Shown here: positions 1 to 64,000 of the stretch, piece after piece
Numbering within the stretch: position 1 is the first letter of the stretch
Layout of the letters: each line of letters opens with the position of its first letter
From: Ferrimonas futtsuensis DSM 18154
Lineage (GTDB): Bacteria > Pseudomonadota > Gammaproteobacteria > Enterobacterales > Shewanellaceae
Direction: 5' to 3'
NCBI RefSeq assembly: GCF_000422645.1
Contig: NZ_AUGL01000009.1
Location: 1-64,000 of the forward strand
DNA length: 64,000 nt
Program-made: the position numbers and the translations under genes
The notes under the pieces: generated by a model
What the model was told of the DNA's origin: nothing
The model's database searches: none
Seen by the model: only the letters and a program-made list of their open reading frames with translations

Positions 1-334
1 TGCCACGGCTTGATAACTCCGCTGACTCGCAACAACCTCACCAATGGCGGTTGAATTGCCTGGACTTCGACTCTGTTACCAGCCTCGTCAGTCAGGAGGT
101 TCATAATTAACGGAGCGATACCAGCACTTCAGGATCACGACAATCCCTATGGCCTATAAGATTCTCTGTGTACGCTTCACCCAGATTGTTCGATTGGTTG
201 TGGCTGCGCCACTGAAAAGCATCGGCTAATCCCTATCTCCGCCTTGGGCGCAACACTCGATACGGGTGACTGGTTAGGCCTTACCCGACGGGGACTTTCA
301 CCCCGCAAGATGCATCAAGCTTCGCTTGACGCAC
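1..334 (-). mobile_element. 5' part of a group II intron (domain I), truncated by the window edge
   Basis: Read on the minus strand from 334 leftwards, the sequence starts with GTGCG, the conserved 5' end of group II introns. A first stem-loop follows (312-332, arms GCGTCAAGC and GCATCAAGC on opposite sides of a GAA loop). Next comes the motif GGGGTGAAAGTCCCC, also typical of bacterial group II intron domain I. The rest lacks a long open frame, as expected for a ribozyme segment before the maturase gene, which would lie beyond position 1. The 5' exon ends ...AGCTGTTA and matches a second, uninterrupted copy of the same site near 40392. That fixes the junction at 334/335 and suggests the IIC-attC type, which targets integron recombination sites. 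The subclass is inferred. Confidence 0.82.
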
Positions 335-397
335 TAACAGCTTATTATGCGGCGACTTGCCGCCTATCACTCATTAAAACCTTGCCGCCTATCATAC
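335..397 (-). repeat. attI/attC-like recombination site A (intron 5' exon)
   Basis: On the plus strand this holds TAACAGC at 335-341, then GCCG at 359-362 and again at 384-387. The second and third units are part of a 13-base direct repeat (TTGCCGCCTATCA at 357-369 and 382-394), exactly 25 bases apart. The first of these repeats also closes a small palindrome (GCGGC ... GCCGC). On the minus strand the site ends in ...GCTGTTA, the start of an integron-type GTTRRRY core, and is then broken by the group II intron. A related site with identical spacing is at 40392-40447. The architecture (core plus two spaced direct repeats) resembles an integron attI. That name is an inference, since no integrase gene is visible. 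Confidence 0.6.
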
Positions 398-433
398 ATG
401 CACCAGTTCAGTGCAGATTCGGCAAGTCTCTAT

Positions 434-458
434 AGCTTCAATGGAAGCTTGCCTTTTT
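434..458 (+). terminator. possible small terminator hairpin
   Basis: AGCTTC (434-439) pairs with GAAGCT (444-449) around AATG, followed by TGCC and five T. The stem is short and no plus-strand gene precedes it, so the role is doubtful. Confidence 0.25.
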
Positions 459-487
459 AAACTCAGTTCCTGCCATCAGAGTTGCGT

Positions 488-519
488 GAAAGGCGGATCC
501 TGGTCGGGGAAAGGCGGAT
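488..519 (+). repeat. two 11-base direct repeats beside the LexA box
   Basis: GAAAGGCGGAT occurs at 488-498 and 509-519, with a 21-base period, directly before the LexA box. GAAAGGCGG is also found on the minus strand inside recombination site B near 40420. These may be protein-binding half sites of the same recombination system, but this is inference. Confidence 0.45.
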
Positions 520-530
520 TGCCCACACAA

Positions 531-546
531 CTGTATATATATACAG
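531..546. promoter_or_regulatory. LexA (SOS) box, no adjacent gene
   Basis: CTGTATATATATACAG is a perfect palindrome matching the CTGT-N8-ACAG SOS operator core of gammaproteobacteria. No credible open reading frame starts within 250 bases on either side. Integron integrase genes are commonly preceded by a LexA box next to attI, so the position (about 135 bases from site A) suits a promoter whose integrase gene is lost. That last step is inference. Confidence 0.7.
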
Positions 547-808
547 CACCTTATGATTTGAAGTGAACACTTGCAGAGTGAGCGACCATTTACACCTATA
601 CAACTGATTTAAAACACATTTAAATCAAGATGTACTGACAGGCAGCAAGGCTCCGCCCTCGGTAGCGCCTAAAGTGCCCCGAAAGGTTCTTATCTTGCTG
701 ATTTATCGAATGAACTAAGTTAGCGGGATTTGCCACCGATGAGAAGTGGATAAGTCACATTGGTGAGCCTTAATCGGTTCTCCCGTCAGGCTATGTTATT
801 TGGGATAC
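547..808. other. gene-free stretch
   Basis: I see no convincing gene, RNA or repeat here. Open frames are short and do not resemble an integrase or transposase. The stretch lies between the orphan SOS box and the efpL terminator. Confidence 0.5.
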
Positions 809-830
809 AAAAACCCGGCACGCGGCCGGG
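809..830 (-). terminator. rho-independent terminator of efpL
   Basis: On the minus strand CCCGGC and GCCGGG (814-819 and 825-830) form a stem followed by TTTTT, 20 bases after the efpL stop. Confidence 0.85.
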
Positions 831-849
831 CTTCGATGCTGAGGAGCGT

Positions 850-1425
850 TTACTTGCCGTCGGCGCGGCTCATGAACTTACCTTCGGCGGTGTTCACTTT
901 GATCTTGTCGCCAGTGCTGATGTACTCGGGCACTTGAACAACCAGACCCGTAGTCAGGGTGGCAGGCTTGGTGCGAGAGGTCGCGGAGGCACCCTTGATG
1001 GAGGGGTCAGTCTCCACGATTTCCAGGTCAACGCTGGTAGGCAGCTCAAGTGCCACCGGGTTACCCTCTACCGCCAGTACCTGAATGCCCTGAGTGTCCT
1101 CGGTGAAGTACAGCAGTTCCTCTTCAATGCTTTCCTTGCGGAAATTGAAGGGGGTGTAGTCCTCATTGTCCATAAAGACGTACTCATCACCGTCGATGTA
1201 GGAGAAGCTCACCTGATGACGGCTAAAATCAGCCAGGCTCAGGATCTCATCGGCTTTGAAGCTCTCATCGAGCTTGGCGCCGGTGGCCACATCGTACATA
1301 CGCATGCGGTACAGACTGCTGCCCGCGCGGCCGCTGGGGGTCAGCTTGGCGATGTCCTTCACGGAATACACTTTACCGTTGTGCTCAACAACGGCGTTCT
1401 TTTTGATTTCACTAGCCTTTGGCAT
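850..1425 (-). CDS. efpL: EF-P-like translation factor EfpL (YeiP)
   Basis: This 191-residue protein is the EfpL/YeiP paralogue of elongation factor P. It acts on ribosomes stalled at consecutive prolines and related motifs. It begins [10 protein letters not shown] and ends near SRAD, like Escherichia coli YeiP. The middle carries the YeiP signatures [19 protein letters not shown] and [17 protein letters not shown]. The tip loop near residues 30-36 (TPSGRAG) has an arginine where EF-P carries its modified lysine, as in EfpL. The OB-fold C-terminal signature ([16 protein letters not shown]) is intact. It is a single-gene unit with its own terminator. No EF-P modification gene is adjacent. Confidence 0.93.
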
Positions 1426-1629
1426 TGTTACTCAGTCTCAGTTAACGTGCTTTGGATGCAAATTACCATCTAGGGAATATTAGGCAAGCATTGAAGCTAC
1501 GGCACCCTGAGTTAACCGGTTTCTGAGTTTGTTTTTACATCACCTTGTAACGTCAACAGTTCCCACCAATTCAAGTGCAAAAAATCACCAATTTTGATGA
1601 CGACAGGCATCAGCCCACCTTGCTAGTGT

Positions 1630-1749
1630 AAGCGAGTGTTGTAACCGACCTCCTTCATCAACCCTCCGGGGTTTGCTGTCGCCACTCCGTTTGAGGTCGG
1701 GCAGCAACTCAGTGATCCCTGCCGGTGGCTTGCCCACCGGCCTTTTTTT
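1630..1749 (+). ncRNA. candidate structured small RNA or leader RNA
   Basis: The stretch between efpL and the 1885 operon contains nested helices: CCGACCTC (1645-1652) pairs with GAGGTCGG (1693-1700), an inner ACCC/GGGT hairpin lies at 1661-1672, and a strong terminator follows. A weak extended -10 (TGCTAGTGT) lies at 1621-1629. I do not recognise the family. It could be an independent small RNA or an attenuating leader of the operon starting at 1885. Boundaries are estimates. Confidence 0.45.
1721..1749 (+). terminator. strong rho-independent terminator
   Basis: GCCGGTGG (1721-1728) and CCACCGGC (1734-1741) form an 8-bp GC-rich stem followed by CTTTTTTT. No protein gene precedes it on this strand, which argues for a transcribed RNA upstream. 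Confidence 0.85.
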
Positions 1750-1884
1750 GCCCTGCGAACATGGCCCTGCAGCAGCATTCCTTCCTGTTCATTCACCATC
1801 GCTTTTCAAACACTTGTATAAACCCAAAAAATCCGTAACTCTTAGGTGATAAACAAAAAATTAACAACATGAACAGGATGTCTC

Positions 1885-3480
1885 ATGGAAAAGGTATGGA
1901 ATGGTTGGGGAGACTTAAACAAGCAACGCCCCTTGCCCCCCGTTGCCAAAACGGTACTCACTTCTCTTCTTGGTCCGGGCCACCCCCTTGGGGAAGCCAC
2001 ACTAGAGGAAACGGCCCAGGCTCTGCCTGACAGCCGGCTCCCAGCCCACGACCTTTACTCCATCGATCCCCAGACCCGGGCCCGCTATTCGCGGGGTCAG
2101 AGCCTGGCTGACTGGCTGGCCTTCAAACAGGGTAAACTGGGCTGTGCCCCTGATGCGGTCGCCTTCCCCGAAAGCCGGGACGATCTGCAACAACTGCTGG
2201 CCATGGCAACGAAGAATAACTGGGTGGTCATTCCCTATGGCGGTGGCACCAGCGTCGCCGGCCACATCAATCCCAGGCAGGGACAACGTCCGGTCATTAC
2301 CCTCTCCATGGAACGGATGACCCGTTTGCTGCACCTCGATCCCGTCAGCCAGCTGGCCCGGTTCGAAGCCGGCGTCAGGGGGCCGGATCTCGAGGCACAG
2401 CTCAACGCCCGAGGCTACACACTGGGCCACTTCCCCCAGTCGTTCGAGTGCTCTACATTGGGCGGCTGGATCGCCAGCCGTAGCTCGGGTCAACAGTCCC
2501 TGCGCTATGGGCGCATCGAGCAGCTGTTCGCCGGCGGATTGATCCATACCCCCAAGGGCAACATCAATCTGCCTACCATACCCGCCAGCTCCGCCGGGCC
2601 TGACTGGCGTGAAGTATTCCTAGGCTCAGAAGGCCGCATCGGCATCATCAGCGAAGCGGACATGCGGGTGCAGCCCCTGCCTAAAAAGGAGCAGTTCTAC
2701 GTCTCCTTCTTCCCGAATTGGGACAAAGGTCTGGACGCGGTGCGCGACATCGCCCAGGCGGGGATTCCCGCCAGCATGATGCGATTGAGCCATCCAACCG
2801 AAACCGACACCCAACTGCAACTGGCGCTCTCACCGGAGAAGCACCGCCGCCTGATGAAACTGTTCCGCCTGTTGAAGGTGGGCGACAAGCCGGCCATGCT
2901 CACCTGGGGCGTTACCGGCGACAGAGCCCAGGTACGCCACAGCACCCGAGCCATACGCCGCACCCTGCATGATCATGATGGCAGACTGGCACTCAAGGGC
3001 CTAGGTCGCCACTGGAAGGAGAACCGTTACAACGCGCCCTACCTGAGACAGAGCCTGTGGGAGCACGGTTATCTGGTGGACACCTTCGAGACCGCTGCCA
3101 ACTGGGACCGCATCGAAACGTTGCAACAGCAGATGGAGCTGAGCCTCAAAGCGGTGGCCGGCGACACGCCGCTGCTCTGCTATACCCATCTGAGCCATGT
3201 CTACAAGCAGGGGTGCAGCCTGTACACCACCTATGTCTTTCCCGCCAAGGAGGATTTCGATGCCAGCCTGGCCCAATGGCGCAAGTTCAAAGACGCCGCC
3301 AGCCGCGCCGTTGTGGAGGGCGGCGGTACCATCAGCCACCAGCACGGCGTCGGTGAAGATCACAGTCCCTACCTGCACGTAGAGAAGGATGAGCTGACCC
3401 GCTCCGGCATTCAGGCGCTGTTCGACCACTACGACCCTCAGGGTCAGATGAATCCGGGTAAGCTGCTGGAGTCGCCATGA
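1885..3480 (+). CDS. FAD-binding oxidase of the alkyl-DHAP synthase (AGPS) type
   Basis: This is a 531-residue member of the VAO flavoprotein fold. The N-terminus has WNGWGD (5-10), as in alkyldihydroxyacetonephosphate synthases. The FAD pyrophosphate loop PYGGGTSVAG lies at about 117-126. Near the C-terminus ISHQHGVGEDH corresponds to the family's HHGVG active-site segment, and the protein ends with the usual NPGKLL. Known AGPS enzymes replace the acyl chain of acyl-DHAP by a fatty alcohol to start ether lipids; bacterial relatives may oxidise other hydroxy acids. It is first in a translationally coupled operon (ATGA overlap) with GlpD-like and kinase genes, all pointing to DHAP/glycerol-3-phosphate metabolism. 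The start is set by AGGA eight bases upstream of the ATG. The exact substrate is unknown. Confidence 0.8.
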   Translation: MEKVWNGWGDLNKQRPLPPVAKTVLTSLLGPGHPLGEATLEETAQALPDSRLPAHDLYSIDPQTRARYSRGQSLADWLAFKQGKLGCAPDAVAFPESRDDLQQLLAMATKNNWVVIPYGGGTSVAGHINPRQGQRPVITLSMERMTRLLHLDPVSQLARFEAGVRGPDLEAQLNARGYTLGHFPQSFECSTLGGWIASRSSGQQSLRYGRIEQLFAGGLIHTPKGNINLPTIPASSAGPDWREVFLGSEGRIGIISEADMRVQPLPKKEQFYVSFFPNWDKGLDAVRDIAQAGIPASMMRLSHPTETDTQLQLALSPEKHRRLMKLFRLLKVGDKPAMLTWGVTGDRAQVRHSTRAIRRTLHDHDGRLALKGLGRHWKENRYNAPYLRQSLWEHGYLVDTFETAANWDRIETLQQQMELSLKAVAGDTPLLCYTHLSHVYKQGCSLYTTYVFPAKEDFDASLAQWRKFKDAASRAVVEGGGTISHQHGVGEDHSPYLHVEKDELTRSGIQALFDHYDPQGQMNPGKLLESP

Positions 3481-4964
3481 TGAACCTCACCGCCAGAGTG
3501 GCGGACACCCGCGCCAGACTCGACGCGGGAGAACGTCGCTACGACATCATCGTGGTCGGTGGAGGGATCAACGGCGCCGCAGTCGCCTGGTTGGCGTGTC
3601 ACAACGGCTTGAAGACCCTGTTGCTGGAGGCTGAGGATTTCAGCTCAGGCACCTCCAGCCGCTCCTCCAAGATGGTGCACGGTGGCCTGCGCTACCTAGC
3701 AAAAGGCGATTGGCGACTGACCCGGGAAGCGGCCCGCGCCCGGGATGCGCTGATGGCTCACCATCCGTCACTGGTGCAACCCCTGCCCTTCTGGTTTATG
3801 CATCCTCCTGGCGGCTACCCCAAGCCCTGGATGATGCAGGTGGCGCTGCAGATCTACCGAGCCTTCGCCCCAGGCTGCCGGCCGGGCTGGCTGTCACAAC
3901 AACAGCTTCAGGAAGCTCTGCCCTACCCTCTGCACCAGATAGAGGGTGCCAGCAGTTACTTTGACGCCATCAGCGACGATTGCGGCCTCATCACCTGGCT
4001 GCTCCAGGAAGCGGTGCGTGAAGGGCTGGATCTCAGCCACTACAGCCCGGTGGACAACCTGCTGGAGAAACATGGCCGCTGCACCGGCGTTCAGGCGCAG
4101 ATCGACGGCCACCCCATGCCGATCACCTCAGGCTGCGTCATCAACTGCGCCGGAGCCTGGTGCAATCGCCTGACCCCACTGCCAGGCAACCAGGTGATTC
4201 GTCCACTGAGGGGCAGCCATCTGGTATTGCCCGCCTGGCGTTACCCGGCCCCGGCGGCGCTGACCTTTGCCCATCCGGAGGATGGCCGGCCTGTCTACCT
4301 CTATCCCTGGCAGGGCACCTCCATCATGGGCACCACGGATCTGGATCATGACGCACCGCTGAATCAGGACGTCGCCATGAGCCGGGAGGAGTTCGATTAC
4401 CTGTGGCAGGCTCTGCATGCCCTGGACCCCACTGCTCAGGAGGACGACATCCTTGCCAGCTGGAGCGGGGTCAGGCCGGTGGTCTGCTCCGCCTCCGAGC
4501 ACTCCGCCCCCTCGGACGCCAGCCGGGAACACCTGATCTGGCAAGAGCCCGGACTGGTGAATCTCACCGGAGGCAAGCTCACCACCTTCCTGGAAACCGG
4601 ACAGCAGGTGCTGGAACAGGCCGCCGCCATGATCGAGGCGCCATTGAGAGAGCCGGAACTGCCTCCGGTGTCACAGCAACACGAGGCTGGCGAGCCCATA
4701 GGCGCCGCCACCGTGTGCTGGAATCAACTGGAACACGCCATCGAACAACAGGCCATTGCCCATCTGGATGACCTGTTGCTGCGCCGCACCCGGCTGGGAC
4801 TGCTGCTGGGACGAGGGGTACATCATCATCAGCCTCGCATCAGCTTGCTGTGTCAGCAGTACCTGGGCTGGAACGAAACACAGTGCCAGCAGGAGTGGGA
4901 CAGATATTGGCGCCTGTGGGAGCGCTATTACAGCCCACAGCCGTTCAGGTGCAGCAATGTCTGA
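3477..4964 (+). CDS. GlpD-like FAD glycerol-3-phosphate dehydrogenase
   Basis: The 495-residue protein is close in length to E. coli GlpD (501). It has the FAD dinucleotide motif VGGGINGAAVA near residues 27-37 and the family signature SSRSSKMVHGGLRYL at about 60-74. Further conserved blocks include the middle motif MGTTDLDHDAP and VNLTGGKLTTF near residue 365. The family oxidises sn-glycerol 3-phosphate to DHAP at the inner membrane, passing electrons to quinone. The ATG overlaps the preceding stop (ATGATG/TGA), and its own end overlaps the kinase start by eight bases. The C-terminus is rather short in relation to the GlpD accessory domain, so this may be a specialised paralogue rather than the housekeeping GlpD. 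Confidence 0.82.
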   Translation: MMNLTARVADTRARLDAGERRYDIIVVGGGINGAAVAWLACHNGLKTLLLEAEDFSSGTSSRSSKMVHGGLRYLAKGDWRLTREAARARDALMAHHPSLVQPLPFWFMHPPGGYPKPWMMQVALQIYRAFAPGCRPGWLSQQQLQEALPYPLHQIEGASSYFDAISDDCGLITWLLQEAVREGLDLSHYSPVDNLLEKHGRCTGVQAQIDGHPMPITSGCVINCAGAWCNRLTPLPGNQVIRPLRGSHLVLPAWRYPAPAALTFAHPEDGRPVYLYPWQGTSIMGTTDLDHDAPLNQDVAMSREEFDYLWQALHALDPTAQEDDILASWSGVRPVVCSASEHSAPSDASREHLIWQEPGLVNLTGGKLTTFLETGQQVLEQAAAMIEAPLREPELPPVSQQHEAGEPIGAATVCWNQLEHAIEQQAIAHLDDLLLRRTRLGLLLGRGVHHHQPRISLLCQQYLGWNETQCQQEWDRYWRLWERYYSPQPFRCSNV

Positions 4965-6504
4965 CGCCATTCTCGCCATCGACAACGGCACCCAGAGTCT
5001 GAGAGCCCTGCTGTTTGATCGCCAGGGCAACGTATTGGACAAAACCCAGATCCACTTCTCTCCGCCCTATCACACCCCACAACCCGGGGCGGCGGAGATG
5101 GATCCGGAGCTGTACTGGCAGGCACTGCTGGACTCCGTCAGGCAGCTTCACGACCAGGGCAATGACCTCAGCATGGTCAAGGCGGTAACCCTCACCGCCC
5201 AGCGCACCTCCCTGGTGTTCCTGGACAAGCAGGGCAATTCACTTCGCCCGGCGGTGCTCTGGACCGATCAACGCCAGTGCCGCGAACTGCCGCCGCTTCC
5301 CTGGTATCTGAGACCCCTCGCCTGGCTGCCGGTAGTGGGACAAAGCTTTAACACCCTGCGCCGCCGCGCCTTCAGCAACACCCTGGCCAGCTACGAGCCC
5401 AAACTCTGGCAACGCTGTGCCAAGGTGGTACAGGTGGGAGGCTTTCTGACCCACCGCCTGACCGGCCACTACCGGGACAGCACCGCAGGCCAGGTGGGGT
5501 ATCTGCCCTTCGACTACAAAAAGCAGCGATGGGCCACACCCAACAACTGGCGCTGGCAGGCCCTGAGCCTGGTGCCTGACCAGATGCCGGAGCTGGTGGC
5601 TCCGGGGGACACCCTGGGTGAATTGTGCCCGGACAAAGCCGAGCAGCTGGGTCTGGCCGCCGGTCTGCCAGTGGTGGCCGCCGGAGGTGATAAGGCCTGC
5701 GAGATCCTCGGCAGTGGTGGCCACCAGGAGGGGGTGGCCAGTCTGAGCTTTGGCACCACCGCCACGGTCAATGTGGTCAGCCCCCGCTACCGGGAAATCG
5801 TGCCGCTGATGCCCGCCTACCCAGCCGCGGTCGCCGGCGAATACCTGTGTGAGGTGATGCTGTTTCGCGGCTTCTGGATGGTCAGCTGGTTCAAGGAGCA
5901 GTTCGGTCAGCTGGAACAACTGCTGGCCGAGGAGCAGAACACGGTGGCAGAGAAGCTGCTGGATGAGCTGATCAATGCGGTGGAACCCGGCAGCGAAGGA
6001 TTGATCCTCCAGCCCTACTGGGGCGCCGGAGTGCGCCAGCCTGGCCCCGAGGCCCGGGGCTCCATCATCGGCTTTAGCGATCATCACACCCGCGCCCACC
6101 TCTATCGCGCCATCATCGAGGGGCTGGGCTACGGGCTGAAAGAGGGCCTGGAGCGGGTGGAGAAGCGCACCGGCGCCCACACCCAGCTGTTACGGGTGTC
6201 CGGGGGCGGCGCCCAGAGCGACGCTATACTGCAGCTGACCGCTGACCTGTTTGGCGTGCCGGTAGAGCGCGCCCACACCACAGAAACCTCCGGCCTGGGC
6301 GCGGCCCTGTGCGCGGCCCTGCACCTTGGCTGGTACCCGGACGTCGCTCAGGCGACTCAGGGGATGGTTCGGGTGGGAAAACGGTTTGAGCCCAATCCAT
6401 TACACCACCAAAGGTATCGCACCCTGTATAAAGAGGTGTACCTCAACCTCTACAACAGGTTGCAGCCCCTCTACCACAGACTGGCTCAGTTAAGCCGAGA
6501 CTGA
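4957..6504 (+). CDS. FGGY-family carbohydrate (glycerol-like) kinase
   Basis: With the start at 4957 (ATGTCTGAC overlapping the previous stop), the protein has 515 residues. A longer in-frame extension upstream lies inside the previous gene and is not protein-like. The ATP-binding N-terminal motif AIDNGTQSLRALLFD, the second motif LSFGTTATVNVVS and the C-terminal FGGY segment VSGGGAQSDAILQLTADLFG are all present. FGGY kinases phosphorylate sugars, polyols or glycerol. The neighbours (GlpD-like and AGPS-like) make glycerol, or another triol or ketose feeding glycerol phosphate, the likely substrate. It differs from the classical GlpK N-terminus (DQGTTSSR), so an annotation as glpK is not safe. 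Confidence 0.8.
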   Translation: MSDAILAIDNGTQSLRALLFDRQGNVLDKTQIHFSPPYHTPQPGAAEMDPELYWQALLDSVRQLHDQGNDLSMVKAVTLTAQRTSLVFLDKQGNSLRPAVLWTDQRQCRELPPLPWYLRPLAWLPVVGQSFNTLRRRAFSNTLASYEPKLWQRCAKVVQVGGFLTHRLTGHYRDSTAGQVGYLPFDYKKQRWATPNNWRWQALSLVPDQMPELVAPGDTLGELCPDKAEQLGLAAGLPVVAAGGDKACEILGSGGHQEGVASLSFGTTATVNVVSPRYREIVPLMPAYPAAVAGEYLCEVMLFRGFWMVSWFKEQFGQLEQLLAEEQNTVAEKLLDELINAVEPGSEGLILQPYWGAGVRQPGPEARGSIIGFSDHHTRAHLYRAIIEGLGYGLKEGLERVEKRTGAHTQLLRVSGGGAQSDAILQLTADLFGVPVERAHTTETSGLGAALCAALHLGWYPDVAQATQGMVRVGKRFEPNPLHHQRYRTLYKEVYLNLYNRLQPLYHRLAQLSRD

Positions 6505-6525
6505 TCTGAGGCCGGCCAGAACATT

Positions 6526-6559
6526 AAACGCCCGCCTGAAACGGGCGTTTATATTTTTT
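6526..6559 (+). terminator. rho-independent terminator of the 1885-6504 operon
   Basis: AAACGCCCG (6526-6534) and CGGGCGTTT (6542-6550) form a 9-bp stem followed by ATATTTTTT. Confidence 0.9.
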
Positions 6560-6671
6560 AAGTACCGGATTAAGCGGAGGTTAAGTTTGGCCCCCTCTGG
6601 TTCAGAGTGGGTTCAATTAGGGCGCGTATGGTAGGACCCATCGACAGACACAACGTCATTGGAGCATTACC

Positions 6672-7229
6672 ATGAAAAAACTGACCGCAACCCTTATCGC
6701 CACCGCCCTTCTTTCCACCTCTGCCCTGGCAGCTGATGTACAGTGGTTCGCCGGCGCCGGTGCGGGCTGGCAGCAGGACACCATCAAGGGCGACGCCCAC
6801 AAAGACAGCGATGATGTGGCCTGGCAGCTGCGCGGCGGTGCCATCCTGAACGACCATCACCGTTTTGCGGGCACCTACAGCTACAAAGAGGACAAGTTCA
6901 ATGTGCTGGGTGACTCCATCAAGCAGGAGCAGCACCTGTTCCTGGCTTCCTACGACTACCTGTTCCCCGTAGGCAACACTGGCAAGTTCAACCTGTTTGC
7001 AGGCCTGTCCGCCGGTGTGGCCGACAACAAGATTGCCAGCGATTCCCAGAGTGATTTCGTCTGGGGTGGCCAGGTGGGCGCCGAATACCGTCTGACCCAG
7101 AACTGGAGCACCGAAGTGGGCTACCGCTATCTGGATCAGGACTATGAGAACGATGGCCCCAGCATCGGCCAGAACTTCTCCCTGGACGATACCCAGCAAC
7201 TGTACCTGTCCATCGATTACCGTTTTTAA
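6672..7229 (+). CDS. outer-membrane beta-barrel protein (OmpA/OmpX-like)
   Basis: The 185-residue precursor has a clear Sec signal peptide (MKKLTATLIATALLSTSALA, cleavage before ADVQW). The mature part consists of alternating strands rich in aromatic and Gly residues, with a conserved GYRYLDQDY segment. It ends in YLSIDYRF, the C-terminal phenylalanine typical of BAM-assembled barrels. The size fits an eight-stranded barrel. The function is unknown; relatives are annotated simply as porin-family or outer-membrane beta-barrel proteins. It stands alone between two terminators, with GGAG six bases before the ATG. Confidence 0.8.
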   Translation: MKKLTATLIATALLSTSALAADVQWFAGAGAGWQQDTIKGDAHKDSDDVAWQLRGGAILNDHHRFAGTYSYKEDKFNVLGDSIKQEQHLFLASYDYLFPVGNTGKFNLFAGLSAGVADNKIASDSQSDFVWGGQVGAEYRLTQNWSTEVGYRYLDQDYENDGPSIGQNFSLDDTQQLYLSIDYRF

Positions 7230-7259
7230 GCGAAGTTGAGAGTCAACGCCTGAGCTTTT

Positions 7260-7294
7260 GGCGCGGTACCCTCCCCCAGGGCCGCGCCCTTTTT
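7260..7294 (+). terminator. rho-independent terminator
   Basis: GGCGCGG (7260-7266) pairs with CCGCGCC (7282-7288), followed by CTTTTT. It ends the beta-barrel gene. Confidence 0.85.
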
Positions 7295-7346
7295 CGTTCA
7301 TTGATGGTATACTGCGCCCCCATCAGTCACTCATACCACACCCGCC

Positions 7347-7904
7347 GTGACCCAGTTTTATTTGATTCGCCATGGGGAGACCCTGTGGAACCGCCAGCGC
7401 CGCCTTCAAGGCAGCCAGAACAGCCCCCTGACCGACGCGGGCCTGGCCCAGGCCGAAGCCCTCTCCCGGGAGCTGGCCTCTCTTAAGTTCGATGCCATCT
7501 ACGCCAGTCCACTGGAGCGGGCGCGCATCACTGCCGAAATCATCAACCAGCCACACGACCTGCCTCTTCAGCTTGATGATGGCCTGAAAGAGCGCGCCTT
7601 TGGGGTGTTAGAGGGGTGTCACCGGGGTGAACAGGGTGAACTGTGGCAAGCCCTGTCTCTGCGCTTCAGTCAGAACAGCGTCGACGTCCCAGGGTTTGAA
7701 CCCGCGGATCAGCTGCAATCCCGCGCCCTGGAAGCCCTTCATCGCATCCACCTGGCACAGCCACAGGGGCGGGTTGCCGTCGTCAGCCACGGGGAGTGGC
7801 TGCGCAGCGTAGGCAACGCCCACGGAGGCCATCCGGCCTGGTCAGATAACACCCCGCTGCAGGCCAACGCCTCTTTCATCACCCTGAATTGGCCACTGGG
7901 CTAA
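7347..7904 (+). CDS. histidine phosphatase family protein (phosphoglycerate-mutase-like)
   Basis: The 185-residue protein opens with YLIRHGETLWN, the phosphohistidine RHG motif of the branch 1 histidine phosphatases, and follows with LQGSQNSPLTDAGLAQA. The acid/base region ASPLERARITAEI and the second histidine (VVSHGEWLR, about 146-154) are present. Such enzymes are broad phosphatases; relatives act on alpha-ribazole phosphate, sugar phosphates or phosphoglycerate. The start is GTG, since no upstream ATG is in frame near the RHG motif. No clear Shine-Dalgarno is visible. No cobalamin genes are nearby, so a CobC role is not supported. Confidence 0.85.
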   Translation: MTQFYLIRHGETLWNRQRRLQGSQNSPLTDAGLAQAEALSRELASLKFDAIYASPLERARITAEIINQPHDLPLQLDDGLKERAFGVLEGCHRGEQGELWQALSLRFSQNSVDVPGFEPADQLQSRALEALHRIHLAQPQGRVAVVSHGEWLRSVGNAHGGHPAWSDNTPLQANASFITLNWPLG

Positions 7905-8010
7905 CACTCCGAGCTGAAAATGGGATCTGCTCCGGGTTTTCCCGGAGCCAGCCTGACCTAAAATCCACTCCTTTGATTTCAGTGACTTTTATGTCCGATT
8001 GGAGTGGATA

Positions 8011-8856
8011 ATGCTGTACTTCTCTGACCAAGAACTGGATGCCCTGATCCTTGAGGACATTCCCCGGGGTGACCTCACCAGCCGAACCCTGAATCTGTCC
8101 AACCAAACCGCCACCATAGAGTTCCGCCGCAAGCAGGCCGGACCGGTCGCCGGTCTGGATGTGGCCGCACAGATGCTGCAGAAGCTGGGCCTCACTCCTG
8201 AAGTGCACGCCGCCGAAGGCGATTGGGTCGAAGGGATGGCTCTGGTACTCAGTGCCCAGGGGCGTGCCGATCGGCTCCACAGTGCCTGGAAAGTGGTTCA
8301 GGTGGTCCTGGAGTGGTGCGGTGGCGTGGCACAGTGCACCCGTGCCATGGTGGAGAGCGCACGAGTTCATCAACCCCATGCCCAGGTGGCCTGCACGCGC
8401 AAGAGCATACCCGGCACCCGCAAGCTGGCGACCGCAGCGGTGATTGCCGGCGGCGGTACCATCCATCGCAGCGGCCTGAGCGATTCCCTGCTGGTTTTCA
8501 CCAATCACAGGAACCTGCTGACGCATCCCGAGGATTACCGGCGCATGGTCGACCAGGCGCGCAGCCACGCGCCCGAGCACAAACTGGCCATTGAAGCGGA
8601 CAACCTGGATCAGTTGCCCGCCCTGCTGGCCGCCGGCCCCGACATCATCCAGTTGGACAAGTTTACCCCAGCCCAGGTGGCCGATGCCCTGGCCCTGAAA
8701 CAGCAACTCGGGGCAAGCTGCCAGCTCTCCGTTGCCGGGGGGATTAATCCAACCACCATCGCCGAATACGCCGAGGTCGGCGCAAGCCTGTTTATTACCT
8801 CTGCGCCCTATTACGCCCCCCCTCAGGACATCAAGGTGGTTATCTCACCCAACTGA
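8011..8856 (+). CDS. modD: ModD-like QPRTase-fold protein
   Basis: This 281-residue protein is of the quinolinate phosphoribosyltransferase fold. It starts MLYFSDQELDALILEDIPRGDLT, typical of ModD. In the active-site block it has TRKSIPGTRKLATAAVIAGG and then LLVFTNHRNLL instead of the LIKDNH of NadC, which is the main difference between ModD and NadC. ModD usually lies in molybdate-transport operons, where its reaction is not firmly established. Here no mod genes are visible and it is a single-gene unit. The ATG at 8011 is chosen because GGAGTGG precedes it; an upstream TTG overlaps that site. Confidence 0.82.
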   Translation: MLYFSDQELDALILEDIPRGDLTSRTLNLSNQTATIEFRRKQAGPVAGLDVAAQMLQKLGLTPEVHAAEGDWVEGMALVLSAQGRADRLHSAWKVVQVVLEWCGGVAQCTRAMVESARVHQPHAQVACTRKSIPGTRKLATAAVIAGGGTIHRSGLSDSLLVFTNHRNLLTHPEDYRRMVDQARSHAPEHKLAIEADNLDQLPALLAAGPDIIQLDKFTPAQVADALALKQQLGASCQLSVAGGINPTTIAEYAEVGASLFITSAPYYAPPQDIKVVISPN

Positions 8857-8909
8857 CTTCAACCATCACACTTTGCACACAAATTCCACAACCTGAGTCA
8901 CACTTTCGG

Positions 8910-8925
8910 CGTGATGCAAGTCACT
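8910..8925. promoter_or_regulatory. CRP-like site upstream of dld
   Basis: GTGA-TGCAAG-TCAC (8911-8924) matches the symmetrical CRP core with the proper six-base spacer, about 135 bases upstream of the dld start. Catabolite control of lactate oxidation would be expected. The site is a prediction. Confidence 0.5.
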
Positions 8926-9058
8926 CTTTCTGCTGCAGGTAGCACAATATTATTCGCTATAAAAAATAAGCTACTAAGCTTTATAGCAGTCAGAACAAGC
9001 ATCCATAACAACAGAAAATCCGGGCCCATCCCTGCGGGCCCGCGCCGGAGGGTACGCA

Positions 9059-11872
9059 ATGAGCATCGATTATTCTCAGGTCCACAGAGAACTTCTTTCC
9101 CGACTGGGGCCCAAAGCGGTCACCGATGATCCCGTACGACGCTTCGCCTGGTCCACCGATGGCAGTTACTTTCGCATCGTGCCGCAACTGGTTGTGACCG
9201 CAAACTCATTGAAAGAAGTTGAAGAAACCCTGGCCGTCGCGCGTCAGCATAACGCGCCGGTCACCTTCAGGGCCGCAGGCACCAGTCTGTCGGGTCAGGC
9301 GGTGGGAGAAGGGATTCTGCTGCGACTGGGCTATGACGGTTTCCGCAAAATAGACATCAGCGAAGATCATCACCACGTCACCCTGGGCGCGGCGGTGATC
9401 GGCGCCGACGCCAACGCCAAACTCAAACCCTTCGACAAGAAGATCGGCCCGGACCCGGCAACCCTGGCCTCCTGCATGGTGGGTGGCATCGTCGCCAACA
9501 ACGCCTCCGGCATGTGTTGTGGAACCACGGAAAACAGCTACAAAACCATCGCCAGCGCCAAGCTGCTGTTTGCGGACGGCACCTATCTGGATACCGGTGA
9601 TGAAGCCTCCAAGAAGGCATTCGCCGAAAAACGTTCCGAGCTGCTCAAGTCCCTGACCGAACTGGCGGAGGAGACCCGCAACAACGAGGTCCTGACTAAT
9701 CGCATCAACCACAAGTTCGCCATCAAGAACACCACAGGCTACAGCCTCAATGCCCTGGTGGACTTCAGCGATCCCTTCGACATCATCAACCATCTGATTG
9801 TGGGCTCCGAGGGCACCTTTGCTTTCGTGGAAGAGGTCACCTACCACACCGTGGTGGAGGCCAAATTCAAGGCCTCAGCCATGGCGGTGTTCTACAACAT
9901 GGTAGACGCCGCATCGGCGATTCCGCCGCTGAAGATGGACGCGGTCTCCGCCGGCGAACTGCTGGACTGGGCCTCCATCAAGTCGGTCACCGGCAAACCC
10001 GGCATGCCGGATTGGCTCGCCGACCTGCCGGAAGGCTCTGCCATTTTGCTGATCGAGTGTCGTGCCAACGACCAGGAAACCCTGGAGACCTACACCCAGC
10101 AGACCATCGATGCCATCAAGCACATCGAAACCGAACGTCCCATCGAGTTCAGTACCGATCCTGCCGTGTACGGCAAGTACTGGGCCATGCGCTCCGGCCT
10201 GTTCCCCATCATCGGCGGTGAACGACCCAAGGGCACCTCGGTGATCATCGAAGACGTGGCCTTCCGGGTCGAAGATCTGGCGTCGGCTGCGGCGGATCTC
10301 ACCGATCTGTTCCATAAGCACGGCTACCCGGAGGGGGTGATCTACGGTCATGCCCTGGACGGCAACTTCCACTTCATCATCACCCCTCACTTCAAGCGCC
10401 AGCAGGATATCGACCAGTTCGACCGCTTCATGCAGGACGTGGCCAAACTGGTGATCGACAAGTACGACGGCTCCATGAAGGCGGAACACGGTACCGGCCG
10501 GGCGGTAGCCCCCTTCGTAGAGATGGAGTGGGGCGTTCAGGCCTACGAGATGATGAAAAAGCTCAAGGCCGCCTTTGATCCCCAGGGGATTCTCAACCCG
10601 GGCGTGGTACTGAACGAAGACAAGGAGATCCACGTTAAGGCGATCAAACAGGCCGCCGTGGTAGACGACTGGGTGGACCGCTGCATCGAGTGTGGCTTCT
10701 GTGAGAAGACCTGCCCCACCTCAGAACTGAACATGTCGCCTCGCCAGCGGATCACCACTCTGCGTGAAATCGCCCGTCTGGAGCAGGAGGGCGAGCAGCA
10801 GGCCGCCGCCAAGCTCAAGGCGGACTCCCAGTACGACGTCATCGACACCTGCGCCGCCTGTCAGCTCTGTACCATCTCCTGCCCGGTGGACAACAACATG
10901 GGGATGCTGGTGCGCCAGCTGCGTACCGACCTTATCGACTCCACCGCGCAGAAGGTACTGGACTTCCAGGCCAAAAACTTCGGGGCGGTCAACGGTGTGC
11001 TCTCCACCGGCTTCAACATGCTGCACGGCATCCACAAGCTGACCGGCAGCACGGTCACCGGCAAGATCATGGATCTGGGCCGTAAAGTCTCCAAAGAGGT
11101 TCCCTACTGGGATCCCAGCTTCCCCAAAGGCAGTAACCTGCCGAGCCCGCAGCCCGGCAACGGCGCCGACAAGCCCCAGGTGGTCTACTTCCCTGCCTGT
11201 GGTGGCCGCACCTTCGGCGCCACTCCGGAAGATCCGGATGACACCACCTTGCCGGACGTGATGGTGACCCTGCTGGAGCGCGCCGGATACAACGTGCTGG
11301 TGCCGGGCAACACCCGCCAGCTGTGCTGTGGCCAGATGTGGGAGTCCAAGGGAGACTACAAGAACGCCGACTTCAAACGCAACGAGATGGTTCAGGCCCT
11401 GAAGGAGATGACCGACAATGGCCGCATCCCGGTGATCATCGATGCTCTCTCCTGCACCAAGCGGACCATGCAGGACAGTGACATCGACTTCAAGATGCTC
11501 GACGCCGTGGACTTTATCCATGACGAACTGATGGACCGTCTGCCACCCTCCCACAAGAAGGGCTCGGTGGCCCTGCACGTGGGCTGCTCTGCCACCCACA
11601 TGGGCGCCGGCGCCAAGATGGAGGCGATCGTCAACCGCTATGCCGAAGAGATTGTCCGCCCCGAGGGGATCATCTGTTGTGGCTTTGCCGGTGAGAAAGG
11701 CCTGTACAAGCCGGAGATCAACGCCTCGGCGCTGCGTCACCTGAAGGAGCGTCTGCCCGCAGAGATCAGCGAAGGCTACTACGCCAATCGCATGTGTGAA
11801 ATGGGCCTGACCCGTCAGAGTGGCATCTCTTACCGCCACCTGGCCTACCTGGTGGAAGAGTGCACCAGATAA
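9059..11872 (+). CDS. dld: D-lactate dehydrogenase, FAD/Fe-S (Dld-II type)
   Basis: This 937-residue fusion matches the Shewanella Dld-II layout in size and order. It has an N-terminal FAD_binding_4 domain (TFRAAGTSLSGQAVG near 60-75), an FAD-oxidase C-terminal domain ending with EHGTGRAVAP, two 4Fe-4S clusters (CIECGFCEKTCP near 541 and CAACQLCTISCP near 600), and a C-terminal CCG-type cysteine region (LCCGQMWESKG, HVGCSATHMG, CCGFAGEKG). The family oxidises D-lactate to pyruvate and feeds electrons to quinones at the cytoplasmic membrane. The ATG follows GGAGGG, and a GGGCCC inverted repeat (about 9021-9043) lies just before it. In Shewanella the gene lies in a lactate operon; here no lactate permease or lldEFG is adjacent. 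Confidence 0.88.
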   Translation: MSIDYSQVHRELLSRLGPKAVTDDPVRRFAWSTDGSYFRIVPQLVVTANSLKEVEETLAVARQHNAPVTFRAAGTSLSGQAVGEGILLRLGYDGFRKIDISEDHHHVTLGAAVIGADANAKLKPFDKKIGPDPATLASCMVGGIVANNASGMCCGTTENSYKTIASAKLLFADGTYLDTGDEASKKAFAEKRSELLKSLTELAEETRNNEVLTNRINHKFAIKNTTGYSLNALVDFSDPFDIINHLIVGSEGTFAFVEEVTYHTVVEAKFKASAMAVFYNMVDAASAIPPLKMDAVSAGELLDWASIKSVTGKPGMPDWLADLPEGSAILLIECRANDQETLETYTQQTIDAIKHIETERPIEFSTDPAVYGKYWAMRSGLFPIIGGERPKGTSVIIEDVAFRVEDLASAAADLTDLFHKHGYPEGVIYGHALDGNFHFIITPHFKRQQDIDQFDRFMQDVAKLVIDKYDGSMKAEHGTGRAVAPFVEMEWGVQAYEMMKKLKAAFDPQGILNPGVVLNEDKEIHVKAIKQAAVVDDWVDRCIECGFCEKTCPTSELNMSPRQRITTLREIARLEQEGEQQAAAKLKADSQYDVIDTCAACQLCTISCPVDNNMGMLVRQLRTDLIDSTAQKVLDFQAKNFGAVNGVLSTGFNMLHGIHKLTGSTVTGKIMDLGRKVSKEVPYWDPSFPKGSNLPSPQPGNGADKPQVVYFPACGGRTFGATPEDPDDTTLPDVMVTLLERAGYNVLVPGNTRQLCCGQMWESKGDYKNADFKRNEMVQALKEMTDNGRIPVIIDALSCTKRTMQDSDIDFKMLDAVDFIHDELMDRLPPSHKKGSVALHVGCSATHMGAGAKMEAIVNRYAEEIVRPEGIICCGFAGEKGLYKPEINASALRHLKERLPAEISEGYYANRMCEMGLTRQSGISYRHLAYLVEECTR

Positions 11873-11888
11873 CGGCATCAGAAACAGA

Positions 11889-11916
11889 AAGAGGGCTCAA
11901 TTGAGCCCTCTTTTTT
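11889..11916 (+). terminator. rho-independent terminator of dld
   Basis: GAGGGCTCAA and TTGAGCCCTC form a perfect 10-bp palindrome (11891-11910) followed by TTTTTT. Confidence 0.92.
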
Positions 11917-11929
11917 ATCCTGCAAAACG

Positions 11930-12307
11930 TTACTTGGGACAGGTCATCAACGCCGCCAGCGCCTGGGACAGCTCCTCCTGAGAGCTGATCTTGCCTTCGG
12001 CGGCCAGCTCATCCAGTGCCAGCACCATCTGGTCCCGTTGCGGCGCATTCTGACGGCACAAGGCTTCGTTAGCCTGCTTAAATCGCTTGCCGCCCCGATA
12101 TTTCAGAGCCCGCTCGCTCAGGGTATCCGTCGGCAACCCCGTGACACCGCTACCTGCCCTCAGGGCCAGGGCGCCGTCCACAGCCCCCTGAAGATAGTTA
12201 AGGCACGCATCACTTCTCGGCGCCTCCTGACACTGGGCCAGGTTGATGTCATTGGCCCACAGGGCCGGGCTGGCCACCAGTGCTGCTATCGCCACTATCT
12301 TTCTCAT
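11930..12307 (-). CDS. small secreted protein, Rap1a/Tai-like pattern
   Basis: This is a 125-residue precursor with a signal peptide ([18 protein letters not shown], cleavage before NDINL). The mature part has the pattern [18 protein letters not shown] and later Cys residues (ALCRQN, MTCPK), which recalls the small Rap1a/Tai family of periplasmic proteins. Some members are immunity proteins for type VI effectors, others of unknown role. No secretion-system gene is close. Its start lies 59 bases inside the end of nhaA, so the two are translationally linked and probably co-transcribed. Family assignment is tentative. Confidence 0.6.
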
Positions 12308-13484
12308 GGATACCTCTCTTATTCTCAGTTAACGAACTCTTGAGCACCAGGTAGCCACCGATGGCGGACAAGGCGGATCCCAACAGAATCCCCAACCTGG
12401 ACATATCTCCGTAATTCACCACACCGGCTTCGAACGCCAGCGACGCCACAAACATCGCCATGGTAAAGCCGATACCACACAGCAGGGACACACCCAGCAG
12501 CTGGGACCAGCGCACGCCCTCAGGAAGCTTCGCCAGCTTGAGCTTCACCGCCAGGTAGCTCATCCCCAGGATGCCAATAGGCTTACCCAGCAACAGACCC
12601 AGGGTGATGCCCAAAGGCAGCGGCGACACCAAGTCAGCCATGGACATCCCTTCGAAGCTCACTCCGGCGTTGGCGAAGGCGAAGACCGGCAGAATCATGT
12701 AGGTGCTCCAGGGGTGCAGCTTGTGCTCCAGGAACTCACTGGGGCAATCACCATCCTCATCCTTGGTCAGAGGAATGGTGAAGGCCAGCACCACACCCGC
12801 CAGGGTGGCGTGCACACCAGACTTCAACACCGCAATCCAGAGCACCGTGCCCAACAGCAGGTATGGCACCAGGCTGCGCACACCCAGCCTGTTGATCACC
12901 ACCAGTGCCGCGACTGCCGCCGCCGCAATCACCAGGCTGATGGTGGACAGGTCACCACTGTAGAACAGCGCGATGATGATGATGGCCAAAAGGTCATCGA
13001 TGATCGCCAGGGCCAGCAGGAACACCTTCAGGGCCAGAGGCACCCGGCTGCCGAGCAGGGCCAGTATGCCTAGGGCAAAAGCGATGTCGGTGGCCGCAGG
13101 AATGGCCCAGCCACTGGCTGCCAGGGGATCCTGATGGTTAAACATCAGGAAGATGGCTGCAGGGGCCACCATGCCGCCGATGGCGGCGAAGCTGGGCAGT
13201 GAGGCCTGGCTCAGGCTGGAGAGGGTGCCATGAAGCAGCTCTCGCTTCACCTCGAGTCCAATCAACAGGAAGAAGAAGGCCATCAGCAAATCGTTGATCC
13301 ACAACAGCATAGGCTTGTGCAGATCCAATGCCCCCACCCGAATCTGTACCGGGGTGTTCAAAAAGGCATCATAGAAGCGATCCAGCGGGGTATTGGCCAT
13401 CAGCATGGCCAAGGCCACCATCACCATAAGGATGATGCCCCCGGACGACTCCTGGTTAAAAAAGTTCTTAATGACGGTCTTCAT
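12249..13484 (-). CDS. nhaA: Na+/H+ antiporter NhaA
   Basis: The 411-residue, twelve-helix protein exchanges external protons for internal Na+ or Li+ and controls pH and sodium. It has the family N-terminus ([13 protein letters not shown]), the helix IV motif [15 protein letters not shown] and the twin aspartates of helix V ([13 protein letters not shown]) that bind the cation. The C-terminus [20 protein letters not shown] extends about twenty residues beyond E. coli NhaA. This tail overlaps the start of the next gene. It is preceded by about 230 bases without a gene, where its promoter must lie. Confidence 0.95.
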
Positions 13485-13714
13485 TTAATAGCTCCAAAAA
13501 CAGGTAGGAGAAGTGTAGACGCAACATACACTTCCATATAATCGATTCTTTTGGGCTTTTAACTCGATATTTCCGAGCATAATAAGAAGGGATGGTGTCT
13601 GACCTTCACCATACTGCCCTCCACTGCGCTGTCTGGTGCGAATCGAAAGAGGGTCTGCGAGACACAAACCACTCAAGTGATTAACTTAACAACAAATTAC
13701 AGATGCGGACAGGA

Positions 13715-14887
13715 TTAAGTTTGGTTCAGGGAGTGTTCAGATTGCACCCCTTCCGCAGGACGAATGGGGGTCACTTTGGGGTCGGTGAACGCGGGGGGAG
13801 GTTGAAGTTCTTTGTTCAACTGCTGCCTTGCTAACTGGAGTTCGGATCTCATTTTGCACGCATCATCGATCACATTGTTGAGGTGGTGAATCATGGTGTC
13901 GAGCTCGTCCTGATCCCCGGCGGCCAGCTGAACATGGTAGTTACGCTGCTGGTCCAGTGCCCGAATCGCCAGGGACAACCCGATGATCCGCCGCTGCAGA
14001 CCCACAGCTATCCTGCGGCAACCACACCAGGCCAACAGCACAGCGGGAGCCAGCAAGCTGACCAGCCACCCCAGTCCCACCACCGTCTGACGCCATCTGG
14101 CCTGCATCGCCTCAAACAGAAACTGGCTCTGCAGCTTCATATGGGCGGTAAGAGCCTCAACCCGCTCCTCGGGCAATGTGCCAGCCTCCTGAGTGACTGG
14201 GGCCAGGGTATGAGGCGGACGGCTGCCTCCCTGCCCGGCGGACTTAGGGTCCAGACGGTCTCTGTATTGATTCAGATGAAGATTGCTCTGTTGACGCAAG
14301 CGTTGTCGCGAGGCCTCGGAGGAGACAAAGCCCAGTAACAGCAGGCTCTCCTGAGCCTGAGCCACCTCAGCCAGGGCCTGGAACCTTGAGGTTAGCTGCC
14401 CATCAGGCAGTGAAGCCAGAAACTGACGCTCCCAGCGGTTGACCGCCGCAACGCTCTGGCTCAGATAACTGCTCCACTGCTTCAGGGACAACTCCCCCTC
14501 AAGCCATGAATTGCGCATCCAGCCCAGCCCGCCAATTACGGCATTGACGGCCACCAGTTCCGGGGTATGCGCCTCCTGCTCGGTTAACCACTGGCCCTGG
14601 GCGGCCAGAAAGTTGCTCACCGCCAGGTCCGAGGCGATGGCCAGGCTGCTGCTGCTCTCACCCAAGGCATGGCCTGGCAACAATCCTGACCTCTCCCGTT
14701 GCAGTGTGAGCACCAGCCGGCGCCCCTCCGCCATCGCCACGGCTCGCTCGGGCAGCAGTCGCTCCTGCCACAGCTGTGTTCCCCGCTCACCCAGCAAATA
14801 ACCCGAAAGCAACAGCACCAGGCCGAAAGGCAGCCACACCAGCAAAGCGAATTTCGTCTTGATTGAGCCGCGATCCATCCAGGCCAT
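13715..14887 (-). CDS. NIT-HAMP sensor protein without an output domain
   Basis: In this 390-residue membrane protein, TM1 (about 12-32) is followed by a helical periplasmic region with LQRERSGLLPG, the RxRG-type signature of nitrate/nitrite-sensing NIT domains. TM2 lies at about 268-290. A HAMP-like stretch follows (RRIIGLSLAIRALDQQRNYHVQLAAGDQDELDTM), then a short helix and a proline-rich tail. Known NIT-HAMP proteins continue into a chemotaxis, kinase or cyclic-di-GMP output domain; here the protein stops about 60 residues after HAMP. Either the output is supplied by a partner or the gene is truncated. The start at 14887 is supported by GGAG eight bases upstream. Confidence 0.6.
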   Translation of the reverse strand: MAWMDRGSIKTKFALLVWLPFGLVLLLSGYLLGERGTQLWQERLLPERAVAMAEGRRLVLTLQRERSGLLPGHALGESSSSLAIASDLAVSNFLAAQGQWLTEQEAHTPELVAVNAVIGGLGWMRNSWLEGELSLKQWSSYLSQSVAAVNRWERQFLASLPDGQLTSRFQALAEVAQAQESLLLLGFVSSEASRQRLRQQSNLHLNQYRDRLDPKSAGQGGSRPPHTLAPVTQEAGTLPEERVEALTAHMKLQSQFLFEAMQARWRQTVVGLGWLVSLLAPAVLLAWCGCRRIAVGLQRRIIGLSLAIRALDQQRNYHVQLAAGDQDELDTMIHHLNNVIDDACKMRSELQLARQQLNKELQPPPAFTDPKVTPIRPAEGVQSEHSLNQT

Positions 14888-15130
14888 GGGGTCACTCCGA
14901 TTGGGTTTAAGCCAAGCTTAGACGGTGATTGGTCACTTAGCGTAATTCCCCTCAAGAAAAATGGCATACGATCAGAGGCTTTGACAGATTCCCTGTTGAA
15001 AAACTTTCGGCGGCTCTGTCGATGAAAAAACAAAATTTCTTAGCGGAATCTTTGCCGCAGTGATTGAAAACAGCGGTTTTCGACCCCATATACCGAAGGA
15101 CGTGGAAGCGATGTTGGGGAGAGGTGAAGT

Positions 15131-15346
15131 GTGAGTCTGAGGATGTTGAGAATGCCCCTGCTCCTGCTGGGTCTGAGTTTGTTGTGCATGATTTGCTACC
15201 ACCTTATCGGCAGCCGGGTCGATGAGTCAGGGAGCCTGGTTGAACCCTTCGCCCTCATTCCCCTGGGGTGGATGCTGCTGTTGCTCAGTCTGGTCAGCCT
15301 GGTGGTGCAATGGTTTCGCCTCAAGAGAGCGACTGCCCTGGGTTGA
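15131..15346 (+). CDS. small two-helix membrane protein (DUF3955-like)
   Basis: This is a 71-residue protein beginning with GTG; GGAGAGG lies about ten bases upstream. It has two hydrophobic segments (MPLLLLGLSLLCMICYHLIG and PLGWMLLLLSLVSLVVQW) joined by a loop VDESGSLVEPFALIPLG. The loop pattern (acidic-Gly ... EPF.LIPLG) recalls the DUF3955 family. The function is unknown. It converges on the ABC permease gene. Confidence 0.55.
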   Translation: MSLRMLRMPLLLLGLSLLCMICYHLIGSRVDESGSLVEPFALIPLGWMLLLLSLVSLVVQWFRLKRATALG

Positions 15347-15367
15347 CGACCCGACGCGATAAGCAAC

Positions 15368-15389
15368 GAGCCCCCGATGTCGGGGGCTC
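15368..15389. terminator. hairpin between convergent genes
   Basis: GAGCCCCCGA and TCGGGGGCTC form a 10-bp stem with a TG loop. There is no T-run on either side, so it may act as a weak bidirectional terminator. Confidence 0.5.
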
Positions 15390-15401
15390 TGCGGTTTCAG
15401 C

Positions 15402-16637
15402 CTAGTCCCTTTGCAGGGCGATGATGGGATCCAGTTCCGCCGCCTTGCGGGCCGGATACCAGCCAAAGGCCACCCCGACTACCATGCACACCCCCACCGA
15501 CAGCAGCAGCGACATGGGAGACCAGGCCACCTGCCAATCGGCGTACGCCCCGATCACCAGTGACAACAGGATCCCCGCCAGGATGCCGATAAGGCCACCA
15601 CAGGCGGCGATCACCAGAGACTCGGTAATAAACTGCCTGGCAATATCCCGCTTGGTGGCCCCCAGCGCCCTCAGCAGTCCGATCTCGCCGGTACGCTCCA
15701 TCACGGTGGCCAGCATGATGTTCATGATGCCGATGCCCCCGACCAGCAGGGAGATCCCGGCGACGCAGGCCATCACAATGTTAAAAATACGCTGAGTCTG
15801 CTGATACTGAGCCAGCAGATCGGCCGGCACCACCACCTGGTAATCAAACTCGCCCCCGTGGCGGCGACTGAACAGGTGGTCGATGGAGGAGGCAGCCAAC
15901 GGAGGCTCGACCCCATCGGCCAATTGCAGCTTGATGCTGTCAAGCTGGTCCTCCAGCGGCTTGAACGCCAACTTCTTCAGGGCGGTGTTCAGGGGAATGA
16001 ACACCTGGTTTCGTTCACCGCCCAGCTTGACCCCCTCGATCTTCGACTTGGTTTGCTCACCCTGAGCCAGGACAGCCACCACCTCGAACCACTGGTGATT
16101 CACCTTGATGCTCTGCCCCAACGGCGACTGGCCGGGAAACAGCGAAACCGCCGCCTCGGCCCCCAGCACCGCCACCTGACGGTAGAAGCGGTTGTCCTGG
16201 TTATCAAACAGCTGCCCTTGAGCCAGGCGGATATTACTCAGCTCGAAGTGACTGGGTGTCACCCCCACCACCTTGGCGTCGCTGCGACCCAGAGGGCTGA
16301 ACAGGTTGTGCACCCGCACCTCCTTGCTGGCACTCCACCCCTGAAGAAAGGGCAGAGTATCCATGGCACTGTGCACATCACCCAGGCTAAGACCAACGCT
16401 GTGCTCCCGCACCGTTTTCAGGGCTTCCCCCTCACTGGGTCTCGATTCCACCACGACGTTACGCAGCCCCATGGACTCGATCATCGACAGCGCTTCACGC
16501 TCGGCGCCCTCGCCGATGGAGAGCATGGCGATCACCGCCCCGACGCCGAAGATCATCCCCAGCAGAGTCAGGCCGGTGCGCAGCTTGTGATGGGCCATCT
16601 CCCCCAGGGCCTGACGGATCTCATTCAGATGATTCAT
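15402..16637 (-). CDS. MacB-type ABC transporter permease
   Basis: The 411-residue permease has a MacB periplasmic core and an FtsX C-terminal domain. TM1 (TLLGMIFGVGAVIAMLSIGEG, about 21-41) is followed by a long periplasmic domain, then three helices with the FtsX signature IGIMNIMLATVMERTGEIGLLRALGA near 308-333. Unlike E. coli MacB, the ATPase is a separate protein, encoded at 19741-20436. The gene is last in a tightly coupled operon (ATGA overlap with the adaptor gene). The family moves substrates from the periplasm outward by mechanotransmission. The substrate is unknown; no toxin or lipoprotein cargo is adjacent. Confidence 0.88.
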   Translation of the reverse strand: MNHLNEIRQALGEMAHHKLRTGLTLLGMIFGVGAVIAMLSIGEGAEREALSMIESMGLRNVVVESRPSEGEALKTVREHSVGLSLGDVHSAMDTLPFLQGWSASKEVRVHNLFSPLGRSDAKVVGVTPSHFELSNIRLAQGQLFDNQDNRFYRQVAVLGAEAAVSLFPGQSPLGQSIKVNHQWFEVVAVLAQGEQTKSKIEGVKLGGERNQVFIPLNTALKKLAFKPLEDQLDSIKLQLADGVEPPLAASSIDHLFSRRHGGEFDYQVVVPADLLAQYQQTQRIFNIVMACVAGISLLVGGIGIMNIMLATVMERTGEIGLLRALGATKRDIARQFITESLVIAACGGLIGILAGILLSLVIGAYADWQVAWSPMSLLLSVGVCMVVGVAFGWYPARKAAELDPIIALQRD

Positions 16638-17821
16638 AGGGCCACCTCAGCAGGCTTTGCCAGGGCGATGACATCGCCCGCGTTGAGTCCAGAGACAATC
16701 ACCGACCGGTTCAGGCTGCGGTCGCCGGGCGTCACCGGCTGTTTCACAAAACGGCGCCCCTGCTTCAGATAGACCCAGGCCTGCCCCTCTTTCTGGAACA
16801 GCGCCTGATTGGGGATGGAGAACACCTGCTCCTGGTGACCCACCCTGACCCTGGCGGTCACCTCTCTGCCCGGGAACATCACCTGGGTATCGGTCTGCTC
16901 CAGCTCCACATTGAACGCAAAGTAGTTCACCGGCGAGTTGTTGTCCTTGGGCTTGGCCAGGGCCTCGACCCGGCTGACCTTGCCTCTGAGCAGGCGGTCC
17001 GGATAGGCATCGAGATGAAGCTCCACCGGCAGACCCACTTTCAGGCCCGCCGCTTCAGACTCCAGCACCCAAAGCCGGGCTTCCATCCTGCTGACGTCAG
17101 GGATGGTGCCTATGGCCATGCCAGACCACACCATGTCGCCGCTGATCGCCGGACGTCCCTGGAAACCGTTTACCAGCACAAACAGACCATCAGCCGGCGC
17201 CACCACCTCCATCTGTTTCAGATTCTGGGTCGCGGTCTGGACCTTGGAGAGGTGCCCCTGCTGTTTCAGTTCGATCAGTTGCTGCTCCGCCTGAGAACGG
17301 TTGCGCTGCTCCCCCTCGTCCCAGTCGAGGTAGCCCAGCTTGGCGTCCAGGTAATCCCGGTTTCTCATGTTGTCGATGATCTCAATACGGGAATACACCC
17401 TGGGGTCATCGCTGTGAAAACGCTCCGCCAACTCCCTCTCCTCCCCGGTCACCTGACGCCCGGACAGGATCTCATTCAGCTGCACCTGATCCCTGCCCTG
17501 CTGCAACTGACCGTCGAGGGCCAGCTTATCGATTTCAAACTGAGCCAGAGAGGCGTCCAGCTGCTGGCGTTGGCCATCGAGCCGGGCCACCACCTGGCCC
17601 TTGATCACCGGAGTGAAGTTCTCGGCCACCCAGGAGAGGCTCTGTGGACCACGCAACCCGCCAGGCACCGATACCGTCTGCGCCTGAGCAGGCTCCAGCT
17701 GTCCCCGCGCATCAATAATATGAGTAAAGGTCTGGGGCTCGACGGCGAGGGTCAGCACCTGATCCCGCGGAGCTTCACCGCACCCGGCCAGCAGAAGCAA
17801 CAGCAGCAACACACGAGTCAT
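16634..17821 (-). CDS. HlyD/MacA-family adaptor lipoprotein 3
   Basis: This 395-residue adaptor has a lipobox (LLLLLAGC near residues 7-14) that would anchor it in a membrane facing the periplasm. A lipoyl-like domain (about 35-85) is followed by a helical hairpin around residues 90-200, a second lipoyl half (PADGLFVLVNGFQGRPAISG), and beta-barrel and membrane-proximal domains (PGREVTARVRVG). The family bridges an inner-membrane ABC permease to an outer-membrane channel. It overlaps both neighbours by four bases. The C-terminal FSIPNQALFQKEGQAWVYL is the most MacA-like part of the three adaptors here. Confidence 0.82.
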   Translation of the reverse strand: MTRVLLLLLLLAGCGEAPRDQVLTLAVEPQTFTHIIDARGQLEPAQAQTVSVPGGLRGPQSLSWVAENFTPVIKGQVVARLDGQRQQLDASLAQFEIDKLALDGQLQQGRDQVQLNEILSGRQVTGEERELAERFHSDDPRVYSRIEIIDNMRNRDYLDAKLGYLDWDEGEQRNRSQAEQQLIELKQQGHLSKVQTATQNLKQMEVVAPADGLFVLVNGFQGRPAISGDMVWSGMAIGTIPDVSRMEARLWVLESEAAGLKVGLPVELHLDAYPDRLLRGKVSRVEALAKPKDNNSPVNYFAFNVELEQTDTQVMFPGREVTARVRVGHQEQVFSIPNQALFQKEGQAWVYLKQGRRFVKQPVTPGDRSLNRSVIVSGLNAGDVIALAKPAEVAL

Positions 17822-18798
17822 AGCACCACCTCCACCTTGGCGGTCATCCCCGGGCGCATCAGTTCGGCGTCGGGCTCCTCAATGGTGGCAACCGCATCGA
17901 ACACCACCACCGGCACCTCCTGGTTCTTGCGACGAAACACCGGGCTGATCTCTGTCAGGCTGCCATGAAACGCCCGTTCCGGCGCCGCATCCAGTCGAAT
18001 CAACACAGGTTGCCCCAGCGCGACCCTGCCCGCTTCCACCTCGGGAATGGCCAGCTTCACCTCCATCTTGGACAGGTCCGGCAATCGAATCAGGTCGTCA
18101 CCGGCGAAGACGGAGGCGCCCTCCTTGATCTTGTTGCCATCGAAGGTGGTGCCAATCACCACCATGCCGCTGCGGGGGGCGGTGATGGTCATCTTGCTTA
18201 TGTCCGACTTGAGCTGTTTGACCCTGGCCTGCCAACGCTGGCGGTCCCCTTCGAGCATCACCAGTCGCTGCGCCGCCCCTTCGCGCTCCAGTTCAATCTC
18301 CTTTTCGATCAGGCTCACCCGGGCATCGGCGATTTCGGCGTCCCGGGCGTACTTCTCGCGCTCCAGCCTGGCCACCGAATCATCCTGAATCTCGTATTTG
18401 CGCCTGGCTTTCTCCAGATTCATCCTGGCCTCCGCCAGATTCAGCTTCAGCTCCTCCAGCTTCTTCTCATTGCGCATGCCCGAGGTATGGATATCCTGCT
18501 CCACCGCCGCCAGATCGGCCTGGCGCAGTTGCAGACGCTGACGCAGATCCGAGGTGTCCAGCCTCACCAGCACCTCGCCTGTATCCACTTCAACCCCTTC
18601 CGGCGCCAGGTACTTCACCTGATACTGCCACTGGCGCCGAACCGGCGGCGGTGACAGCCCCAGTGAATCCGCTGATGCCAGCTCGCCACTGAGCTGAAGC
18701 CGGCTCTGCACCGGGGCCTGAGCGTGCGGCTGCTCTGGCTCGGCTGGCGTACAACCCATGAGCACCAGGGGTAACATCATCAACCACATGAGTCTCAT
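17818..18798 (-). CDS. HlyD-family adaptor lipoprotein 2
   Basis: This 326-residue periplasmic adaptor has a lipobox (PLVLMGC, near residue 16). A lipoyl half-domain precedes an extended coiled-coil hairpin rich in Lys/Glu/Arg (about 85-190). Then come the second lipoyl half (APRSGMVVIGTTFDGNKIKEG) and the C-terminal strands ending MRPGMTAKVEVVL. It lacks the last membrane-proximal domain seen in adaptor 3. It is coupled by four-base overlaps on both sides, so all three adaptors are made together. It may form mixed hexamers with its neighbours, which is inference. Confidence 0.8.
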   Translation of the reverse strand: MRLMWLMMLPLVLMGCTPAEPEQPHAQAPVQSRLQLSGELASADSLGLSPPPVRRQWQYQVKYLAPEGVEVDTGEVLVRLDTSDLRQRLQLRQADLAAVEQDIHTSGMRNEKKLEELKLNLAEARMNLEKARRKYEIQDDSVARLEREKYARDAEIADARVSLIEKEIELEREGAAQRLVMLEGDRQRWQARVKQLKSDISKMTITAPRSGMVVIGTTFDGNKIKEGASVFAGDDLIRLPDLSKMEVKLAIPEVEAGRVALGQPVLIRLDAAPERAFHGSLTEISPVFRRKNQEVPVVVFDAVATIEEPDAELMRPGMTAKVEVVL

Positions 18799-19751
18799 CT
18801 CTGCTCCTCCAGCTGCACCTGCACGCTCATCCCCGGGGTCAGCTCGACGGCGTCGCGGTCCGCCAACGCAATCTCAATCTGGAACCAGTTGCTCTCACCC
18901 CAACCATGGCGGCGCTCTCCGTTGAGGGCCACCGCTGTGACCCGCCCCTGAAGGCCGATACCGGGGTCTGCATCCAGCGTCAATGACACTCTGGCCCCCG
19001 GCCGGACTCTGTCGACATCCACTTCATTCGCCCAGGCCCACACCTGCAGGGCATCGAATCTGGGGATGGTGGCCACCTGGGTCCCGACCTGAACCGTGTC
19101 ACCAATCTCTGTCTTTTTCCCATCCCAACGGCCGCGCGCGTAGATCATCGGCCCGGCGTGGGTCGCCTTCAGCTCAAGGCCGGAGATCAGTGCCTGAGCG
19201 TTGGAAAGTTCCACCTCTACCTTGGCTTTGTCCAGATCCAACTTGGCCTGCTCCCGTCCGGCGGTGAGCCTGGCCTGCTCCAGCGCCTCCTGGGCCTTGT
19301 CCAGTTCAGAATGTGCCTTGAGCAGCTCAAACTGTTTATCTGCGTACTCCTTGGGGCTTTGGAAGTCGGCTGGGACCTCGGCATCCAGCTGAGCCTTCTC
19401 CAGTTGCAGCCGCTTCTCCTTGAGGTCGAACTCGGCCTTGAGGTTACTCTGCTCCACCTCGACCCGCTTCGCCTGTCTGGACGCCTCCACCTGGATCAGC
19501 CTGGCTTCCAGTTGATCCAGTTCGGCGCTGACGGTGGACTTGTCGAACACCACCACGGTATCGCCGGCCTTCACCATGCGCCCTTCCGGCGCCATCCATT
19601 GAATCTGATAACGCCAGGAACGGCCGGCCCTGGGCACCGTCAGGCTCTGGGCCTGGGCGGACGCCACCTCGCCGGTCAACAGCAGCGGCGCCGCCTCCAG
19701 CCAGGGAGCCAGCAGGCCGGTGCAAAACAGCAGGTACAGACTAAGCCGCAT
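18795..19751 (-). CDS. HlyD-family adaptor 1
   Basis: Read from the ATG at 19751, which overlaps the ATPase stop by 11 bases, this is a 318-residue protein. A longer frame upstream lies inside the ATPase gene. The signal peptide is [20 protein letters not shown] with no lipobox, so unlike the other two adaptors it is probably free or peripheral in the periplasm. A lipoyl half (about 30-80), a long coiled coil (80-185) and a second lipoyl half with [15 protein letters not shown] follow. It ends [16 protein letters not shown]. It shares the short architecture of adaptor 2, so the pair may be a tandem duplication that has diverged. Confidence 0.8.
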
Positions 19752-20436
19752 GGTGAGTGCCCTCCTCGATACGCTCGATGGCACCGTCACGCATCCACAG
19801 AATCCGCTTGGCATTGCGTGCCACCTCCTCCTCATGGGTCACCAGGATGATGGTCTGGCCCTGGGCATTGAGCTCCTTGAACAGCTCCATGATCTCCACC
19901 GAGGTCTTGCTGTCTAGGGCACCGGTGGGCTCATCCGCCAGCAAGATGGCAGGCTGATTAATCAGGGAACGGGCGATGGCCACCCGCTGTCGCTGACCGC
20001 CGGAGAGTTGATTGGGGCGATGCTCCATTCTACCGTCCAGGCCAACCCGGCTCAGCAGGGCTGTGGCGCGTTCTCTGTCCTGCTCAGGGTTGCCTTCCAG
20101 ACGGCGGTAGCGAAGAGGAAGCAACACATTCTCAAGCGCGGAAAGCCGGGGAAGCAGGTGGAAGCTCTGGAACACAAAGCCGATGCGTTCATTGCGTACC
20201 CGGGAAAGCGTGTCGTCGTCCAGTTCGTCCACAGACTGGCCGTCGAGGTGATAGTGACCACTGCTGGGCCTGTCCAGACAGCCGATGAGATTCATCAGGG
20301 TGGACTTGCCGGAGCCTGACGGCCCCATGATGGCCACGAACTCGCCGGCTTGGATGGTCAGGCTGACCCCTTTGAGGGCCGCCACCAGGCTCTCCCCCAT
20401 CTGATACTGTTTGGTTAGGTTTTCTATGGTGATCAT
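19741..20436 (-). CDS. MacB/LolD-type ABC transporter ATPase
   Basis: The start is placed at 20436 ([14 protein letters not shown]), giving 231 residues, the usual length; a longer frame upstream has no family similarity. The Walker [11 protein letters not shown], the Q-loop [16 protein letters not shown], the signature [14 protein letters not shown], the Walker [12 protein letters not shown] and the H-loop (LVTHEEE) are intact. It is the first gene of the operon that encodes adaptors 1-3 and the permease. It powers the separate permease encoded at 15402. No outer-membrane TolC gene is in the operon, so an unlinked one is presumed. Confidence 0.92.
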
Positions 20437-20739
20437 AACGACCTGCTTAAAACGTGCGCTGGACTCGGTACCACTGCCAATTTGGGGCTCGAACCTACCA
20501 GTAAACACTGTGATTAACCACACTTGCCTGGCAAGAAAATGTAACTTACTGCTTTGATTTCTTGAGTAAAGCTGAGTCGATACTGCCTCCAAGCAGGTTC
20601 AGACCAGTGACGACTCTGACCTTCTGCTCAGACATCATCGCCGCCTCAGCGACTCCATAAGAAGGGAGTCGAAAACCTGTACATCAGATGCCCATACGGT
20701 TGACTGAACTAAGGGGTGATGAAAATCGACACGACATGA

Positions 20740-20910
20740 GCCGAGCGATCCCCGGCGACTCACGAACTGAGCTGGGGATTGCACCAGATTGAGGAGACGG
20801 GTCAGGCCGCCTCAAGGGTCACCGAAACCGTGTCCCTGCAAAGTCAGGAGCTCAACGCACTGTTTCAGGGGCTGACCCGCAATTGTGAGCAGTTCAGCCT
20901 AATCGCCTGA
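20740..20910 (+). pseudogene. possible C-terminal remnant of a chemotaxis-type signalling protein
   Basis: A 56-codon open stretch with no start codon reads ...HELSWGLHQIEETGQAASRV and ends ...FSLIA before a stop at 20908. Its heptad-like Q/E/T/A-rich composition resembles the tail of methyl-accepting chemotaxis proteins. Upstream frames are closed, so if real it is a decayed fragment. It overlaps the end of the vanZ-like gene on the other strand. The rest of the 20437-20893 gap holds only the promoter region of the ABC operon and a small GACTCC/GGAGTC hairpin (20651-20670). Confidence 0.35.
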
Positions 20911-21286
20911 GCAGGACGCGGCTGAGCAGAGAGAACACCAGAATTCCCAGGACATCGGCCATCAGATCGGTGCTGTCCAGGGTACGGTTAGGAAACCAGG
21001 CCTGACTGAACTCCTCCAGGGCCGCCACCACAAACACCAGAGTGGCCCCCCAGTAGACCTTCAGAGGCCCGCAGCGCCAGCCTCGACCACCGGACATCAG
21101 GTTCAGCCCCAGGGTAACCAGGCCAAACAGGGTGAAGTGTCCCAGCTTATCGCCGTAGGGCAATTGCCTCACCAGGCTGAAGAAGATGCTGGACTGGCCG
21201 GTGTTGGCCAGGTAGATCACCCAGGCGATGAGCCCGATCAGCGCCAGAGTCGCCATCCAGACCAGGGATTTCAGCCTGCCGCTCAT
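20894..21286 (-). CDS. VanZ-like membrane protein
   Basis: This 130-residue protein has four hydrophobic segments. It shows the VanZ-family marks: a DKLGHFTLFGLVTLG helix near residues 45-59 and EEFSQAWFPNRTLDSTDLMADVLG near 90-113. VanZ in enterococci affects teicoplanin resistance, but proteobacterial members are of unknown function. The start codon overlaps the recD stop by four bases, so it is the last gene of the recCBD operon. The link with recombination is probably incidental. Confidence 0.8.
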   Translation of the reverse strand: MSGRLKSLVWMATLALIGLIAWVIYLANTGQSSIFFSLVRQLPYGDKLGHFTLFGLVTLGLNLMSGGRGWRCGPLKVYWGATLVFVVAALEEFSQAWFPNRTLDSTDLMADVLGILVFSLLSRVLLRRLG

Positions 21287-23331
21287 CCCCGCCCCTCCAG
21301 CGCGGCCAACCGCTGAGCCAGGCCGGAGGCCCGGACCGTGCGCCGGCCAATGGCACTGGCCACCAACTGAGGCCGGGGCAGCAGCAGACTGAACCAGGTG
21401 CGGGCCCGGGTGATGCCGGTGTAGAGCAGCTCCCGGGTCAGGATGGGACTGTCCGACGCTGGCAACACCATGGCGGTATGGGCAAACTCCGATCCCTGGG
21501 ATTTGTGCACCGTCATGGCAAAGACGGTATCGGCGTCGGCAAGACGGCTGGGTTGCACCGATTTCAGCCCGCCATCCGGGGTGGGAAACGCCACCCGCAG
21601 CCTGCGCTCTCCGCGCTCGTCATAGAGTGGCAGGCAGAGTCCGATGTCACCGTTCATCAGCTTCAGGCTGTAATCATTGCGGGTGAGGATCACCGGACGC
21701 CCCGGGTACCAGCCCTGATCCCGCTCGATGAGGCCGGCCCCCTTCAGAGCCTGGGCGATGCGCCGGTTGAGGCCGCTGACCCCGAACTCCCCGTCCCTCA
21801 CCGCACACAATAGCTGGAAGGCCCCGAACGCCCGGTGAAGCTCCAGGGCCCAATGGCTCTGTAGCCCAACCAGTTCGGTCCAATCCTGCTCACTGCTGCA
21901 CCGGGCCGCCCTCTGCTCCAGCTGAGACAGCCCCTGGTGCATCTGTTCCAGATAGTGGCGGTACCCCAATGGCTGCGCCTCATCAATGCCTCTGCCTTCG
22001 TTGGCATCCCCGTCGATACAGAGCCGTTCCAGGGTGCGGTCCTGTTCGCCGCTCAAGGAGGCGCTGAGCAGATCCGGCCAGGGCTCGCCGAACAGCCTGG
22101 CCGCGTCACGGCTGTTGCCCAGGTTGACGGCGGCCGCCAGACGGCCGATGCCACTGTTGGCATCGAAGCGATGACTCTTTCTCAGCAGGGCAATCTGCTG
22201 GTCCAGGTCGGTGCCCTCACCCAGCCAGGGGCTCAGGTCGTAGCCGCTGGCTTGTGACAAATACCCCAGGGTGGCCGGGCGATAGTTGGCGCCGTCGGCC
22301 CGGCGACAGAGATCCCCCAATACGGCACCGGCCTCTACCGACGCCAGTTGGTCCTTGTCCCCCAGCAGGATCAGCGAAGCGTGCTCAGGCATCGCCTCCA
22401 GCAGCGCCGCCATCATCTCCAGATCCACCATGGAGGCTTCGTCCACCACCAGCAGGTCCAGATGCAGGGGGTTGCCCCGGTGATGACGAAAGTGGCGGCT
22501 GTCCGGTCGCGAGCCGAGCAACCGATGCAGGGTCGTCACCTGAGTGGGGATGCACTCTTGCACCGCGTCCGGCAAGCCACTCAAGGCGCCGGAGAGTGAC
22601 TCAGACAATCGGGCTGCCGCCTTACCCGTGGGCGCCGCCAGGCGGATTCTCAGCGGCTCGCCCCGGAGCATCTTCGGCCCCTGCAAGGCCGCCAGCAGCC
22701 GCACGACCGTAGTGGTCTTGCCGGTTCCCGGTCCGCCGGAGATCACCGTAAAGCGGCTGCGACAGGCCAGGGCCGCCGCCACACTCTGCCAGTGCACCGA
22801 TTCGCCGCTGGCCTCATCCGCCGATTTCAGCGGGGCGAACAGCTGGGCCAGCTCCGCCTGGGTGGCGCCGGTGTCCACCTCCAGCGGAGACAGGCGCTCC
22901 TGGATCTGGCGGGCCACCTGGCACTCATAGCGGTAGTATCGCCTCAGGTAGAGGCGACCCTGGCTCAGTACCAGCGGCTCACTGCCCTCCCCTTCGGACA
23001 CAGACACCAGGGGCGAGGCACAGAGCGCCTCCACCAATGCCGCCTCACTCCAGTGGGCCATCAGCTCAGAGGGATGGGGCAACTGGACCGGTTTGCGCCC
23101 CTCGGGGGGCAGGGCCAACACCTCACCGGGTTGGGCCAGCAGTTGCGACAACTCCAGGCACAGATGGCCGCGGCCCAGCTGGTGGCTGGTCCAGATCGCC
23201 GCCAGCACCACTTCGGCCGCAGTGTCCGGCTGCTGCTCCAACAGCAGATTGGCCAGCGCCAGGTCCAGGGGGCGAATCCACCCCTCTGCCAGATAAGCGT
23301 CAAGCTGCTGCATCAGTTCGTTCAAGGTCAT
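21283..23331 (-). CDS. recD: exodeoxyribonuclease V alpha subunit RecD
   Basis: The 682-residue SF1B 5'-3' helicase of RecBCD. An N-terminal domain of about 170 residues precedes the Walker A ISGGPGTGKTTTV, the Walker B LLVVDEASMVDLEMM and the C-terminal helicase segment MTVHKSQGSEF. In RecBCD it drives unwinding from the 5' strand end and controls Chi-dependent switching. Its ATG overlaps the recB stop by four bases, and its stop overlaps the vanZ-like start. The length is slightly above the E. coli protein (608), from inserts in the middle. Confidence 0.95.
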   Translation of the reverse strand: MTLNELMQQLDAYLAEGWIRPLDLALANLLLEQQPDTAAEVVLAAIWTSHQLGRGHLCLELSQLLAQPGEVLALPPEGRKPVQLPHPSELMAHWSEAALVEALCASPLVSVSEGEGSEPLVLSQGRLYLRRYYRYECQVARQIQERLSPLEVDTGATQAELAQLFAPLKSADEASGESVHWQSVAAALACRSRFTVISGGPGTGKTTTVVRLLAALQGPKMLRGEPLRIRLAAPTGKAAARLSESLSGALSGLPDAVQECIPTQVTTLHRLLGSRPDSRHFRHHRGNPLHLDLLVVDEASMVDLEMMAALLEAMPEHASLILLGDKDQLASVEAGAVLGDLCRRADGANYRPATLGYLSQASGYDLSPWLGEGTDLDQQIALLRKSHRFDANSGIGRLAAAVNLGNSRDAARLFGEPWPDLLSASLSGEQDRTLERLCIDGDANEGRGIDEAQPLGYRHYLEQMHQGLSQLEQRAARCSSEQDWTELVGLQSHWALELHRAFGAFQLLCAVRDGEFGVSGLNRRIAQALKGAGLIERDQGWYPGRPVILTRNDYSLKLMNGDIGLCLPLYDERGERRLRVAFPTPDGGLKSVQPSRLADADTVFAMTVHKSQGSEFAHTAMVLPASDSPILTRELLYTGITRARTWFSLLLPRPQLVASAIGRRTVRASGLAQRLAALEGRG

Positions 23332-26300
23332 GCCTGTGCCCCCTCAAATGCCAGGTCCATCGCTTCGATCAGGGCCCGGTCCGGGCAGAGCCCAAGCACC
23401 CCTTTGTCCGCCCGGTTATCGCCCATGCCTCGCAGGAACAGGTAGAGGCCGCCGCCCATATGGCGGTCATAGTGGTAATCACTCATGCGGCTCTTCAGCA
23501 ATCGGTGCAGAGCCAGGGTGTAAAGGGCCAGCTGCAGGTCGTATCGGTGAGACAACATCCCCGCTTTCATCGCCTGAGGCTCATACGCCTCGGCCTCGGC
23601 GCCCAGGTAGTTGGACTTGTAATCCGCCACGTAGTAACGGCCCTGATGTTCGAAGGTCAGATCGATAAAGCCCTTGAGCATGCCATCCAGGTGCTGGGGG
23701 CGCAGCTGCGGCCTGGGCTCCCCGGGCCAGATGTGTTGCCGCACCAGGCTGTCCAGGTGCTGAACATCCAGTTGATGGGCCGCAAACCAGAACTCCATCT
23801 CCGCCACCACGGTGGAGAGATCGCATAGGGCTGCCTGGCTGCCCATCAGAGCCATGGGCTGAGTCAGCATCTGCCCCAGCCACTGCTCCAGAGTGGGCTG
23901 CCACTCTTCCAGTCCCTTATGCTCACAGCGGCGGGCCACCTCCTCGGAGAGGGCCTGCGGATCCACCGTGCCAAAGCCCTCATCGGCGATCCACTCCAGC
24001 AGGTCGTGGAGGAAGGTACCGGGAGCGGCTCCCCGCGGGAAGGCGTGGATGGTGCCGGGCTCGGGTTCCTGCTCCAGTGGCATCAATCCCTCGGCCATCA
24101 GCTCCTCCATACGGCTGAGGGTACCGCTGGTGCTGGTGTCGCTCTCATCCAGGTGGTGGCTCATGCCGGTCAGCAGGCCGGAATAGGATCCCACCCGCCA
24201 GCCCGATGGCACTGCCCGGGTGGCTTCGCGGGCCTTAAGCCGGGCAGGATCGGTCACCTCGGCCAGATATTGATTGTCCCTTGGCTCGGGGAGACTGGAC
24301 AGATCGATGCCCTCCTCGCCGGCCAGGACGCTCAGGGCATGCTGCAGCTCACCGTAGGTCATGGGCTGACCGCCGCCGAGCAGGTAACCCAGGCCGCCCA
24401 GATGCAGATCGCTCATGTCACGCTTGCCGCTGCGCCCCAGCTTGACCGGTGCCAGCCCGAGGAAACAGGCGTAGACCGGACGGGTCAGTGCCACGTAGAG
24501 CAGGCGCAAGTCTTCCGCCAGGCGCTCATGCTCCGCCTGCTCCAGGGCCTCAGCCTCTGGGTTGAAGGCCACCTGGCTGCCCTCGGCGCTGCGATAGGTC
24601 AGCAGTCCATCTTTGGCGGTGGCCTGGCGGAACCCCAGGATGAAGGGCAGGAACACCAGAGGGTACTCCAGCCCCTTGGATTTGTGGATGGTCACCACCT
24701 GAACCAGCTCGGCATCGCTCTCCAGGCGCAGGATCTGATCGTCGTCCCCCTGGCCAGACTCAATCTGCTCCGCCAACAGACGCAGCAGCGCCAGCTCGCC
24801 GTCCAGGGTGGCCGACGCCCCCTGAAGCAGCTCAGCCAGGTGCAGCAGGTTGGTGAGGCTGCGCTCACCGCCCCCCTGGTGCATCAACCGGCTGGCCACA
24901 CCGAACTTGGCCATCAGGGCGCGAATCATCGACAGCACCCCCTTGCCTTGCCAGTGCAGCAGCAACTCACGGAAGCTGTCGACCATCTCATCCCAGGCCC
25001 GTTCGTCCCGGTTCAGGGCATCCAGCTCGGTCCACTCCATACCCAGGGTGGCGCAGGCCAGGGCCGCGCGAACCCCCGCTTCCCGCTCCGGTGCCGCCAC
25101 CGCCTGCAGGATCAGCAGCAGATCCTGGGCTTCGGCACTGGCGTAGACCGAGTCCTTGTCGGACAGGTAGACGCTGCGAATTCCGCGGCTGTCCAGAGCC
25201 TGTCGAATCGCCCTGGCCTCGGTAAAGTCCCTGACCAGTATCGCCATGTCGGCGGCGCGCAGTGGGGTGAGGCCATTATCAGAGCGGAATCCGGCCCGCC
25301 CCTCCCTGGCCAGGTTGAGGTAGCGACAGATCTCCGAAGCAGCGGAGTGCGCCTGGCGCTCAAGGTAACTTCCCTTGTTGATGGGCCCCTCGTCGGGGTC
25401 GAGCCACAGGTTCAGCGCCGGCGTCGGTTCATCCTCGATCTCCAGATGCGCTTTGCGGCCATTGGCAGCCACAGACTCGAAGGGGATCTGCTCGCCAAAC
25501 AGGAAGGTGCCCTGCGGATAGTCGTCGGCCAGGCGGAACACCCGGTTCACCGAGGCCACCATGGCCTGGGTGGAGCGGTAGTTGGTCCCCAGGGTGTAAT
25601 GGTTGGGGGCGGTATCGCTGCGCGCCTGCAGGTAGGTATGAATATCGGCACCGCGGAAGGCGTAGATCGCCTGCTTGGGATCGCCGATCATCAGCAGCGC
25701 CTGCTCCGGGCTCTCCTTGTAGAGCCGCTGGAACAGCCGGTACTGGACCGGGTCGGTGTCCTGGAACTCATCGATGAGCGCCACCGGGAACTGATCGCGT
25801 ATGGTCTGAGCCAGGGCGTCGCCGCCCTCCGCCTCCAGGGCGGTATTGAGGCGTCTCATCAGGTCGTCGAAACCCAGCACCGCCTGACGCTGCTTCTCCG
25901 ACTCCATCCGTTCGCCGACCCAACTGGCCGCGTGGCACAGCAGGTTGCGCTTGAGATCCAGCCGCTCCAGCGTCTCCACCAGGGTGTGCATGGCATCGAA
26001 AGCCGGATTGGCATCCACCTGCTTGCCCTTGTTGCAGGCCGCCTGAATCCCCTCCTTGGTGAAATGATCGCAGGCCTTGGAGCGCTTACTGCCGTTCATC
26101 GGCAGCAGTTGCCCCTCATCGTCGAGCCAGGCCTGGATCTCATCCAGCAGGGCCGGCTTGATCTTGGCCTTGGACACCAGCTTGTTTGCCAAAGCCTGAT
26201 GCACCAGCTCGCTGACCGCCGCCAGTTCACTGCGCCACACGATTTTGGCGCGGCGAACCGCCTCCATCTGCTGGGCGGCGATCTCCGCCGGATTTTGCCC

Positions 26301-26921
26301 CTCGAGCTTGCGCCCCAGCAGGGGCATCAGCGCCCTCTCCAGGTCCGCCGGGGTGGCATAGAGCCGGTGGATGGGCCTCAGTGCCCCGGTGTCCAGCGGG
26401 TAGAAGTGCAGTCGCCAGTAGTCCCGTACCGCCTCCTGACGCAGACCGCTGAGATCGGTCTCCAGTTGCAGGTTGAACAACGAGCCGGAATCGAAGGCGT
26501 GCTCCCTGAGCATCCGCTGACACCAGGCGTGGATAGTGTGAATGGCGGCCAGGTCCATCATCTGCGCCGCCAGCTCCAGCTTCAGGGCGCAGCCCGGATG
26601 CTGCTCTGCGGGATAGTCCGCCAGCAACTGGGTCAGAATGGGGTCCAGCTCGTCCAGCTGGCCGCGAAACGCCTTGGCCCCCTCCACCAACCGGCGGCGG
26701 ATACGATCCCTGAGCTCTTCGGTGGCCGCATTGGTGAAGGTCACCACCAGGATCTCCGGTGGCAGCAAGGGACCTTTGGGATGGGCCTGTCCGTCCCCAT
26801 GACCCAGCACCAGCCTCAGATAGAGGGCGGCAATGGTGTAGGTCTTGCCGGTGCCGGCGCTGGCCTCAATCAGCCGGGTTCCCTGCAGGGGGAACTGGAC
26901 AGGGTTGAGTCGTTGAGTCAT
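23328..26921 (-). CDS. recB: exodeoxyribonuclease V beta subunit RecB
   Basis: This 1197-residue protein has an N-terminal UvrD-type 3'-5' helicase (Walker A IEASAGTGKTYTIA at 18-31, Walker B LIDEFQDTDPVQY near 385, helicase motif VVTIHKSKGLEYP) and a C-terminal nuclease domain. The nuclease metal residues are visible in GFIDLTF ... YYVADYKSNYLG (about residues 1080-1105). It processes double-strand ends in recombination and degrades phage DNA. The start codon abuts the recC stop without a gap. No ptrA gene lies between recC and recB, unlike in enterobacteria. Confidence 0.95.
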   Translation of the reverse strand: MTQRLNPVQFPLQGTRLIEASAGTGKTYTIAALYLRLVLGHGDGQAHPKGPLLPPEILVVTFTNAATEELRDRIRRRLVEGAKAFRGQLDELDPILTQLLADYPAEQHPGCALKLELAAQMMDLAAIHTIHAWCQRMLREHAFDSGSLFNLQLETDLSGLRQEAVRDYWRLHFYPLDTGALRPIHRLYATPADLERALMPLLGRKLEGQNPAEIAAQQMEAVRRAKIVWRSELAAVSELVHQALANKLVSKAKIKPALLDEIQAWLDDEGQLLPMNGSKRSKACDHFTKEGIQAACNKGKQVDANPAFDAMHTLVETLERLDLKRNLLCHAASWVGERMESEKQRQAVLGFDDLMRRLNTALEAEGGDALAQTIRDQFPVALIDEFQDTDPVQYRLFQRLYKESPEQALLMIGDPKQAIYAFRGADIHTYLQARSDTAPNHYTLGTNYRSTQAMVASVNRVFRLADDYPQGTFLFGEQIPFESVAANGRKAHLEIEDEPTPALNLWLDPDEGPINKGSYLERQAHSAASEICRYLNLAREGRAGFRSDNGLTPLRAADMAILVRDFTEARAIRQALDSRGIRSVYLSDKDSVYASAEAQDLLLILQAVAAPEREAGVRAALACATLGMEWTELDALNRDERAWDEMVDSFRELLLHWQGKGVLSMIRALMAKFGVASRLMHQGGGERSLTNLLHLAELLQGASATLDGELALLRLLAEQIESGQGDDDQILRLESDAELVQVVTIHKSKGLEYPLVFLPFILGFRQATAKDGLLTYRSAEGSQVAFNPEAEALEQAEHERLAEDLRLLYVALTRPVYACFLGLAPVKLGRSGKRDMSDLHLGGLGYLLGGGQPMTYGELQHALSVLAGEEGIDLSSLPEPRDNQYLAEVTDPARLKAREATRAVPSGWRVGSYSGLLTGMSHHLDESDTSTSGTLSRMEELMAEGLMPLEQEPEPGTIHAFPRGAAPGTFLHDLLEWIADEGFGTVDPQALSEEVARRCEHKGLEEWQPTLEQWLGQMLTQPMALMGSQAALCDLSTVVAEMEFWFAAHQLDVQHLDSLVRQHIWPGEPRPQLRPQHLDGMLKGFIDLTFEHQGRYYVADYKSNYLGAEAEAYEPQAMKAGMLSHRYDLQLALYTLALHRLLKSRMSDYHYDRHMGGGLYLFLRGMGDNRADKGVLGLCPDRALIEAMDLAFEGAQA

Positions 26922-29900
26922 CTAGGCCTCCAGCCGGGTGGGCAACACCAGCAGAGGCTGGTAGAGATCCTCAGCCAGGCTTGCGAAGCGCTGGGGATCC
27001 AGTTGGGAAAAGTCGGGAAACTGACGAGTCAGATAGGGGCTGTAGCCCAGATCGCCCCCGCCGAAGAAACCGGGTTCATAGGCAACCTGGGCCTTACCCA
27101 TCCGTTCCTCATCGTCGCCGTCCGCAGCCAGGTAGGCCAGTGCCGCCCTGGGGGCCACAGGCAGAGGCTGTTGCATCCCTTCCAGATAACGGCTCAGCAG
27201 AGTCTGCAGCTGCCGATGAGCGGATTCGGCCTCCATGGGCAACAAACTCCAGCTGCTGTCGGCGCCGATAAGCACCGACGTCATCGAGTGGCCACAGGCA
27301 CAGCCCGCCAGATGGCCGAGATAGAGCCTGGCCATATGCAGTGGGTTCTTCAGCCCCTTGTCGGTGGCCAGCACCGCCGGGCGCACCTCCACCTGGTGCC
27401 AATGGCTATCGCCACTGCGATAGAGACGGCTGAGCCAATCCTCCATGGCCAGACCGGGCACCTCAGCCCTGAGTTCCAGGGAGGTTTCCACCAACTCCAG
27501 GTCGGCGGTGTAGCGGCGCAGGGATTCGAACGCCTCCACCGCCGGACGGGTCAGGTCATCGCCCGCCAGCGCGGCGAACCCCTTCATCGGCAGTTGTCCC
27601 CGTCCGGTGAGCCGGGCCAAAGTATGGTCTACGGCGCCCTTGGCCCCATCCGGTTCGCCCATATAGAGCTCTCCCAGCAACTCCTCTCGGAGCAGGTAGC
27701 GCTGCAGGTTGTCCAGGGCAAAGGGCTCCAGATCCTCGCTGGCCGCCACCTCCACGTTGAACCACACCCCGAGGCGCTGATTCATGAAGCAGCCCACCGG
27801 ATCCTTGAGCAGCCCCACCAGGGCGCGAAGCTCGATGGGCTCCTCCCCCTGCCAATTCTCCATCTGCGTCTGCGCCTGGGCGTCCGGCGGCGTATGTACC
27901 TGGCACCACTCCCGACCATAGGAGAACAGTTGCCCTGACCGGACATCAAAATAGCTGCTGGAGAAGGGCTGCAGCGGATGAACCCAGGTGAGACGCTCGA
28001 TCAGCGCCTCGCCGCCTGCGAAGGCGCTGGCCAGGTAATCCCGCAGCTGTCCCACCAGCACCGAAGGGGTGCGCTCGGTGTTGTCGCGGACGTTGCGGCC
28101 GACATAGCTGATATAGAGCTGGCTGCGCGCCGCCAGCAACGCCTCCAGGAACAGATAACGGTCATCCTCGCGGCGGGAGCGATCGCCGGGCCGGTATTGG
28201 CCGCGAATCGCCATCAGATCAAAGTCCAGGGGCGGACGGCTCCTGGGGTAGTCGCCATCGTTCATCCCCAGCAGGCACACCTGCCTGAACGGGATCGCCC
28301 GCATGGGCATCAGGGTACAGAAGTTCACTTTCCCGGCCAGGAAGCGTTGGGAGACCCCCTCCTCGCCAAAGGGTGCCAGGGCCACCTCACGCACCACGGT
28401 GATCGGCAACGGCTCCTCCAGCTGGGCCTCATCACAGGCCTCCAGCCAGTGGGCCATGGCATCCTGCAGTCGGGTCAGCAGCAGGGTTTCCTGCTCATCC
28501 TGAGGTTCAAACAGCGAATCGGTGCTCTCCCGCAGCAGTTGATGCCACTGGGCCGGGGTGTGACTCTGCCCCAGTTGCTGCCACAACTCACCCAACCGGT
28601 CGATGAGCAGGCTGAGCTTGCCCACCAGGGCCGCATCCAGGCCGCCCACCTCGTCCAGGGGTTCGATGCCGTGCCAGGCTTCCCCGTCACCGACGGCGTA
28701 ACCCAGCAGCATCCGCTTGAGGCCAAAACGCCAGGTATTCTGCTCCAGCTGGGCGGGCAGCTCCAGGGCGTGGCGCTGCTCGCCATCCAGCCCCCAGCGG
28801 ATTCCCGCCTGCTCGACCCAGCGTCCCAGCAGCGTCAGTTCGGCCTCATCGATGCCAAACCGTGCTCGAAGGGCCGGCACCGACAGCAGCTCCATCAGTT
28901 CGGACACCGCAAAGCGGGACCGGGGCAGATGCAGCAGCTTCTCCAGGGCCAGCACCACCACCTGATGACCGCGCTCAGGCCGGTCGGCGATGGTGTAGGG
29001 AATGTAGCGGTTGTCGTCCCGGTCCAGGTGGCCAAACACCGCTTCGATGTGGGGCGCGTAGAGATCCACGTCCGGCATCATCACGATCACCTCGGAGGGG
29101 CTCAGATCCGGCTCCTGCTGGAAGCGCTGCAGCAATTGATCGTGCAGGATCTCCACTTCGCGCTGACGGCTGTGGGCCAGGTGAAACACCAGGCTGTGGT
29201 CCTCCTCGGCGACTGGCCAGGGGGTGTCCGGCATGGGGTCCAGATCGAAGATCCCCTGCTGCATCCGCCTCAGAATGGACTCTGGCCCCAGGTCCATGGG
29301 AGGGGACCAGAGATCGATGCTCTGAAAATGGCTGCGGTACTGATCCGGCTCGTCGATGCCATAGAGCATGCCGATGTAGTCCCTGCCCTGCTTGCCCCAG
29401 GCCGCCAGCAGAGGGTTGGCGTGCTGATGCATCTGCTCCAGGGAGAGCAACTCCGGCGTTCCAGGTTTGGGGGTGTGTCTGGCCCGGGCCAGCTCCCGTC
29501 GCAACAGTTCTCTGTCCTCGACGATGTCCGCCCAGAAATGCTGGCAGGGGTTCTGCACACAGAGCAGGATCTGGCAGTGCTTGGCCAGCGCCTTGAGGGC
29601 TTCCACCGCCTGCTGAGGCAGGGCGCTGATGCCAAACACCAGCAGCCGCCTGGGCAAGCCTGGGGGGCGGGACTCGGCACTCTCCAGCGCCTGGATAAAG
29701 TGCTGATGCAGGGAGGCCCGGCTGCTGCCCCGCCAGTGCGGCGCCATGTCGGCAATCAGGGCACGCCAAAGTCTGGGCTGCCAACACAGCGCCTCCTCCA
29801 GAGGCTGGCTGCGCCCTTCACCATCGACCATCTCGTCCCGGCCGACCGCCCAGGCATCGAGCCAGTCCGCCCGATACACCTGATACTGGTCAAACAGATC

Positions 29901-30326
29901 CGCCAACTGCTCCGCCAGTTGATCCCGCTTGCGCAGATCGTCGTCCTGCTCCAGGAAACGGCGCAGCGGCGCAAACGCCTCCTGACTGAGCAGTTGCGGC
30001 AACAACTTGAGAATTCGCCAGCGAAGCCTGGGTTTGTCGAAGGGGGAGTCCTTAGGCACCGCCTCGGCGCCCAATACGGTGCGATAGCTTTCCCAAAGGA
30101 AGCGGGACGGCAGCTGCATCTCCTGGGCGGCGGCAATCTTCAACTGGGGATCTGCGGCGAAGGCCAGTTTCAGCCACTGGGCCATACCGTTGCTCTGCAC
30201 CAGGAACAGCTCCCGCTCCAGAGGGGCCAGAGGGTGGTGGCGTACCCACTGCACCAGCAGATCGCGCAGGTCCTCCATCTGATTGGCGTGAATGATGGAG
30301 AGACCGGGTTGAAGTTGAGCCGACAT
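26922..30326 (-). CDS. recC: exodeoxyribonuclease V gamma subunit RecC
   Basis: This is the large, catalytically inactive helicase/nuclease-fold subunit that recognises Chi. It starts MSAQLQPGLSIIHANQMEDL and carries LERELFLVQSNGMAQWLKL, close to the E. coli RecC N-terminus. Another landmark is CLLGMNDGDYPRSRPPLDFD near residue 690. The start at 30326 gives 1134 residues and best matches the family; in-frame ATGs at 30338 and 30362 are also possible and no candidate has a strong ribosome site. It is the first gene of the recC-recB-recD-vanZ unit. Confidence 0.93.
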   Translation of the reverse strand: MSAQLQPGLSIIHANQMEDLRDLLVQWVRHHPLAPLERELFLVQSNGMAQWLKLAFAADPQLKIAAAQEMQLPSRFLWESYRTVLGAEAVPKDSPFDKPRLRWRILKLLPQLLSQEAFAPLRRFLEQDDDLRKRDQLAEQLADLFDQYQVYRADWLDAWAVGRDEMVDGEGRSQPLEEALCWQPRLWRALIADMAPHWRGSSRASLHQHFIQALESAESRPPGLPRRLLVFGISALPQQAVEALKALAKHCQILLCVQNPCQHFWADIVEDRELLRRELARARHTPKPGTPELLSLEQMHQHANPLLAAWGKQGRDYIGMLYGIDEPDQYRSHFQSIDLWSPPMDLGPESILRRMQQGIFDLDPMPDTPWPVAEEDHSLVFHLAHSRQREVEILHDQLLQRFQQEPDLSPSEVIVMMPDVDLYAPHIEAVFGHLDRDDNRYIPYTIADRPERGHQVVVLALEKLLHLPRSRFAVSELMELLSVPALRARFGIDEAELTLLGRWVEQAGIRWGLDGEQRHALELPAQLEQNTWRFGLKRMLLGYAVGDGEAWHGIEPLDEVGGLDAALVGKLSLLIDRLGELWQQLGQSHTPAQWHQLLRESTDSLFEPQDEQETLLLTRLQDAMAHWLEACDEAQLEEPLPITVVREVALAPFGEEGVSQRFLAGKVNFCTLMPMRAIPFRQVCLLGMNDGDYPRSRPPLDFDLMAIRGQYRPGDRSRREDDRYLFLEALLAARSQLYISYVGRNVRDNTERTPSVLVGQLRDYLASAFAGGEALIERLTWVHPLQPFSSSYFDVRSGQLFSYGREWCQVHTPPDAQAQTQMENWQGEEPIELRALVGLLKDPVGCFMNQRLGVWFNVEVAASEDLEPFALDNLQRYLLREELLGELYMGEPDGAKGAVDHTLARLTGRGQLPMKGFAALAGDDLTRPAVEAFESLRRYTADLELVETSLELRAEVPGLAMEDWLSRLYRSGDSHWHQVEVRPAVLATDKGLKNPLHMARLYLGHLAGCACGHSMTSVLIGADSSWSLLPMEAESAHRQLQTLLSRYLEGMQQPLPVAPRAALAYLAADGDDEERMGKAQVAYEPGFFGGGDLGYSPYLTRQFPDFSQLDPQRFASLAEDLYQPLLVLPTRLEA

Positions 30327-30514
30327 CGACGCATCCATTGCTAAGCTAAGTCTGCCAATCATAACGAGATTTCAGGCTTTGCTCTATGGCCCCGGACACT
30401 CAGGCGACCAAGGGGTGACAAATCCATCAAAGCAGCGGGTCACTGCCTGTGGCACCGGCCTGGCAACACTCGCTCTGGGTCATTCGATTTTGACGAACAA
30501 CCTGAGGATCCATT

Positions 30515-31276
30515 ATGTTGTGCCTCATTAATCTGCCAGGGAGAATCAAGGCCCCAATGTCGCTGCTAAAGCCAGCCAGGAAGCTGCACAAAATCCTAAG
30601 TTATTTCGTCTTTATTCAGGTCACCCTGTGGATTGTCGGCGGCGCCTATTTCGCCCTGGTGCCCTTCAAGCCTCTGGTAAAGGGCCAGGATTACTATCAG
30701 CCACCCGCGCTCACCGCCGATCCGCTGTCCGTGTCGGAGACCATTCGCTTTATGGAGACCCCCCTGGAGTCTCTCTCCATCAGCCCATCGGCACAGGGCC
30801 CTCTGCTCAAAACCAACCAGAGCGTGTTTTCCGTCAATACCGGTCATGAAGCCCTGCCCATCGATAAGGACGCCATCGCCCGCTTTGCCCAGACTCTCTA
30901 TACCGGTCCGGGATCGCTGAAGCCACCAACATTTCTCGACACCATAGAGCCCAAAGTCGCGGGGCTGGTGGATGAGGTGGGCGGCAGACGCGAACTGTGG
31001 CTGGTTGAGGCGAACGACGGTCCCGGCACCCGCCTCTACTTCGATGCCTATGGCACTCTGGTGACGGTGCGAAACGACGCCTGGGTGGGTTTCGACCTGC
31101 TGTGGAAACTGCACATCATGGACTATGGCGAGGGGGAGGATTTCAACAACCCCCTGCTGATGGTCTTCTCCGTCAGCGCCCTGCTGTTTGCCCTTTCCGG
31201 CTGCGTTCTGGCCATTGGCGGTCTGCGCCAGAGCCTGTCCCGCCGCCTGACCCGGCGTAGAAGAGCCCGGGGATGA
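30515..31276 (+). CDS. PepSY-domain membrane protein
   Basis: This 253-residue protein has one N-terminal helix (LSYFVFIQVTLWIVGGAYFALV), an extracytoplasmic part of about 150 residues and a C-terminal helix (LLMVFSVSALLFALSGCVLAIGG). The segment GTRLYFDAYGTLVTVRNDAWVGFDLLWKLHIMDYGEGED is the typical end of PepSY-associated TM proteins of iron or reductase systems. The exact role is unknown. The first ATG (30515) has GAGG in front; a second in-frame ATG at 30557 is possible. It overlaps the following GST gene by four bases. Confidence 0.72.
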   Translation: MLCLINLPGRIKAPMSLLKPARKLHKILSYFVFIQVTLWIVGGAYFALVPFKPLVKGQDYYQPPALTADPLSVSETIRFMETPLESLSISPSAQGPLLKTNQSVFSVNTGHEALPIDKDAIARFAQTLYTGPGSLKPPTFLDTIEPKVAGLVDEVGGRRELWLVEANDGPGTRLYFDAYGTLVTVRNDAWVGFDLLWKLHIMDYGEGEDFNNPLLMVFSVSALLFALSGCVLAIGGLRQSLSRRLTRRRRARG

Positions 31277-31917
31277 CACGGCCAACCCTGTACAGCTTTC
31301 GCCGCTGCCCCTACGCCATGCGGGCGCGACTGGCCCTGGCCTACCTGGGGCGCCCACTGGCCCTCAGGGAGGTGGTGCTGAAACACAAACCCTGGGAACT
31401 GCTGGCCCTGTCCCCCAAGGGCACGGTGCCGGTGCTGCAACTGGCCGATGGCCAGGTGCTGGAGCACAGCCTGCAGATCATGCTGTGGGCTTTGGGTCAG
31501 GCCGACCCTGACCTGTGGTGGCCAAAGTCCACCGAACAGCAGCGGCTGACCCTGGAGCTTATCCAGCGGAACGACGGCGAGTTCAAGCACTGGCTGGACA
31601 GGTATAAATACGCCGATCGCCACCCCCACCCTCAGCAGTGGTACCGGCAAAAGTCCGAGCCTTGGCTCGACCGGCTGGAAGCCATGCTGAAGCACTCTCC
31701 CTGGCTATTGGGAGACAGATTGACCCTGGCGGATGCGGCGCTGCTGCCCTTTATCCGTCAGTACGCCATGGTGGACCGCCCCTGGTTTGACGAACGCTAC
31801 CCTGACTTAAACCTGTGGCTGAGCCGGTGGCTGGAGGGTGACCTCTATGGCCGCATCATGACCAAGTTTTCCCCCTGGCAGCCCGGCGATCCGCCTACTC
31901 TGTGGCCAAGTAACTAG
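31273..31917 (+). CDS. glutathione S-transferase family protein
   Basis: The 214-residue protein has a thioredoxin-fold N-terminal domain starting TLYSFRRCPYAMRARLALAY, with the CPYA active-site segment at 12-15. SPKGTVPVLQL supplies the cis-proline for the glutathione site. The C-terminal domain is all-helical (LLGDRLTLADAALLPFIRQYAM). Such proteins conjugate or reduce with glutathione; the substrate cannot be read here. It is coupled to the PepSY gene by ATGA overlap. Confidence 0.85.
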   Translation: MTRPTLYSFRRCPYAMRARLALAYLGRPLALREVVLKHKPWELLALSPKGTVPVLQLADGQVLEHSLQIMLWALGQADPDLWWPKSTEQQRLTLELIQRNDGEFKHWLDRYKYADRHPHPQQWYRQKSEPWLDRLEAMLKHSPWLLGDRLTLADAALLPFIRQYAMVDRPWFDERYPDLNLWLSRWLEGDLYGRIMTKFSPWQPGDPPTLWPSN

Positions 31918-32015
31918 ACTCGACTTATCAATGCCATAAAATCGGCGTAACATATCGCCCCCTTGAACCGAATTCCGGCCCCCGGGCCACAATCCACATT
32001 AGGAATCACAGAGCC

Positions 32016-32864
32016 ATGCGTCGACTGATTGCCCTGCTGACCCTGGCGGTAGCCCCGCTGGTTTCCGCTCAGACCTTTACCTTCACCGCCATTCCTGATC
32101 AGGATGAGTCCAAGCTGCGCAGCCGCTTCGATCAGGTTGCCGACTACCTCTCCGGCGAACTGGGGGTCGAGGTGAAGTACATCCCGGTGAAATCCTACGC
32201 CGCCTCCATCACCGCGTTCCGCAATAACCAGGTCCAGCTGGCCTGGTTCGGTGGCCTCTCCGGCGTACAGGCCCGCGCCCGGGTGCCCGGCAGCGAAGCC
32301 ATTGCTCAGGGCTATGAAGACCAGTTTTTCAAGTCCTACATCATTGCCCACACCAGCACCGGCCTGGAAGCCGCCGCCTCCCTGCAGCAGGCGATGAAGG
32401 GGATGACCTTCACCTTCGGATCCAAAGGCTCCACCTCCGGTCGCCTGATGCCCGAATTCTACCTGCGTGAAGCCTTCCAGGAAGCGCCCGACAAGAGCTT
32501 CCGCAAGGTGGGCTTCAGTGGTGACCACAGCCGCACCATCGCCCTGGTTCAGGCAGGCAGCTACCAGGTTGGCGCGGTGAACTACAAAGTGTGGGAATCT
32601 GAGCTGGCCGCCGGCAAGGTGGACACCAGCAAGGTGAAGGTGATCTGGGAAACCCCCACCTACCCCGACTACCAGTGGACCATTCGCGGTGACGTGGACG
32701 CCCAGTATGGCGAAGGCTTCAAAGCCAAGGTGACCCAGGCGCTGCTGCAGATGAAAGATGAAAAGCTGCTGAACGCCTTCCCGCGCTCCAGCTTCGTACC
32801 GGCCACCAACGCCGACTACGCCCCCATCAAGGACACCGCCAAATCCATCGGCCTGATGGACTAA
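32016..32864 (+). CDS. PhnD-like ABC substrate-binding protein (putative selenate type)
   Basis: This 282-residue periplasmic protein has a signal peptide (MRRLIALLTLAVAPLVSA). The opening FTFTAIPDQDESKLRSRF and VQLAWFGGLSGVQARARVPG are characteristic of a branch of PhnD-like proteins annotated as putative selenate transporters. The hinge region GSKGSTSGRLMPEFYLR is the usual anion-binding Ser/Thr segment. Phosphonate, phosphite or another oxyanion is equally possible from the fold. It is the first gene of a three-gene transporter operon. No selenium-metabolism gene (selD, selU) is adjacent, so substrate assignment is tentative. Confidence 0.8.
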   Translation: MRRLIALLTLAVAPLVSAQTFTFTAIPDQDESKLRSRFDQVADYLSGELGVEVKYIPVKSYAASITAFRNNQVQLAWFGGLSGVQARARVPGSEAIAQGYEDQFFKSYIIAHTSTGLEAAASLQQAMKGMTFTFGSKGSTSGRLMPEFYLREAFQEAPDKSFRKVGFSGDHSRTIALVQAGSYQVGAVNYKVWESELAAGKVDTSKVKVIWETPTYPDYQWTIRGDVDAQYGEGFKAKVTQALLQMKDEKLLNAFPRSSFVPATNADYAPIKDTAKSIGLMD

Positions 32865-32871
32865 GGCGAGC

Positions 32872-33558
32872 ATGAGTGCTGAGCTGGCCCTGCAAGGGGC
32901 CTCACTGAAGATCGGTGACCAGTGGATCGTCAAGCCGCTGTCCCTGACCATACACGCCGGCCAGACCGTGGCCCTGGTGGGGGAAAGCGGTGCCGGCAAA
33001 TCCTCCCTGCTGGAGCTGCTGCGCCGCGCCCACGAGGACCAGGTCGCCTGGTGCCCCCAGCACCCGGCCCTGGTGCCCATGCTCAGCCTCTACCTCAATG
33101 TCTACATGGGCCGGCTCCATGAGTTCGGCCTGTGGCAGAACCTGGCCAACCTGGTCCGGCCCGATGCGGCCCAGTGGCGAGCCATTCAACAACTGGCCAA
33201 TGAGTTGGGGCTGCTCAACGGCAGTGGCGACCAGCGGCTGAGTCAGTCCGCCGAGCGCTTCTCCGGTGGCGAGCAGCAGAGAATCAACATCTCCCGGGCC
33301 CTGTTCCAGCAACGCCCCATCTTTCTGGGCGATGAACCGGTGTCTGCGGTGGATGAGGCTCAGGCCAGGCGCATCATCGAGCGCATCAAGGCCCATCACC
33401 AGACCACAGTACTGGCCCTGCACGACGTGGACCTGGCGCTGGCCTGTGCCGATCGCATTATCGGCATGAGTCAGGGTGAGGTGGTGCTGGATAAACCGGC
33501 TAATCAGCTGGATGCCACCACCCTGCTCACCCTCTACCCCAGTCATCAGCATGGCTGA
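32872..33558 (+). CDS. PhnC-like ABC transporter ATPase
   Basis: The 228-residue ATPase starts seven bases after the binding-protein stop. The Walker A GESGAGKSS (about 39-47), the signature FSGGEQQRINISRALFQ and the Walker B PIFLGDEPVSAVDE are intact, and the H-loop ALHDVDLAL follows. The stretch between Walker A and the signature, with the Q-loop at VAWCPQHPALVPMLSL, matches PhnC/SsuB-type importers. It energises the fused permease encoded downstream, whose start overlaps its stop by eight bases. Confidence 0.88.
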   Translation: MSAELALQGASLKIGDQWIVKPLSLTIHAGQTVALVGESGAGKSSLLELLRRAHEDQVAWCPQHPALVPMLSLYLNVYMGRLHEFGLWQNLANLVRPDAAQWRAIQQLANELGLLNGSGDQRLSQSAERFSGGEQQRINISRALFQQRPIFLGDEPVSAVDEAQARRIIERIKAHHQTTVLALHDVDLALACADRIIGMSQGEVVLDKPANQLDATTLLTLYPSHQHG

Positions 33559-35068
33559 GTCCCTGCCCAACCGGTCGAACAACCGGGCCGCCGAATTTCG
33601 TCGCATTACGCTGCTATTGGCACTGGCGGCGCTGTTGTGCCTGCCCTGGGCGGACCTGGAGATCACTCAGGTGTCCCCCGGTGCCGAGCTGGCCCGATTG
33701 GTGGCCGGCGCACTGAGCCCCGATTTCTTCGCCACCGAATACCTGCTGGAGGCAATTGCCACCACCCTGGCCTTCGCCCTGCAGGGGATCGCCCTGGCTG
33801 CCCTGTGCGGTTTGCTGCTGGCCCTGTTCTACCGCTACCCCGTGGTTCGGGTGAGCGCCGCCCTGCTGCGCTCGGTTCATGAACTGTTCTGGGCACTGAT
33901 GTTCCTGCAGGTGTTTGGCCTGAGCTCCCTCACCGGCGTCCTGGCCCTGTGGATCCCCTACACCGGCATCTTCACCAAAGTGTATGGCGAAATTCTGGAG
34001 GAGGTCGACCCGGCTACCGAGCAGGCACTGCCGAGAAGCGGCGGCATCGCCAACGCCATCAGCCGGCTCGTTTATGCCAGGCTGCCCCTGGCCTGGCCAC
34101 ACATCCGCCACTACACCAAATACCGGCTGGAGTGCGGATTGCGCTCCTCTGTGGTGCTGGGTTTTGTCGGCCTGCCCACCCTGGGCTACCACCTGGAGAC
34201 CGCCTTTCGGCAGGGGCTCTACGGCGAAGCCGCCGCCCTGCTCTATCTGTTCTACCTGATCATCGCCACCATGAAGTGGTGGTGCCGGGCGCCCCTGCTG
34301 CCCCTCTACCTGGGGCTGGCGCTGTGGTACCTGCCGCCGGTGGCCTCCATCAACGGTGAGCTGATCTTGCAGTTCTTCACCCAGGACATCGTGCCTGCGC
34401 CACTGAAAAACGGTGGCGAACTGTGGCCCTGGTTCCTGCGCCTTTGGCAGGAACAAATCTTCCCCGGGCTGACCGATACCCTGCTCCTGAGCCAGATGGC
34501 CCTGCTGCTGACCGCCCTGCTGACCCTAATATGGTTCCCCCTGCGCAGCCGCTGGTTCTTTGGCCGTCCCCTGCGCGCCCTGGGCCAGGGATTTCTGATT
34601 GTCACCCGCTCCACCCCTGAGTTCGTACTGGCGTTCGTCGGCCTGCTGATTCTGGGACCCAGCCTGCTGCCGGCCCTGCTGGCCCTGGGGATTCACAATG
34701 GCGCCATCATCGGCCATCTGGTGGGGGGCTACGCCCAGGAGCTAAAACTCAGGCCCGACGATGCCCCCACAGGCTACAGCCGGGTCGGGCTCTACTTCTA
34801 TCAGGTGCTGCCCAGGGTCTACCCGCAGTTGATCACCTGGCTGCTCTATCGCTGGGAGATCATTCAGCGGGAAACCGCCATTTTGGGAGTACTGGGGATC
34901 ACCACCTTGGGCTTCTACATCGACTCGGCGTTCGAGGAGTTCCGCTTTGACCGGGCCATGGTGCTGATTGGCGCCGCAGCGCTGCTAAACGTGGCAGTGG
35001 ATGCCACCGCACGGGCTCTGCGCGCCCGGCTGCAGCAGGGGGACCGACTGTCCCGGCGCGATGCTTGA
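33551..35068 (+). CDS. fused double PhnE-like ABC permease
   Basis: With the start at 33551 the protein has 505 residues. It contains two successive permease modules of about 240 residues each, with the EAA loops visible as YGEILEEVDPATEQALPRSG (first half) and GYAQELKLRPDDAPTGYSRVG (second half). Most phosphonate-type importers use one module per polypeptide as a dimer, so this is a natural fusion of both halves. The first in-frame ATG region upstream (33476) lies within the ATPase and is not used. It ends the operon. Confidence 0.85.
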   Translation: MAESLPNRSNNRAAEFRRITLLLALAALLCLPWADLEITQVSPGAELARLVAGALSPDFFATEYLLEAIATTLAFALQGIALAALCGLLLALFYRYPVVRVSAALLRSVHELFWALMFLQVFGLSSLTGVLALWIPYTGIFTKVYGEILEEVDPATEQALPRSGGIANAISRLVYARLPLAWPHIRHYTKYRLECGLRSSVVLGFVGLPTLGYHLETAFRQGLYGEAAALLYLFYLIIATMKWWCRAPLLPLYLGLALWYLPPVASINGELILQFFTQDIVPAPLKNGGELWPWFLRLWQEQIFPGLTDTLLLSQMALLLTALLTLIWFPLRSRWFFGRPLRALGQGFLIVTRSTPEFVLAFVGLLILGPSLLPALLALGIHNGAIIGHLVGGYAQELKLRPDDAPTGYSRVGLYFYQVLPRVYPQLITWLLYRWEIIQRETAILGVLGITTLGFYIDSAFEEFRFDRAMVLIGAAALLNVAVDATARALRARLQQGDRLSRRDA

Positions 35069-35259
35069 GGTCACTTTCCTGGCGTCTACCCAAAAGGGCG
35101 TCAATCGCCACGAAGCGGCCATCGGACAGTTTCAGTCAGCTCTGTCTCCATTGCCGCCTAAATTGACTATGAAACTCATAATACTATTTGCTCTGTATTT
35201 CTCGATTCGCTAATATTTGCGACATATTTCTACACTGTAGATATAGGTCGGATAGCAGT

Positions 35260-37527
35260 ATGCGAGCCATCAATATCATTAACGCGCACCACAACAACTT
35301 GAAGTCCGTCGACATTGCGATCCCGCGCAACCGAATCGTCTGTTTTGCGGGTGTATCCGGCTCAGGCAAGTCCTCCTTAGTGTTCGATACCATCCAGGCC
35401 GAGGCCCAGCGTCAGCTCTATGCGACCTTAGGCACCTATGCGCAGAATCACCTACCAACGATTCCCAAGCCGGATTGCGATTTGATCGAAAACCTGTCGC
35501 CGGCGGTAGTGATCCGCCAACAGCGCAGCCGAAGCAACGGCCGTTCGACCGTGGGCACGGTCAGCGAGATCGCCGCCTTTTTGCGCCTGCTATTCTCTCG
35601 TTTGGGTACGCCCCAGTTGGGTGCCTCCAACCACTTCTCCTTCAATAAACCGGAGGGTATGTGCCCGTGTTGCGGCGGCAGCGGGCAACTTATGGAGCTT
35701 GATGTTGACAAGGTATTTGATCGCAGCCGATCGCTAAACCAGGGGGCGATCCTGTTTCCAGAGTTTAAGGTGGATGGATGGCAATGGAAGTACATCGCCT
35801 ACTCCGGTTTCTTTGACCGGGATCGGCCGTTGCACCAATACGACGAGACGTTGTGGCACAGACTGCTGTACGGAATTGAGGAGAACGTCTCGCTGGACGG
35901 CGGCGATCTGGGGCTGACCATCACCTACGAAGGGGTGCTTCGTAAGATCCAACGCCTCTACATCCACAAAGATCAGGACAGCCTGTCGAGTCGCAAGAAA
36001 CAGGCGGTGGCGCCGTTCCTGTCGGTACAAACCTGCCACAGCTGCCAAGGTGCCAGGCTTAAAGCCGAGGCACTCTCAGTGACGCTTAACCGCGCCAATA
36101 TCCATACGGTCTCCCAGATGCAACTGGATACCTTGAGCGCCTACTTGGATGGGATCCAAGCTCCGCAAGCGGATACCCTGCTGGCACAGATCCGCAACAA
36201 GGTTAGGCATTTGGTCGAGATCGGCCTAGGCTACCTCTCGCTGTCCCGCCCTATCGCAACCCTCTCCGGTGGAGAAGCGCAGCGGTTGAAGCTGGCCAAC
36301 CAACTGGGCTCCAGCCTGACGGAGATACTCTACATCCTGGATGAGCCCAGTGTCGGCCTGCACCCCAAGGATGTGCATCAGCTAAACCGACTGCTTGCGC
36401 AGCTCAAAGATCAGGGCAACTCGGTGCTGGTGGTGGAGCATGATCCGGACGTGCTGGCCATTGCCGAGCATGTGATCGAGGTGGGCCCCAAGGCCGGCAC
36501 CCAGGGCGGCAACATCGTGTTTCAGGGCAGCTATGCGCAACTGCTAGAAGCGGACACCCTCACGAGCCGGGCCCTTAACGCGCCGCTGTCGGTCAAGAAG
36601 GCACCACGAAAACCAATGGGTCACCTGCCCATCCGCGAAGCCAACAGCCACAACCTGAAAAACGTCAGTGTGGATTTGCCCACTAGCGTGCTGTGCTGCC
36701 TCACCGGAGTGGCCGGCTCTGGCAAAAGCAGTTTGATCCATCACGAGTTCCTCAAACGCTATCCCGATGCCATCGTGGTAGACCAATCCGCCGTCGGCCA
36801 ATCCCAGCGCTCTAATACCGCCACCTACACCGGCCTGTTTGATGAGATCCGCAAGCAATATGGCAAGGCTAATATGGTCAAACCCTCGCTGTTTAGCTTT
36901 AATTCAGAAGGGGCCTGTCCAGAGTGCAAGGGGCTTGGGTTTGTCGAGATGGAGATGGCGTTTTTGGAACCGGTACGAACCCAGTGCAAGGCATGCAAAG
37001 GTAGCCGCTATGCCGAGTCCACCCTGCAATACAGACTAGCAGGGCTCAATATCGCGCAGTTGCTGGCGCTGACTGTGGATCAGGCCGCTGAGCTTCTCAC
37101 CGCACCCAAACTGGCCAAGCACCTGACCGTGCTGCAGCAGGTTGGATTGGGCTACCTGACTCTGGGACAGCCGCTCTCCACCTTGTCTGGCGGCGAATGT
37201 CAGCGCATCAAGCTCTCCAGCGAACTGCACAAGTCGGGTCAAGTTTACGTGTTGGATGAACCAACCACAGGGCTACATTTGTCGGACATCGCCCGGGTGA
37301 TGGCGATCCTTGAACGGCTGGTAGCCCAGGGCAACAGCGTTTACGTCATCGAGCACGACTTGGATGTGATCGCACAAGCCGATTGGGTGATCGATCTCGG
37401 CCCCCACGGCGGCGAACAAGGCGGTCAGATCGTCTTTGAAGGCACGCCTGGCGCGCTGCTGCAGGCCGAGCACAGCCATACCGGCCGTTACCTGGCTAAG
37501 TATCTGGCCCGGAGAAATAGCGCGTAA
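35260..37527 (+). CDS. short UvrA-like ABC ATPase (UvrA2/DrrC-like)
   Basis: This 755-residue protein has two ABC modules like UvrA but is about 185 residues shorter than canonical UvrA, the length of UvrA2/DrrC-type paralogues. Walker A motifs are GVSGSGKSSLVFD and GVAGSGKSSLIHHE. Signatures are LSGGEAQRLKLANQ and LSGGECQRIKLSSE. Walker B motifs are LYILDEPSVGLHP and VYVLDEPTTGLHLS. Zinc-binding cysteines occur in CPCCGGSG, CHSCQGAR and CPECKGLGF/CKACKGSRY. Members of this class lack the UvrB-interacting domain and are linked to drug tolerance or DNA damage. The upstream in-frame extension (from 35188) has no family similarity. It sits at one border of an accessory island. Confidence 0.85.
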   Translation: MRAINIINAHHNNLKSVDIAIPRNRIVCFAGVSGSGKSSLVFDTIQAEAQRQLYATLGTYAQNHLPTIPKPDCDLIENLSPAVVIRQQRSRSNGRSTVGTVSEIAAFLRLLFSRLGTPQLGASNHFSFNKPEGMCPCCGGSGQLMELDVDKVFDRSRSLNQGAILFPEFKVDGWQWKYIAYSGFFDRDRPLHQYDETLWHRLLYGIEENVSLDGGDLGLTITYEGVLRKIQRLYIHKDQDSLSSRKKQAVAPFLSVQTCHSCQGARLKAEALSVTLNRANIHTVSQMQLDTLSAYLDGIQAPQADTLLAQIRNKVRHLVEIGLGYLSLSRPIATLSGGEAQRLKLANQLGSSLTEILYILDEPSVGLHPKDVHQLNRLLAQLKDQGNSVLVVEHDPDVLAIAEHVIEVGPKAGTQGGNIVFQGSYAQLLEADTLTSRALNAPLSVKKAPRKPMGHLPIREANSHNLKNVSVDLPTSVLCCLTGVAGSGKSSLIHHEFLKRYPDAIVVDQSAVGQSQRSNTATYTGLFDEIRKQYGKANMVKPSLFSFNSEGACPECKGLGFVEMEMAFLEPVRTQCKACKGSRYAESTLQYRLAGLNIAQLLALTVDQAAELLTAPKLAKHLTVLQQVGLGYLTLGQPLSTLSGGECQRIKLSSELHKSGQVYVLDEPTTGLHLSDIARVMAILERLVAQGNSVYVIEHDLDVIAQADWVIDLGPHGGEQGGQIVFEGTPGALLQAEHSHTGRYLAKYLARRNSA

Positions 37528-37813
37528 GAGCTCTGTCGCTGGAGGGAGAATATATTTGAAGTAACTAGACACCAAATAAGGGGCTTAAAGGGTCAGAGTT
37601 GTGGATATGACGACTGACTGCTACTGACGCTGAAGCGAGTTATCACGGGATCATGCCCCTGGGGTTGGAGGCGCTGCCTGTCAATCAGGCTGCGCACGCC
37701 ACAAAGAGGTCATCCAGACTAGCAAAGCAGTGCCTCTTGGTTAGCTCTTTACACTGGTCAATCAGTCGGTGGGATTTTGTTTTACCCCATGACTGGGAGA
37801 AGGCTCATATGGG

Positions 37814-38857
37814 TTATGCGTAACTTACCGTTACTAACCTTACTTCTGTTGGCACTGCAAGATACTCATACACCGCCCGCACTTTTCTTACAAAATTCTC
37901 ATCTCTTGATAATAATACATTACAAAATGAGGCCATTGACGCGTGGCTATTATCGCTCATCGCGGCTATGAATCGTCTTTCCTTATGTACTTTGGAGTCA
38001 GGAAAATAACCAAGAGTGTTAAGCATGTTATACATACCGGTTATTTTCTGGTGTAGGTGGTAAGGTCTGTCAGGGTAGATCGGGTTTATACGGATCTGGA
38101 AAAAGTCTTCTAAGCTGTTGATGTGAGCGCTTTCTGGTAACTTAACGCTAACAGCATCCCATATCTTTTCGATCACTTTCGGTGGCTCTATATTATTTAA
38201 TTCCTTTGGGCCTATACCCACTGACTCTCTGTAGGACTTTATTCCATTCCACTCTGTCGTATCAGGAATATCTTTCGATATGGTATTTTCAAGCTCATGA
38301 AGCGTAGATTTATATTGTTCCATAATTAATTCGGAATACTTTTTAATCTGCGATCTCATTCCAACAGGAAGTTCATCAGCTTTTTCTAGCATACCGTCCA
38401 TAAGCTGTGCAAAGGCAGAAAGCTGTTCCTCATGAATATCGGAAATGCTATCCCCCATTCTTCCACCAGAAAACTTGAACAACCACTGGTTCATTGAACT
38501 TTCAATGTTTTCATGTTCATTATCATTGCTACAATATACTTCGAATGCTTCAAATACATCCCTGCAAGTGATGGTTGCTTTATCAGTGATAATGAATCCG
38601 GGTTGCTCAATAGCTATTTTTAAATGATATGAGCCGAGTTCTTTTAGTACATTTAGAAAGTCGTTTTCGTAGCCGGTAGATCGCCTTATCTCTTTAAGAG
38701 TTTCGTCAGAATAAACGATCTGGAACTTATCTATTAGTTCCTGCCCAAAACTACCGACGCCATTCTTAACGAAAAGATCGAGAATGTTTTGATCTAAGTA
38801 TAGTGTCGGTTTTCCTGAATATTTAGGTATAGAATCCATACTCATCTCTGATTGCAT
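37814..38857 (-). CDS. PIN-like domain protein (cassette-like gene 3)
   Basis: This 347-residue protein is read from the ATG at 38857, preceded by GTGGAG; an upstream ATG at 38977 lies in the previous gene. Residues 18-26 (TLYLDQNIL) resemble the first acidic strand of PIN nucleases (usually xxLDTNVL). DETLKEIRR follows near 50, and the C-terminal SDNSHASMASFC ... LLSRDENFVRKVRAVYEYL mimics the late acidic motif (around 302-330). I read it as a PIN-like RNase, for instance a toxin or abortive-infection protein, with a helical insertion between the halves. It has lower G+C than the flanking chromosome. No antitoxin-like gene is adjacent. The domain call is by pattern only. Confidence 0.55.
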   Translation of the reverse strand: MQSEMSMDSIPKYSGKPTLYLDQNILDLFVKNGVGSFGQELIDKFQIVYSDETLKEIRRSTGYENDFLNVLKELGSYHLKIAIEQPGFIITDKATITCRDVFEAFEVYCSNDNEHENIESSMNQWLFKFSGGRMGDSISDIHEEQLSAFAQLMDGMLEKADELPVGMRSQIKKYSELIMEQYKSTLHELENTISKDIPDTTEWNGIKSYRESVGIGPKELNNIEPPKVIEKIWDAVSVKLPESAHINSLEDFFQIRINPIYPDRPYHLHQKITGMYNMLNTLGYFPDSKVHKERRFIAAMSDNSHASMASFCNVLLSRDENFVRKVRAVYEYLAVPTEVRLVTVSYA

Positions 38858-38894
38858 GATGCTCCACTTAGCTGGATCAGCTTGCCCGGCTAAA

Positions 38895-38956
38895 CTATAC
38901 GAGGCACGAGCAGAACCGGGCTTGCCTAAATCCGCACTACAGTGCCTTATTATATG
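38895..38956 (-). repeat. attC-like imperfect inverted repeat
   Basis: The gap between the two cassette-like genes contains CTATACGAGGCAC (38895-38907) and, about 35 bases later, GTGCCTTATTATATG (38942-38956), which pair imperfectly. It begins right at the stop of the lipoprotein gene. The size and position fit a degenerate attC site, but clear GTTRRRY cores are not seen. Confidence 0.4.
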
Positions 38957-38957
38957 T

Positions 38958-39563
38958 CTAAATGGACTTGATTCCATTTTTTAAGATGAATTTCTCGTAA
39001 TAGGCTTTTATTGCCTCAATGTGTTCAGTTCCGAAGGAACGCTCAAAAGTCCCTTTTGAACCATATACTTTCAGCTCAATGGATTTTGCATTAGCCAGTC
39101 TTTCTATCTGGTCTGTCTTCAATGGATAGTGGGCTTCTTCCCTGATTCTTGTTCCAGCTACGGCACCAGCTAGCCCTTTCAGAATCCCTCGTTGATGGAG
39201 AGAACCAGATGGACTAATAAATGGCATCCTTTCTCCATCTACCATTAATACTAAAGATTCACCCGAGTTAATAAAAACCCAATCTTCAAAGTGTATTATT
39301 ACAGCTATGGAGATACCTAAACTATGACCATTTACATCTGTAAATATATCAATAAAGGCATCATCATGAGTAAGAAAAGGTGTCCCTGGCAAATGTCCAG
39401 TTGACGGTATTGAATAACGCTTAAAGTCTTTAAACTTATCTTCAGTTAATCTATAGCCAACTTCCATTTGATTTTGCTTTTCGACGACGGCACAGCCAAA
39501 CAGAAGAAAAGACAATAGCACAAATATTATATTCTTCACCTGAACCCTCCGATTCTTTGACAT
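38958..39563 (-). CDS. hypothetical lipoprotein (cassette-like gene 2)
   Basis: The protein is read from ATG 39563 (201 residues); the frame is open farther upstream, but that part overlaps the previous gene. The N-terminus MSKNRRVQVKNIIFVLLSFL continues into a lipobox (LLFGC), so it is a lipoprotein. The remaining residues contain mixed beta stretches (HSLGISIAVIIHFEDWVFINS, SLVLMVDGERMPF) and a short Gly/Ala segment. I do not recognise the family. The start codon lies directly at the end of the attC-like site, the normal position for a first codon in an integron cassette. Confidence 0.7.
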   Translation of the reverse strand: MSKNRRVQVKNIIFVLLSFLLFGCAVVEKQNQMEVGYRLTEDKFKDFKRYSIPSTGHLPGTPFLTHDDAFIDIFTDVNGHSLGISIAVIIHFEDWVFINSGESLVLMVDGERMPFISPSGSLHQRGILKGLAGAVAGTRIREEAHYPLKTDQIERLANAKSIELKVYGSKGTFERSFGTEHIEAIKAYYEKFILKNGIKSI

Positions 39564-39627
39564 ATAAGGCCCGCGTAATGGGCTGTTTTGTAGCGCCAGC
39601 GGAAAACCAGTTCCAATTGACGCTTTA
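39564..39627 (-). repeat. attC-like site between cassette genes 1 and 2
   Basis: On the plus strand GCGTAATGGGCTG (39573-39585) is complementary, with small bulges, to CAGTTCCAATTGACGC (39608-39623). On the minus strand the site runs from the stop of gene 1 to ...GGGCCTTATATG, where integron attC sites usually have GGGCGTTAT and then the next gene. The centre TTTTCCGCTGGCGCT is also a familiar attC type. The G of the core is a C here, so recombination activity is uncertain. Confidence 0.6.
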
Positions 39628-40377
39628 ATACTTTTCATGATTTGCTGCTGCATAACCGTCTTTGTATTCGCATGCTGGGCATAATTCAGCCATTTCGTCG
39701 TATTCACAAGCTGAATATATGTAAGGAGATTGGCACCACTTGCAATCTAAAACTTCCTCTTCATGGCTACAGACCAAACATATTTCATTGTCAATGTCGT
39801 AGGTCAAGTTATGGCAGGAGGTGCACTTTATAGTAGCAATATCTTCTGTTTCTATTTTTTCGTAAGCGGCCTTAAGATAATTGCTATAGAACTCTGTGTA
39901 GCTATATAGAACAGCAAAGCTATTTTCCTTTAAGTGCTTGGATTTCCAGTCCAAACTTAGATGCTCTTCAGAGAAATTAATGACAAATAGTAAAACCTGC
40001 CCAACTAATGCCTTTGCTTCTTGATCCGATATTGAAAATTCGAAGTGCTCGATTTCATTCCGCTTTTCCCTAGCGGTTTGAATAGCATTTAGATCATCGT
40101 CGCTAAACTTGATACCGCCGACTTTCTGCAGCCTTTTACAAGCAAGCTCACTACTAACAGTATGCTGAAACGGAGATGGGTATTTATCAACATTTGTAAA
40201 AACAAATGCTGGATGAATTTGCCTAAGCTTCTCTTTAAACAAAAGCTCTACAACGTGAGCAAGGTCAACAATAATCCTCTTCCAATTGCCGAGCCCTTTT
40301 TCCTCAATTGGCCCCATGTGCCTCAATGCATGCTCTAAAGAGTCACTAGCATTTTCTATTAGATTAAATTTGTTCAT
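39625..40377 (-). CDS. HEPN-like, zinc-ribbon protein (cassette-like gene 1)
   Basis: This is a 250-residue protein. The N-terminal 170 residues are helical and contain RNEIEH (106-111), the RX4H motif of HEPN ribonuclease domains, preceded by a helix with KEKLRQIHP. The C-terminal 60 residues have four CxxC pairs (CTSC, CLVC, CKWC, CPAC), probably two zinc ribbons. I read it as a possible RNA-targeting or nucleic-acid-sensing defence protein. The G+C is clearly lower than in neighbouring chromosomal genes. It starts about 15 bases after the recombination site at 40392 and is the first gene of the cassette-like series. Confidence 0.65.
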   Translation of the reverse strand: MNKFNLIENASDSLEHALRHMGPIEEKGLGNWKRIIVDLAHVVELLFKEKLRQIHPAFVFTNVDKYPSPFQHTVSSELACKRLQKVGGIKFSDDDLNAIQTAREKRNEIEHFEFSISDQEAKALVGQVLLFVINFSEEHLSLDWKSKHLKENSFAVLYSYTEFYSNYLKAAYEKIETEDIATIKCTSCHNLTYDIDNEICLVCSHEEEVLDCKWCQSPYIYSACEYDEMAELCPACEYKDGYAAANHEKY

Positions 40378-40391
40378 AAGTACTCAGTGAA

Positions 40392-40447
40392 GCCTAACAG
40401 CTACATATGCGGCAAATCGCCGCCTTTCACCCTGACCGAACCTGCCG
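40392..40447 (-). repeat. attI/attC-like recombination site B
   Basis: On the minus strand this ends with GCTGTTAGGC, a complete GTTRRRY core (GTTAGGC at 40398-40392). On the plus strand, TAAC (40395) is followed by GCCG at 40419-40422 and again at 40444-40447. These spacings (24 then 25 bases) are identical to site A at 335-387. Over 40 aligned bases the two sites share 30 identities. The first cassette-like gene starts 15 bases beyond the core. No integrase gene is found in the adjacent 40448-40602 stretch, which holds no gene. Confidence 0.6.
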
Positions 40448-40602
40448 TATATCTGCACTATGTCGCAGCGTGCTTGTTCGTGATTTTTTCAAATCTATCA
40501 GTGCATTAATCGGAGGTCAATCGCCTTGATTGCTCTACCATCAGCACGAAAAGCGGCTTTGTTCTACAGAAAAAGCGGCAACGTCGCCCATGGTAGACGG
40601 TA

Positions 40603-40833
40603 ATGGCCGGTTCTGGCGCCAAAGCAGTCATTGATCATTCGATGGAGTGCGACCCTCAGCTGGTGGCGGACGTCATCGTCAAAGCCGCCACGGTGAAACG
40701 TCCCAAGGCCCGCTTCGCCGCCCCTAAGGTAGCCAGTGTCGCCCTGTTCTGCCGCCGTTTTATGAGCGACGCCCTGCTCGACCGTCTGTTTGGCCGCTAT
40801 ATGGGCGTCCCGAAAAAAATCGGCATGAGTTAG
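40603..40833 (+). pseudogene. C-terminal remnant of an SDR-family oxidoreductase
   Basis: These 76 residues read like the last part of a short-chain dehydrogenase: PQLVADVIVKAATVKRPKAR is the usual substrate-loop/helix segment, and LFCRRFMSDALLDRLFGRYMG is the C-terminal helix. The Rossmann GxxxGxG and YxxxK motifs are missing, and no frame supplies them upstream. The gene has been cut by the insertion that brought the cassette-like genes, or by deletion. Its stop overlaps the AI-2E gene end. Confidence 0.65.
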
Positions 40834-41942
40834 TTCTCAGGCTCGGGATGAGGCTGAGCGGCGGTCTGTTCCGCCAGCCCTTCCCTGGCCAGCCAGGCGT
40901 CAAACAGCTTATAGCCCAGGGCCAGCGCCACGGCACCGACGAACAGGCCGATGATGCCGGAGAGCAGCATCCCACCGATGGCGCCGATCAGGATCACCAG
41001 CATGGGGATGTCCACCCCACGTCCCATCAGCATTGGCTTGAGCAGCGCATCACTGGCACTCACCAGAATCCCCCACACCATAAACACCACCGCCACCGTG
41101 GTGGATTGCACCGAGAACAGGTAGATCATCACCGGCGCCAGCACCAGTATCGGGGGCAGCTGCACTATGGCGACAATCAGCACCAGCAGCATCCACAGGC
41201 CCGTCGCCGGCACACCGGCCAGCCCCATGCCCACGCCCGACAACAGGGATTGGATCAGGGCGACCCCGATCACCCCCTGGGTCACGCTGCGGATGGTGGC
41301 CACCGACAGCGAGGTAAAATCCTCCCCCTGGGGACCGGCCATTCTCAAGGCGATGCCGTGAAACAACCTGCCTGCGGACTCGGCGTTACTCATAAAAACG
41401 CCGGCAATGATCACCGACACCACAAACTGCAACAGACCGACTCCGACACCACCGAGAGAGGAGGCCAGGGCTGCCAGACCATCCTTGAGTTGTGGACCAT
41501 AGCTGATCAGCGCCCCCTCCAGGTTGGTGGCAAACTTCTGCCACAGCTGATGCAGATCCTCCCCTACCAGGGGCAACCTGGCTACATCATCGGTCGGCGG
41601 TGGGATCACCAGGCTGCCCTCCTTGAGCTCCGTCACCAGTTCATGGGTCTCGGTGATCAGGGCACCGGAAAACAGAATGCTGGGCACCAGCAACAACGCC
41701 AACACCAGCAGGGTCATCAAGGTACTGGCATACCCCAATTTCCAGCCCATCCTGTCCGCCAGCCCCTTAACCACGGGAAACAGGGCGACGGCGATGATGC
41801 CACCCCACATGATCAGCACCAGGAAGGGGCGCACTATCTGGAAGCACCAGCTGATCAGGATAAACAGAGCACCGATCTTGACCGCGGCTTCCACCGCGGC
41901 TCCGGTCAGAAGCTGATGCTTGTCTTGCATTTGATGGTTCAT
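40830..41942 (-). CDS. AI-2E family transporter (second copy)
   Basis: This 370-residue multi-helix protein belongs to the AI-2E/TqsA family. It has an N-terminal helix pair (IGALFILISWCFQIVRPFLVLIMWGGIIAVALF) and C-terminal LLSGIIGLFVGAVALALGYKLF. Family members export autoinducer-2 or act as Na+/H+ antiporters; most are uncharacterised. It has the same length as the copy at 44245-45357 and is very similar, most visibly at the N-terminus and the C-terminus. Its ATG follows GGAGCC. It is the last gene of a four-gene minus-strand group. Confidence 0.85.
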   Translation of the reverse strand: MNHQMQDKHQLLTGAAVEAAVKIGALFILISWCFQIVRPFLVLIMWGGIIAVALFPVVKGLADRMGWKLGYASTLMTLLVLALLLVPSILFSGALITETHELVTELKEGSLVIPPPTDDVARLPLVGEDLHQLWQKFATNLEGALISYGPQLKDGLAALASSLGGVGVGLLQFVVSVIIAGVFMSNAESAGRLFHGIALRMAGPQGEDFTSLSVATIRSVTQGVIGVALIQSLLSGVGMGLAGVPATGLWMLLVLIVAIVQLPPILVLAPVMIYLFSVQSTTVAVVFMVWGILVSASDALLKPMLMGRGVDIPMLVILIGAIGGMLLSGIIGLFVGAVALALGYKLFDAWLAREGLAEQTAAQPHPEPEN

Positions 41943-41999
41943 GGGGGCTCCTTGTCGGTCGACAGGCTCTGAGGAGTGACGACCGGTAGCTAATGGGAT

Positions 42000-43022
42000 C
42001 TAGGACCCGAGAGAGACTCCCGGTCTGGATCGGCTTTCCAAAAAGTAGGAGATAAACACCATGTACGCCCCTACCATGGCGATCTGCAGTAACCTGAGGT
42101 AGAAGTTGCTCACCACCTCGGCGTCCGTGGACGAGGCGGTGGATCCCACCAGCACCAGCACCGTGGACAGGATTCCGGCGTAAAGGGGGGCCTTGTCAGG
42201 ATTGGCATAGAGGTAGCCAGCCAGCACCATAGTGACCAGCATCGCCAGTGCCACATAGAAGCCCAGGTAGGGCATCACCACCAGCAACTGATAAAACAGC
42301 ACCGCGATCACTCCCCCCACCCCATTGGTCACCAACAGGAACAGGCTCACCTTGACGCTCTTTGCGCCCGAGGCCTGCAGAGACAGCACCGCAATAAAGA
42401 TCATGGTCAGCAGGGCGTCACTCACCTGGGCCAGGAAGAAAAAACACACCACCGGGAAGGAGATCACCAGGGCGCGAATCGCCTCATCGGTGCGCACGTC
42501 CGCGTCTGGCAGGCACTCGGCGTCCGAAGTCGGATCGCCTTGAGCCTTCTCTTCGGGGAGCAGCAGATGCATCAGGGTAAACACCAACACGGCAACCACA
42601 CCGGAAAACGCCAGGCCGATGCCTAACTGCAGCGCTATCCCGGGGTGAAGCAAGCCCAGGTAGGGCAGCAACAGCGCAGCGATGATCAGCATGGAGGCGA
42701 AGAAGTTCCAACGAGGGTCGCTGAACAGGAAGTAGGCCCAGAGCATCACCAGTGCCAGCAGAGGCAGGAACACCAGCGGATAGTGAATGGGGCCGAAGCT
42801 GACTCCGAAGGCAATGACCACAGTCGCCAGGACACCGAACAGCAGCTCGCGAGCGGTTCCCCAGGTAGGCTCGACCCGCTCCACCAGAAACTTGGCGACA
42901 AACACCGGTGCGACGAACGCCAATGACCAGGCGATGGACGCCGACAGTGCCACCGAGAGGCCGACGCCCAGAGTCAGCCTGACGGCACGCCTGTCGCCGC
43001 TGGGGAGGCTCATCGGCGTCAC
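42000..43022 (-). CDS. DUF2955 (FUSC-like) inner-membrane protein
   Basis: The 340-residue protein has about ten hydrophobic helices in two groups, separated by a polar loop (EEKAQGDPTSDAECLPDADVR) near residue 175. It belongs by pattern to the DUF2955 family, which is related to aromatic-acid efflux proteins (AaeB/FUSC). Such genes nearly always follow a HlyD-type adaptor, as here, six bases downstream. The pair probably forms an efflux unit. The substrate is unknown. Confidence 0.75.
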   Translation of the reverse strand: MTPMSLPSGDRRAVRLTLGVGLSVALSASIAWSLAFVAPVFVAKFLVERVEPTWGTARELLFGVLATVVIAFGVSFGPIHYPLVFLPLLALVMLWAYFLFSDPRWNFFASMLIIAALLLPYLGLLHPGIALQLGIGLAFSGVVAVLVFTLMHLLLPEEKAQGDPTSDAECLPDADVRTDEAIRALVISFPVVCFFFLAQVSDALLTMIFIAVLSLQASGAKSVKVSLFLLVTNGVGGVIAVLFYQLLVVMPYLGFYVALAMLVTMVLAGYLYANPDKAPLYAGILSTVLVLVGSTASSTDAEVVSNFYLRLLQIAMVGAYMVFISYFLESRSRPGVSLGS

Positions 43023-43028
43023 CTTAAG

Positions 43029-44150
43029 TCATCGGACATAGGAGACCCAGCTGGCCAGGCGAATCCACAGCCAGCCCAGGCCATTGAGCAACATGCCGTC
43101 ACCGGTATAGACGATCACATCCGCCTGACCACCGACACGGCGATAACCATAAGCTTCACCGGGCTCCAGCACTATGGTCACAGGAAACCTCTGGCTCTGG
43201 CGCAGCCAACCGGTGTCGCTGGAGACCTGGGCCAGGCGGCCCACCTGCTCGTTCTGCCCCCAGTCCACCCCAAGATCGATGGACCCCAGCCTGCCCTGAA
43301 ACACCCTGCCCGGCGCGTAATCCAGGGTGAACTCCACCTGGTCCCCCGGCTTCATGTTCCCCAGGCTGTTCTCTCTGAAATAGGCCTCTATCCACACTTC
43401 ATCGGACGAGATGAAGGTCATCAGTGGCTGGCCGGCATTGGCGTAGACCCCCTCCTTGAGGCGGAAGTTGGAGGCCACCCCATCGGACGGTGCGACAATC
43501 TGGGTACGCGACAGGTTCAGCTGAGCCTGCTCTAACGCCAGCAGGGCACTGCGCACCTGGGTGTTGTTCTCTCCCTCCATCCCCAGTCGTTCCCGGGCTT
43601 TGGCGAGATCCGCTTTGGCACTGGCCAGGGTGGCTTCGGCGCTGGTCAGGGCCGCTTTGGCGTTGTCGGCATCCGCCTGGGACATTACGCCCCGTTCCAC
43701 CATGGCAAACACCCGGCGGGACTGCACCCGGGCATTTTGCAAATTGGCTTCGGCATTGGTGACCTTGGCCTGCGCCGCAGAGACATTGGCGGTCTGTACC
43801 CCCAGGCTCTGCCCCGCCTGCTTCAGATTCTGCTCCGCCTGCTGCAGGGCAATCTCATAATCCTTAGGATTGATCACCGCCAGCACCTCACCCTGTTTCA
43901 GCGGCGTATTGGGCTCTATCTTGATCGCCTGCAGTTCGCCTGAAACCTGGGGGGTGATGGGCACGACAAAGGCGCGAACCCGGCCCAGATCCGTCGAGGG
44001 GATCAGTCGGTCCGCAATCAGATGAAACAGGAACAGGACGACGACCACACCCAAAATCAGGTTGGTAATGCGCCTGATTTTGCTCTGTTCTTTGGCCCCA
44101 TCGCTCCCCTGTTGCGGTGGCTCTGGTGCCGTTTTTTCCTCATCACTCAT
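43029..44150 (-). CDS. HlyD-family adaptor (EmrA/AaeA-like)
   Basis: With ATG 44150, preceded by AGGGG, the protein has 373 residues. A short cytoplasmic N-terminus is followed by one anchor helix (LILGVVVVLFLFHLIADRLI). Then come a lipoyl half (VSGELQAIKIEPNTPLKQGEVL cut near 90), a coiled-coil hairpin of about 100 residues (AQAKVTNAEANLQNARVQS), the second lipoyl half IVAPSDGVASNF and the beta barrel. The family links an inner-membrane pump to the outer membrane. Its partner is the DUF2955 protein encoded just downstream. Confidence 0.85.
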   Translation of the reverse strand: MSDEEKTAPEPPQQGSDGAKEQSKIRRITNLILGVVVVLFLFHLIADRLIPSTDLGRVRAFVVPITPQVSGELQAIKIEPNTPLKQGEVLAVINPKDYEIALQQAEQNLKQAGQSLGVQTANVSAAQAKVTNAEANLQNARVQSRRVFAMVERGVMSQADADNAKAALTSAEATLASAKADLAKARERLGMEGENNTQVRSALLALEQAQLNLSRTQIVAPSDGVASNFRLKEGVYANAGQPLMTFISSDEVWIEAYFRENSLGNMKPGDQVEFTLDYAPGRVFQGRLGSIDLGVDWGQNEQVGRLAQVSSDTGWLRQSQRFPVTIVLEPGEAYGYRRVGGQADVIVYTGDGMLLNGLGWLWIRLASWVSYVR

Positions 44151-44244
44151 GCCCGCCCCTGGCTGCAGCGCGTTATCGAACACCTATTCAATGTAGAACA
44201 AGGTGTTCAAAACGCCGCCAGGGACTGGAAGAGATCGGTGTGGG

Positions 44245-45357
44245 TTAGCTTTTGGACCGCACGCGAGTCTGCGCGGCAGCCGCCTCTGGCAAATCCTCCT
44301 GGCCCAGCCAGGCGGTGAACAGTTTGAAGCCCAGGGCCAGCACCACGGCGCCGACGAACAGACCAATGATGCCGGAGAGCAGCAGGCCGCCGATGGCCCC
44401 CATCAGGATGATCAACATGGGAATGTCCACACCACGGCCCATCAGCAAAGGCTTGAGCACCGCATCGCTGCCACCGACCAGCAGCCCCCAAATCATAAAG
44501 GCCACCGCCACCGTGGTGTTGTCCAGGGAGAAGAGGTAGATCATCACCGGGATAAGCACCAGCAGCGGCGGCAACTGGAGTATGGCGACAATGAGGACCA
44601 GCAGCATCCACAGCCCGGTGCCCGGCACCCCGGCCAGCCCCATGCCAATACCGGACAGCAGAGCCTGAATCAGGGCGACGCCAATCACCCCCTGCATCAC
44701 ACTGCGGATGGTGGCCACCGCCAGGGCGTTAAAGCTGCGCCCCTGCTCGCCGGCCATGCGCATGGAGAGGTTGTAGAACAGGGCGCGAATGGAATCCGCA
44801 TTGGTCATCAGCACCCCGGCGATGATCACCGAGGCCACGAACTGCAGCAATCCCAAACCCAGGCTTCCGGCCATGGCCGCCACCTGGGAGAGCGCCTCCT
44901 TGATCTCGGGGCCAAAGCCCTCAAGGGCGGCCCCCAGGTTCACCGAGAACTTTTGCCACAGATCGTGCAACTCCTCCCCCACCAGAGGCAGCTGAGCGAT
45001 GGCATCGGAGACCGGCGGAATCACCAGGCTCCCCTCCTTGAACTCCGCCAGCAGGCTCTGGGTACCGGAGAACAGCGCCCCGGAAAACAGATAGGTAGGC
45101 ACCAGCAACACTGAGAGAGTCAGGATAGTCACCAGGCTGCTGGCCAGGCTTATCTTCAGCCCGAAACGACCGGAGAGCCAGCGCACCAAGGGAAACAGGG
45201 CGACGGCAATGATCCCGCCCCAGAGAATCAGCACCAGGAAGGGCCGCACTATCTGGAAACACCAGCTCAGAAGAATGAAGATGGCACCGATCTTCAGGGC
45301 TGCTTCAACAGCAGCGTCGGTAAATACTTGGCGCGTGGATTTTTCGTGGTCGTTCAT
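44245..45357 (-). CDS. AI-2E family transporter (first copy)
   Basis: With ATG 45357, preceded by GGAGCC, this is a 370-residue protein, the same length as the copy at 40830. The N-terminus (MNDHEKSTRQVFTDAAVEAA), the helix LLSWCFQIVRPFLVLILWGG and the C-terminus LLSGIIGLFVGAVVLALGFKLF match that copy almost helix by helix. It is the first gene of the group AI-2E, HlyD, DUF2955, AI-2E. The upstream extension to 45471 has no family similarity. The transport substrate is unknown. Confidence 0.85.
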   Translation of the reverse strand: MNDHEKSTRQVFTDAAVEAALKIGAIFILLSWCFQIVRPFLVLILWGGIIAVALFPLVRWLSGRFGLKISLASSLVTILTLSVLLVPTYLFSGALFSGTQSLLAEFKEGSLVIPPVSDAIAQLPLVGEELHDLWQKFSVNLGAALEGFGPEIKEALSQVAAMAGSLGLGLLQFVASVIIAGVLMTNADSIRALFYNLSMRMAGEQGRSFNALAVATIRSVMQGVIGVALIQALLSGIGMGLAGVPGTGLWMLLVLIVAILQLPPLLVLIPVMIYLFSLDNTTVAVAFMIWGLLVGGSDAVLKPLLMGRGVDIPMLIILMGAIGGLLLSGIIGLFVGAVVLALGFKLFTAWLGQEDLPEAAAAQTRVRSKS

Positions 45358-45586
45358 AACGGCTCCGTGCCGGTCAGGCGTGCCCTGCTTTTGAGTATGA
45401 CTTGTGCCACAACCAATGGCGCACCGCAAGGATTCGCTGAGATTCCAATAAATTGAGTGTAAATGGAGCAAAAAATCACCATCTGTCCCAGCGTTGGTTA
45501 GTCAAACGCCGAATTGATGGTCTGGCTCAGGGTTTTTCCGATGGATCTTGGCTAGAGTGCCGGGTCAACGTTTTAGGGAGCCCCAT

Positions 45587-46690
45587 ATGACCACCATCAA
45601 CGAACAGCGTTTGGTCCAGCATTTCCTGGATCTGGTACGCATCGACAGCGAGTCCGGCAATGAAAAGGCGATCGCCACCACCCTGGCAGAGCAACTGGGC
45701 GAGCTGGGTTTCGAGGTACAACGTCAGGCCGTATCCCCAGAGCTGTCCAACGGTTTTAACCTCTATGCTCGCCTGAATGGCTCTGATGAGCAGATCCTGT
45801 TGAGCTGTCATATGGACACCGTAACCCCGGGCAACGGCATCGAGCCGGTGATCGAACAGGGCATCATCCGCTCCGCCGGCGACACCATTTTGGGTGGCGA
45901 CGACAAATCCGGCATCGCCGCCATCATGGAAGCGGTGCGCATCCTCAAAGAGCAGGGCCTGCCCCACCCCACCATCGAGTTGGCCTTCACCGTTTTCGAA
46001 GAGGGAGGCCTGCACGGCTCCAAGAACTTCGACATGAGCCCGATCCAGGCTAAGCAGGCCATCGTGCTGGATTCCGGCGGGCCCATCGGTACCATCATCA
46101 CCGTGGCCCCGGGTCAGCAAAACATCAAGGCAACCATCACCGGCAAACCGGCCCACGCCGGCCTGGCCCCCGAGACCGGCATCAACGCCCTGACCGTGGC
46201 CGCTGACGCCATCACCAAGATGAAGCTGTCTCGCATCGACGAGGAAACCACCGCCAACATCGGCGTGGTCAAGGGCGGCAGCGCCACCAACATTGTGATG
46301 CCGGAGCTCTACCTGGAGGCGGAAGCCCGCTCCTTGAATGATCAGAAACTGGCCGCACAGACCCAGCACATGGTGGATACCCTGGAAGCGGTGGCCGCAG
46401 AGCATGGCGCCAAGGTCGCCGTTGAAACCAAACGGGCCTACAACGCCTACCGCATAGACGATGACCACCCGCTGGTCGCTGGCATCAAACAGGGGTTTGA
46501 AGCGATCGGGGTGAGCCCGCAGACCCGCCCCACCGGCGGTGGCAGCGACGCCAACATCTTCAATGAGAAGGGGTTGACCACGGTCAACCTCTCCACCGGC
46601 ATGGCCAAGGTGCACACCACCGAAGAGGAGATCGCCGTAGCCGACCTGGTGGCCATCAGCCAGTTCCTGGTGGCCTACCTGTCCCGCTAA
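45587..46690 (+). CDS. M20-family metallopeptidase (PepT-like)
   Basis: The 367-residue zinc peptidase starts at 45587 with AGGGAG before it. The metal and catalytic motifs are visible: LLSCHMDTV (about 74-82), GGDDKSG, VFEEGG with the catalytic Glu, and the C-terminal VHTTEEE. Members of this branch (PepT or PepT2) release N-terminal residues from di- and tripeptides, mostly in the cytoplasm. No signal peptide is visible. It converges on the asparagine-synthase-like gene with a 12-base gap. Confidence 0.87.
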   Translation: MTTINEQRLVQHFLDLVRIDSESGNEKAIATTLAEQLGELGFEVQRQAVSPELSNGFNLYARLNGSDEQILLSCHMDTVTPGNGIEPVIEQGIIRSAGDTILGGDDKSGIAAIMEAVRILKEQGLPHPTIELAFTVFEEGGLHGSKNFDMSPIQAKQAIVLDSGGPIGTIITVAPGQQNIKATITGKPAHAGLAPETGINALTVAADAITKMKLSRIDEETTANIGVVKGGSATNIVMPELYLEAEARSLNDQKLAAQTQHMVDTLEAVAAEHGAKVAVETKRAYNAYRIDDDHPLVAGIKQGFEAIGVSPQTRPTGGGSDANIFNEKGLTTVNLSTGMAKVHTTEEEIAVADLVAISQFLVAYLSR

Positions 46691-46702
46691 GCGGCACACC
46701 AA

Positions 46703-48343
46703 CTACCAGCGTTCATACTGAGCCACAAACTTCAGATGAGCGCTGGTGTCCCTGACCCCCAGCAGGTCCGCCAGACAGCGCGCGGCAATGGCGCCCTTGT
46801 TGAGTGTCCCCTGCCCCCGCAAGATCGCCTGCCACCCTTTCCTCTGCAAATGATGACGTGTGCCTCTGGGCAATCGAAACTGCCACTGATGCTGCAACGA
46901 CTCAGGGATCGCCAGAGGACAGGGAATGTGGCCGGGATAGGTCTGCCAGGGCGTCGCCAGCATCTGCGGGTAGCATCGGTTTACCCAGCTCATGTAGACC
47001 CCATGGCGGGCGGCGGCTTCCATGGGCATGGCAAACATCGCCTCCAGCACCCCTTTGGCGTAAAACGGCAGATAGAAGTCCAGATTGAACTGCTCCATCT
47101 CCTCGAAGGGCACCGCCACATGCTGATGCTGATCGTTCTCCCATAGAAACAGCTGCCAGGCCTTACCCATGGGCAGATGGCCATGCTCTCCCAGGGCCGC
47201 CATCAGTCGCTCCTTGAACCTCAGCTGCTCATTGGCACCATCGCTCACCAGAGCCAGGGGCACATGGGCCTGCTGCTGCTCTATGTAGGCATCGATCACC
47301 GCCTCGGGATCGCCCTGAGCGATAGCCTCAAGCACAGAGCTGGAAGTGAATACCAACCCGACACAGACGCTGCCGCCATTGCCAGACCAGATGAGCCTGG
47401 GGCGTTCCACATTGTGGTAGTGGTCAAACGTCTCCGGGGTCCAGTGTTGCCCCAGCCGCTGCTCGCAGCTCAGCGCCTGAGTGTCCTCCACTTCCACTAC
47501 GCTGAGCGGCAGCTGATGATGCTGTGCAAAGCTCTGGGCACACCAGAGGTCCAGACTCTGCTCCCGGGAAAAGTTCAGACAATGAATGTCGGCACGCCTT
47601 CGCATCAGCTCAGTGGCAATCACCCGGGAATCCAGGCCGCCGCTGAGAGTGGACACGAAAGCGGAATCATCTCCGCAATAGCGGCCGACGGCCTGCTTGA
47701 ACGCCCAATCCAGAGCCAGAACCCCCTGGTCTTCATCCAGGGGAACGCCGTAGCGCCAGGAATGATGCCGGCTACGCTGCAAGCCGCCGCTGTCTATGCT
47801 AAGCATCTCCCCGGGACGACTGGCTCGGAGACCCGCATAAGGCGTGTGGCTGCCCAGGGTGTAGCCAAGCAATGCGTACTCCAGCTGGGCCGCCTTGTTC
47901 CGGTCAACGACTCCGGCAATCTCTGCCAGGGGTTTCATTCGATTGGAGAACAGGATTCCGCCACCCAACTCCATGGTGTAGAAGGGACGCAGTGACAGAG
48001 GATCGGCGCACAGGGTCAACTTCTGTTTGAGCCGGTTGTAATGAACCAGCAAGTAACTGCCCTGAGCATCGTTAAGGCGAACAGGATCGAACTCTTCGTG
48101 GGTCAGGCGTATCAGGTCTCGGTGGCGATCGCCGCTAAGCAAGGGGTGACCAAAACAGCACAGCACCACCTCACCGCGCTGATGCCAGTCGCCCGAGCCC
48201 CAGTTGTCCTCACTGTCACAGAGCAACACACAATGATCATCTTTGATGCAGCGGGCAAAGGGGTAGCGCTCCCCCAGGGCATGAGCAATCTTGTGGTGCT
48301 GCGCCTGCCACTGAGGGGTATAGAAACCCATTATCAGACTCAT
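46703..48343 (-). CDS. asparagine-synthase-related protein without nucleophilic Cys
   Basis: This 546-residue protein has an N-terminal Ntn-like domain (residues 1-200) and a C-terminal PP-loop ATP pyrophosphatase domain (FVSTLSGGLDSRVIATELM near 228). In AsnB the mature protein begins with Cys (MCGI); here it begins MSLIMGFYTPQ, so glutaminase activity is unlikely. The domain LSLRPFYTMELGGGILFSNRMKPL still follows the AsnB pattern. Homologues of this shape can act as amide, beta-lactam or lasso-peptide cyclases, or with ammonia as amidotransferases for sugars. No precursor peptide or sugar gene is adjacent. GAGGAG before the ATG supports the start. Confidence 0.75.
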   Translation of the reverse strand: MSLIMGFYTPQWQAQHHKIAHALGERYPFARCIKDDHCVLLCDSEDNWGSGDWHQRGEVVLCCFGHPLLSGDRHRDLIRLTHEEFDPVRLNDAQGSYLLVHYNRLKQKLTLCADPLSLRPFYTMELGGGILFSNRMKPLAEIAGVVDRNKAAQLEYALLGYTLGSHTPYAGLRASRPGEMLSIDSGGLQRSRHHSWRYGVPLDEDQGVLALDWAFKQAVGRYCGDDSAFVSTLSGGLDSRVIATELMRRRADIHCLNFSREQSLDLWCAQSFAQHHQLPLSVVEVEDTQALSCEQRLGQHWTPETFDHYHNVERPRLIWSGNGGSVCVGLVFTSSSVLEAIAQGDPEAVIDAYIEQQQAHVPLALVSDGANEQLRFKERLMAALGEHGHLPMGKAWQLFLWENDQHQHVAVPFEEMEQFNLDFYLPFYAKGVLEAMFAMPMEAAARHGVYMSWVNRCYPQMLATPWQTYPGHIPCPLAIPESLQHQWQFRLPRGTRHHLQRKGWQAILRGQGTLNKGAIAARCLADLLGVRDTSAHLKFVAQYERW

Positions 48344-48517
48344 GACTCACTCCTCGGTTACCTGAACAGGTTTAGCAAGAAGCGTGCACAAGCTGAAAGA
48401 CAATCTATCTATTTGAATTGTATGCTTATATAAAAGAGCATTTGAGGAGTGCTGCAGAATGCAAGCACTCCGGAGGGGGCTATTTGCGTTTTGAAAACAG
48501 AAGATGTCCGGCTCGGA

Positions 48518-48889
48518 CTAGATCTTGAAGGTAAAGGAGGTCACCACATAGACAGGCGTCAGTGATTCATTGCCTGGAGCATTGTCATACTCCATCACAT
48601 CGACGGCCTTCAGTGCGGTACGATTCCAATCATCGACAGGTTCAGCCTTGATCACCTCTGCTTCGTGAGTCTTACCATTGGAGTCAATCAGGTACCTCAC
48701 CTCTACCACGGCGCCCTGCTTGGGCAACTTCTTATATCTCGATTTGGTGCTGAATTGCGACTGCTTCAACACCCAGTAATTCTCGACGTGTTCCTGAGTC
48801 ACTTCGATGGGAGATCCATTCAGTACCGGCGTCGAGGCACAGCCGGCCAAAGCTAAGGCCAGAGAGGCGGCCAAAACAAACTTCTTCAT
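48518..48889 (-). CDS. lipoprotein with TonB C-terminal-like domain
   Basis: This 123-residue precursor has the lipobox LALAGC (near 13-18). The rest is a TonB C-terminal-type fold, seen in YKKLPKQGAVVEVRYLIDSNGKTHEAEVIKAEP (cut near 55-85) and the final VVTSFTFKI. Isolated TonB_C lipoproteins of this size are common and of unknown function; they lack the proline-rich spacer and the N-terminal anchor of a true TonB. It is a single-gene unit. The stretch 48344-48517 upstream of the asparagine-synthase-like gene holds promoters and a GGAGTGCT/AGCACTCC repeat, but no gene. Confidence 0.75.
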   Translation of the reverse strand: MKKFVLAASLALALAGCASTPVLNGSPIEVTQEHVENYWVLKQSQFSTKSRYKKLPKQGAVVEVRYLIDSNGKTHEAEVIKAEPVDDWNRTALKAVDVMEYDNAPGNESLTPVYVVTSFTFKI

Positions 48890-48994
48890 ACTACTTCCTT
48901 TGTTGATTACTGCTTATATATTGTTGTTTCGCCTACATTCTGAGGTGGGCGAAATAGATCACCTAGCATGTTTGCCGGGCATCATTCTTAAGGA

Positions 48995-49396
48995 CTAACC
49001 GCCAAAGGCTTCGGGATGAAGCTTGCCGCTGTCGCCAATCTCATCCCAGTGCGCCTTGGAGTCGACCCAGATATGATGGGCCACCTTGAGCTGCTCGTCT
49101 CCCCCGGTCAGCAGGCCTGCGGGGACGAACGTACTTTCTGCATCGTTTGCACCCGGCAGCGGCGAACCACAGGTGGTACAGAACCACTTTTGCCAATCCG
49201 CATCGGGCTTTTTCCAGGTGGTAATCTTCTCCTGGCCTCGTACCCAGCGAAACGCATTGTTGCTCACTACCACCACGGCGATGCCATTGGTCCCCGTCGC
49301 CTTACGGCAGATGGAGCAGTGACACACATAGATCTGCGAGATGGGGGCGGCGATCTCAAAGGCCACCGCTCCACAATTACACTGTCCTGACGCCAT
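48995..49396 (-). CDS. GFA-family (CENP-V) zinc protein
   Basis: The 133-residue protein starts MASGQCNCGAVAFEI. It shows the zinc ligands of the GFA family: CNCG, CHCSICRKATG and CTTCGSPLP. The family is named after a glutathione-dependent formaldehyde-activating enzyme, but most members are unassigned. A slightly longer start (49411) is possible; the position at 49396 matches the family's usual N-terminus. It is a single-gene unit next to other small minus-strand genes. Confidence 0.85.
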   Translation of the reverse strand: MASGQCNCGAVAFEIAAPISQIYVCHCSICRKATGTNGIAVVVVSNNAFRWVRGQEKITTWKKPDADWQKWFCTTCGSPLPGANDAESTFVPAGLLTGGDEQLKVAHHIWVDSKAHWDEIGDSGKLHPEAFGG

Positions 49397-49564
49397 CCTG
49401 GCCCCCAACAATTAAGAAGGAACAAATCAATATATAACAATCAGATAGATACTGACAAACCTGGAGCTGCAGCCCTTATCAGTGAGGCTGCAGCGAATCA
49501 GAGGAGATTGATGGAGCGCGGATGACAGATGTTAGAGGGGATCTCCTACGCCAGATGCTGGGCC

Positions 49565-49927
49565 CTAAAAAGCCTCCTGCCACTGCCGGGTATCGATAAA
49601 CCATCTCTCTTCATGGATCTTGTCACCGGTAAACTTGAACAGCACCGTGAGCTGGGAGGCGGCGATCTTGTCTGAGCGCCACTCAACGACGGAGATCACC
49701 TCCTGATCCCCCTCCAAATGACGCATGCCCGTTATCTCAAATCCGGGAGGAAGAATCTCCCCCAGACCGTTCAAGGCTTGGCGAAAGGCACCCCGCCCCT
49801 CGAGACAATCCGTCTGCCCCGGCATGATAAAGGACATCTCGTCGACATAATCCTCAACCAGTTGATCAAACTCGCCGGCGCCGACCGCCTGCCAACCCCG
49901 CTCGACAATGCTTGCCAATGAGCCCAT
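49565..49927 (-). CDS. NTF2/SnoaL-like protein
   Basis: This is a 120-residue protein of the NTF2-like alpha+beta fold: an N-terminal helix (SLASIVERGWQAVGAGEFDQLV) is followed by YVDEMSFIMPGQ and GRGAFRQALNGL, and alternating strands up to LTVLFKFTGDKIHEERWFIDTRQW. Such proteins may be small enzymes or ligand-binding factors. ATG 49927 is chosen because GGGAGG precedes it. No partner can be inferred from the neighbours. Confidence 0.75.
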   Translation of the reverse strand: MGSLASIVERGWQAVGAGEFDQLVEDYVDEMSFIMPGQTDCLEGRGAFRQALNGLGEILPPGFEITGMRHLEGDQEVISVVEWRSDKIAASQLTVLFKFTGDKIHEERWFIDTRQWQEAF

Positions 49928-50000
49928 AGCTGCCTCCCGTTTATGAGTGAGATGGCCTCTGTCAATCGACAGAGACAACCCCTAAGTGTAGGGCAACTCG

Positions 50001-50468
50001 CTACTCCTGCTCTTGGGTCAGCAACCTCATGTGCATCGCCTTCCCCTGCTTCAACGCCTGCTGAATCATCGGGTGGCTGTCCTCCAAACCACGAAACCTG
50101 AGCTCCATCATCATCTGCTCGATCAGCTCTTTGGTACGACGATACTCTTCTCGGCTCATGGGGATCTCATTACTCGCCATGGTCTGCTCTGCCTCCGCGG
50201 TATAACCAACAAACTTAACATGGGTACACTGACCGTTCTCATCCCGGGTCGCACACTGCCAGAAGCGGCCCTGATGCACCTTGTAGGTCTCGGCTCTGGG
50301 GTTAGTGAAGATGGCCGGAGCCAGTATGGCGACACTGTACTCGGGGTGATCTTTCTGGTTGTCTATTTTGTCATCCCAACCGTACGCCACATGAGGCTGT
50401 AGCTGTTTTGCCTGTGCCCCCAGTGCCGTCGCCGCCGCCAATAGCCCAATTAGAAATAGACGTCTCAT
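50001..50468 (-). CDS. hypothetical secreted protein
   Basis: This 155-residue precursor has a signal peptide (MRRLFLIGLLAAATALGAQA, cleavage before KQLQP). The mature part contains two Cys within CATRDENGQC, which may form a disulfide, and an acidic/Met-rich helix (RRTKELIEQMMMELRFRG). I do not recognise the family. It is probably periplasmic. It stands alone, facing the divergent GNAT gene across 130 bases. Confidence 0.7.
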   Translation of the reverse strand: MRRLFLIGLLAAATALGAQAKQLQPHVAYGWDDKIDNQKDHPEYSVAILAPAIFTNPRAETYKVHQGRFWQCATRDENGQCTHVKFVGYTAEAEQTMASNEIPMSREEYRRTKELIEQMMMELRFRGLEDSHPMIQQALKQGKAMHMRLLTQEQE

Positions 50469-50597
50469 CTCACTGTCCTAATAGGAAAAACAATACTCAG
50501 TATGCCCATAACCGCCCACTTCGGCATTAGCTAAGATCAAGCCCAATTCTGTAATATGCTGATTCTCTTCCTGCCCCGATCCATCGGAATGTAAAAC

Positions 50598-51047
50598 ATG
50601 GAACTGGTCCACGCATCGCCATCTCAGCTACCCATCTCCCTGCTGTTGGAAGCGGATCCCTGCGAAGAAAACATACGGAGCTATATCGACAAGTGCTGGA
50701 TGTTTGCTGCCAGACAGCAGGATCAATATCTGGGCGCCTGCCTGGTGCTGCCCGGGCAAAACGGCGCGGCCGAGATTGTTAATCTGGCCGTCCAACCCTT
50801 GAGCCAGGGGCAAGGCATCGGCACCGCACTGCTGCGCTGGACCCTGGAGCAATTGTCTGCCAAGGGGATACATCGGGTCGAACTGGGCACAGGAAGCTTT
50901 GGCCCCCAACTTACCTTTTATCAGCGGCTGGGATTCCGGGTTACCCAGGTCCAGCGCGATTACTTTCTGACTCACTACCCCGAGCCTCTGTTCGAACAGG
51001 GGATCCAGCACAAGGACAGGTTATGGCTCAGCCTGGATCTGACCTAG
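50598..51047 (+). CDS. GNAT-family N-acetyltransferase
   Basis: The 149-residue protein has the acetyl-CoA motif A as VNLAVQPLSQGQGIGTALLRWTLEQL (about residues 56-81) and a C-terminal motif B (LTFYQRLGFRVTQVQRDYFLTHYPEPLFEQG). The family transfers acetyl groups to amines, but the acceptor cannot be read. The Shine-Dalgarno is poor. It is followed by about 145 bases and a small cysteine-rich gene. Confidence 0.87.
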   Translation: MELVHASPSQLPISLLLEADPCEENIRSYIDKCWMFAARQQDQYLGACLVLPGQNGAAEIVNLAVQPLSQGQGIGTALLRWTLEQLSAKGIHRVELGTGSFGPQLTFYQRLGFRVTQVQRDYFLTHYPEPLFEQGIQHKDRLWLSLDLT

Positions 51048-51096
51048 TGAAACTCTGAACTCCTTCGGCGGCGTTTGCGGGATCCGGCTCCCACTT

Positions 51097-51112
51097 ATGA
51101 CTGGTCAGTCAT
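51097..51112. promoter_or_regulatory. perfect palindromic operator-like site
   Basis: ATGACTGGTCAGTCAT has 7-bp perfect arms around GT and sits 80 bases upstream of the small 51193 gene. The shape is typical of TetR- or MarR-type repressor sites. No regulator gene is adjacent, so the factor is unknown. Confidence 0.45.
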
Positions 51113-51192
51113 CTAATATGAATTTTCAATCACTGACGCCGTGCTAAGGTCGAAAATCCAGCATAGGTTAAAGAGCAGAGAAGGAGTCAGCC

Positions 51193-51357
51193 ATGAAGCG
51201 ATGTGGACAGTGCCGCCAATTTATCCGTAAACCGGAAAATCAGCGCGACCTATGCGGTGCCTGGGAGCAGCCGACCAGTGCCGTCAGAGAGGCCTGTGAC
51301 TTCTTTGCCCCCCTAAAGCCCCTAAGGAATTCCGACAGTCCTCAGCAGCAGGGCTGA
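51193..51357 (+). CDS. 54-residue cysteine-rich protein
   Basis: A very short gene with an excellent ribosome site (AAGGAG, six bases before ATG). The protein starts MKRCGQCRQFI and contains four Cys: C4 and C7 in CxxC spacing, then C21 (LCGAWE) and C35 (ACDFF). This can bind one zinc or an Fe-S centre. The tail is hydrophilic (RNSDSPQQQG). I do not know the family. It lies between a palindromic operator-like site and a terminator, so it looks like a complete single-gene unit. Confidence 0.65.
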   Translation: MKRCGQCRQFIRKPENQRDLCGAWEQPTSAVREACDFFAPLKPLRNSDSPQQQG

Positions 51358-51368
51358 CCAAGCAGAAG

Positions 51369-51398
51369 ACAAAGGGCCCCCAGAGAGACCCTTTGTTG
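51369..51398 (+). terminator. terminator of the 51193 gene
   Basis: ACAAAGGG (51369-51376) and CCCTTTGT (51389-51396) form an 8-bp stem twelve bases after the stop, followed by TGTT. The T-run is poor. Downstream to 51494 I see no gene. Confidence 0.6.
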
Positions 51399-51494
51399 TT
51401 GAACGCCTCGACCCTACTCCTCTATGGTCAGCAGCGTACTGTAGATCTCACCCTGGAAGGGCTTCAGGCGTCGATATGAAGCCGCTCGCTCCGG

Positions 51495-52103
51495 TTAACC
51501 CAGGTTGGTGGTGATCAGGTTATAGGCAAGCAGCAGCATCACCACCCCCACCAGAGCTTCCAGCCACTGCCAGGCTCGGGCACGGCTGAACAGCGGCGAC
51601 AACAGCCTGGCGCCAAACCCCACGGAGTAGAAGAACAGGAAGGAGCCGCTGACGGCACCAAAGGCGAAGGCGCCCTTGGCATCGTATCCGGTGGAGACCG
51701 AACCCAACAGCACTATGGTATCCAGATAGACGTGTGGATTGAGCCAGGTAATGGCCAGACACATCATCGCCGCCCGGACGGCGCTCTGCTCACCCCCTCC
51801 GAGACCACTCATGGCGTGACGGGCCTTCCAGGCGGACCTCAGGCTCATTAGGCCATACAGGCTTAAGAACACGGCCCCACCCCATCGGGCCCACTCGGCC
51901 ACCTGAGGGTGAAGTAGCAGCAGTTCACCGAAGCCAAACACGCCGGCGCTGATCAGCAGCGCATCGGAGAATGCGCAGATGCTGCAGATCAGCAGGACAT
52001 GCTGCCTGGCCACCCCCTGTCGCAATACAAACGCATTTTGCGCGCCAATGGGCAGGATCAGGGAAAGGCCAAGACTGAACCCGGCAACGGCGGAGTGAAG
52101 CAT
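51495..52103 (-). CDS. argO: LysE/ArgO-family amino acid exporter
   Basis: The 202-residue inner-membrane protein has six hydrophobic helices and the LysE-family N-terminus GFSLGLSLILPIGAQNAFVLRQG. The conserved middle helix AITWLNPHVYLDTIVLLG is present. E. coli ArgO exports arginine (and canavanine); LysE exports lysine. Arginine is the likely substrate by similarity, without direct proof. No LysG/ArgP-type regulator is adjacent, so regulation may be unlinked. Confidence 0.85.
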   Translation of the reverse strand: MLHSAVAGFSLGLSLILPIGAQNAFVLRQGVARQHVLLICSICAFSDALLISAGVFGFGELLLLHPQVAEWARWGGAVFLSLYGLMSLRSAWKARHAMSGLGGGEQSAVRAAMMCLAITWLNPHVYLDTIVLLGSVSTGYDAKGAFAFGAVSGSFLFFYSVGFGARLLSPLFSRARAWQWLEALVGVVMLLLAYNLITTNLG

Positions 52104-52253
52104 AGATAGTCAGGTCCAAAGCACAGAGAAGGGGTACAGCTGTCCACCTTAGCACTCGGCCTGCAGGCAGGCCAGTCCTTGCTGATGCTTCTGTAACCGC
52201 CCTGATTTTATGCAATAATAGCCGCCATCAATCCACCTTGAGCCGTTAACCCC

Positions 52254-53075
52254 ATGCAGTTGACCCACACCGCTCCCTACGTCGCCCCGGCGACCGTCGC
52301 GACCGCCACCCAGCCTGCTCCGGCCAACCCTCAGGGCAGCGTGCCGGTCAACGCCGATGCTGCCACCGCCGCCCGGGAAGGCCAGAAAAGCGATCCCCAG
52401 GGCCAGCAGGAGCGCAGGGATAGCCGCATCGAGGTCAGCAGCGGCGCTCAAGGCGAGGAAACTCCCAAGGCCTCGAGCCAGGATCCCGACGCCAAACTGG
52501 TCGAACAACAACTGGACACCCTGAAAGCCCGGGATCAGGAGGTGCGCACCCACGAGCAGGCGCACGCCCGTGCCGGAGGCAAACACGCAGGCTCCCCAGA
52601 GTATGAGTTTGTCCGCGGCAGTGATGGTCGCATGTACGCCCAAAATGGTGAGGTCAGCATCGACACCAGCAAGGTGGACGGCGACCCTCAGGCCACCATC
52701 GACAAGATGGAAACGGTGATCCGCGCCGCCAATGCGCCGATGCAGCCCTCCAACCAGGACCGGCGGGTTGCCGCCCAGGCGTCCATCATCATGAATCAGG
52801 CCACCCTGGAGCTGGCCGAATTGGAGCAACAGGCAGACCCAGACTCACAGGAATCAAACACCACCGAGGCGACCCGCTCTGCCGCCGTGTCCGGTGCCAT
52901 TCAATCCAATGACAATGCAGAGACCGCTCCCGCTGAAGCGGCCAGTCTGTCTGACACCAGTGACTCTCAGCAAACCAACAGGGACGCTCAAAACCGACTG
53001 GAACAGAACATGCTCAAAAGCGGCGCCTTTCAGCAGGCCTTCCCGCCGGGCACCGTCATCGACGATCGCCTTTAG
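52254..53075 (+). CDS. SprA-related putative metalloprotease
   Basis: In this 273-residue protein residues 1-85 are an Ala/Gln/Pro-rich disordered region. The conserved core has KARDQEVRTHEQAHARAGG, with a short zinc-like HEQAH motif near residues 102-106, then YEFVRGSDGRMYAQNGEVSIDTS and MQPSNQDRRVAAQASIIM. This matches the SprA-related family, proposed as metalloproteases; activity is not established. No signal peptide is visible. The C-terminal 90 residues are again polar and low complexity. It is a single-gene unit ending at a strong terminator. Confidence 0.78.
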   Translation: MQLTHTAPYVAPATVATATQPAPANPQGSVPVNADAATAAREGQKSDPQGQQERRDSRIEVSSGAQGEETPKASSQDPDAKLVEQQLDTLKARDQEVRTHEQAHARAGGKHAGSPEYEFVRGSDGRMYAQNGEVSIDTSKVDGDPQATIDKMETVIRAANAPMQPSNQDRRVAAQASIIMNQATLELAELEQQADPDSQESNTTEATRSAAVSGAIQSNDNAETAPAEAASLSDTSDSQQTNRDAQNRLEQNMLKSGAFQQAFPPGTVIDDRL

Positions 53076-53095
53076 GTTGTAGCGATACCGCCATT

Positions 53096-53122
53096 AAAAA
53101 AGGGTCCGAAGCGGACCCTTTT
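53096..53122. terminator. bidirectional rho-independent terminator
   Basis: AAAAAGGGTCC and GGACCCTTTTT form an 11-bp symmetric hairpin (loop GAAGC) with T-runs on both strands, serving the convergent genes on both sides. Confidence 0.92.
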
Positions 53123-53142
53123 TGCTGTCTGGATGAGTGCTA

Positions 53143-54552
53143 TCAGGCGGTGGCCGTCTGAGCCTCAAGCTTGCGGTCCATGCGACCAATCACCTTACCG
53201 TAGATGATCAGAGACACGGCAGACACGGCGGCGATGCCGGCAAAGAAGTACCAGATGTAGTGCGCGTTGCTGGCCGCTGCGGCCCATTCAGCCTGGGAGG
53301 CGAACAGGCGCGGATCCGGACAGTAGGCTTCCAGCAGGTAACCGGAAAGGCCGAAGCCCAGCAGCGAGCTGATGAAGGAGTGCAGATGGGAGAAGCCCAG
53401 GTAGAGGCCCTCTTCGCCCTTGGGTGCCTGCAAGGAGAAGTATTCCAGGAAGCGGGGGGAGATGAAGGACTCCGCCAGCCCCTGCAGGACGATACCCATG
53501 ATCATCATGAAGGCCACCGGGTGCATCTGCATAAAGCCCAGATCCACGTTACCATCCAGCATGTTGCCTGAGGCCATGGCCAGCGCCGACAGAGGCATGA
53601 TGAACATACCAACGGTCATGGACTGCAACGCAGTACGACCACGCATCATGGAGGTCACAATGCCTACGGTCATGACCACCACGAAGGGGTTTACGTTGGC
53701 GTACCAGGAGGGCGAAGCGCCTTCACCGGCCATACGCAGAACGTACTTGGGCATGGTGGCGTACAACTGGTGCTGCACCATCCAGAAACCGGTAATGATC
53801 AGGGTCAGGGTGATCAGGCGGCCATTGGTCAGTACCTTGATCAGTGCCGCCCAGGTGTCGGCCAAAGAGCGCTTTTCATCGGCGGTTTCGTTGGTCTTGA
53901 AGAACAGGAAGATGCTGACGAAGGCGATGGCGGTCATCGCCGCGGCAAAGTAGTTGAGGTTCACCAGGCCCAGATCGCCCATGGATTCACGCAGGGGCTT
54001 CACCACGGTCTTGCCGGAGAAGGCGCCGATGTTCACCATCATGTAGAAGATGGAGAAGCCTTTGGCACGGGTCTCGGCGGTGGTGGACTTGGCCACGGTG
54101 GCGGTGATCACCGCCTTGATGAAGGAGCCACCAATCATGATGACGACCATCACTGGCACAATGGCCCAGCGAATATCCGCTTCGCGCAGGCCGTGATAGA
54201 CCACCTGACGGCCGTACTCCACCAGCCCCTGGGCCTCCAGGGCGACTGGCAGGAACGCCAGGCTGGCGTAACCTATGGTCAGCAGGCCGAACGCCAGCAT
54301 CAGCGAGTTTCTGAAACCGATGCGATCGGCAATGGCGCCGGAGAAAGTGGGCAGGAAGTAGAGGCCTGCGGAGAAAGAACCGGAGATCCACGCCGCTTCA
54401 ACGTCACTGAAGCCCAGGATTCGCGAGAGGTAGAGGGTGATGACGATGAACACCCCGTAATAGGCGGCTCGCTCCAGCAGTTCAACGCCGTTCGCGACCC
54501 AGAAGTTCTTTGGGTAGCCCCTGAAGAGAGTCTCTGTTTTTGTTGAATTCAT
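53143..54552 (-). CDS. POT-type (peptide/MFS) transporter 1
   Basis: This is a 469-residue transporter with about twelve to fourteen helices. The N-terminal NGVELLERAAYYGVFIV resembles the ExxERxxYYG motif of proton-coupled oligopeptide transporters, followed by SGAIADRIGFRNSLML. POT proteins take up di- and tripeptides or nucleoside-like compounds with protons. It is divergent from the adenosine deaminase gene, and a paralogue lies on the other side of that gene, which suggests substrates linked with purine salvage. This link is inference. Confidence 0.75.
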   Translation of the reverse strand: MNSTKTETLFRGYPKNFWVANGVELLERAAYYGVFIVITLYLSRILGFSDVEAAWISGSFSAGLYFLPTFSGAIADRIGFRNSLMLAFGLLTIGYASLAFLPVALEAQGLVEYGRQVVYHGLREADIRWAIVPVMVVIMIGGSFIKAVITATVAKSTTAETRAKGFSIFYMMVNIGAFSGKTVVKPLRESMGDLGLVNLNYFAAAMTAIAFVSIFLFFKTNETADEKRSLADTWAALIKVLTNGRLITLTLIITGFWMVQHQLYATMPKYVLRMAGEGASPSWYANVNPFVVVMTVGIVTSMMRGRTALQSMTVGMFIMPLSALAMASGNMLDGNVDLGFMQMHPVAFMMIMGIVLQGLAESFISPRFLEYFSLQAPKGEEGLYLGFSHLHSFISSLLGFGLSGYLLEAYCPDPRLFASQAEWAAAASNAHYIWYFFAGIAAVSAVSLIIYGKVIGRMDRKLEAQTATA

Positions 54553-54854
54553 TATAGTTGTGTTCCATTTACATGGTGACTTTCACAGACCGGCAACCCA
54601 GGTCCAACCTTGTCCTGAAGACGGCGCCGGTCCAAATCTGGCGGCCAGTGTACCCTATTTGCTCTGGCGTCGCGACGCACCTCCAAGAGCAAGAGCCCCT
54701 CTACGGGGCCTGGATCACGTTGAAAGAGGTGTCACTGCCGGCTGAGCACCGAGTGGCACAGGTCACCAAAACGTAACAGTGAGGCAGCGAAAAACACCCA
54801 TTCCACCCCGCTTGGCAACCTAATTGGTGCTGTGGTAGACTCGCCGCGAACATT

Positions 54855-54923
54855 GCTTCATATAATCCCGATGATATGGTTCGGGAGTTTCTACCAAGAG
54901 CCGCAAATTCTTGATTATGAAGT
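54855..54923 (+). promoter_or_regulatory. adenine-type purine riboswitch aptamer
   Basis: The classical purine aptamer is complete. P1 is CTTCATA (54856-54862) with TATGAAG (54916-54922), the conserved J1/2 segment TATAATC is followed by P2 (CCCGA/TCGGG), GATATGG and TTTCTACCAAGAG mark loops L2 and J2/3, and P3 closes with TTCTTG. The base before the 3' P1 strand, corresponding to U74, is T (54915), which selects adenine rather than guanine. It is nearly identical to the Vibrio add aptamer and is placed 36 bases upstream of the adenosine deaminase start. The rest of the 54553-54854 stretch holds no gene. Confidence 0.96.
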
Positions 54924-54958
54924 CTTTAGCTTTTTTCCTTATAGAAAGGTAGAGACTC

Positions 54959-55954
54959 ATGAATCACTTTGACTTGCCCAAGATCGATCTTCATTGCCAC
55001 CTGGACGGCAGCGTACGCCCCCAGACCATCATTGACCTGGCCCGTCGCCAACAGTTGTCTCTGCCCAGTGAAGATGTCGATCATATCAAGTCGCTGATGA
55101 TCGCCCCTGAGACTTGCCCCAATCTGGATCAATACCTCTCCCGCTTCGAGTTGCCCCTGTCTGTGATGCAGACCGAAGAGGCGATTGAGCGTATCTCCTT
55201 CGAGTTGTTTGAAGACGCCGCCCTGGAGAACGTGAAGTACCTGGAGGTGCGTTTCGGCCCGCTGCTGCATAGGCAGAAAGGGCTGGAGCTTGATCAGATT
55301 ATTGGCAGTGCCATCAGGGGGATGCAGCGCGCCGAACAACAGTATGACATTCGGGGAAACTACATCCTCTCCATACTGCGCACCATGCCCAAAGATCACA
55401 TCAATGACGTCATCGACGCCGGTGCCCATTACCTGGGCAAAGGGGTGGTGGCCTTCGATCTGGCGGGCAGCGAACGTTCCGGCTTCTGCCATGAGTTCAT
55501 CCCCTACGCCCAGTACGCCCGAGACAAGGGATTCAGGGTAACCATCCATGCCGGTGAGCAGGGGGATGGACAGAATGTGCACGACGCCGTGGCACTGCTG
55601 GGGGCCGAGCGTATCGGTCACGGCATCCACATCAAGGGGCACCCGGACGCCTATCAGCTGGTGAAAGACCGGTCTGTTGCGCTGGAAACCTGTCCCAGCA
55701 GCAACGTCCAGACCAAGGCGGTGGAGTCTCTGGCGACTCACCCGGTCAAGGCATTCCACAAAGACGGGGTGCTGATCACCATCAACACCGACAACCGCAC
55801 CGTCTCCAACACCACCATGACCGATGAGGTTCGTAAGGTGATGGCCGAGTTCGAACTGACCCTCGAGGAGTACTTCGAGATCTACCGGGTCAGCGTGGAA
55901 AACGCCTTTGCCTCCAGTGAGGTGAAAACCAGGCTGCTGACCTACCTGCCTTAA
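54959..55954 (+). CDS. add: adenosine deaminase
   Basis: The 331-residue zinc hydrolase converts adenosine to inosine in purine salvage. The zinc motif [10 protein letters not shown] is at residues 9-18. The catalytic glutamate segment HAGEQGDG (about 200-207), the histidine region [21 protein letters not shown] and the zinc aspartate in [12 protein letters not shown] are all present. The start has AAAGG in front. It is controlled by the adenine riboswitch directly upstream. Vibrio add genes have the same arrangement. Confidence 0.96.
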
Positions 55955-55975
55955 GGTTTGCCCAGCACAAACAGG

Positions 55976-55999
55976 CCCCGCAACAGCGGGGCTTGTTTT
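55976..55999 (+). terminator. terminator of add
   Basis: CAAACAGGCCCCGC and GCGGGGCTTGTTTTG form a GC-rich hairpin with a T-rich 3' arm, 22 bases after the add stop. The 56000-56236 stretch before the next gene holds its promoter but no gene or second riboswitch that I can see. Confidence 0.75.
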
Positions 56000-56236
56000 G
56001 AATTGACCCAGCCACACATTCAGTCACACCCGACTGAACAACACAGCCCAATCTCATTCCCGTAAAGGATTATTTACAAAATCACCCCGGAATGGCACAG
56101 AACAATATTCCGCTTTGCGAGGTCGTGCGTAGGGGATCGGGCTGCTCAGTGGTAAAATCCGCAACCTGTTGTAATCATTGAATTTGTTCTCTTTTCAACC
56201 ATTGAGAGCAGAAAGTTCCTACAAAGAGAAGTAGTT

Positions 56237-57712
56237 ATGTGGAACCGATTGAATAGGTCCATGATGGTGTGCCAGATGATGTTTGGCATGTCCTTCTATG
56301 GCGTAATGGCGGTACTGACCCGCTTCTTCCTGGAAGACCTGGGGTACTCCGAAGCCGATACCATGATGGTGGTGGGTGCCTTCTCGGCCATTGGCCCCCT
56401 GTTTGCCATTGCCGGCGGCTTTATCGCCGACCGCTTCCTGGGCGCTTACCGCTCCCTGAGTCTCTCCTTTACCTGCTTCGGCGGCGGCTACGCCCTGCTG
56501 GTATTGGGCGCCTCCATGGCCAATGTGCCCATGAGCCTGGCGGGCATCGCCCTGGCCAGTTACGCCCGTGGCCTGATGTTCCCCGCTTATTCGCCGCTGT
56601 TCAAACGCACCTTCAAGACTGAAGAGGACTTCGAGAACGGCTATGCGGTGAACTACTCCATCAACAACATCGGCGCCTTCATCAGCCAGTACGCCTTCCC
56701 GATGATCATCCTGGTGATCGGTTTCAATGGCAGCTTCGCCCTCTCCTCCGCCATGGCGATACTGGCCTTCGTGCTGATGGTGGTAAACCGTAAGCCGTTG
56801 CTGGAAATCAGCCCTGAGATCGACCGCAAGCCGGTAAGCATGACCAACTGGGCCCTGTTTGTCGCCATCTCCATCGCCATGATCGGCTTGGTGTTCTTCA
56901 TGTTCTCCAACATGGAGGTCGGTAAGAACATCGTCTACGCCATCGGCCTGGGCGCCATCGGCTACCTGGTGGTGCTGATGTTCAAGGCCAAGAAGCCTGA
57001 AGCGATGCGCATGGGTACCATCCTGATCATGGTGATGCTCTCCATCGCCTTCTTCGTCTACTACGGCCAGATGATGACCTCCATGACCCTGGTGAGCATC
57101 AACACCATGCGTGGCGACCTGTTTGGCTTTATCCCGCTGGCTCCCGAGGCCTCCATGGCGATGAACCCCATGTGGTGTATGGTTGGCGGCCCGCTGATCG
57201 CCCTGGTGTTCTCCTCCCTGGAGAAGCGTGGCATCCACTTCACCACCGCCACCAAGGTCGGCTTCGCCTTTATCCTGACCGCCATGGCGTTCGGTACCCT
57301 GACCCTGGCGGTGATGACCGTGGGCACCGACGTGGTGATTCGCCCCGAGGTGTTCCTGGTGATTCACTTCTTCCAGGCCCTGGCCGAGGTGATTGTTGGC
57401 TCCATGGTGGTGGCCTTCATCCTGCAGGTGACCCCCAAGCACATCGAGGCGTTCTCCGTCAGCCTGTTCTCCGTCTCCATCGCCCTCTCCGGCGTGGTGA
57501 GCGCGGTGTTCTCCACCTCCATCGCCGTGGAGAAAGGCCAGGAGATCACCCAGTCCATCGTTCAGAACCTCTATGGCGACTACTTCGGTATGCTGACCTT
57601 GATGGCGGTGGTGATGGTGGCGGTGGCCTTCAGCGCTTCCCAGCTGATTAAGAAGATGCTGGGCAAAGAGGAGCTGGAACCTGCCGGTGAACTGCAGCAG
57701 GCCGAAAGCTAA
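56237..57712 (+). CDS. POT-type (peptide/MFS) transporter 2
   Basis: This is a 491-residue transporter with about fourteen helices. It carries IAGGFIADRFLGAYRSLSLS, the MFS loop 2-3 signature, and GYAVNYSINNIGAF, which fits the POT family. It is distinct from transporter 1, so the two are not a recent duplication. It follows the add gene but has its own promoter region and terminator. The substrate is unknown; peptides or nucleosides are possible. Confidence 0.75.
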   Translation: MWNRLNRSMMVCQMMFGMSFYGVMAVLTRFFLEDLGYSEADTMMVVGAFSAIGPLFAIAGGFIADRFLGAYRSLSLSFTCFGGGYALLVLGASMANVPMSLAGIALASYARGLMFPAYSPLFKRTFKTEEDFENGYAVNYSINNIGAFISQYAFPMIILVIGFNGSFALSSAMAILAFVLMVVNRKPLLEISPEIDRKPVSMTNWALFVAISIAMIGLVFFMFSNMEVGKNIVYAIGLGAIGYLVVLMFKAKKPEAMRMGTILIMVMLSIAFFVYYGQMMTSMTLVSINTMRGDLFGFIPLAPEASMAMNPMWCMVGGPLIALVFSSLEKRGIHFTTATKVGFAFILTAMAFGTLTLAVMTVGTDVVIRPEVFLVIHFFQALAEVIVGSMVVAFILQVTPKHIEAFSVSLFSVSIALSGVVSAVFSTSIAVEKGQEITQSIVQNLYGDYFGMLTLMAVVMVAVAFSASQLIKKMLGKEELEPAGELQQAES

Positions 57713-57729
57713 GCGAGCCCGAACCGGAA

Positions 57730-57757
57730 AAATCCCCGCAGACGCGGGGATTTTTTT
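57730..57757 (+). terminator. rho-independent terminator
   Basis: AAATCCCCGC (57730-57739) and GCGGGGATTT (57744-57753) form a 10-bp stem with four further T, ending transporter 2. Confidence 0.92.
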
Positions 57758-57778
57758 GTTAAAAAAGCGCTGCGGGGG

Positions 57779-60223
57779 TTACCAGTAAAACTGACGCTCT
57801 CTCTCAATAAACCGGTCCAGATCCGGTTCGGACAGAGGCTTGCTGAACAGAAAGCCCTGAAGGTAGTCGCATCGGTGTGACACCAGAAATTTCATCTGCT
57901 CCCGGGTCTCTACGCCCTCTGCAATCACCTTCAACCCCAAGCTGTGAGCCAGAGAGATGGTGGCGATACATATCTCCTCATCCCCCTCATCCGCACCGAT
58001 ATCGCCCACGAAGGTACGATCAAGCTTCAGGGTGTGAATCGGCAGTCGCTTGAGATAAACCAGTGAGGAGTGGCCGGTACCAAAGTCGTCAATTGCCAAC
58101 TGCACGCCCAGGTTGCTCAACAGAGTAAGCTGATGAGCGGCAAACTCCGGCTCCTGCATGGCAGCCGATTCTGTGATTTCAATCTGCAGCTCGTTCTCTT
58201 CTATTTCGTACTGCTCCATGAGCCGGGCCACCGTACTCACCAGGGCATCCGACTGCAGCTGCCTCACTGAAATGTTGACCGCCACTTTGATGGGTTTATC
58301 TTGACTCAGCTTTAACTCGGAGAGCTTTCTGCAGGCTTGTTCCAACACCCACTCACCCAGAGGAATGATGAATCCCGTTTCCTCGGCAATGGGAATAAAC
58401 TTATCCGGTGGCACCATCCCCCGACTCGGATCGTTCCAACGCAACAGGGCCTCAACACCACAAAGAGAGCGATCAACAGAATCCAGCTGAGGCTGGAAAT
58501 AAAGCTCAAATCGTCCCTGTTTTAACGCCGAACGCATAGCGTATTCCAACTCCAGCCTCTCATTGGCGGCGATGGACATCACCGGCGAGAAAAACTGATA
58601 GTTGTTGCCCCCCCTCGCTTTAGCCTGGTACATGGCCACGTCGGCATTTTTCAGCAGGTCAGCGACAGTCAGGGCGTCATTCGGATAGAGGCAGACACCG
58701 ATACTGGCTGTGGTCTCCAGCTTGCGACTGTTCAACTGATAGGGCCTGTGAATGACTCTCATCAGCTTTTCCGCAATAACGGACACCTTACGCTGCTCCT
58801 GGAGTCCGGTGATCACTATGACAAACTCATCGCCACCAATGCGGGCAACAATATCCTCTTCACGAACGCATGTTCTTAATCGATCGGCCACTTTAACCAG
58901 AAACTGGTCTCCCGCCTGATGCCCGAGTGAGTCGTTGATGTTCTTGAATCGATCTAGGTCGATGAAGATCACCGCTAACGCCTTTTCGGCTCGAGTACAG
59001 CTCAGCATCGCCTGTCCCAGGCGCTCTTCAAGGCTGTATCGGTTGCTCAGCCCCGTCAGAACATCATGATGAGCCAGATGAGATATCTGGGCCTGAACCT
59101 CTTTCTGTTCACTGATATCCCGATAATTTGCGATGTAAAAAGATTCTGACTCCACCCGGTCAGTCACCAGGGTAATCGATGTCCAAACAGGATAATTTTC
59201 GCCACTTTTTCTCCGGTTCCAAAGCTCACCACTCCAAAAACCGAATTTAGTGAGCCGACGCCACATTTCGGTATACACATCCGTCTCGGTTTCCCCACTG
59301 GATAGGATTGATGTCCTCCTTCCCCTAACATCTTGCAAGGTATAGCCCGTCATCTTCACGAAAGCAGAATTAACATCAAAAATTCTATTTTTACTGTCCG
59401 CAATAAGAATGGCATCACCACTGCTTTCAAATGCGTTCCCATAAATTCGGAGAGCTTTCTGAGATTTCAAACGCTCCTGATCCCGGCGAGCCTTTTCTGA
59501 CCTTTGGATAATTGTCAGATACCCAAAGGTCACCATGAGCATTCCGATTAACAACCAAATTGACAAATAGGTGAGCAGCAGGTTTTTCTCAGACTCATCA
59601 ATCATGTCGAAATAGGGTGAAAGCGGAAGATTCAACCCGATAGCCCCACGCATATCTCCGGTTTTATAACCCAATATGCCGTGGCATTTATCACACCCCG
59701 GTTCCATGTACATCGCCCGCAGGTAGCGCAGGTAGGGCTCCCCATCGATCTCCACCTCAGCCCAGACCTCTTTGCTCTCCCCCCGGTCAAAAGCCTGCAG
59801 ATGATCAGTTTCCCATTGGTCAGGTTTATTATTAGGATTCAGTTGCTTCAACCCGGTTATGCGCTCCCTCACACCATAGGCTTCGGCATAAGCGTCCATC
59901 ATCTGATGCAGCATGGTGGCGGGGTTCAACAGGGTCAGTTTCAGGCCGCCGGTGGTAACAACATCGCGATCTGGAATATGGTCCAGCCAGGGTACCGACT
60001 GTTGAGTATTGGTTATGGGCACATAAACACCGCCGTGCTCGGTGCCCCAGCGCCGAAAAGTGATGTCCTTATTAAGGTTGGTTTTCGCTTCGGCATAGGC
60101 CTGGCCCATGATCTGTCCGCTGATGGACTTGGCATTCCACAGATAAGAGAACACTATCAGTGCAGTCCAAATCAGTAGTGGGATCAATGCCACTTTTAAT
60201 GCCCTAAAATGAACGGAACTCAT
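57779..60223 (-). CDS. c-heme (DUF3365) PAS-GGDEF-EAL cyclic-di-GMP protein
   Basis: The 814-residue membrane protein has TM1 (LKVALIPLLIWTALIVFSYL) and a periplasmic Tll0287/DUF3365 domain with CDKCHG (near residue 179), a c-type heme motif. TM2 (about 212-235) leads to a PAS domain (about 255-370), a GGDEF domain with RIGGDEFVI preceded by the RxxD inhibitory site (REED), and an EAL domain with EALLRW. The EAL residues are intact (VAVNIS, IEITES, DDFGTGHS, AEGVET, LQGFLFSKPL). It may both make and degrade cyclic di-GMP, with redox or gas sensing at the heme as the input. The balance of the two activities cannot be predicted. Confidence 0.9.
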   Translation of the reverse strand: MSSVHFRALKVALIPLLIWTALIVFSYLWNAKSISGQIMGQAYAEAKTNLNKDITFRRWGTEHGGVYVPITNTQQSVPWLDHIPDRDVVTTGGLKLTLLNPATMLHQMMDAYAEAYGVRERITGLKQLNPNNKPDQWETDHLQAFDRGESKEVWAEVEIDGEPYLRYLRAMYMEPGCDKCHGILGYKTGDMRGAIGLNLPLSPYFDMIDESEKNLLLTYLSIWLLIGMLMVTFGYLTIIQRSEKARRDQERLKSQKALRIYGNAFESSGDAILIADSKNRIFDVNSAFVKMTGYTLQDVRGRRTSILSSGETETDVYTEMWRRLTKFGFWSGELWNRRKSGENYPVWTSITLVTDRVESESFYIANYRDISEQKEVQAQISHLAHHDVLTGLSNRYSLEERLGQAMLSCTRAEKALAVIFIDLDRFKNINDSLGHQAGDQFLVKVADRLRTCVREEDIVARIGGDEFVIVITGLQEQRKVSVIAEKLMRVIHRPYQLNSRKLETTASIGVCLYPNDALTVADLLKNADVAMYQAKARGGNNYQFFSPVMSIAANERLELEYAMRSALKQGRFELYFQPQLDSVDRSLCGVEALLRWNDPSRGMVPPDKFIPIAEETGFIIPLGEWVLEQACRKLSELKLSQDKPIKVAVNISVRQLQSDALVSTVARLMEQYEIEENELQIEITESAAMQEPEFAAHQLTLLSNLGVQLAIDDFGTGHSSLVYLKRLPIHTLKLDRTFVGDIGADEGDEEICIATISLAHSLGLKVIAEGVETREQMKFLVSHRCDYLQGFLFSKPLSEPDLDRFIERERQFYW

Positions 60224-60491
60224 GAGACTTTCCCTAGTGTAGTCCTGATTCTTACATTTCCGGGCAGATCAACCCAGCGTGCTCCATACCTGACCGAGTA
60301 AAACAATCACCAATTCCAATTTTAAAAATAGGAGTGGCAAATTCATTGTACTAACAGAAATAGTTACTGTGATTTGATAATGATCACCTTGCAGTAACTT
60401 TCCTGAGAGGCGCATCTCTGGCTCATGTTGTGTCTACAATAACGTGCGATTGATAATAGTTGCCCGTATCTCTGTGCAAGATGTTATGCAT
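60224..60491. other. gene-free intergenic stretch
   Basis: This contains the promoter region of the cyclic-di-GMP gene and AT-rich sequence. I see no RNA gene, repeat or protein gene. Confidence 0.5.
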
Positions 60492-60522
60492 AAAAAAAAC
60501 CGCCTCATAGAGAGACGGTTTT
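60492..60522 (-). terminator. terminator of yqhD
   Basis: On the minus strand AAACCGTCTC and GAGGCGGTTT form a stem (one G-T pair) followed by TTTTT. It lies just after the dehydrogenase stop. Confidence 0.85.
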
Positions 60523-60542
60523 CTTTCAGTTACACCGCCATT

Positions 60543-61712
60543 CTATACGGCGGCTTCCAGAATGGCGCGACTGCGGGCCAGATCGATGTCGCCGTGCTCA
60601 CCCAGTTTCACCATGCCATGACGTTCCAGCTGTGCCACCAGGGTGTCCACCACATCGGCACCGTGGCCGTACTCGCTGATGCGGGTTTTCACCTGCATCT
60701 GCTCGAAGAAGGCGCGGGTCTTGGCAATGGCCGCATCGATGCGGGCGTCGTCGTCGCCCTCGGTGATGCCCCACACCCGCTCGGCATACTGAACCATCTT
60801 GGCGCCCTTGGTGACACGCTGGGCCTGCATCAGGTTGGGCAGGACGATGGCCAGGGTCTGGGCATGATCCAGTCCCAGGGCGGCCGTCAGCTCGTGACCG
60901 ATCATGTGGGTCGCCCAGTCCTGGGGAACACCCTTACCAATCAAAGTGTTCAGCGCCAAGGTGGCCGCCCACATGATGTTGGCACGTACGCCGTAGTTCT
61001 GCTCCTCGGCAGGCTTGCCGACGTCGGCCAGGGCCTTGGGGCCCTCCTCAATCAGGGTCAGCAGCAGGGATTCGGCAAACCTGTCCTGAATGGGGGCATT
61101 CACCGGGTAGGTCAGATACTGCTCCATTACATGAACGAAGGCGTCAACCACACCGTTGGCCACCTGGCGGGCCGGCAGAGTGTAGGTGGTGGTGGGGTCC
61201 AGAACGGAGAACTGGGGGAACACCAGAGGGGAGCTGAACGCCAGCTTGTCTTCGCCGCGGGTCACCACTGAGTTGCCGTTGGCTTCCGAGCCGGTGGCCG
61301 GCAGAGTCAGGATGGTGCCCAGAGGCAGAGCCTGAGTGACGGGCACCTGCTTCGCCAGGATATCCCAGGGATCCTGTCCTTCGTACAGGGCCGCCGCCGC
61401 CACAAACTTGGTGCCGTCAGCGACGGAGCCGCCTCCCACAGCCAGCAGAAAATCGATCCCTTCGGCCTTCACCTTCTCAACCGCGCCCATCAGCTCGTCA
61501 TATTTGGGGTTAGGAGAGATGCCGCCGTGCTCGAACCATTGATAGTTTGCCAGGGCGTCGGCCACCTGCTGATACACACCATTGGCCTTGATGCTGCCGC
61601 CGCCGTAGAGCACCAGAACCTTGCTGCCTTCAGGAATGCAGTTACCGATGTTGGCAATCTCGCCCTGCCCAAACAGGATGCGGGTGGGATTTTGATAATC
61701 GAAGTTGTTCAC
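60543..61712 (-). CDS. yqhD: NADPH-dependent aldehyde reductase, YqhD type
   Basis: This is a 389-residue iron-containing (group III) alcohol dehydrogenase. It follows E. coli YqhD closely: VNNFDYQNPTRILFGQG at the N-terminus, LLAVGGGSVADGTKFVAAAA for the nucleotide site, LPPRQ-like LPARQVANGVVDAFVH, and the metal ligands in VVDAFVH and MIGHELTAALGLDHAQT. YqhD reduces toxic aldehydes such as glyoxal and acrolein. The start is a GTG at 61712, supported by AAGGAG seven bases upstream; an ATG farther upstream (61736) has no such site. A LysR-type gene is divergent across 125 bases and may control it. Confidence 0.93.
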   Translation of the reverse strand: MNNFDYQNPTRILFGQGEIANIGNCIPEGSKVLVLYGGGSIKANGVYQQVADALANYQWFEHGGISPNPKYDELMGAVEKVKAEGIDFLLAVGGGSVADGTKFVAAAALYEGQDPWDILAKQVPVTQALPLGTILTLPATGSEANGNSVVTRGEDKLAFSSPLVFPQFSVLDPTTTYTLPARQVANGVVDAFVHVMEQYLTYPVNAPIQDRFAESLLLTLIEEGPKALADVGKPAEEQNYGVRANIMWAATLALNTLIGKGVPQDWATHMIGHELTAALGLDHAQTLAIVLPNLMQAQRVTKGAKMVQYAERVWGITEGDDDARIDAAIAKTRAFFEQMQVKTRISEYGHGADVVDTLVAQLERHGMVKLGEHGDIDLARSRAILEAAV

Positions 61713-61837
61713 GGCGGACTCCTTGTGCAATGTCACCGGGGTTTCTTGATGTCAGGCATTGTAGCCCTCCACCATTGTATGTAAATATTCGTTTTTGCGA
61801 GAACACTGTCAATTAAACCTAAACAATCGGAGCGTTC

Positions 61838-62764
61838 ATGCGCAGCACCTCAGACGCGATGCAGATCTTTGCCACCGTCGTGACCGAAGGCAGCTTCACC
61901 CAGGCGGCCAAGACCCTCTCCCTCTCCAAGGCGGCGGTCAGCCAGCAGGTGAAACAACTGGAGTCCAGGCTTGGAGTCAAGCTGCTGAACCGGTCCACCC
62001 GAAAGCTTAGCCTGACCGAAGCCGGTCAGGACTACTATCACAGCTGCTTACGGGTGCAATCGGAGATTCAGGCCGCCGAAGAACGCCTGGCGGAGCTGCA
62101 GGGGGAACCCAAGGGCAGGCTCAAGGTCACCTGCACCGCCAACTTCGGCACCCGCCACATCGTACCGGCCATCATCGCCTTCAGGCGCCTTTACCCCGCC
62201 ATCGGCATCGAACTGATTATGAACGACCAGATACAGGAACTGGTGGCAGAAAACATCGACGTGGCGTTTCGATTTGGCCCGCTTTTGCCCAGTCAGCTGG
62301 TGGCCAGACCGGTGCTCAAGTGCCCCTACCTGCTGTGCGCCAGCCCTGAATATCTTGAGCGATACGGCACCCCGAAGAGGATCAGCGACCTCAAGCTGCA
62401 CAACTGGATCATCCACCGCTTCTCTCGCCATCCGAATCGAACCAGTGTGGGTTTCAGGGGGAAAATTGAGGAGGTTGAGGTTCACGGAGACGTGATCACC
62501 GACAATTCACAGGCCAGACGTCAGTTCATCCTGGATGGACTGGGGATGGCACGGATTGCCGAAGTGGATGTGCGCGACGAGCTGGCCTCGGGTCAATTGA
62601 CCAGGCTGATGGCGGATCACCATTTCGGCACCATGGAGCTTTATGCCGTCTACGTTGACCGCCAGTTAATGACCCATAAACTCAGACTGTTTCTGGAGTT
62701 TATTCAGCAGTGGTTCGAGACGCATCAGTTAACCCGGGAGACCGGGCAAAGCACTGGCGGATAA
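61838..62764 (+). CDS. LysR-type transcriptional regulator
   Basis: The 308-residue regulator has an N-terminal winged helix-turn-helix (residues 1-66, with FTQAAKTLSLSKAAVSQQVK as the recognition region) and a LysR substrate-binding domain from about residue 95. It resembles the CrgA-like group with RLKVTCTANFGTRHIVPA. The position divergent from yqhD suggests control of that gene in response to an aldehyde or redox signal, as is common for LysR pairs. Its 3' end overlaps the convergent lipase gene by 65 bases. Confidence 0.92.
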   Translation: MRSTSDAMQIFATVVTEGSFTQAAKTLSLSKAAVSQQVKQLESRLGVKLLNRSTRKLSLTEAGQDYYHSCLRVQSEIQAAEERLAELQGEPKGRLKVTCTANFGTRHIVPAIIAFRRLYPAIGIELIMNDQIQELVAENIDVAFRFGPLLPSQLVARPVLKCPYLLCASPEYLERYGTPKRISDLKLHNWIIHRFSRHPNRTSVGFRGKIEEVEVHGDVITDNSQARRQFILDGLGMARIAEVDVRDELASGQLTRLMADHHFGTMELYAVYVDRQLMTHKLRLFLEFIQQWFETHQLTRETGQSTGG

Positions 62765-63680
62765 ACTCGCCGCACTCCCCAAGGCTGCGCTTGGCCTCCG
62801 GCACTCTGTGCATCAGCTGAAACACATGGGGCATCCCCTGCCACACCCTCAGTTCACCGAGGTTGCCGCTCTGTTTCAGCTTGGCCGCCACCGCCCTGGC
62901 GTCATCCAGCAGCAGCTCTTCGGTCCCCACCACCACCAGCACTGGCGGCAATCCGGACAGGTCGGCGTGATAGGGGGAGTATCTGGGGTTGGTCTCCATT
63001 CCGGCACTGCCCTCGACCGAATCACGCACCAGGGCCAGGAATGAGGCGCTGAGCATGGGGTCTCTATCCAGGTTGCCCAGGACCGAGTCTCCGGAGAGGG
63101 TCAGATCAGTACAGGGGGAGAGCAGAATGGCACCGGCCGGGGCTGGCAACCCCGTGTCGCGAATGGCGACAAGAGTCGACAGGGTCAGGTTGCCTCCGGC
63201 TGAGTCGCCGGCGATCACCACCTGCTGAGGATTCACCCCCGACTCCAGCACCCGCTCATAAGCAGCCAGAGCATCGTCGTATGCCCTCTCAACCCGGTGC
63301 TCCGGTGCCAGTGGGTAATCCACCATCACCCCTGTCGCCCCGGCATGACCGCAAAGGCGAGCCAACATGGCACCGTGGGTCTGTGGGGTCTTGATGACGA
63401 ACCCACCGCCATGGAGATAGAGAATCACCTTACCGCTGCAGCTTTGCGGCATCCGGTACCAGTGACAGGAGAGACCATCGATAAGGTATCCCTGGCAACG
63501 GGCTCCCTTGGGCATCACCGCCAATCTGTCCATGGAGGCCGCCACCTTGCGCACCTCGGATATCTGGCTCTTGTTCTGAATTGGCCGTTTAAAGCCGATC
63601 TTCAAAATGCGGTTGTATACCCTCGCCTGCCAGCTGGGCACCTGATTTACCGTCTCCACAGGAGGAAGCTCTGTGTGCAT
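62700..63680 (-). CDS. alpha/beta hydrolase (hormone-sensitive-lipase family)
   Basis: The 326-residue esterase has the oxyanion motif LYLHGGGFVIK (about 87-97), the nucleophile motif VIAGDSAGGNL, and the C-terminal acid and histidine regions (VVVGTEELLLDDAR and GMPHVFQLM). These mark the HSL family of carboxylesterases or lipases. The ATG overlaps the preceding acyltransferase stop (ATGA), so both are translated together. The link with a WS/DGAT gene suggests a role in storage-lipid turnover. Confidence 0.9.
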   Translation of the reverse strand: MHTELPPVETVNQVPSWQARVYNRILKIGFKRPIQNKSQISEVRKVAASMDRLAVMPKGARCQGYLIDGLSCHWYRMPQSCSGKVILYLHGGGFVIKTPQTHGAMLARLCGHAGATGVMVDYPLAPEHRVERAYDDALAAYERVLESGVNPQQVVIAGDSAGGNLTLSTLVAIRDTGLPAPAGAILLSPCTDLTLSGDSVLGNLDRDPMLSASFLALVRDSVEGSAGMETNPRYSPYHADLSGLPPVLVVVGTEELLLDDARAVAAKLKQSGNLGELRVWQGMPHVFQLMHRVPEAKRSLGECGEFIRQCFARSPGLTDASRTTAE

Positions 63681-64000
63681 CAGCCGACCTCACCTCTTAA
63701 CCGCGTCTTGTTCTGAATGATCTCTGTCTCCTGACTCAGGGGCTCGCCTTTAAGATCCGGACGATAGAGGTCAAACAGGCTGATGGGCTGAGTCAATGCC
63801 GACAGCTCCAGCTCATCCAGGGCCCGGTCCAGGTAAGCCGCCAACATGCCAATGTCCGGAATGACCTTGCGACACCCCAGGAAACCGAAGCACACCTTGC
63901 CGTCAAAACTGTAGGTGGTGATGTTCAGGCTCTGCCCAGGTGGCAAGGCGGACATGGGCGACACTTCGGTGACCCTGGCCCCCATCACGTACCTGCGCTC
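63680..64000 (-). CDS. WS/DGAT acyltransferase, C-terminal part (cut by the window)
   Basis: The last 106 codons of a gene that begins beyond the window's right edge. The segment GQSLNITTYSFDGKVCFGF and DIGMLAAYLDRALDEL is the typical end of wax ester synthase/diacylglycerol acyltransferase (C-terminal DUF1298). These enzymes make wax esters or triacylglycerol from acyl-CoA. The catalytic HHxxxDG motif would be farther upstream, outside the window. The gene overlaps the lipase gene by four bases. Confidence 0.82.
   Translation of the reverse strand, partial: ERRYVMGARVTEVSPMSALPPGQSLNITTYSFDGKVCFGFLGCRKVIPDIGMLAAYLDRALDELELSALTQPISLFDLYRPDLKGEPLSQETEIIQNKTRLRGEVG

What the first reader, a model, noticed from the sequence alone, without database searches (positions are those of the whole stretch)
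37814..40398. Orphan cassette-like array with HEPN and PIN-like genes
Three lower-G+C genes on one strand start directly after a GTTAGGC core. Inverted repeats of attC size lie between them, and one gene starts at a GGGCCTTATATG junction. The outer genes have two different RNase-type folds (HEPN motif RNEIEH; PIN-like YLDQN and late acidic motif). No integrase is nearby. It may be a small mobile defence cluster not described in this combination.
Basis: partly seen in the sequence, partly recalled or inferred. Interest (0 to 1): 0.72.

Follow-up and report, generated by a model that had tools for sequence, protein, structure and literature searches.

The report
Extra integron docking sites without integrase
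A marine bacterium appears to keep several extra 'docking sites' for captured genes scattered over its chromosome, all apparently meant for one recombinase made elsewhere, and this one holds three captured genes, two of which look like RNA-cutting toxins.

Summary
The observation largely holds and is part of something bigger. The GTTAGGC at 40398-40392(-) ends an attI-like site (40467-40395): a sequence model built without the window copy scores it 60.9 bits (E 5.5e-18). It lies in a ~240-bp cartridge with a promoter-like pair, followed by three low-G+C genes: HEPN fold, lipoprotein-like, PIN fold. The two internal junctions are decayed attC sites. No integrase is near; the genome's one good IntI is on another contig. 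So this is an attI-headed cassette array without an integrase.

The arrangement recurs: 8 of 14 same-genus (Ferrimonas) genomes have intI-less attI-like sites, homologous up to the crossover core and then followed by different DNA; 14 of 29 have attC within 5 kb downstream on the same strand. Of 21 non-P-type sites, 19 are nearest to the intI-linked attI of their own clade (6.1 in shuffles). Two single-contig genomes show it too.

Most likely one IntI served several attI platforms in trans; the window array then lost working attC sites. Relatives: CALIN/SALIN, delta-attI cassettes, attG insertions. I found no paper on such multi-attI genomes. Recombination in trans and phage defence are inferred, not shown.

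The parts
40395..40467 (-). attI-like recombination site, ending at the crossover core GTTA(GGC); first cassette joined directly after it
   Evidence: R2 (14 sites, window copy not included) 60.9 bits, E 5.5e-18; similarity to intI-linked attI
40394..40638 (-). whole P-type attI cartridge (~240 bp), with dispersed relatives in 4 genomes; chromosome conserved with a sister species resumes at 40639
40492..40520 (-). promoter-like pair TTGACC-17-TAGATT inside the cartridge; an equivalent pair in 11 of 11 P-type copies
   Evidence: consensus match only
39625..40377 (-). cassette 1: HEPN-fold protein (Rx4H motif RNEIEH) with a C-terminal part of eight invariant cysteines, 250 aa
39565..39626 (-). 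decayed attC between cassettes 1 and 2 (GGGCCTTATATG; relatives read GGGCGTTA)
   Evidence: not found by R1/R3
38958..39539 (-). cassette 2: lipoprotein-like, 193 aa (lipobox-like LLFGC, read by eye), no family match; alternative start 39563
38854..38954 (-). decayed attC between cassettes 2 and 3, of the genus' own attC family; TAAC became TAAT and GTTA became ATCA; hairpin lost
37814..38839 (-). cassette 3: PIN-fold protein, 341 aa, with a large helical insertion; invariant D16, E50, D296, D313
37715..37817 (-). element after PIN (103 bp, 78% to two places in G005; also in G008 and G011; 34 bp, 88% downstream of the PIN relative in G031); possible terminal site of the PIN cassette
37625..37713 (-). 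'A' element: in C18 and G008 C15 it directly precedes a P-type attI cartridge; here followed by only about 30 bases that resemble the start of a second cartridge (by eye)
335..403 (-). second intI-less attI-like site of the window (63.2 bits), with LexA-like box CTGTATATATATACAG about 200 bp upstream
7..298 (-). group II intron (RF02005, 94.3 bits) just after the GTTA of that second site

Best explanation
This is a small cassette array headed by its own attI-like site and promoter-like pair but without an integrase: one of several dispersed platforms in a Ferrimonas genome, served in trans by the single chromosomal IntI. IntI, made at another locus, would join a circular cassette to the GTT of the dispersed attI, and the cartridge promoter would transcribe the first cassettes. 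Shown by sequence: the site, its many relatives, the homology boundary at the crossover core, attC downstream of about half of them, absence of intI and of its remnants, and matching of the site variant to the resident intI-linked attI (for the non-P kind). Inferred: that IntI acts on these sites and that the promoter is active. In the window HEPN, lipoprotein and PIN cassettes were captured, after which both internal attC sites decayed, so the three genes are now probably locked in place. HEPN and PIN most likely act as RNases (toxin or abortive infection), by fold and conserved residues only.
For: Independent model hit E 5.5e-18 and direct similarity to intI-linked attI. 34 sites in fetched loci, 5 beside intI and 29 not. 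Core at the boundary: exact GTTA in 26 of 34, one-base variants in 6, degenerate in 2 (L133, L069); the 25 bases after it differ by eye, apart from one group II intron at four sites and a related first gene at two. attC on the same strand within 5 kb downstream at 14 of 29, opposite strand 0, upstream 3; 5 of 29 have under 1 kb of contig left. From the other side: in single-contig genome G001 three intI-less attC arrays are headed by close copies of G001's own attI variant. 19 of 21 intI-less non-P sites are nearest (ties counted) to the intI-linked attI of their own clade; shuffles mean 6.1, 0 of 20,000 reach 19. Forward test: the attI beside G010's intI found five further copies in G010 at E < 1e-11; three of these five loci have attC downstream on the same strand. 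No intI remnant (tblastn E up to 0.1) upstream of 32 of 32 sites, 3 of 3 positive controls found. One IntI above cut-off per genome, in 10 of 14.
Against: Recombination in trans is not shown; these could be relics. At 15 of 29 sites no attC was counted within 5 kb downstream. P-type cartridges, the window's kind, are further from intI-linked attI and were left out of the clade test. Sites in related species can be shared by descent (W_335 and L130 look like one locus), so counts are not independent events. The HEPN-lipoprotein attC rests on homology only. G008, with the most sites, has a TGA inside its IntI frame. No dispersed site was found in G004 and G006, which have intI, though their own attI was not used as query. 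Some attC clusters (L157, L158) have no attI head that I could recognise.
Confidence: 0.72

Rival explanations
1. Degraded integrons: each dispersed site was once a complete integron (intI-attI-array) whose intI was deleted, leaving a CALIN with its attI. They are fossils, not platforms.
For: [quoted passage not shown] A LexA-like box is kept upstream of 10 of 18 non-P intI-less sites, as beside intI (5 of 5). Window attC sites are decayed. G008's intI frame has a TGA.
Against: No intI remnant at 32 of 32 sites; the attI variant follows the resident clade's intI-linked attI, which old independent integrons need not; attC sites in several intI-less arrays score like those of the main arrays; P-type cartridges are beside no intI in the loci held.
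Confidence: 0.15
2. Off-target insertion: IntI put cassettes into chance attG-like secondary sites.
For: attG insertion is known (Loot 2024, seen only as cited in PMC12444791); single stray attC sites are reported in Shewanella (SALIN, passages). May explain L157 and L158.
Against: The receiving sites are homologous over 70-240 bp and end at the crossover core.
Confidence: 0.05
3. On how the cartridges spread (not exclusive of the best explanation): the cartridge is a cassette-like unit moved by IntI as an attI-ended cassette (A-B unit excised by attC x attI).
For: In G011 a P-type site is preceded by an attC that ends about 310 bp upstream, where A-like sequence begins (R3 30.0 bits; sequence); in C18 and G008 C15 an attC-like end precedes A-B by eye. 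Delta-attI-ended cassettes recombine with IntI1 (abstract and part of the introduction of PMC12901181).
Against: Seen only for P-type sites; 3 of 29 sites have attC within 5 kb upstream; no circular form or target-site pattern tested.
Confidence: 0.2
4. An ordinary chromosomal three-gene operon of low G+C.
For: Same strand, close spacing, one promoter-like pair ahead.
Against: HEPN and PIN are not found together in any other of 394 genomes; junctions are attC relics; locus differs in sister species G011.
Confidence: 0.03

Closest known systems
CALIN / SALIN (attC clusters or single attC without integrase)
   Same: Cassettes with attC-type sites, no intI nearby; said to be mobilisable in trans (passages of PMC9024848, PMC12444791, PMC9229058)
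   Different: Here arrays are headed by a homologue of the resident attI; CALIN is defined by attC alone, and IntegronFinder 2.0 states that attI is not detected outside class 1
Chromosomal integron of the same genome (intI at C25)
   Same: Very similar attI core; attC of the genus' family; same group II intron at attI as at the window's second site
   Different: No intI at the window site
Delta-attI-type gene cassettes of mobile integrons (PMC12901181, abstract and part of introduction read)
   Same: attI-derived sites away from intI, recombined by IntI1
   Different: Those replace an attC at a cassette's end inside one array; here attI regions head separate arrays across the chromosome
attG insertions (Loot 2024, seen as cited in PMC12444791 and PMC12901181; not read)
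   Same: Cassettes outside the integron
   Different: attG sites are described as divergent from attI and attC; these are homologous to attI over up to 240 bp
HEPN proteins in integron cassettes (PMC3710099, passages read)
   Same: HEPN protein as a cassette; the authors suggest an RNase that induces dormancy
   Different: This one matches PADLOC PDC-S64 and DUF3644-type models; I did not compare it with their integron family (PDB 3jrt)

Membership tests
Complete integron | intI gene beside attI | tested here: not met
   No IntI similarity within 3 kb upstream; genome's IntI on C25
Complete integron | attI site receiving cassettes | tested here: met
   attI-like site, E 5.5e-18, by sequence only; activity not tested
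Complete integron | functional attC sites | tested here: not met
   Core letters mutated; z -0.80 and -0.15 versus -2.03 and -2.61 for two intact sites; by prediction only, and one relative with an intact core (L064) also folded poorly (z 0.66)
CALIN | at least two attC sites without integrase | tested here: inconclusive
   One attC by covariance model, a second by homology only; R1 and R3 miss it
Dispersed attI-headed arrays (this work) | attI homology ending at the crossover core, then unrelated DNA | tested here: met
Dispersed attI-headed arrays (this work) | recombination by IntI in trans | not testable with these tools
   Needs an experiment
HEPN RNase | HEPN fold | tested here: met
   Best Z 10.3, rmsd 2.9, 122 aligned (2hsb, HEPN AF_0298); most of the top rows are HEPN-type proteins by title or by my knowledge; Foldseek alone: no match at E 0.001
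HEPN RNase | Rx4-6H motif | tested here: met
   R106 and H111 invariant in 5 of 5
HEPN RNase | RNase activity or phage defence | not testable with these tools
   PADLOC PDC-S64 match 3.4e-27 names a candidate family only
PIN RNase | PIN fold | tested here: met
   Best Z 11.1, rmsd 2.6, 121 aligned (VapC 3zvk_C, 132 residues); top rows are VapC and other PIN-type nucleases; Foldseek alone: no match at E 0.001; no Pfam match
PIN RNase | conserved acidic residues | tested here: met
   D16, E50, D296, D313 invariant in 8 of 8; their catalytic role is by analogy
VapBC toxin-antitoxin | cognate antitoxin gene beside the toxin | tested here: inconclusive
   No antitoxin family match for the neighbouring lipoprotein-like and HEPN genes, but both are of unknown function
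attG insertion | receiving site not homologous to attI | tested here: not met
   Receiving site homologous over about 240 bp to copies elsewhere and, at its end, to attI

The most novel reading that the evidence does not exclude
Ferrimonas runs a distributed integron: one SOS-controlled IntI serves up to about ten attI platforms over the chromosome, each with its own promoter or LexA-like box, so that a captured gene can be placed in several independently expressed first positions. The attI cartridges are themselves copied by IntI (as attI-ended cassettes following an attC), and their sequence is kept in step with the resident integrase. The window array is one such platform, later frozen by attC decay around two RNase-type genes.
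Probability: 0.4. Interest if true: 0.86.

Novelty: new variant of a known kind. Interest (0 to 1): 0.75.

Why it matters
Integrons are described as having typically one attI close to the integrase, so that the cassettes nearest to it are the ones most likely expressed (PMC9024848, passages). If one integrase serves many attI platforms, that limit is relaxed, and some arrays now filed as degraded CALINs would be working expression sites. The same paper says that attI is not detected outside class 1 integrons, so the pattern could easily be missed. It also gives a direct test: does a Ferrimonas IntI insert cassettes at the intI-less attI sites?

Tried and rejected
Generic AAC/GTT hairpin scan for attC: no candidate at the three window junctions, as expected if the core letters are mutated; replaced by homology and covariance models. 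Rfam had no match at E up to 1 in 36000-42000. R1 and R3 miss the HEPN-lipoprotein junction. Folding of the junctions supports no working hairpin at any of three window junctions; one relative with an intact core (L064) also folded no better than shuffles, so folding energy alone is weak evidence.

Pfam and NCBIfam: no match over a curated cut-off for the three proteins. PHROGs: HEPN matches of unknown function, best E 2.1e-6. PADLOC for PIN: only E 0.018. PDB sequence profiles: nothing convincing. Plasmid collection: no DNA match; 15 records with HEPN relatives and 2 with PIN relatives, all under 60% identity; no lipoprotein match. The lipoprotein was not searched in whole genomes. Viral contigs: exact attI pattern absent. 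Whether the HEPN relative in G191 (68%) is a cassette stayed open. In G235 the PIN relative is followed by an attC-like repeat, but R3 gives it only 18.2 bits, E 0.69.

Counts and dropped rows. In the attC-downstream count I used coordinates typed and left out four weak R3 rows at attI loci: L139 7270 (E 0.026) and L068 7482 (E 0.083), both downstream; L133 8626 (E 0.7) and L069 6952 (E 0.012), both upstream; also rows in loci without an attI-like site. Intact attC sites, being palindromic, also give weak reverse-strand hits; none is at the 29 sites. The clade test used 18 non-P sites plus three found from attC clusters, counted ties as nearest, and left out the 11 P-type sites; the two misses are L070 and L142. 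A further G001 copy, L174 (1025565), was seen later and is in no count. G010 matches in contigs C29, C9 and C4 are weak (E 0.003 to 0.04) and were not counted. Of the five strong G010 copies my motif read out two (L169, L173), and R3 found attC in three (L169, L173, L175); L167 (near a contig end) and L171 gave neither. R2's whole-genome search used stricter filters that lose weak matches: it missed G010. The four genomes without a good intI (G003, G007, G009, G013) gave no R2 site; G013 still has two attC hits.

Literature: searches in the held open-access library. 'Ferrimonas' with 'integron': 0 papers. No listing or passage that I saw describes several attI sites served by one intI; most subscription papers are not held. 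Listings were seen, passages read for PMC9024848, PMC12444791, PMC3710099, PMC10127599 and PMC9229058, and the abstract and part 1 of 2 of the introduction for PMC12901181; no paper was read whole.
Full report
WHERE IT IS. The window is G000:C7:1-64000 of a 4.3-Mb, 39-contig genome. A degenerate attI pattern matched only Ferrimonas sediminum DSM 23317 and F. kyonanensis DSM 18153 in the collection of 84,980 species genomes (4 stretches; the window's own genome may be left out there).

THE OBSERVATION. Three ORFs on the minus strand lie in DNA of 39% G+C. GTTAGGC is expected 4.9 times in the window and occurs 4 times, so the motif alone is no evidence. Its context is. Bases 40394-40638 have relatives of about 230 bp elsewhere in this genome and in same-genus genomes. 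The last 37-71 bases match the region beside intI, where the first cassette starts, in five genomes (G000, G011, G002, G005, G008). An attI-like model (R2) from 14 sites without the window copy finds 40467-40395(-) with E 5.5e-18, and a second site in the window, 403-335(-), with E 1e-18. Eight of the 14 model sites are P-type like the window's, so the BLAST matches to intI-linked attI (E 4e-7 and 1.5e-6 for the best) are the more independent evidence.

THE JUNCTIONS. A covariance model (R1) from 23 same-genus attC sites, window copy left out, finds one site in 64 kb: 38954-38854(-), 81 bits, E 8.5e-25, between the lipoprotein and PIN genes. The family reads TAAC...GTTA; the window copy reads TAAT...ATCA, and the strand that IntI would recognise no longer folds into the attC hairpin (z -0.80; two intact sites -2.03 and -2.61). 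The HEPN-lipoprotein junction is 87-91% identical over 57-62 bp to sites in G071 and G043 and 82-83% over 47-49 bp to sites in G040 and G031; all four read GGGCGTTA where the window has GGGCCTTA, and R3 recognises those of G040 and G031 as attC but not the window's. After PIN lies an element also seen in three same-genus genomes and, in part, after the PIN relative in G031. So the cassettes look locked in place.

THE PROTEINS. HEPN: model pLDDT 86.7; best fold match an HEPN protein (Z 10.3, 122 aligned, 2.9 A); Rx4H and eight cysteines invariant in 5 of 5; PADLOC candidate family PDC-S64, E 3.4e-27. PIN: model pLDDT 88.3; VapC-type PIN domains lead (Z 11.1, 121 aligned, 2.6 A), around a large insertion; D16, E50, D296, D313 invariant in 8 of 8. 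Foldseek alone gave no match at E 0.001 for either. Middle gene: lipoprotein-like by eye, no match. HEPN matches occur in 7 of 394 genomes of the order and PIN matches in 12 of 394, of which those of G001 and G002 begin in translated attC; only the window's genome is in both lists.

THE WIDER PATTERN. Ten of 14 same-genus genomes have one IntI above the family cut-off; that of G008 has a TGA inside. R2 finds attI-like sites in 7 of 77 genomes of the family, all of the same genus (7 of 14), none in the other 63 (stricter filters). In the loci I fetched there are 34 such sites, 5 beside intI and 29 not. The boundary core is exactly GTTA in 26 of 34, a one-base variant in 6 and degenerate in 2 (L133, L069); the 25 bases printed after it differ from site to site by eye, except for one group II intron at four sites and a related first gene at two (Rfam confirms the intron at three). 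attC on the same strand within 5 kb downstream: 14 of 29; on the opposite strand: 0; upstream on the same strand: 3; 5 of 29 have under 1 kb of contig left. No intI remnant upstream of 32 of 32 sites (3 kb each, two shorter), with 3 of 3 positive controls found. Two kinds exist: P-type (11 of 34, window site included; none beside intI) with a TTG...-TA...T hexamer pair 113-129 bases before the crossover, and the other kind, of which 5 of 5 intI-linked and 10 of 18 intI-less sites have a LexA-like CTGT-N8-ACAG about 200-213 bases before it.

INDEPENDENT CHECKS. (1) From attC clusters instead of attI: in single-contig genome G001 the attC model gives several clusters; three without intI (L154, L155, L156) are headed by close copies of G001's own attI variant, which differs from that of other species; L157 of G001 and L158 of G011 have no attI that I could recognise. 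(2) Of 21 non-P intI-less sites, 19 are nearest to the intI-linked attI of their own clade (6.1 on average in 20,000 label shuffles, none reaching 19), 13 to that of their own genome (3.6, none; ties count as nearest). Shared descent makes sites non-independent, and the shuffle does not correct for it. (3) Forward test: the attI beside intI in G010, a genome where R2 had found nothing, was used as query and found five further copies in G010 at E < 1e-11. The query ends at the crossover, so the end of these matches is no evidence; but the two that I read out carry different DNA afterwards and three of the five loci have attC downstream. G001 and G011 are single contigs with sites hundreds of kilobases from intI, so contig breaks are not the cause.

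MECHANISM. Most likely: trans-acting IntI, several attI platforms, cartridge promoters for the first cassettes, later loss of attC in the window. By sequence: sites, boundaries, attC, lack of intI, clade matching. Inferred: recombination in trans, promoter activity, RNase action. How the cartridges spread is open. For P-type sites an A-B unit between an attC end and the attI core is seen in G011 (attC by R3) and by eye in C18 and G008; that would fit an attI-ended cassette, a type reported to recombine in class 1 integrons (PMC12901181, abstract and part of the introduction). Inversions between attI and attI-like sites are another reported reaction (PMC10127599, passages).

LOCUS HISTORY. Against sister species G011 the stretches 28555-35036 and 40639-48142 are 91% and 88% identical; between them the window has a UvrA-like gene plus the array and G011 has other DNA. 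The gene that spans this point in G011 is cut at 40639 in the window (read).

KNOWN VERSUS NEW. CALIN and SALIN, HEPN cassettes, attG insertion and delta-attI cassettes are known. I found no description of intI-less arrays each headed by the resident attI (searches; open-access library only).

Noticed in passing
window 7-298(-); L071 8047-8338; L010 4440-4731: The same group II intron (RF02005, 94.3 bits) sits just after the core of three attI-like sites of this genome, and by sequence also in G011 (L058), so it may target attI rather than attC.
   Followed up: partly
window 335-550(-) and nine other intI-less sites, also L154: A LexA-like box CTGT-N8-ACAG is kept upstream of intI-less attI sites although intI is absent; cassette expression there may be SOS-controlled.
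   Followed up: partly
window 35188-37527(+): A second UvrA-like protein (ABC and UvrA DNA-binding matches) beside the array: its C-terminal 341 residues have no match above 49% identity among the best matches in 13 same-genus genomes.
   Followed up: no
window 54838-54937(+): Purine riboswitch (RF00167, 75.3 bits).
   Followed up: no
window 40610-40640(-); L010 3045-3081; G005:C29:293140: A short repeat (about AATGACCG..GGCGCC..CGGTCATT) begins P-type cartridges and occurs in part elsewhere without a cartridge.
   Followed up: no
L062 9038-9517; L140 2134-2928: Of ten first genes of dispersed arrays tested, one is a HEPN pEK499_p136 protein (Pfam, 8e-37) and one a PDC-S31 defence candidate (PADLOC, 4.5e-22); the other eight had no match or one weak one.
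   Followed up: partly
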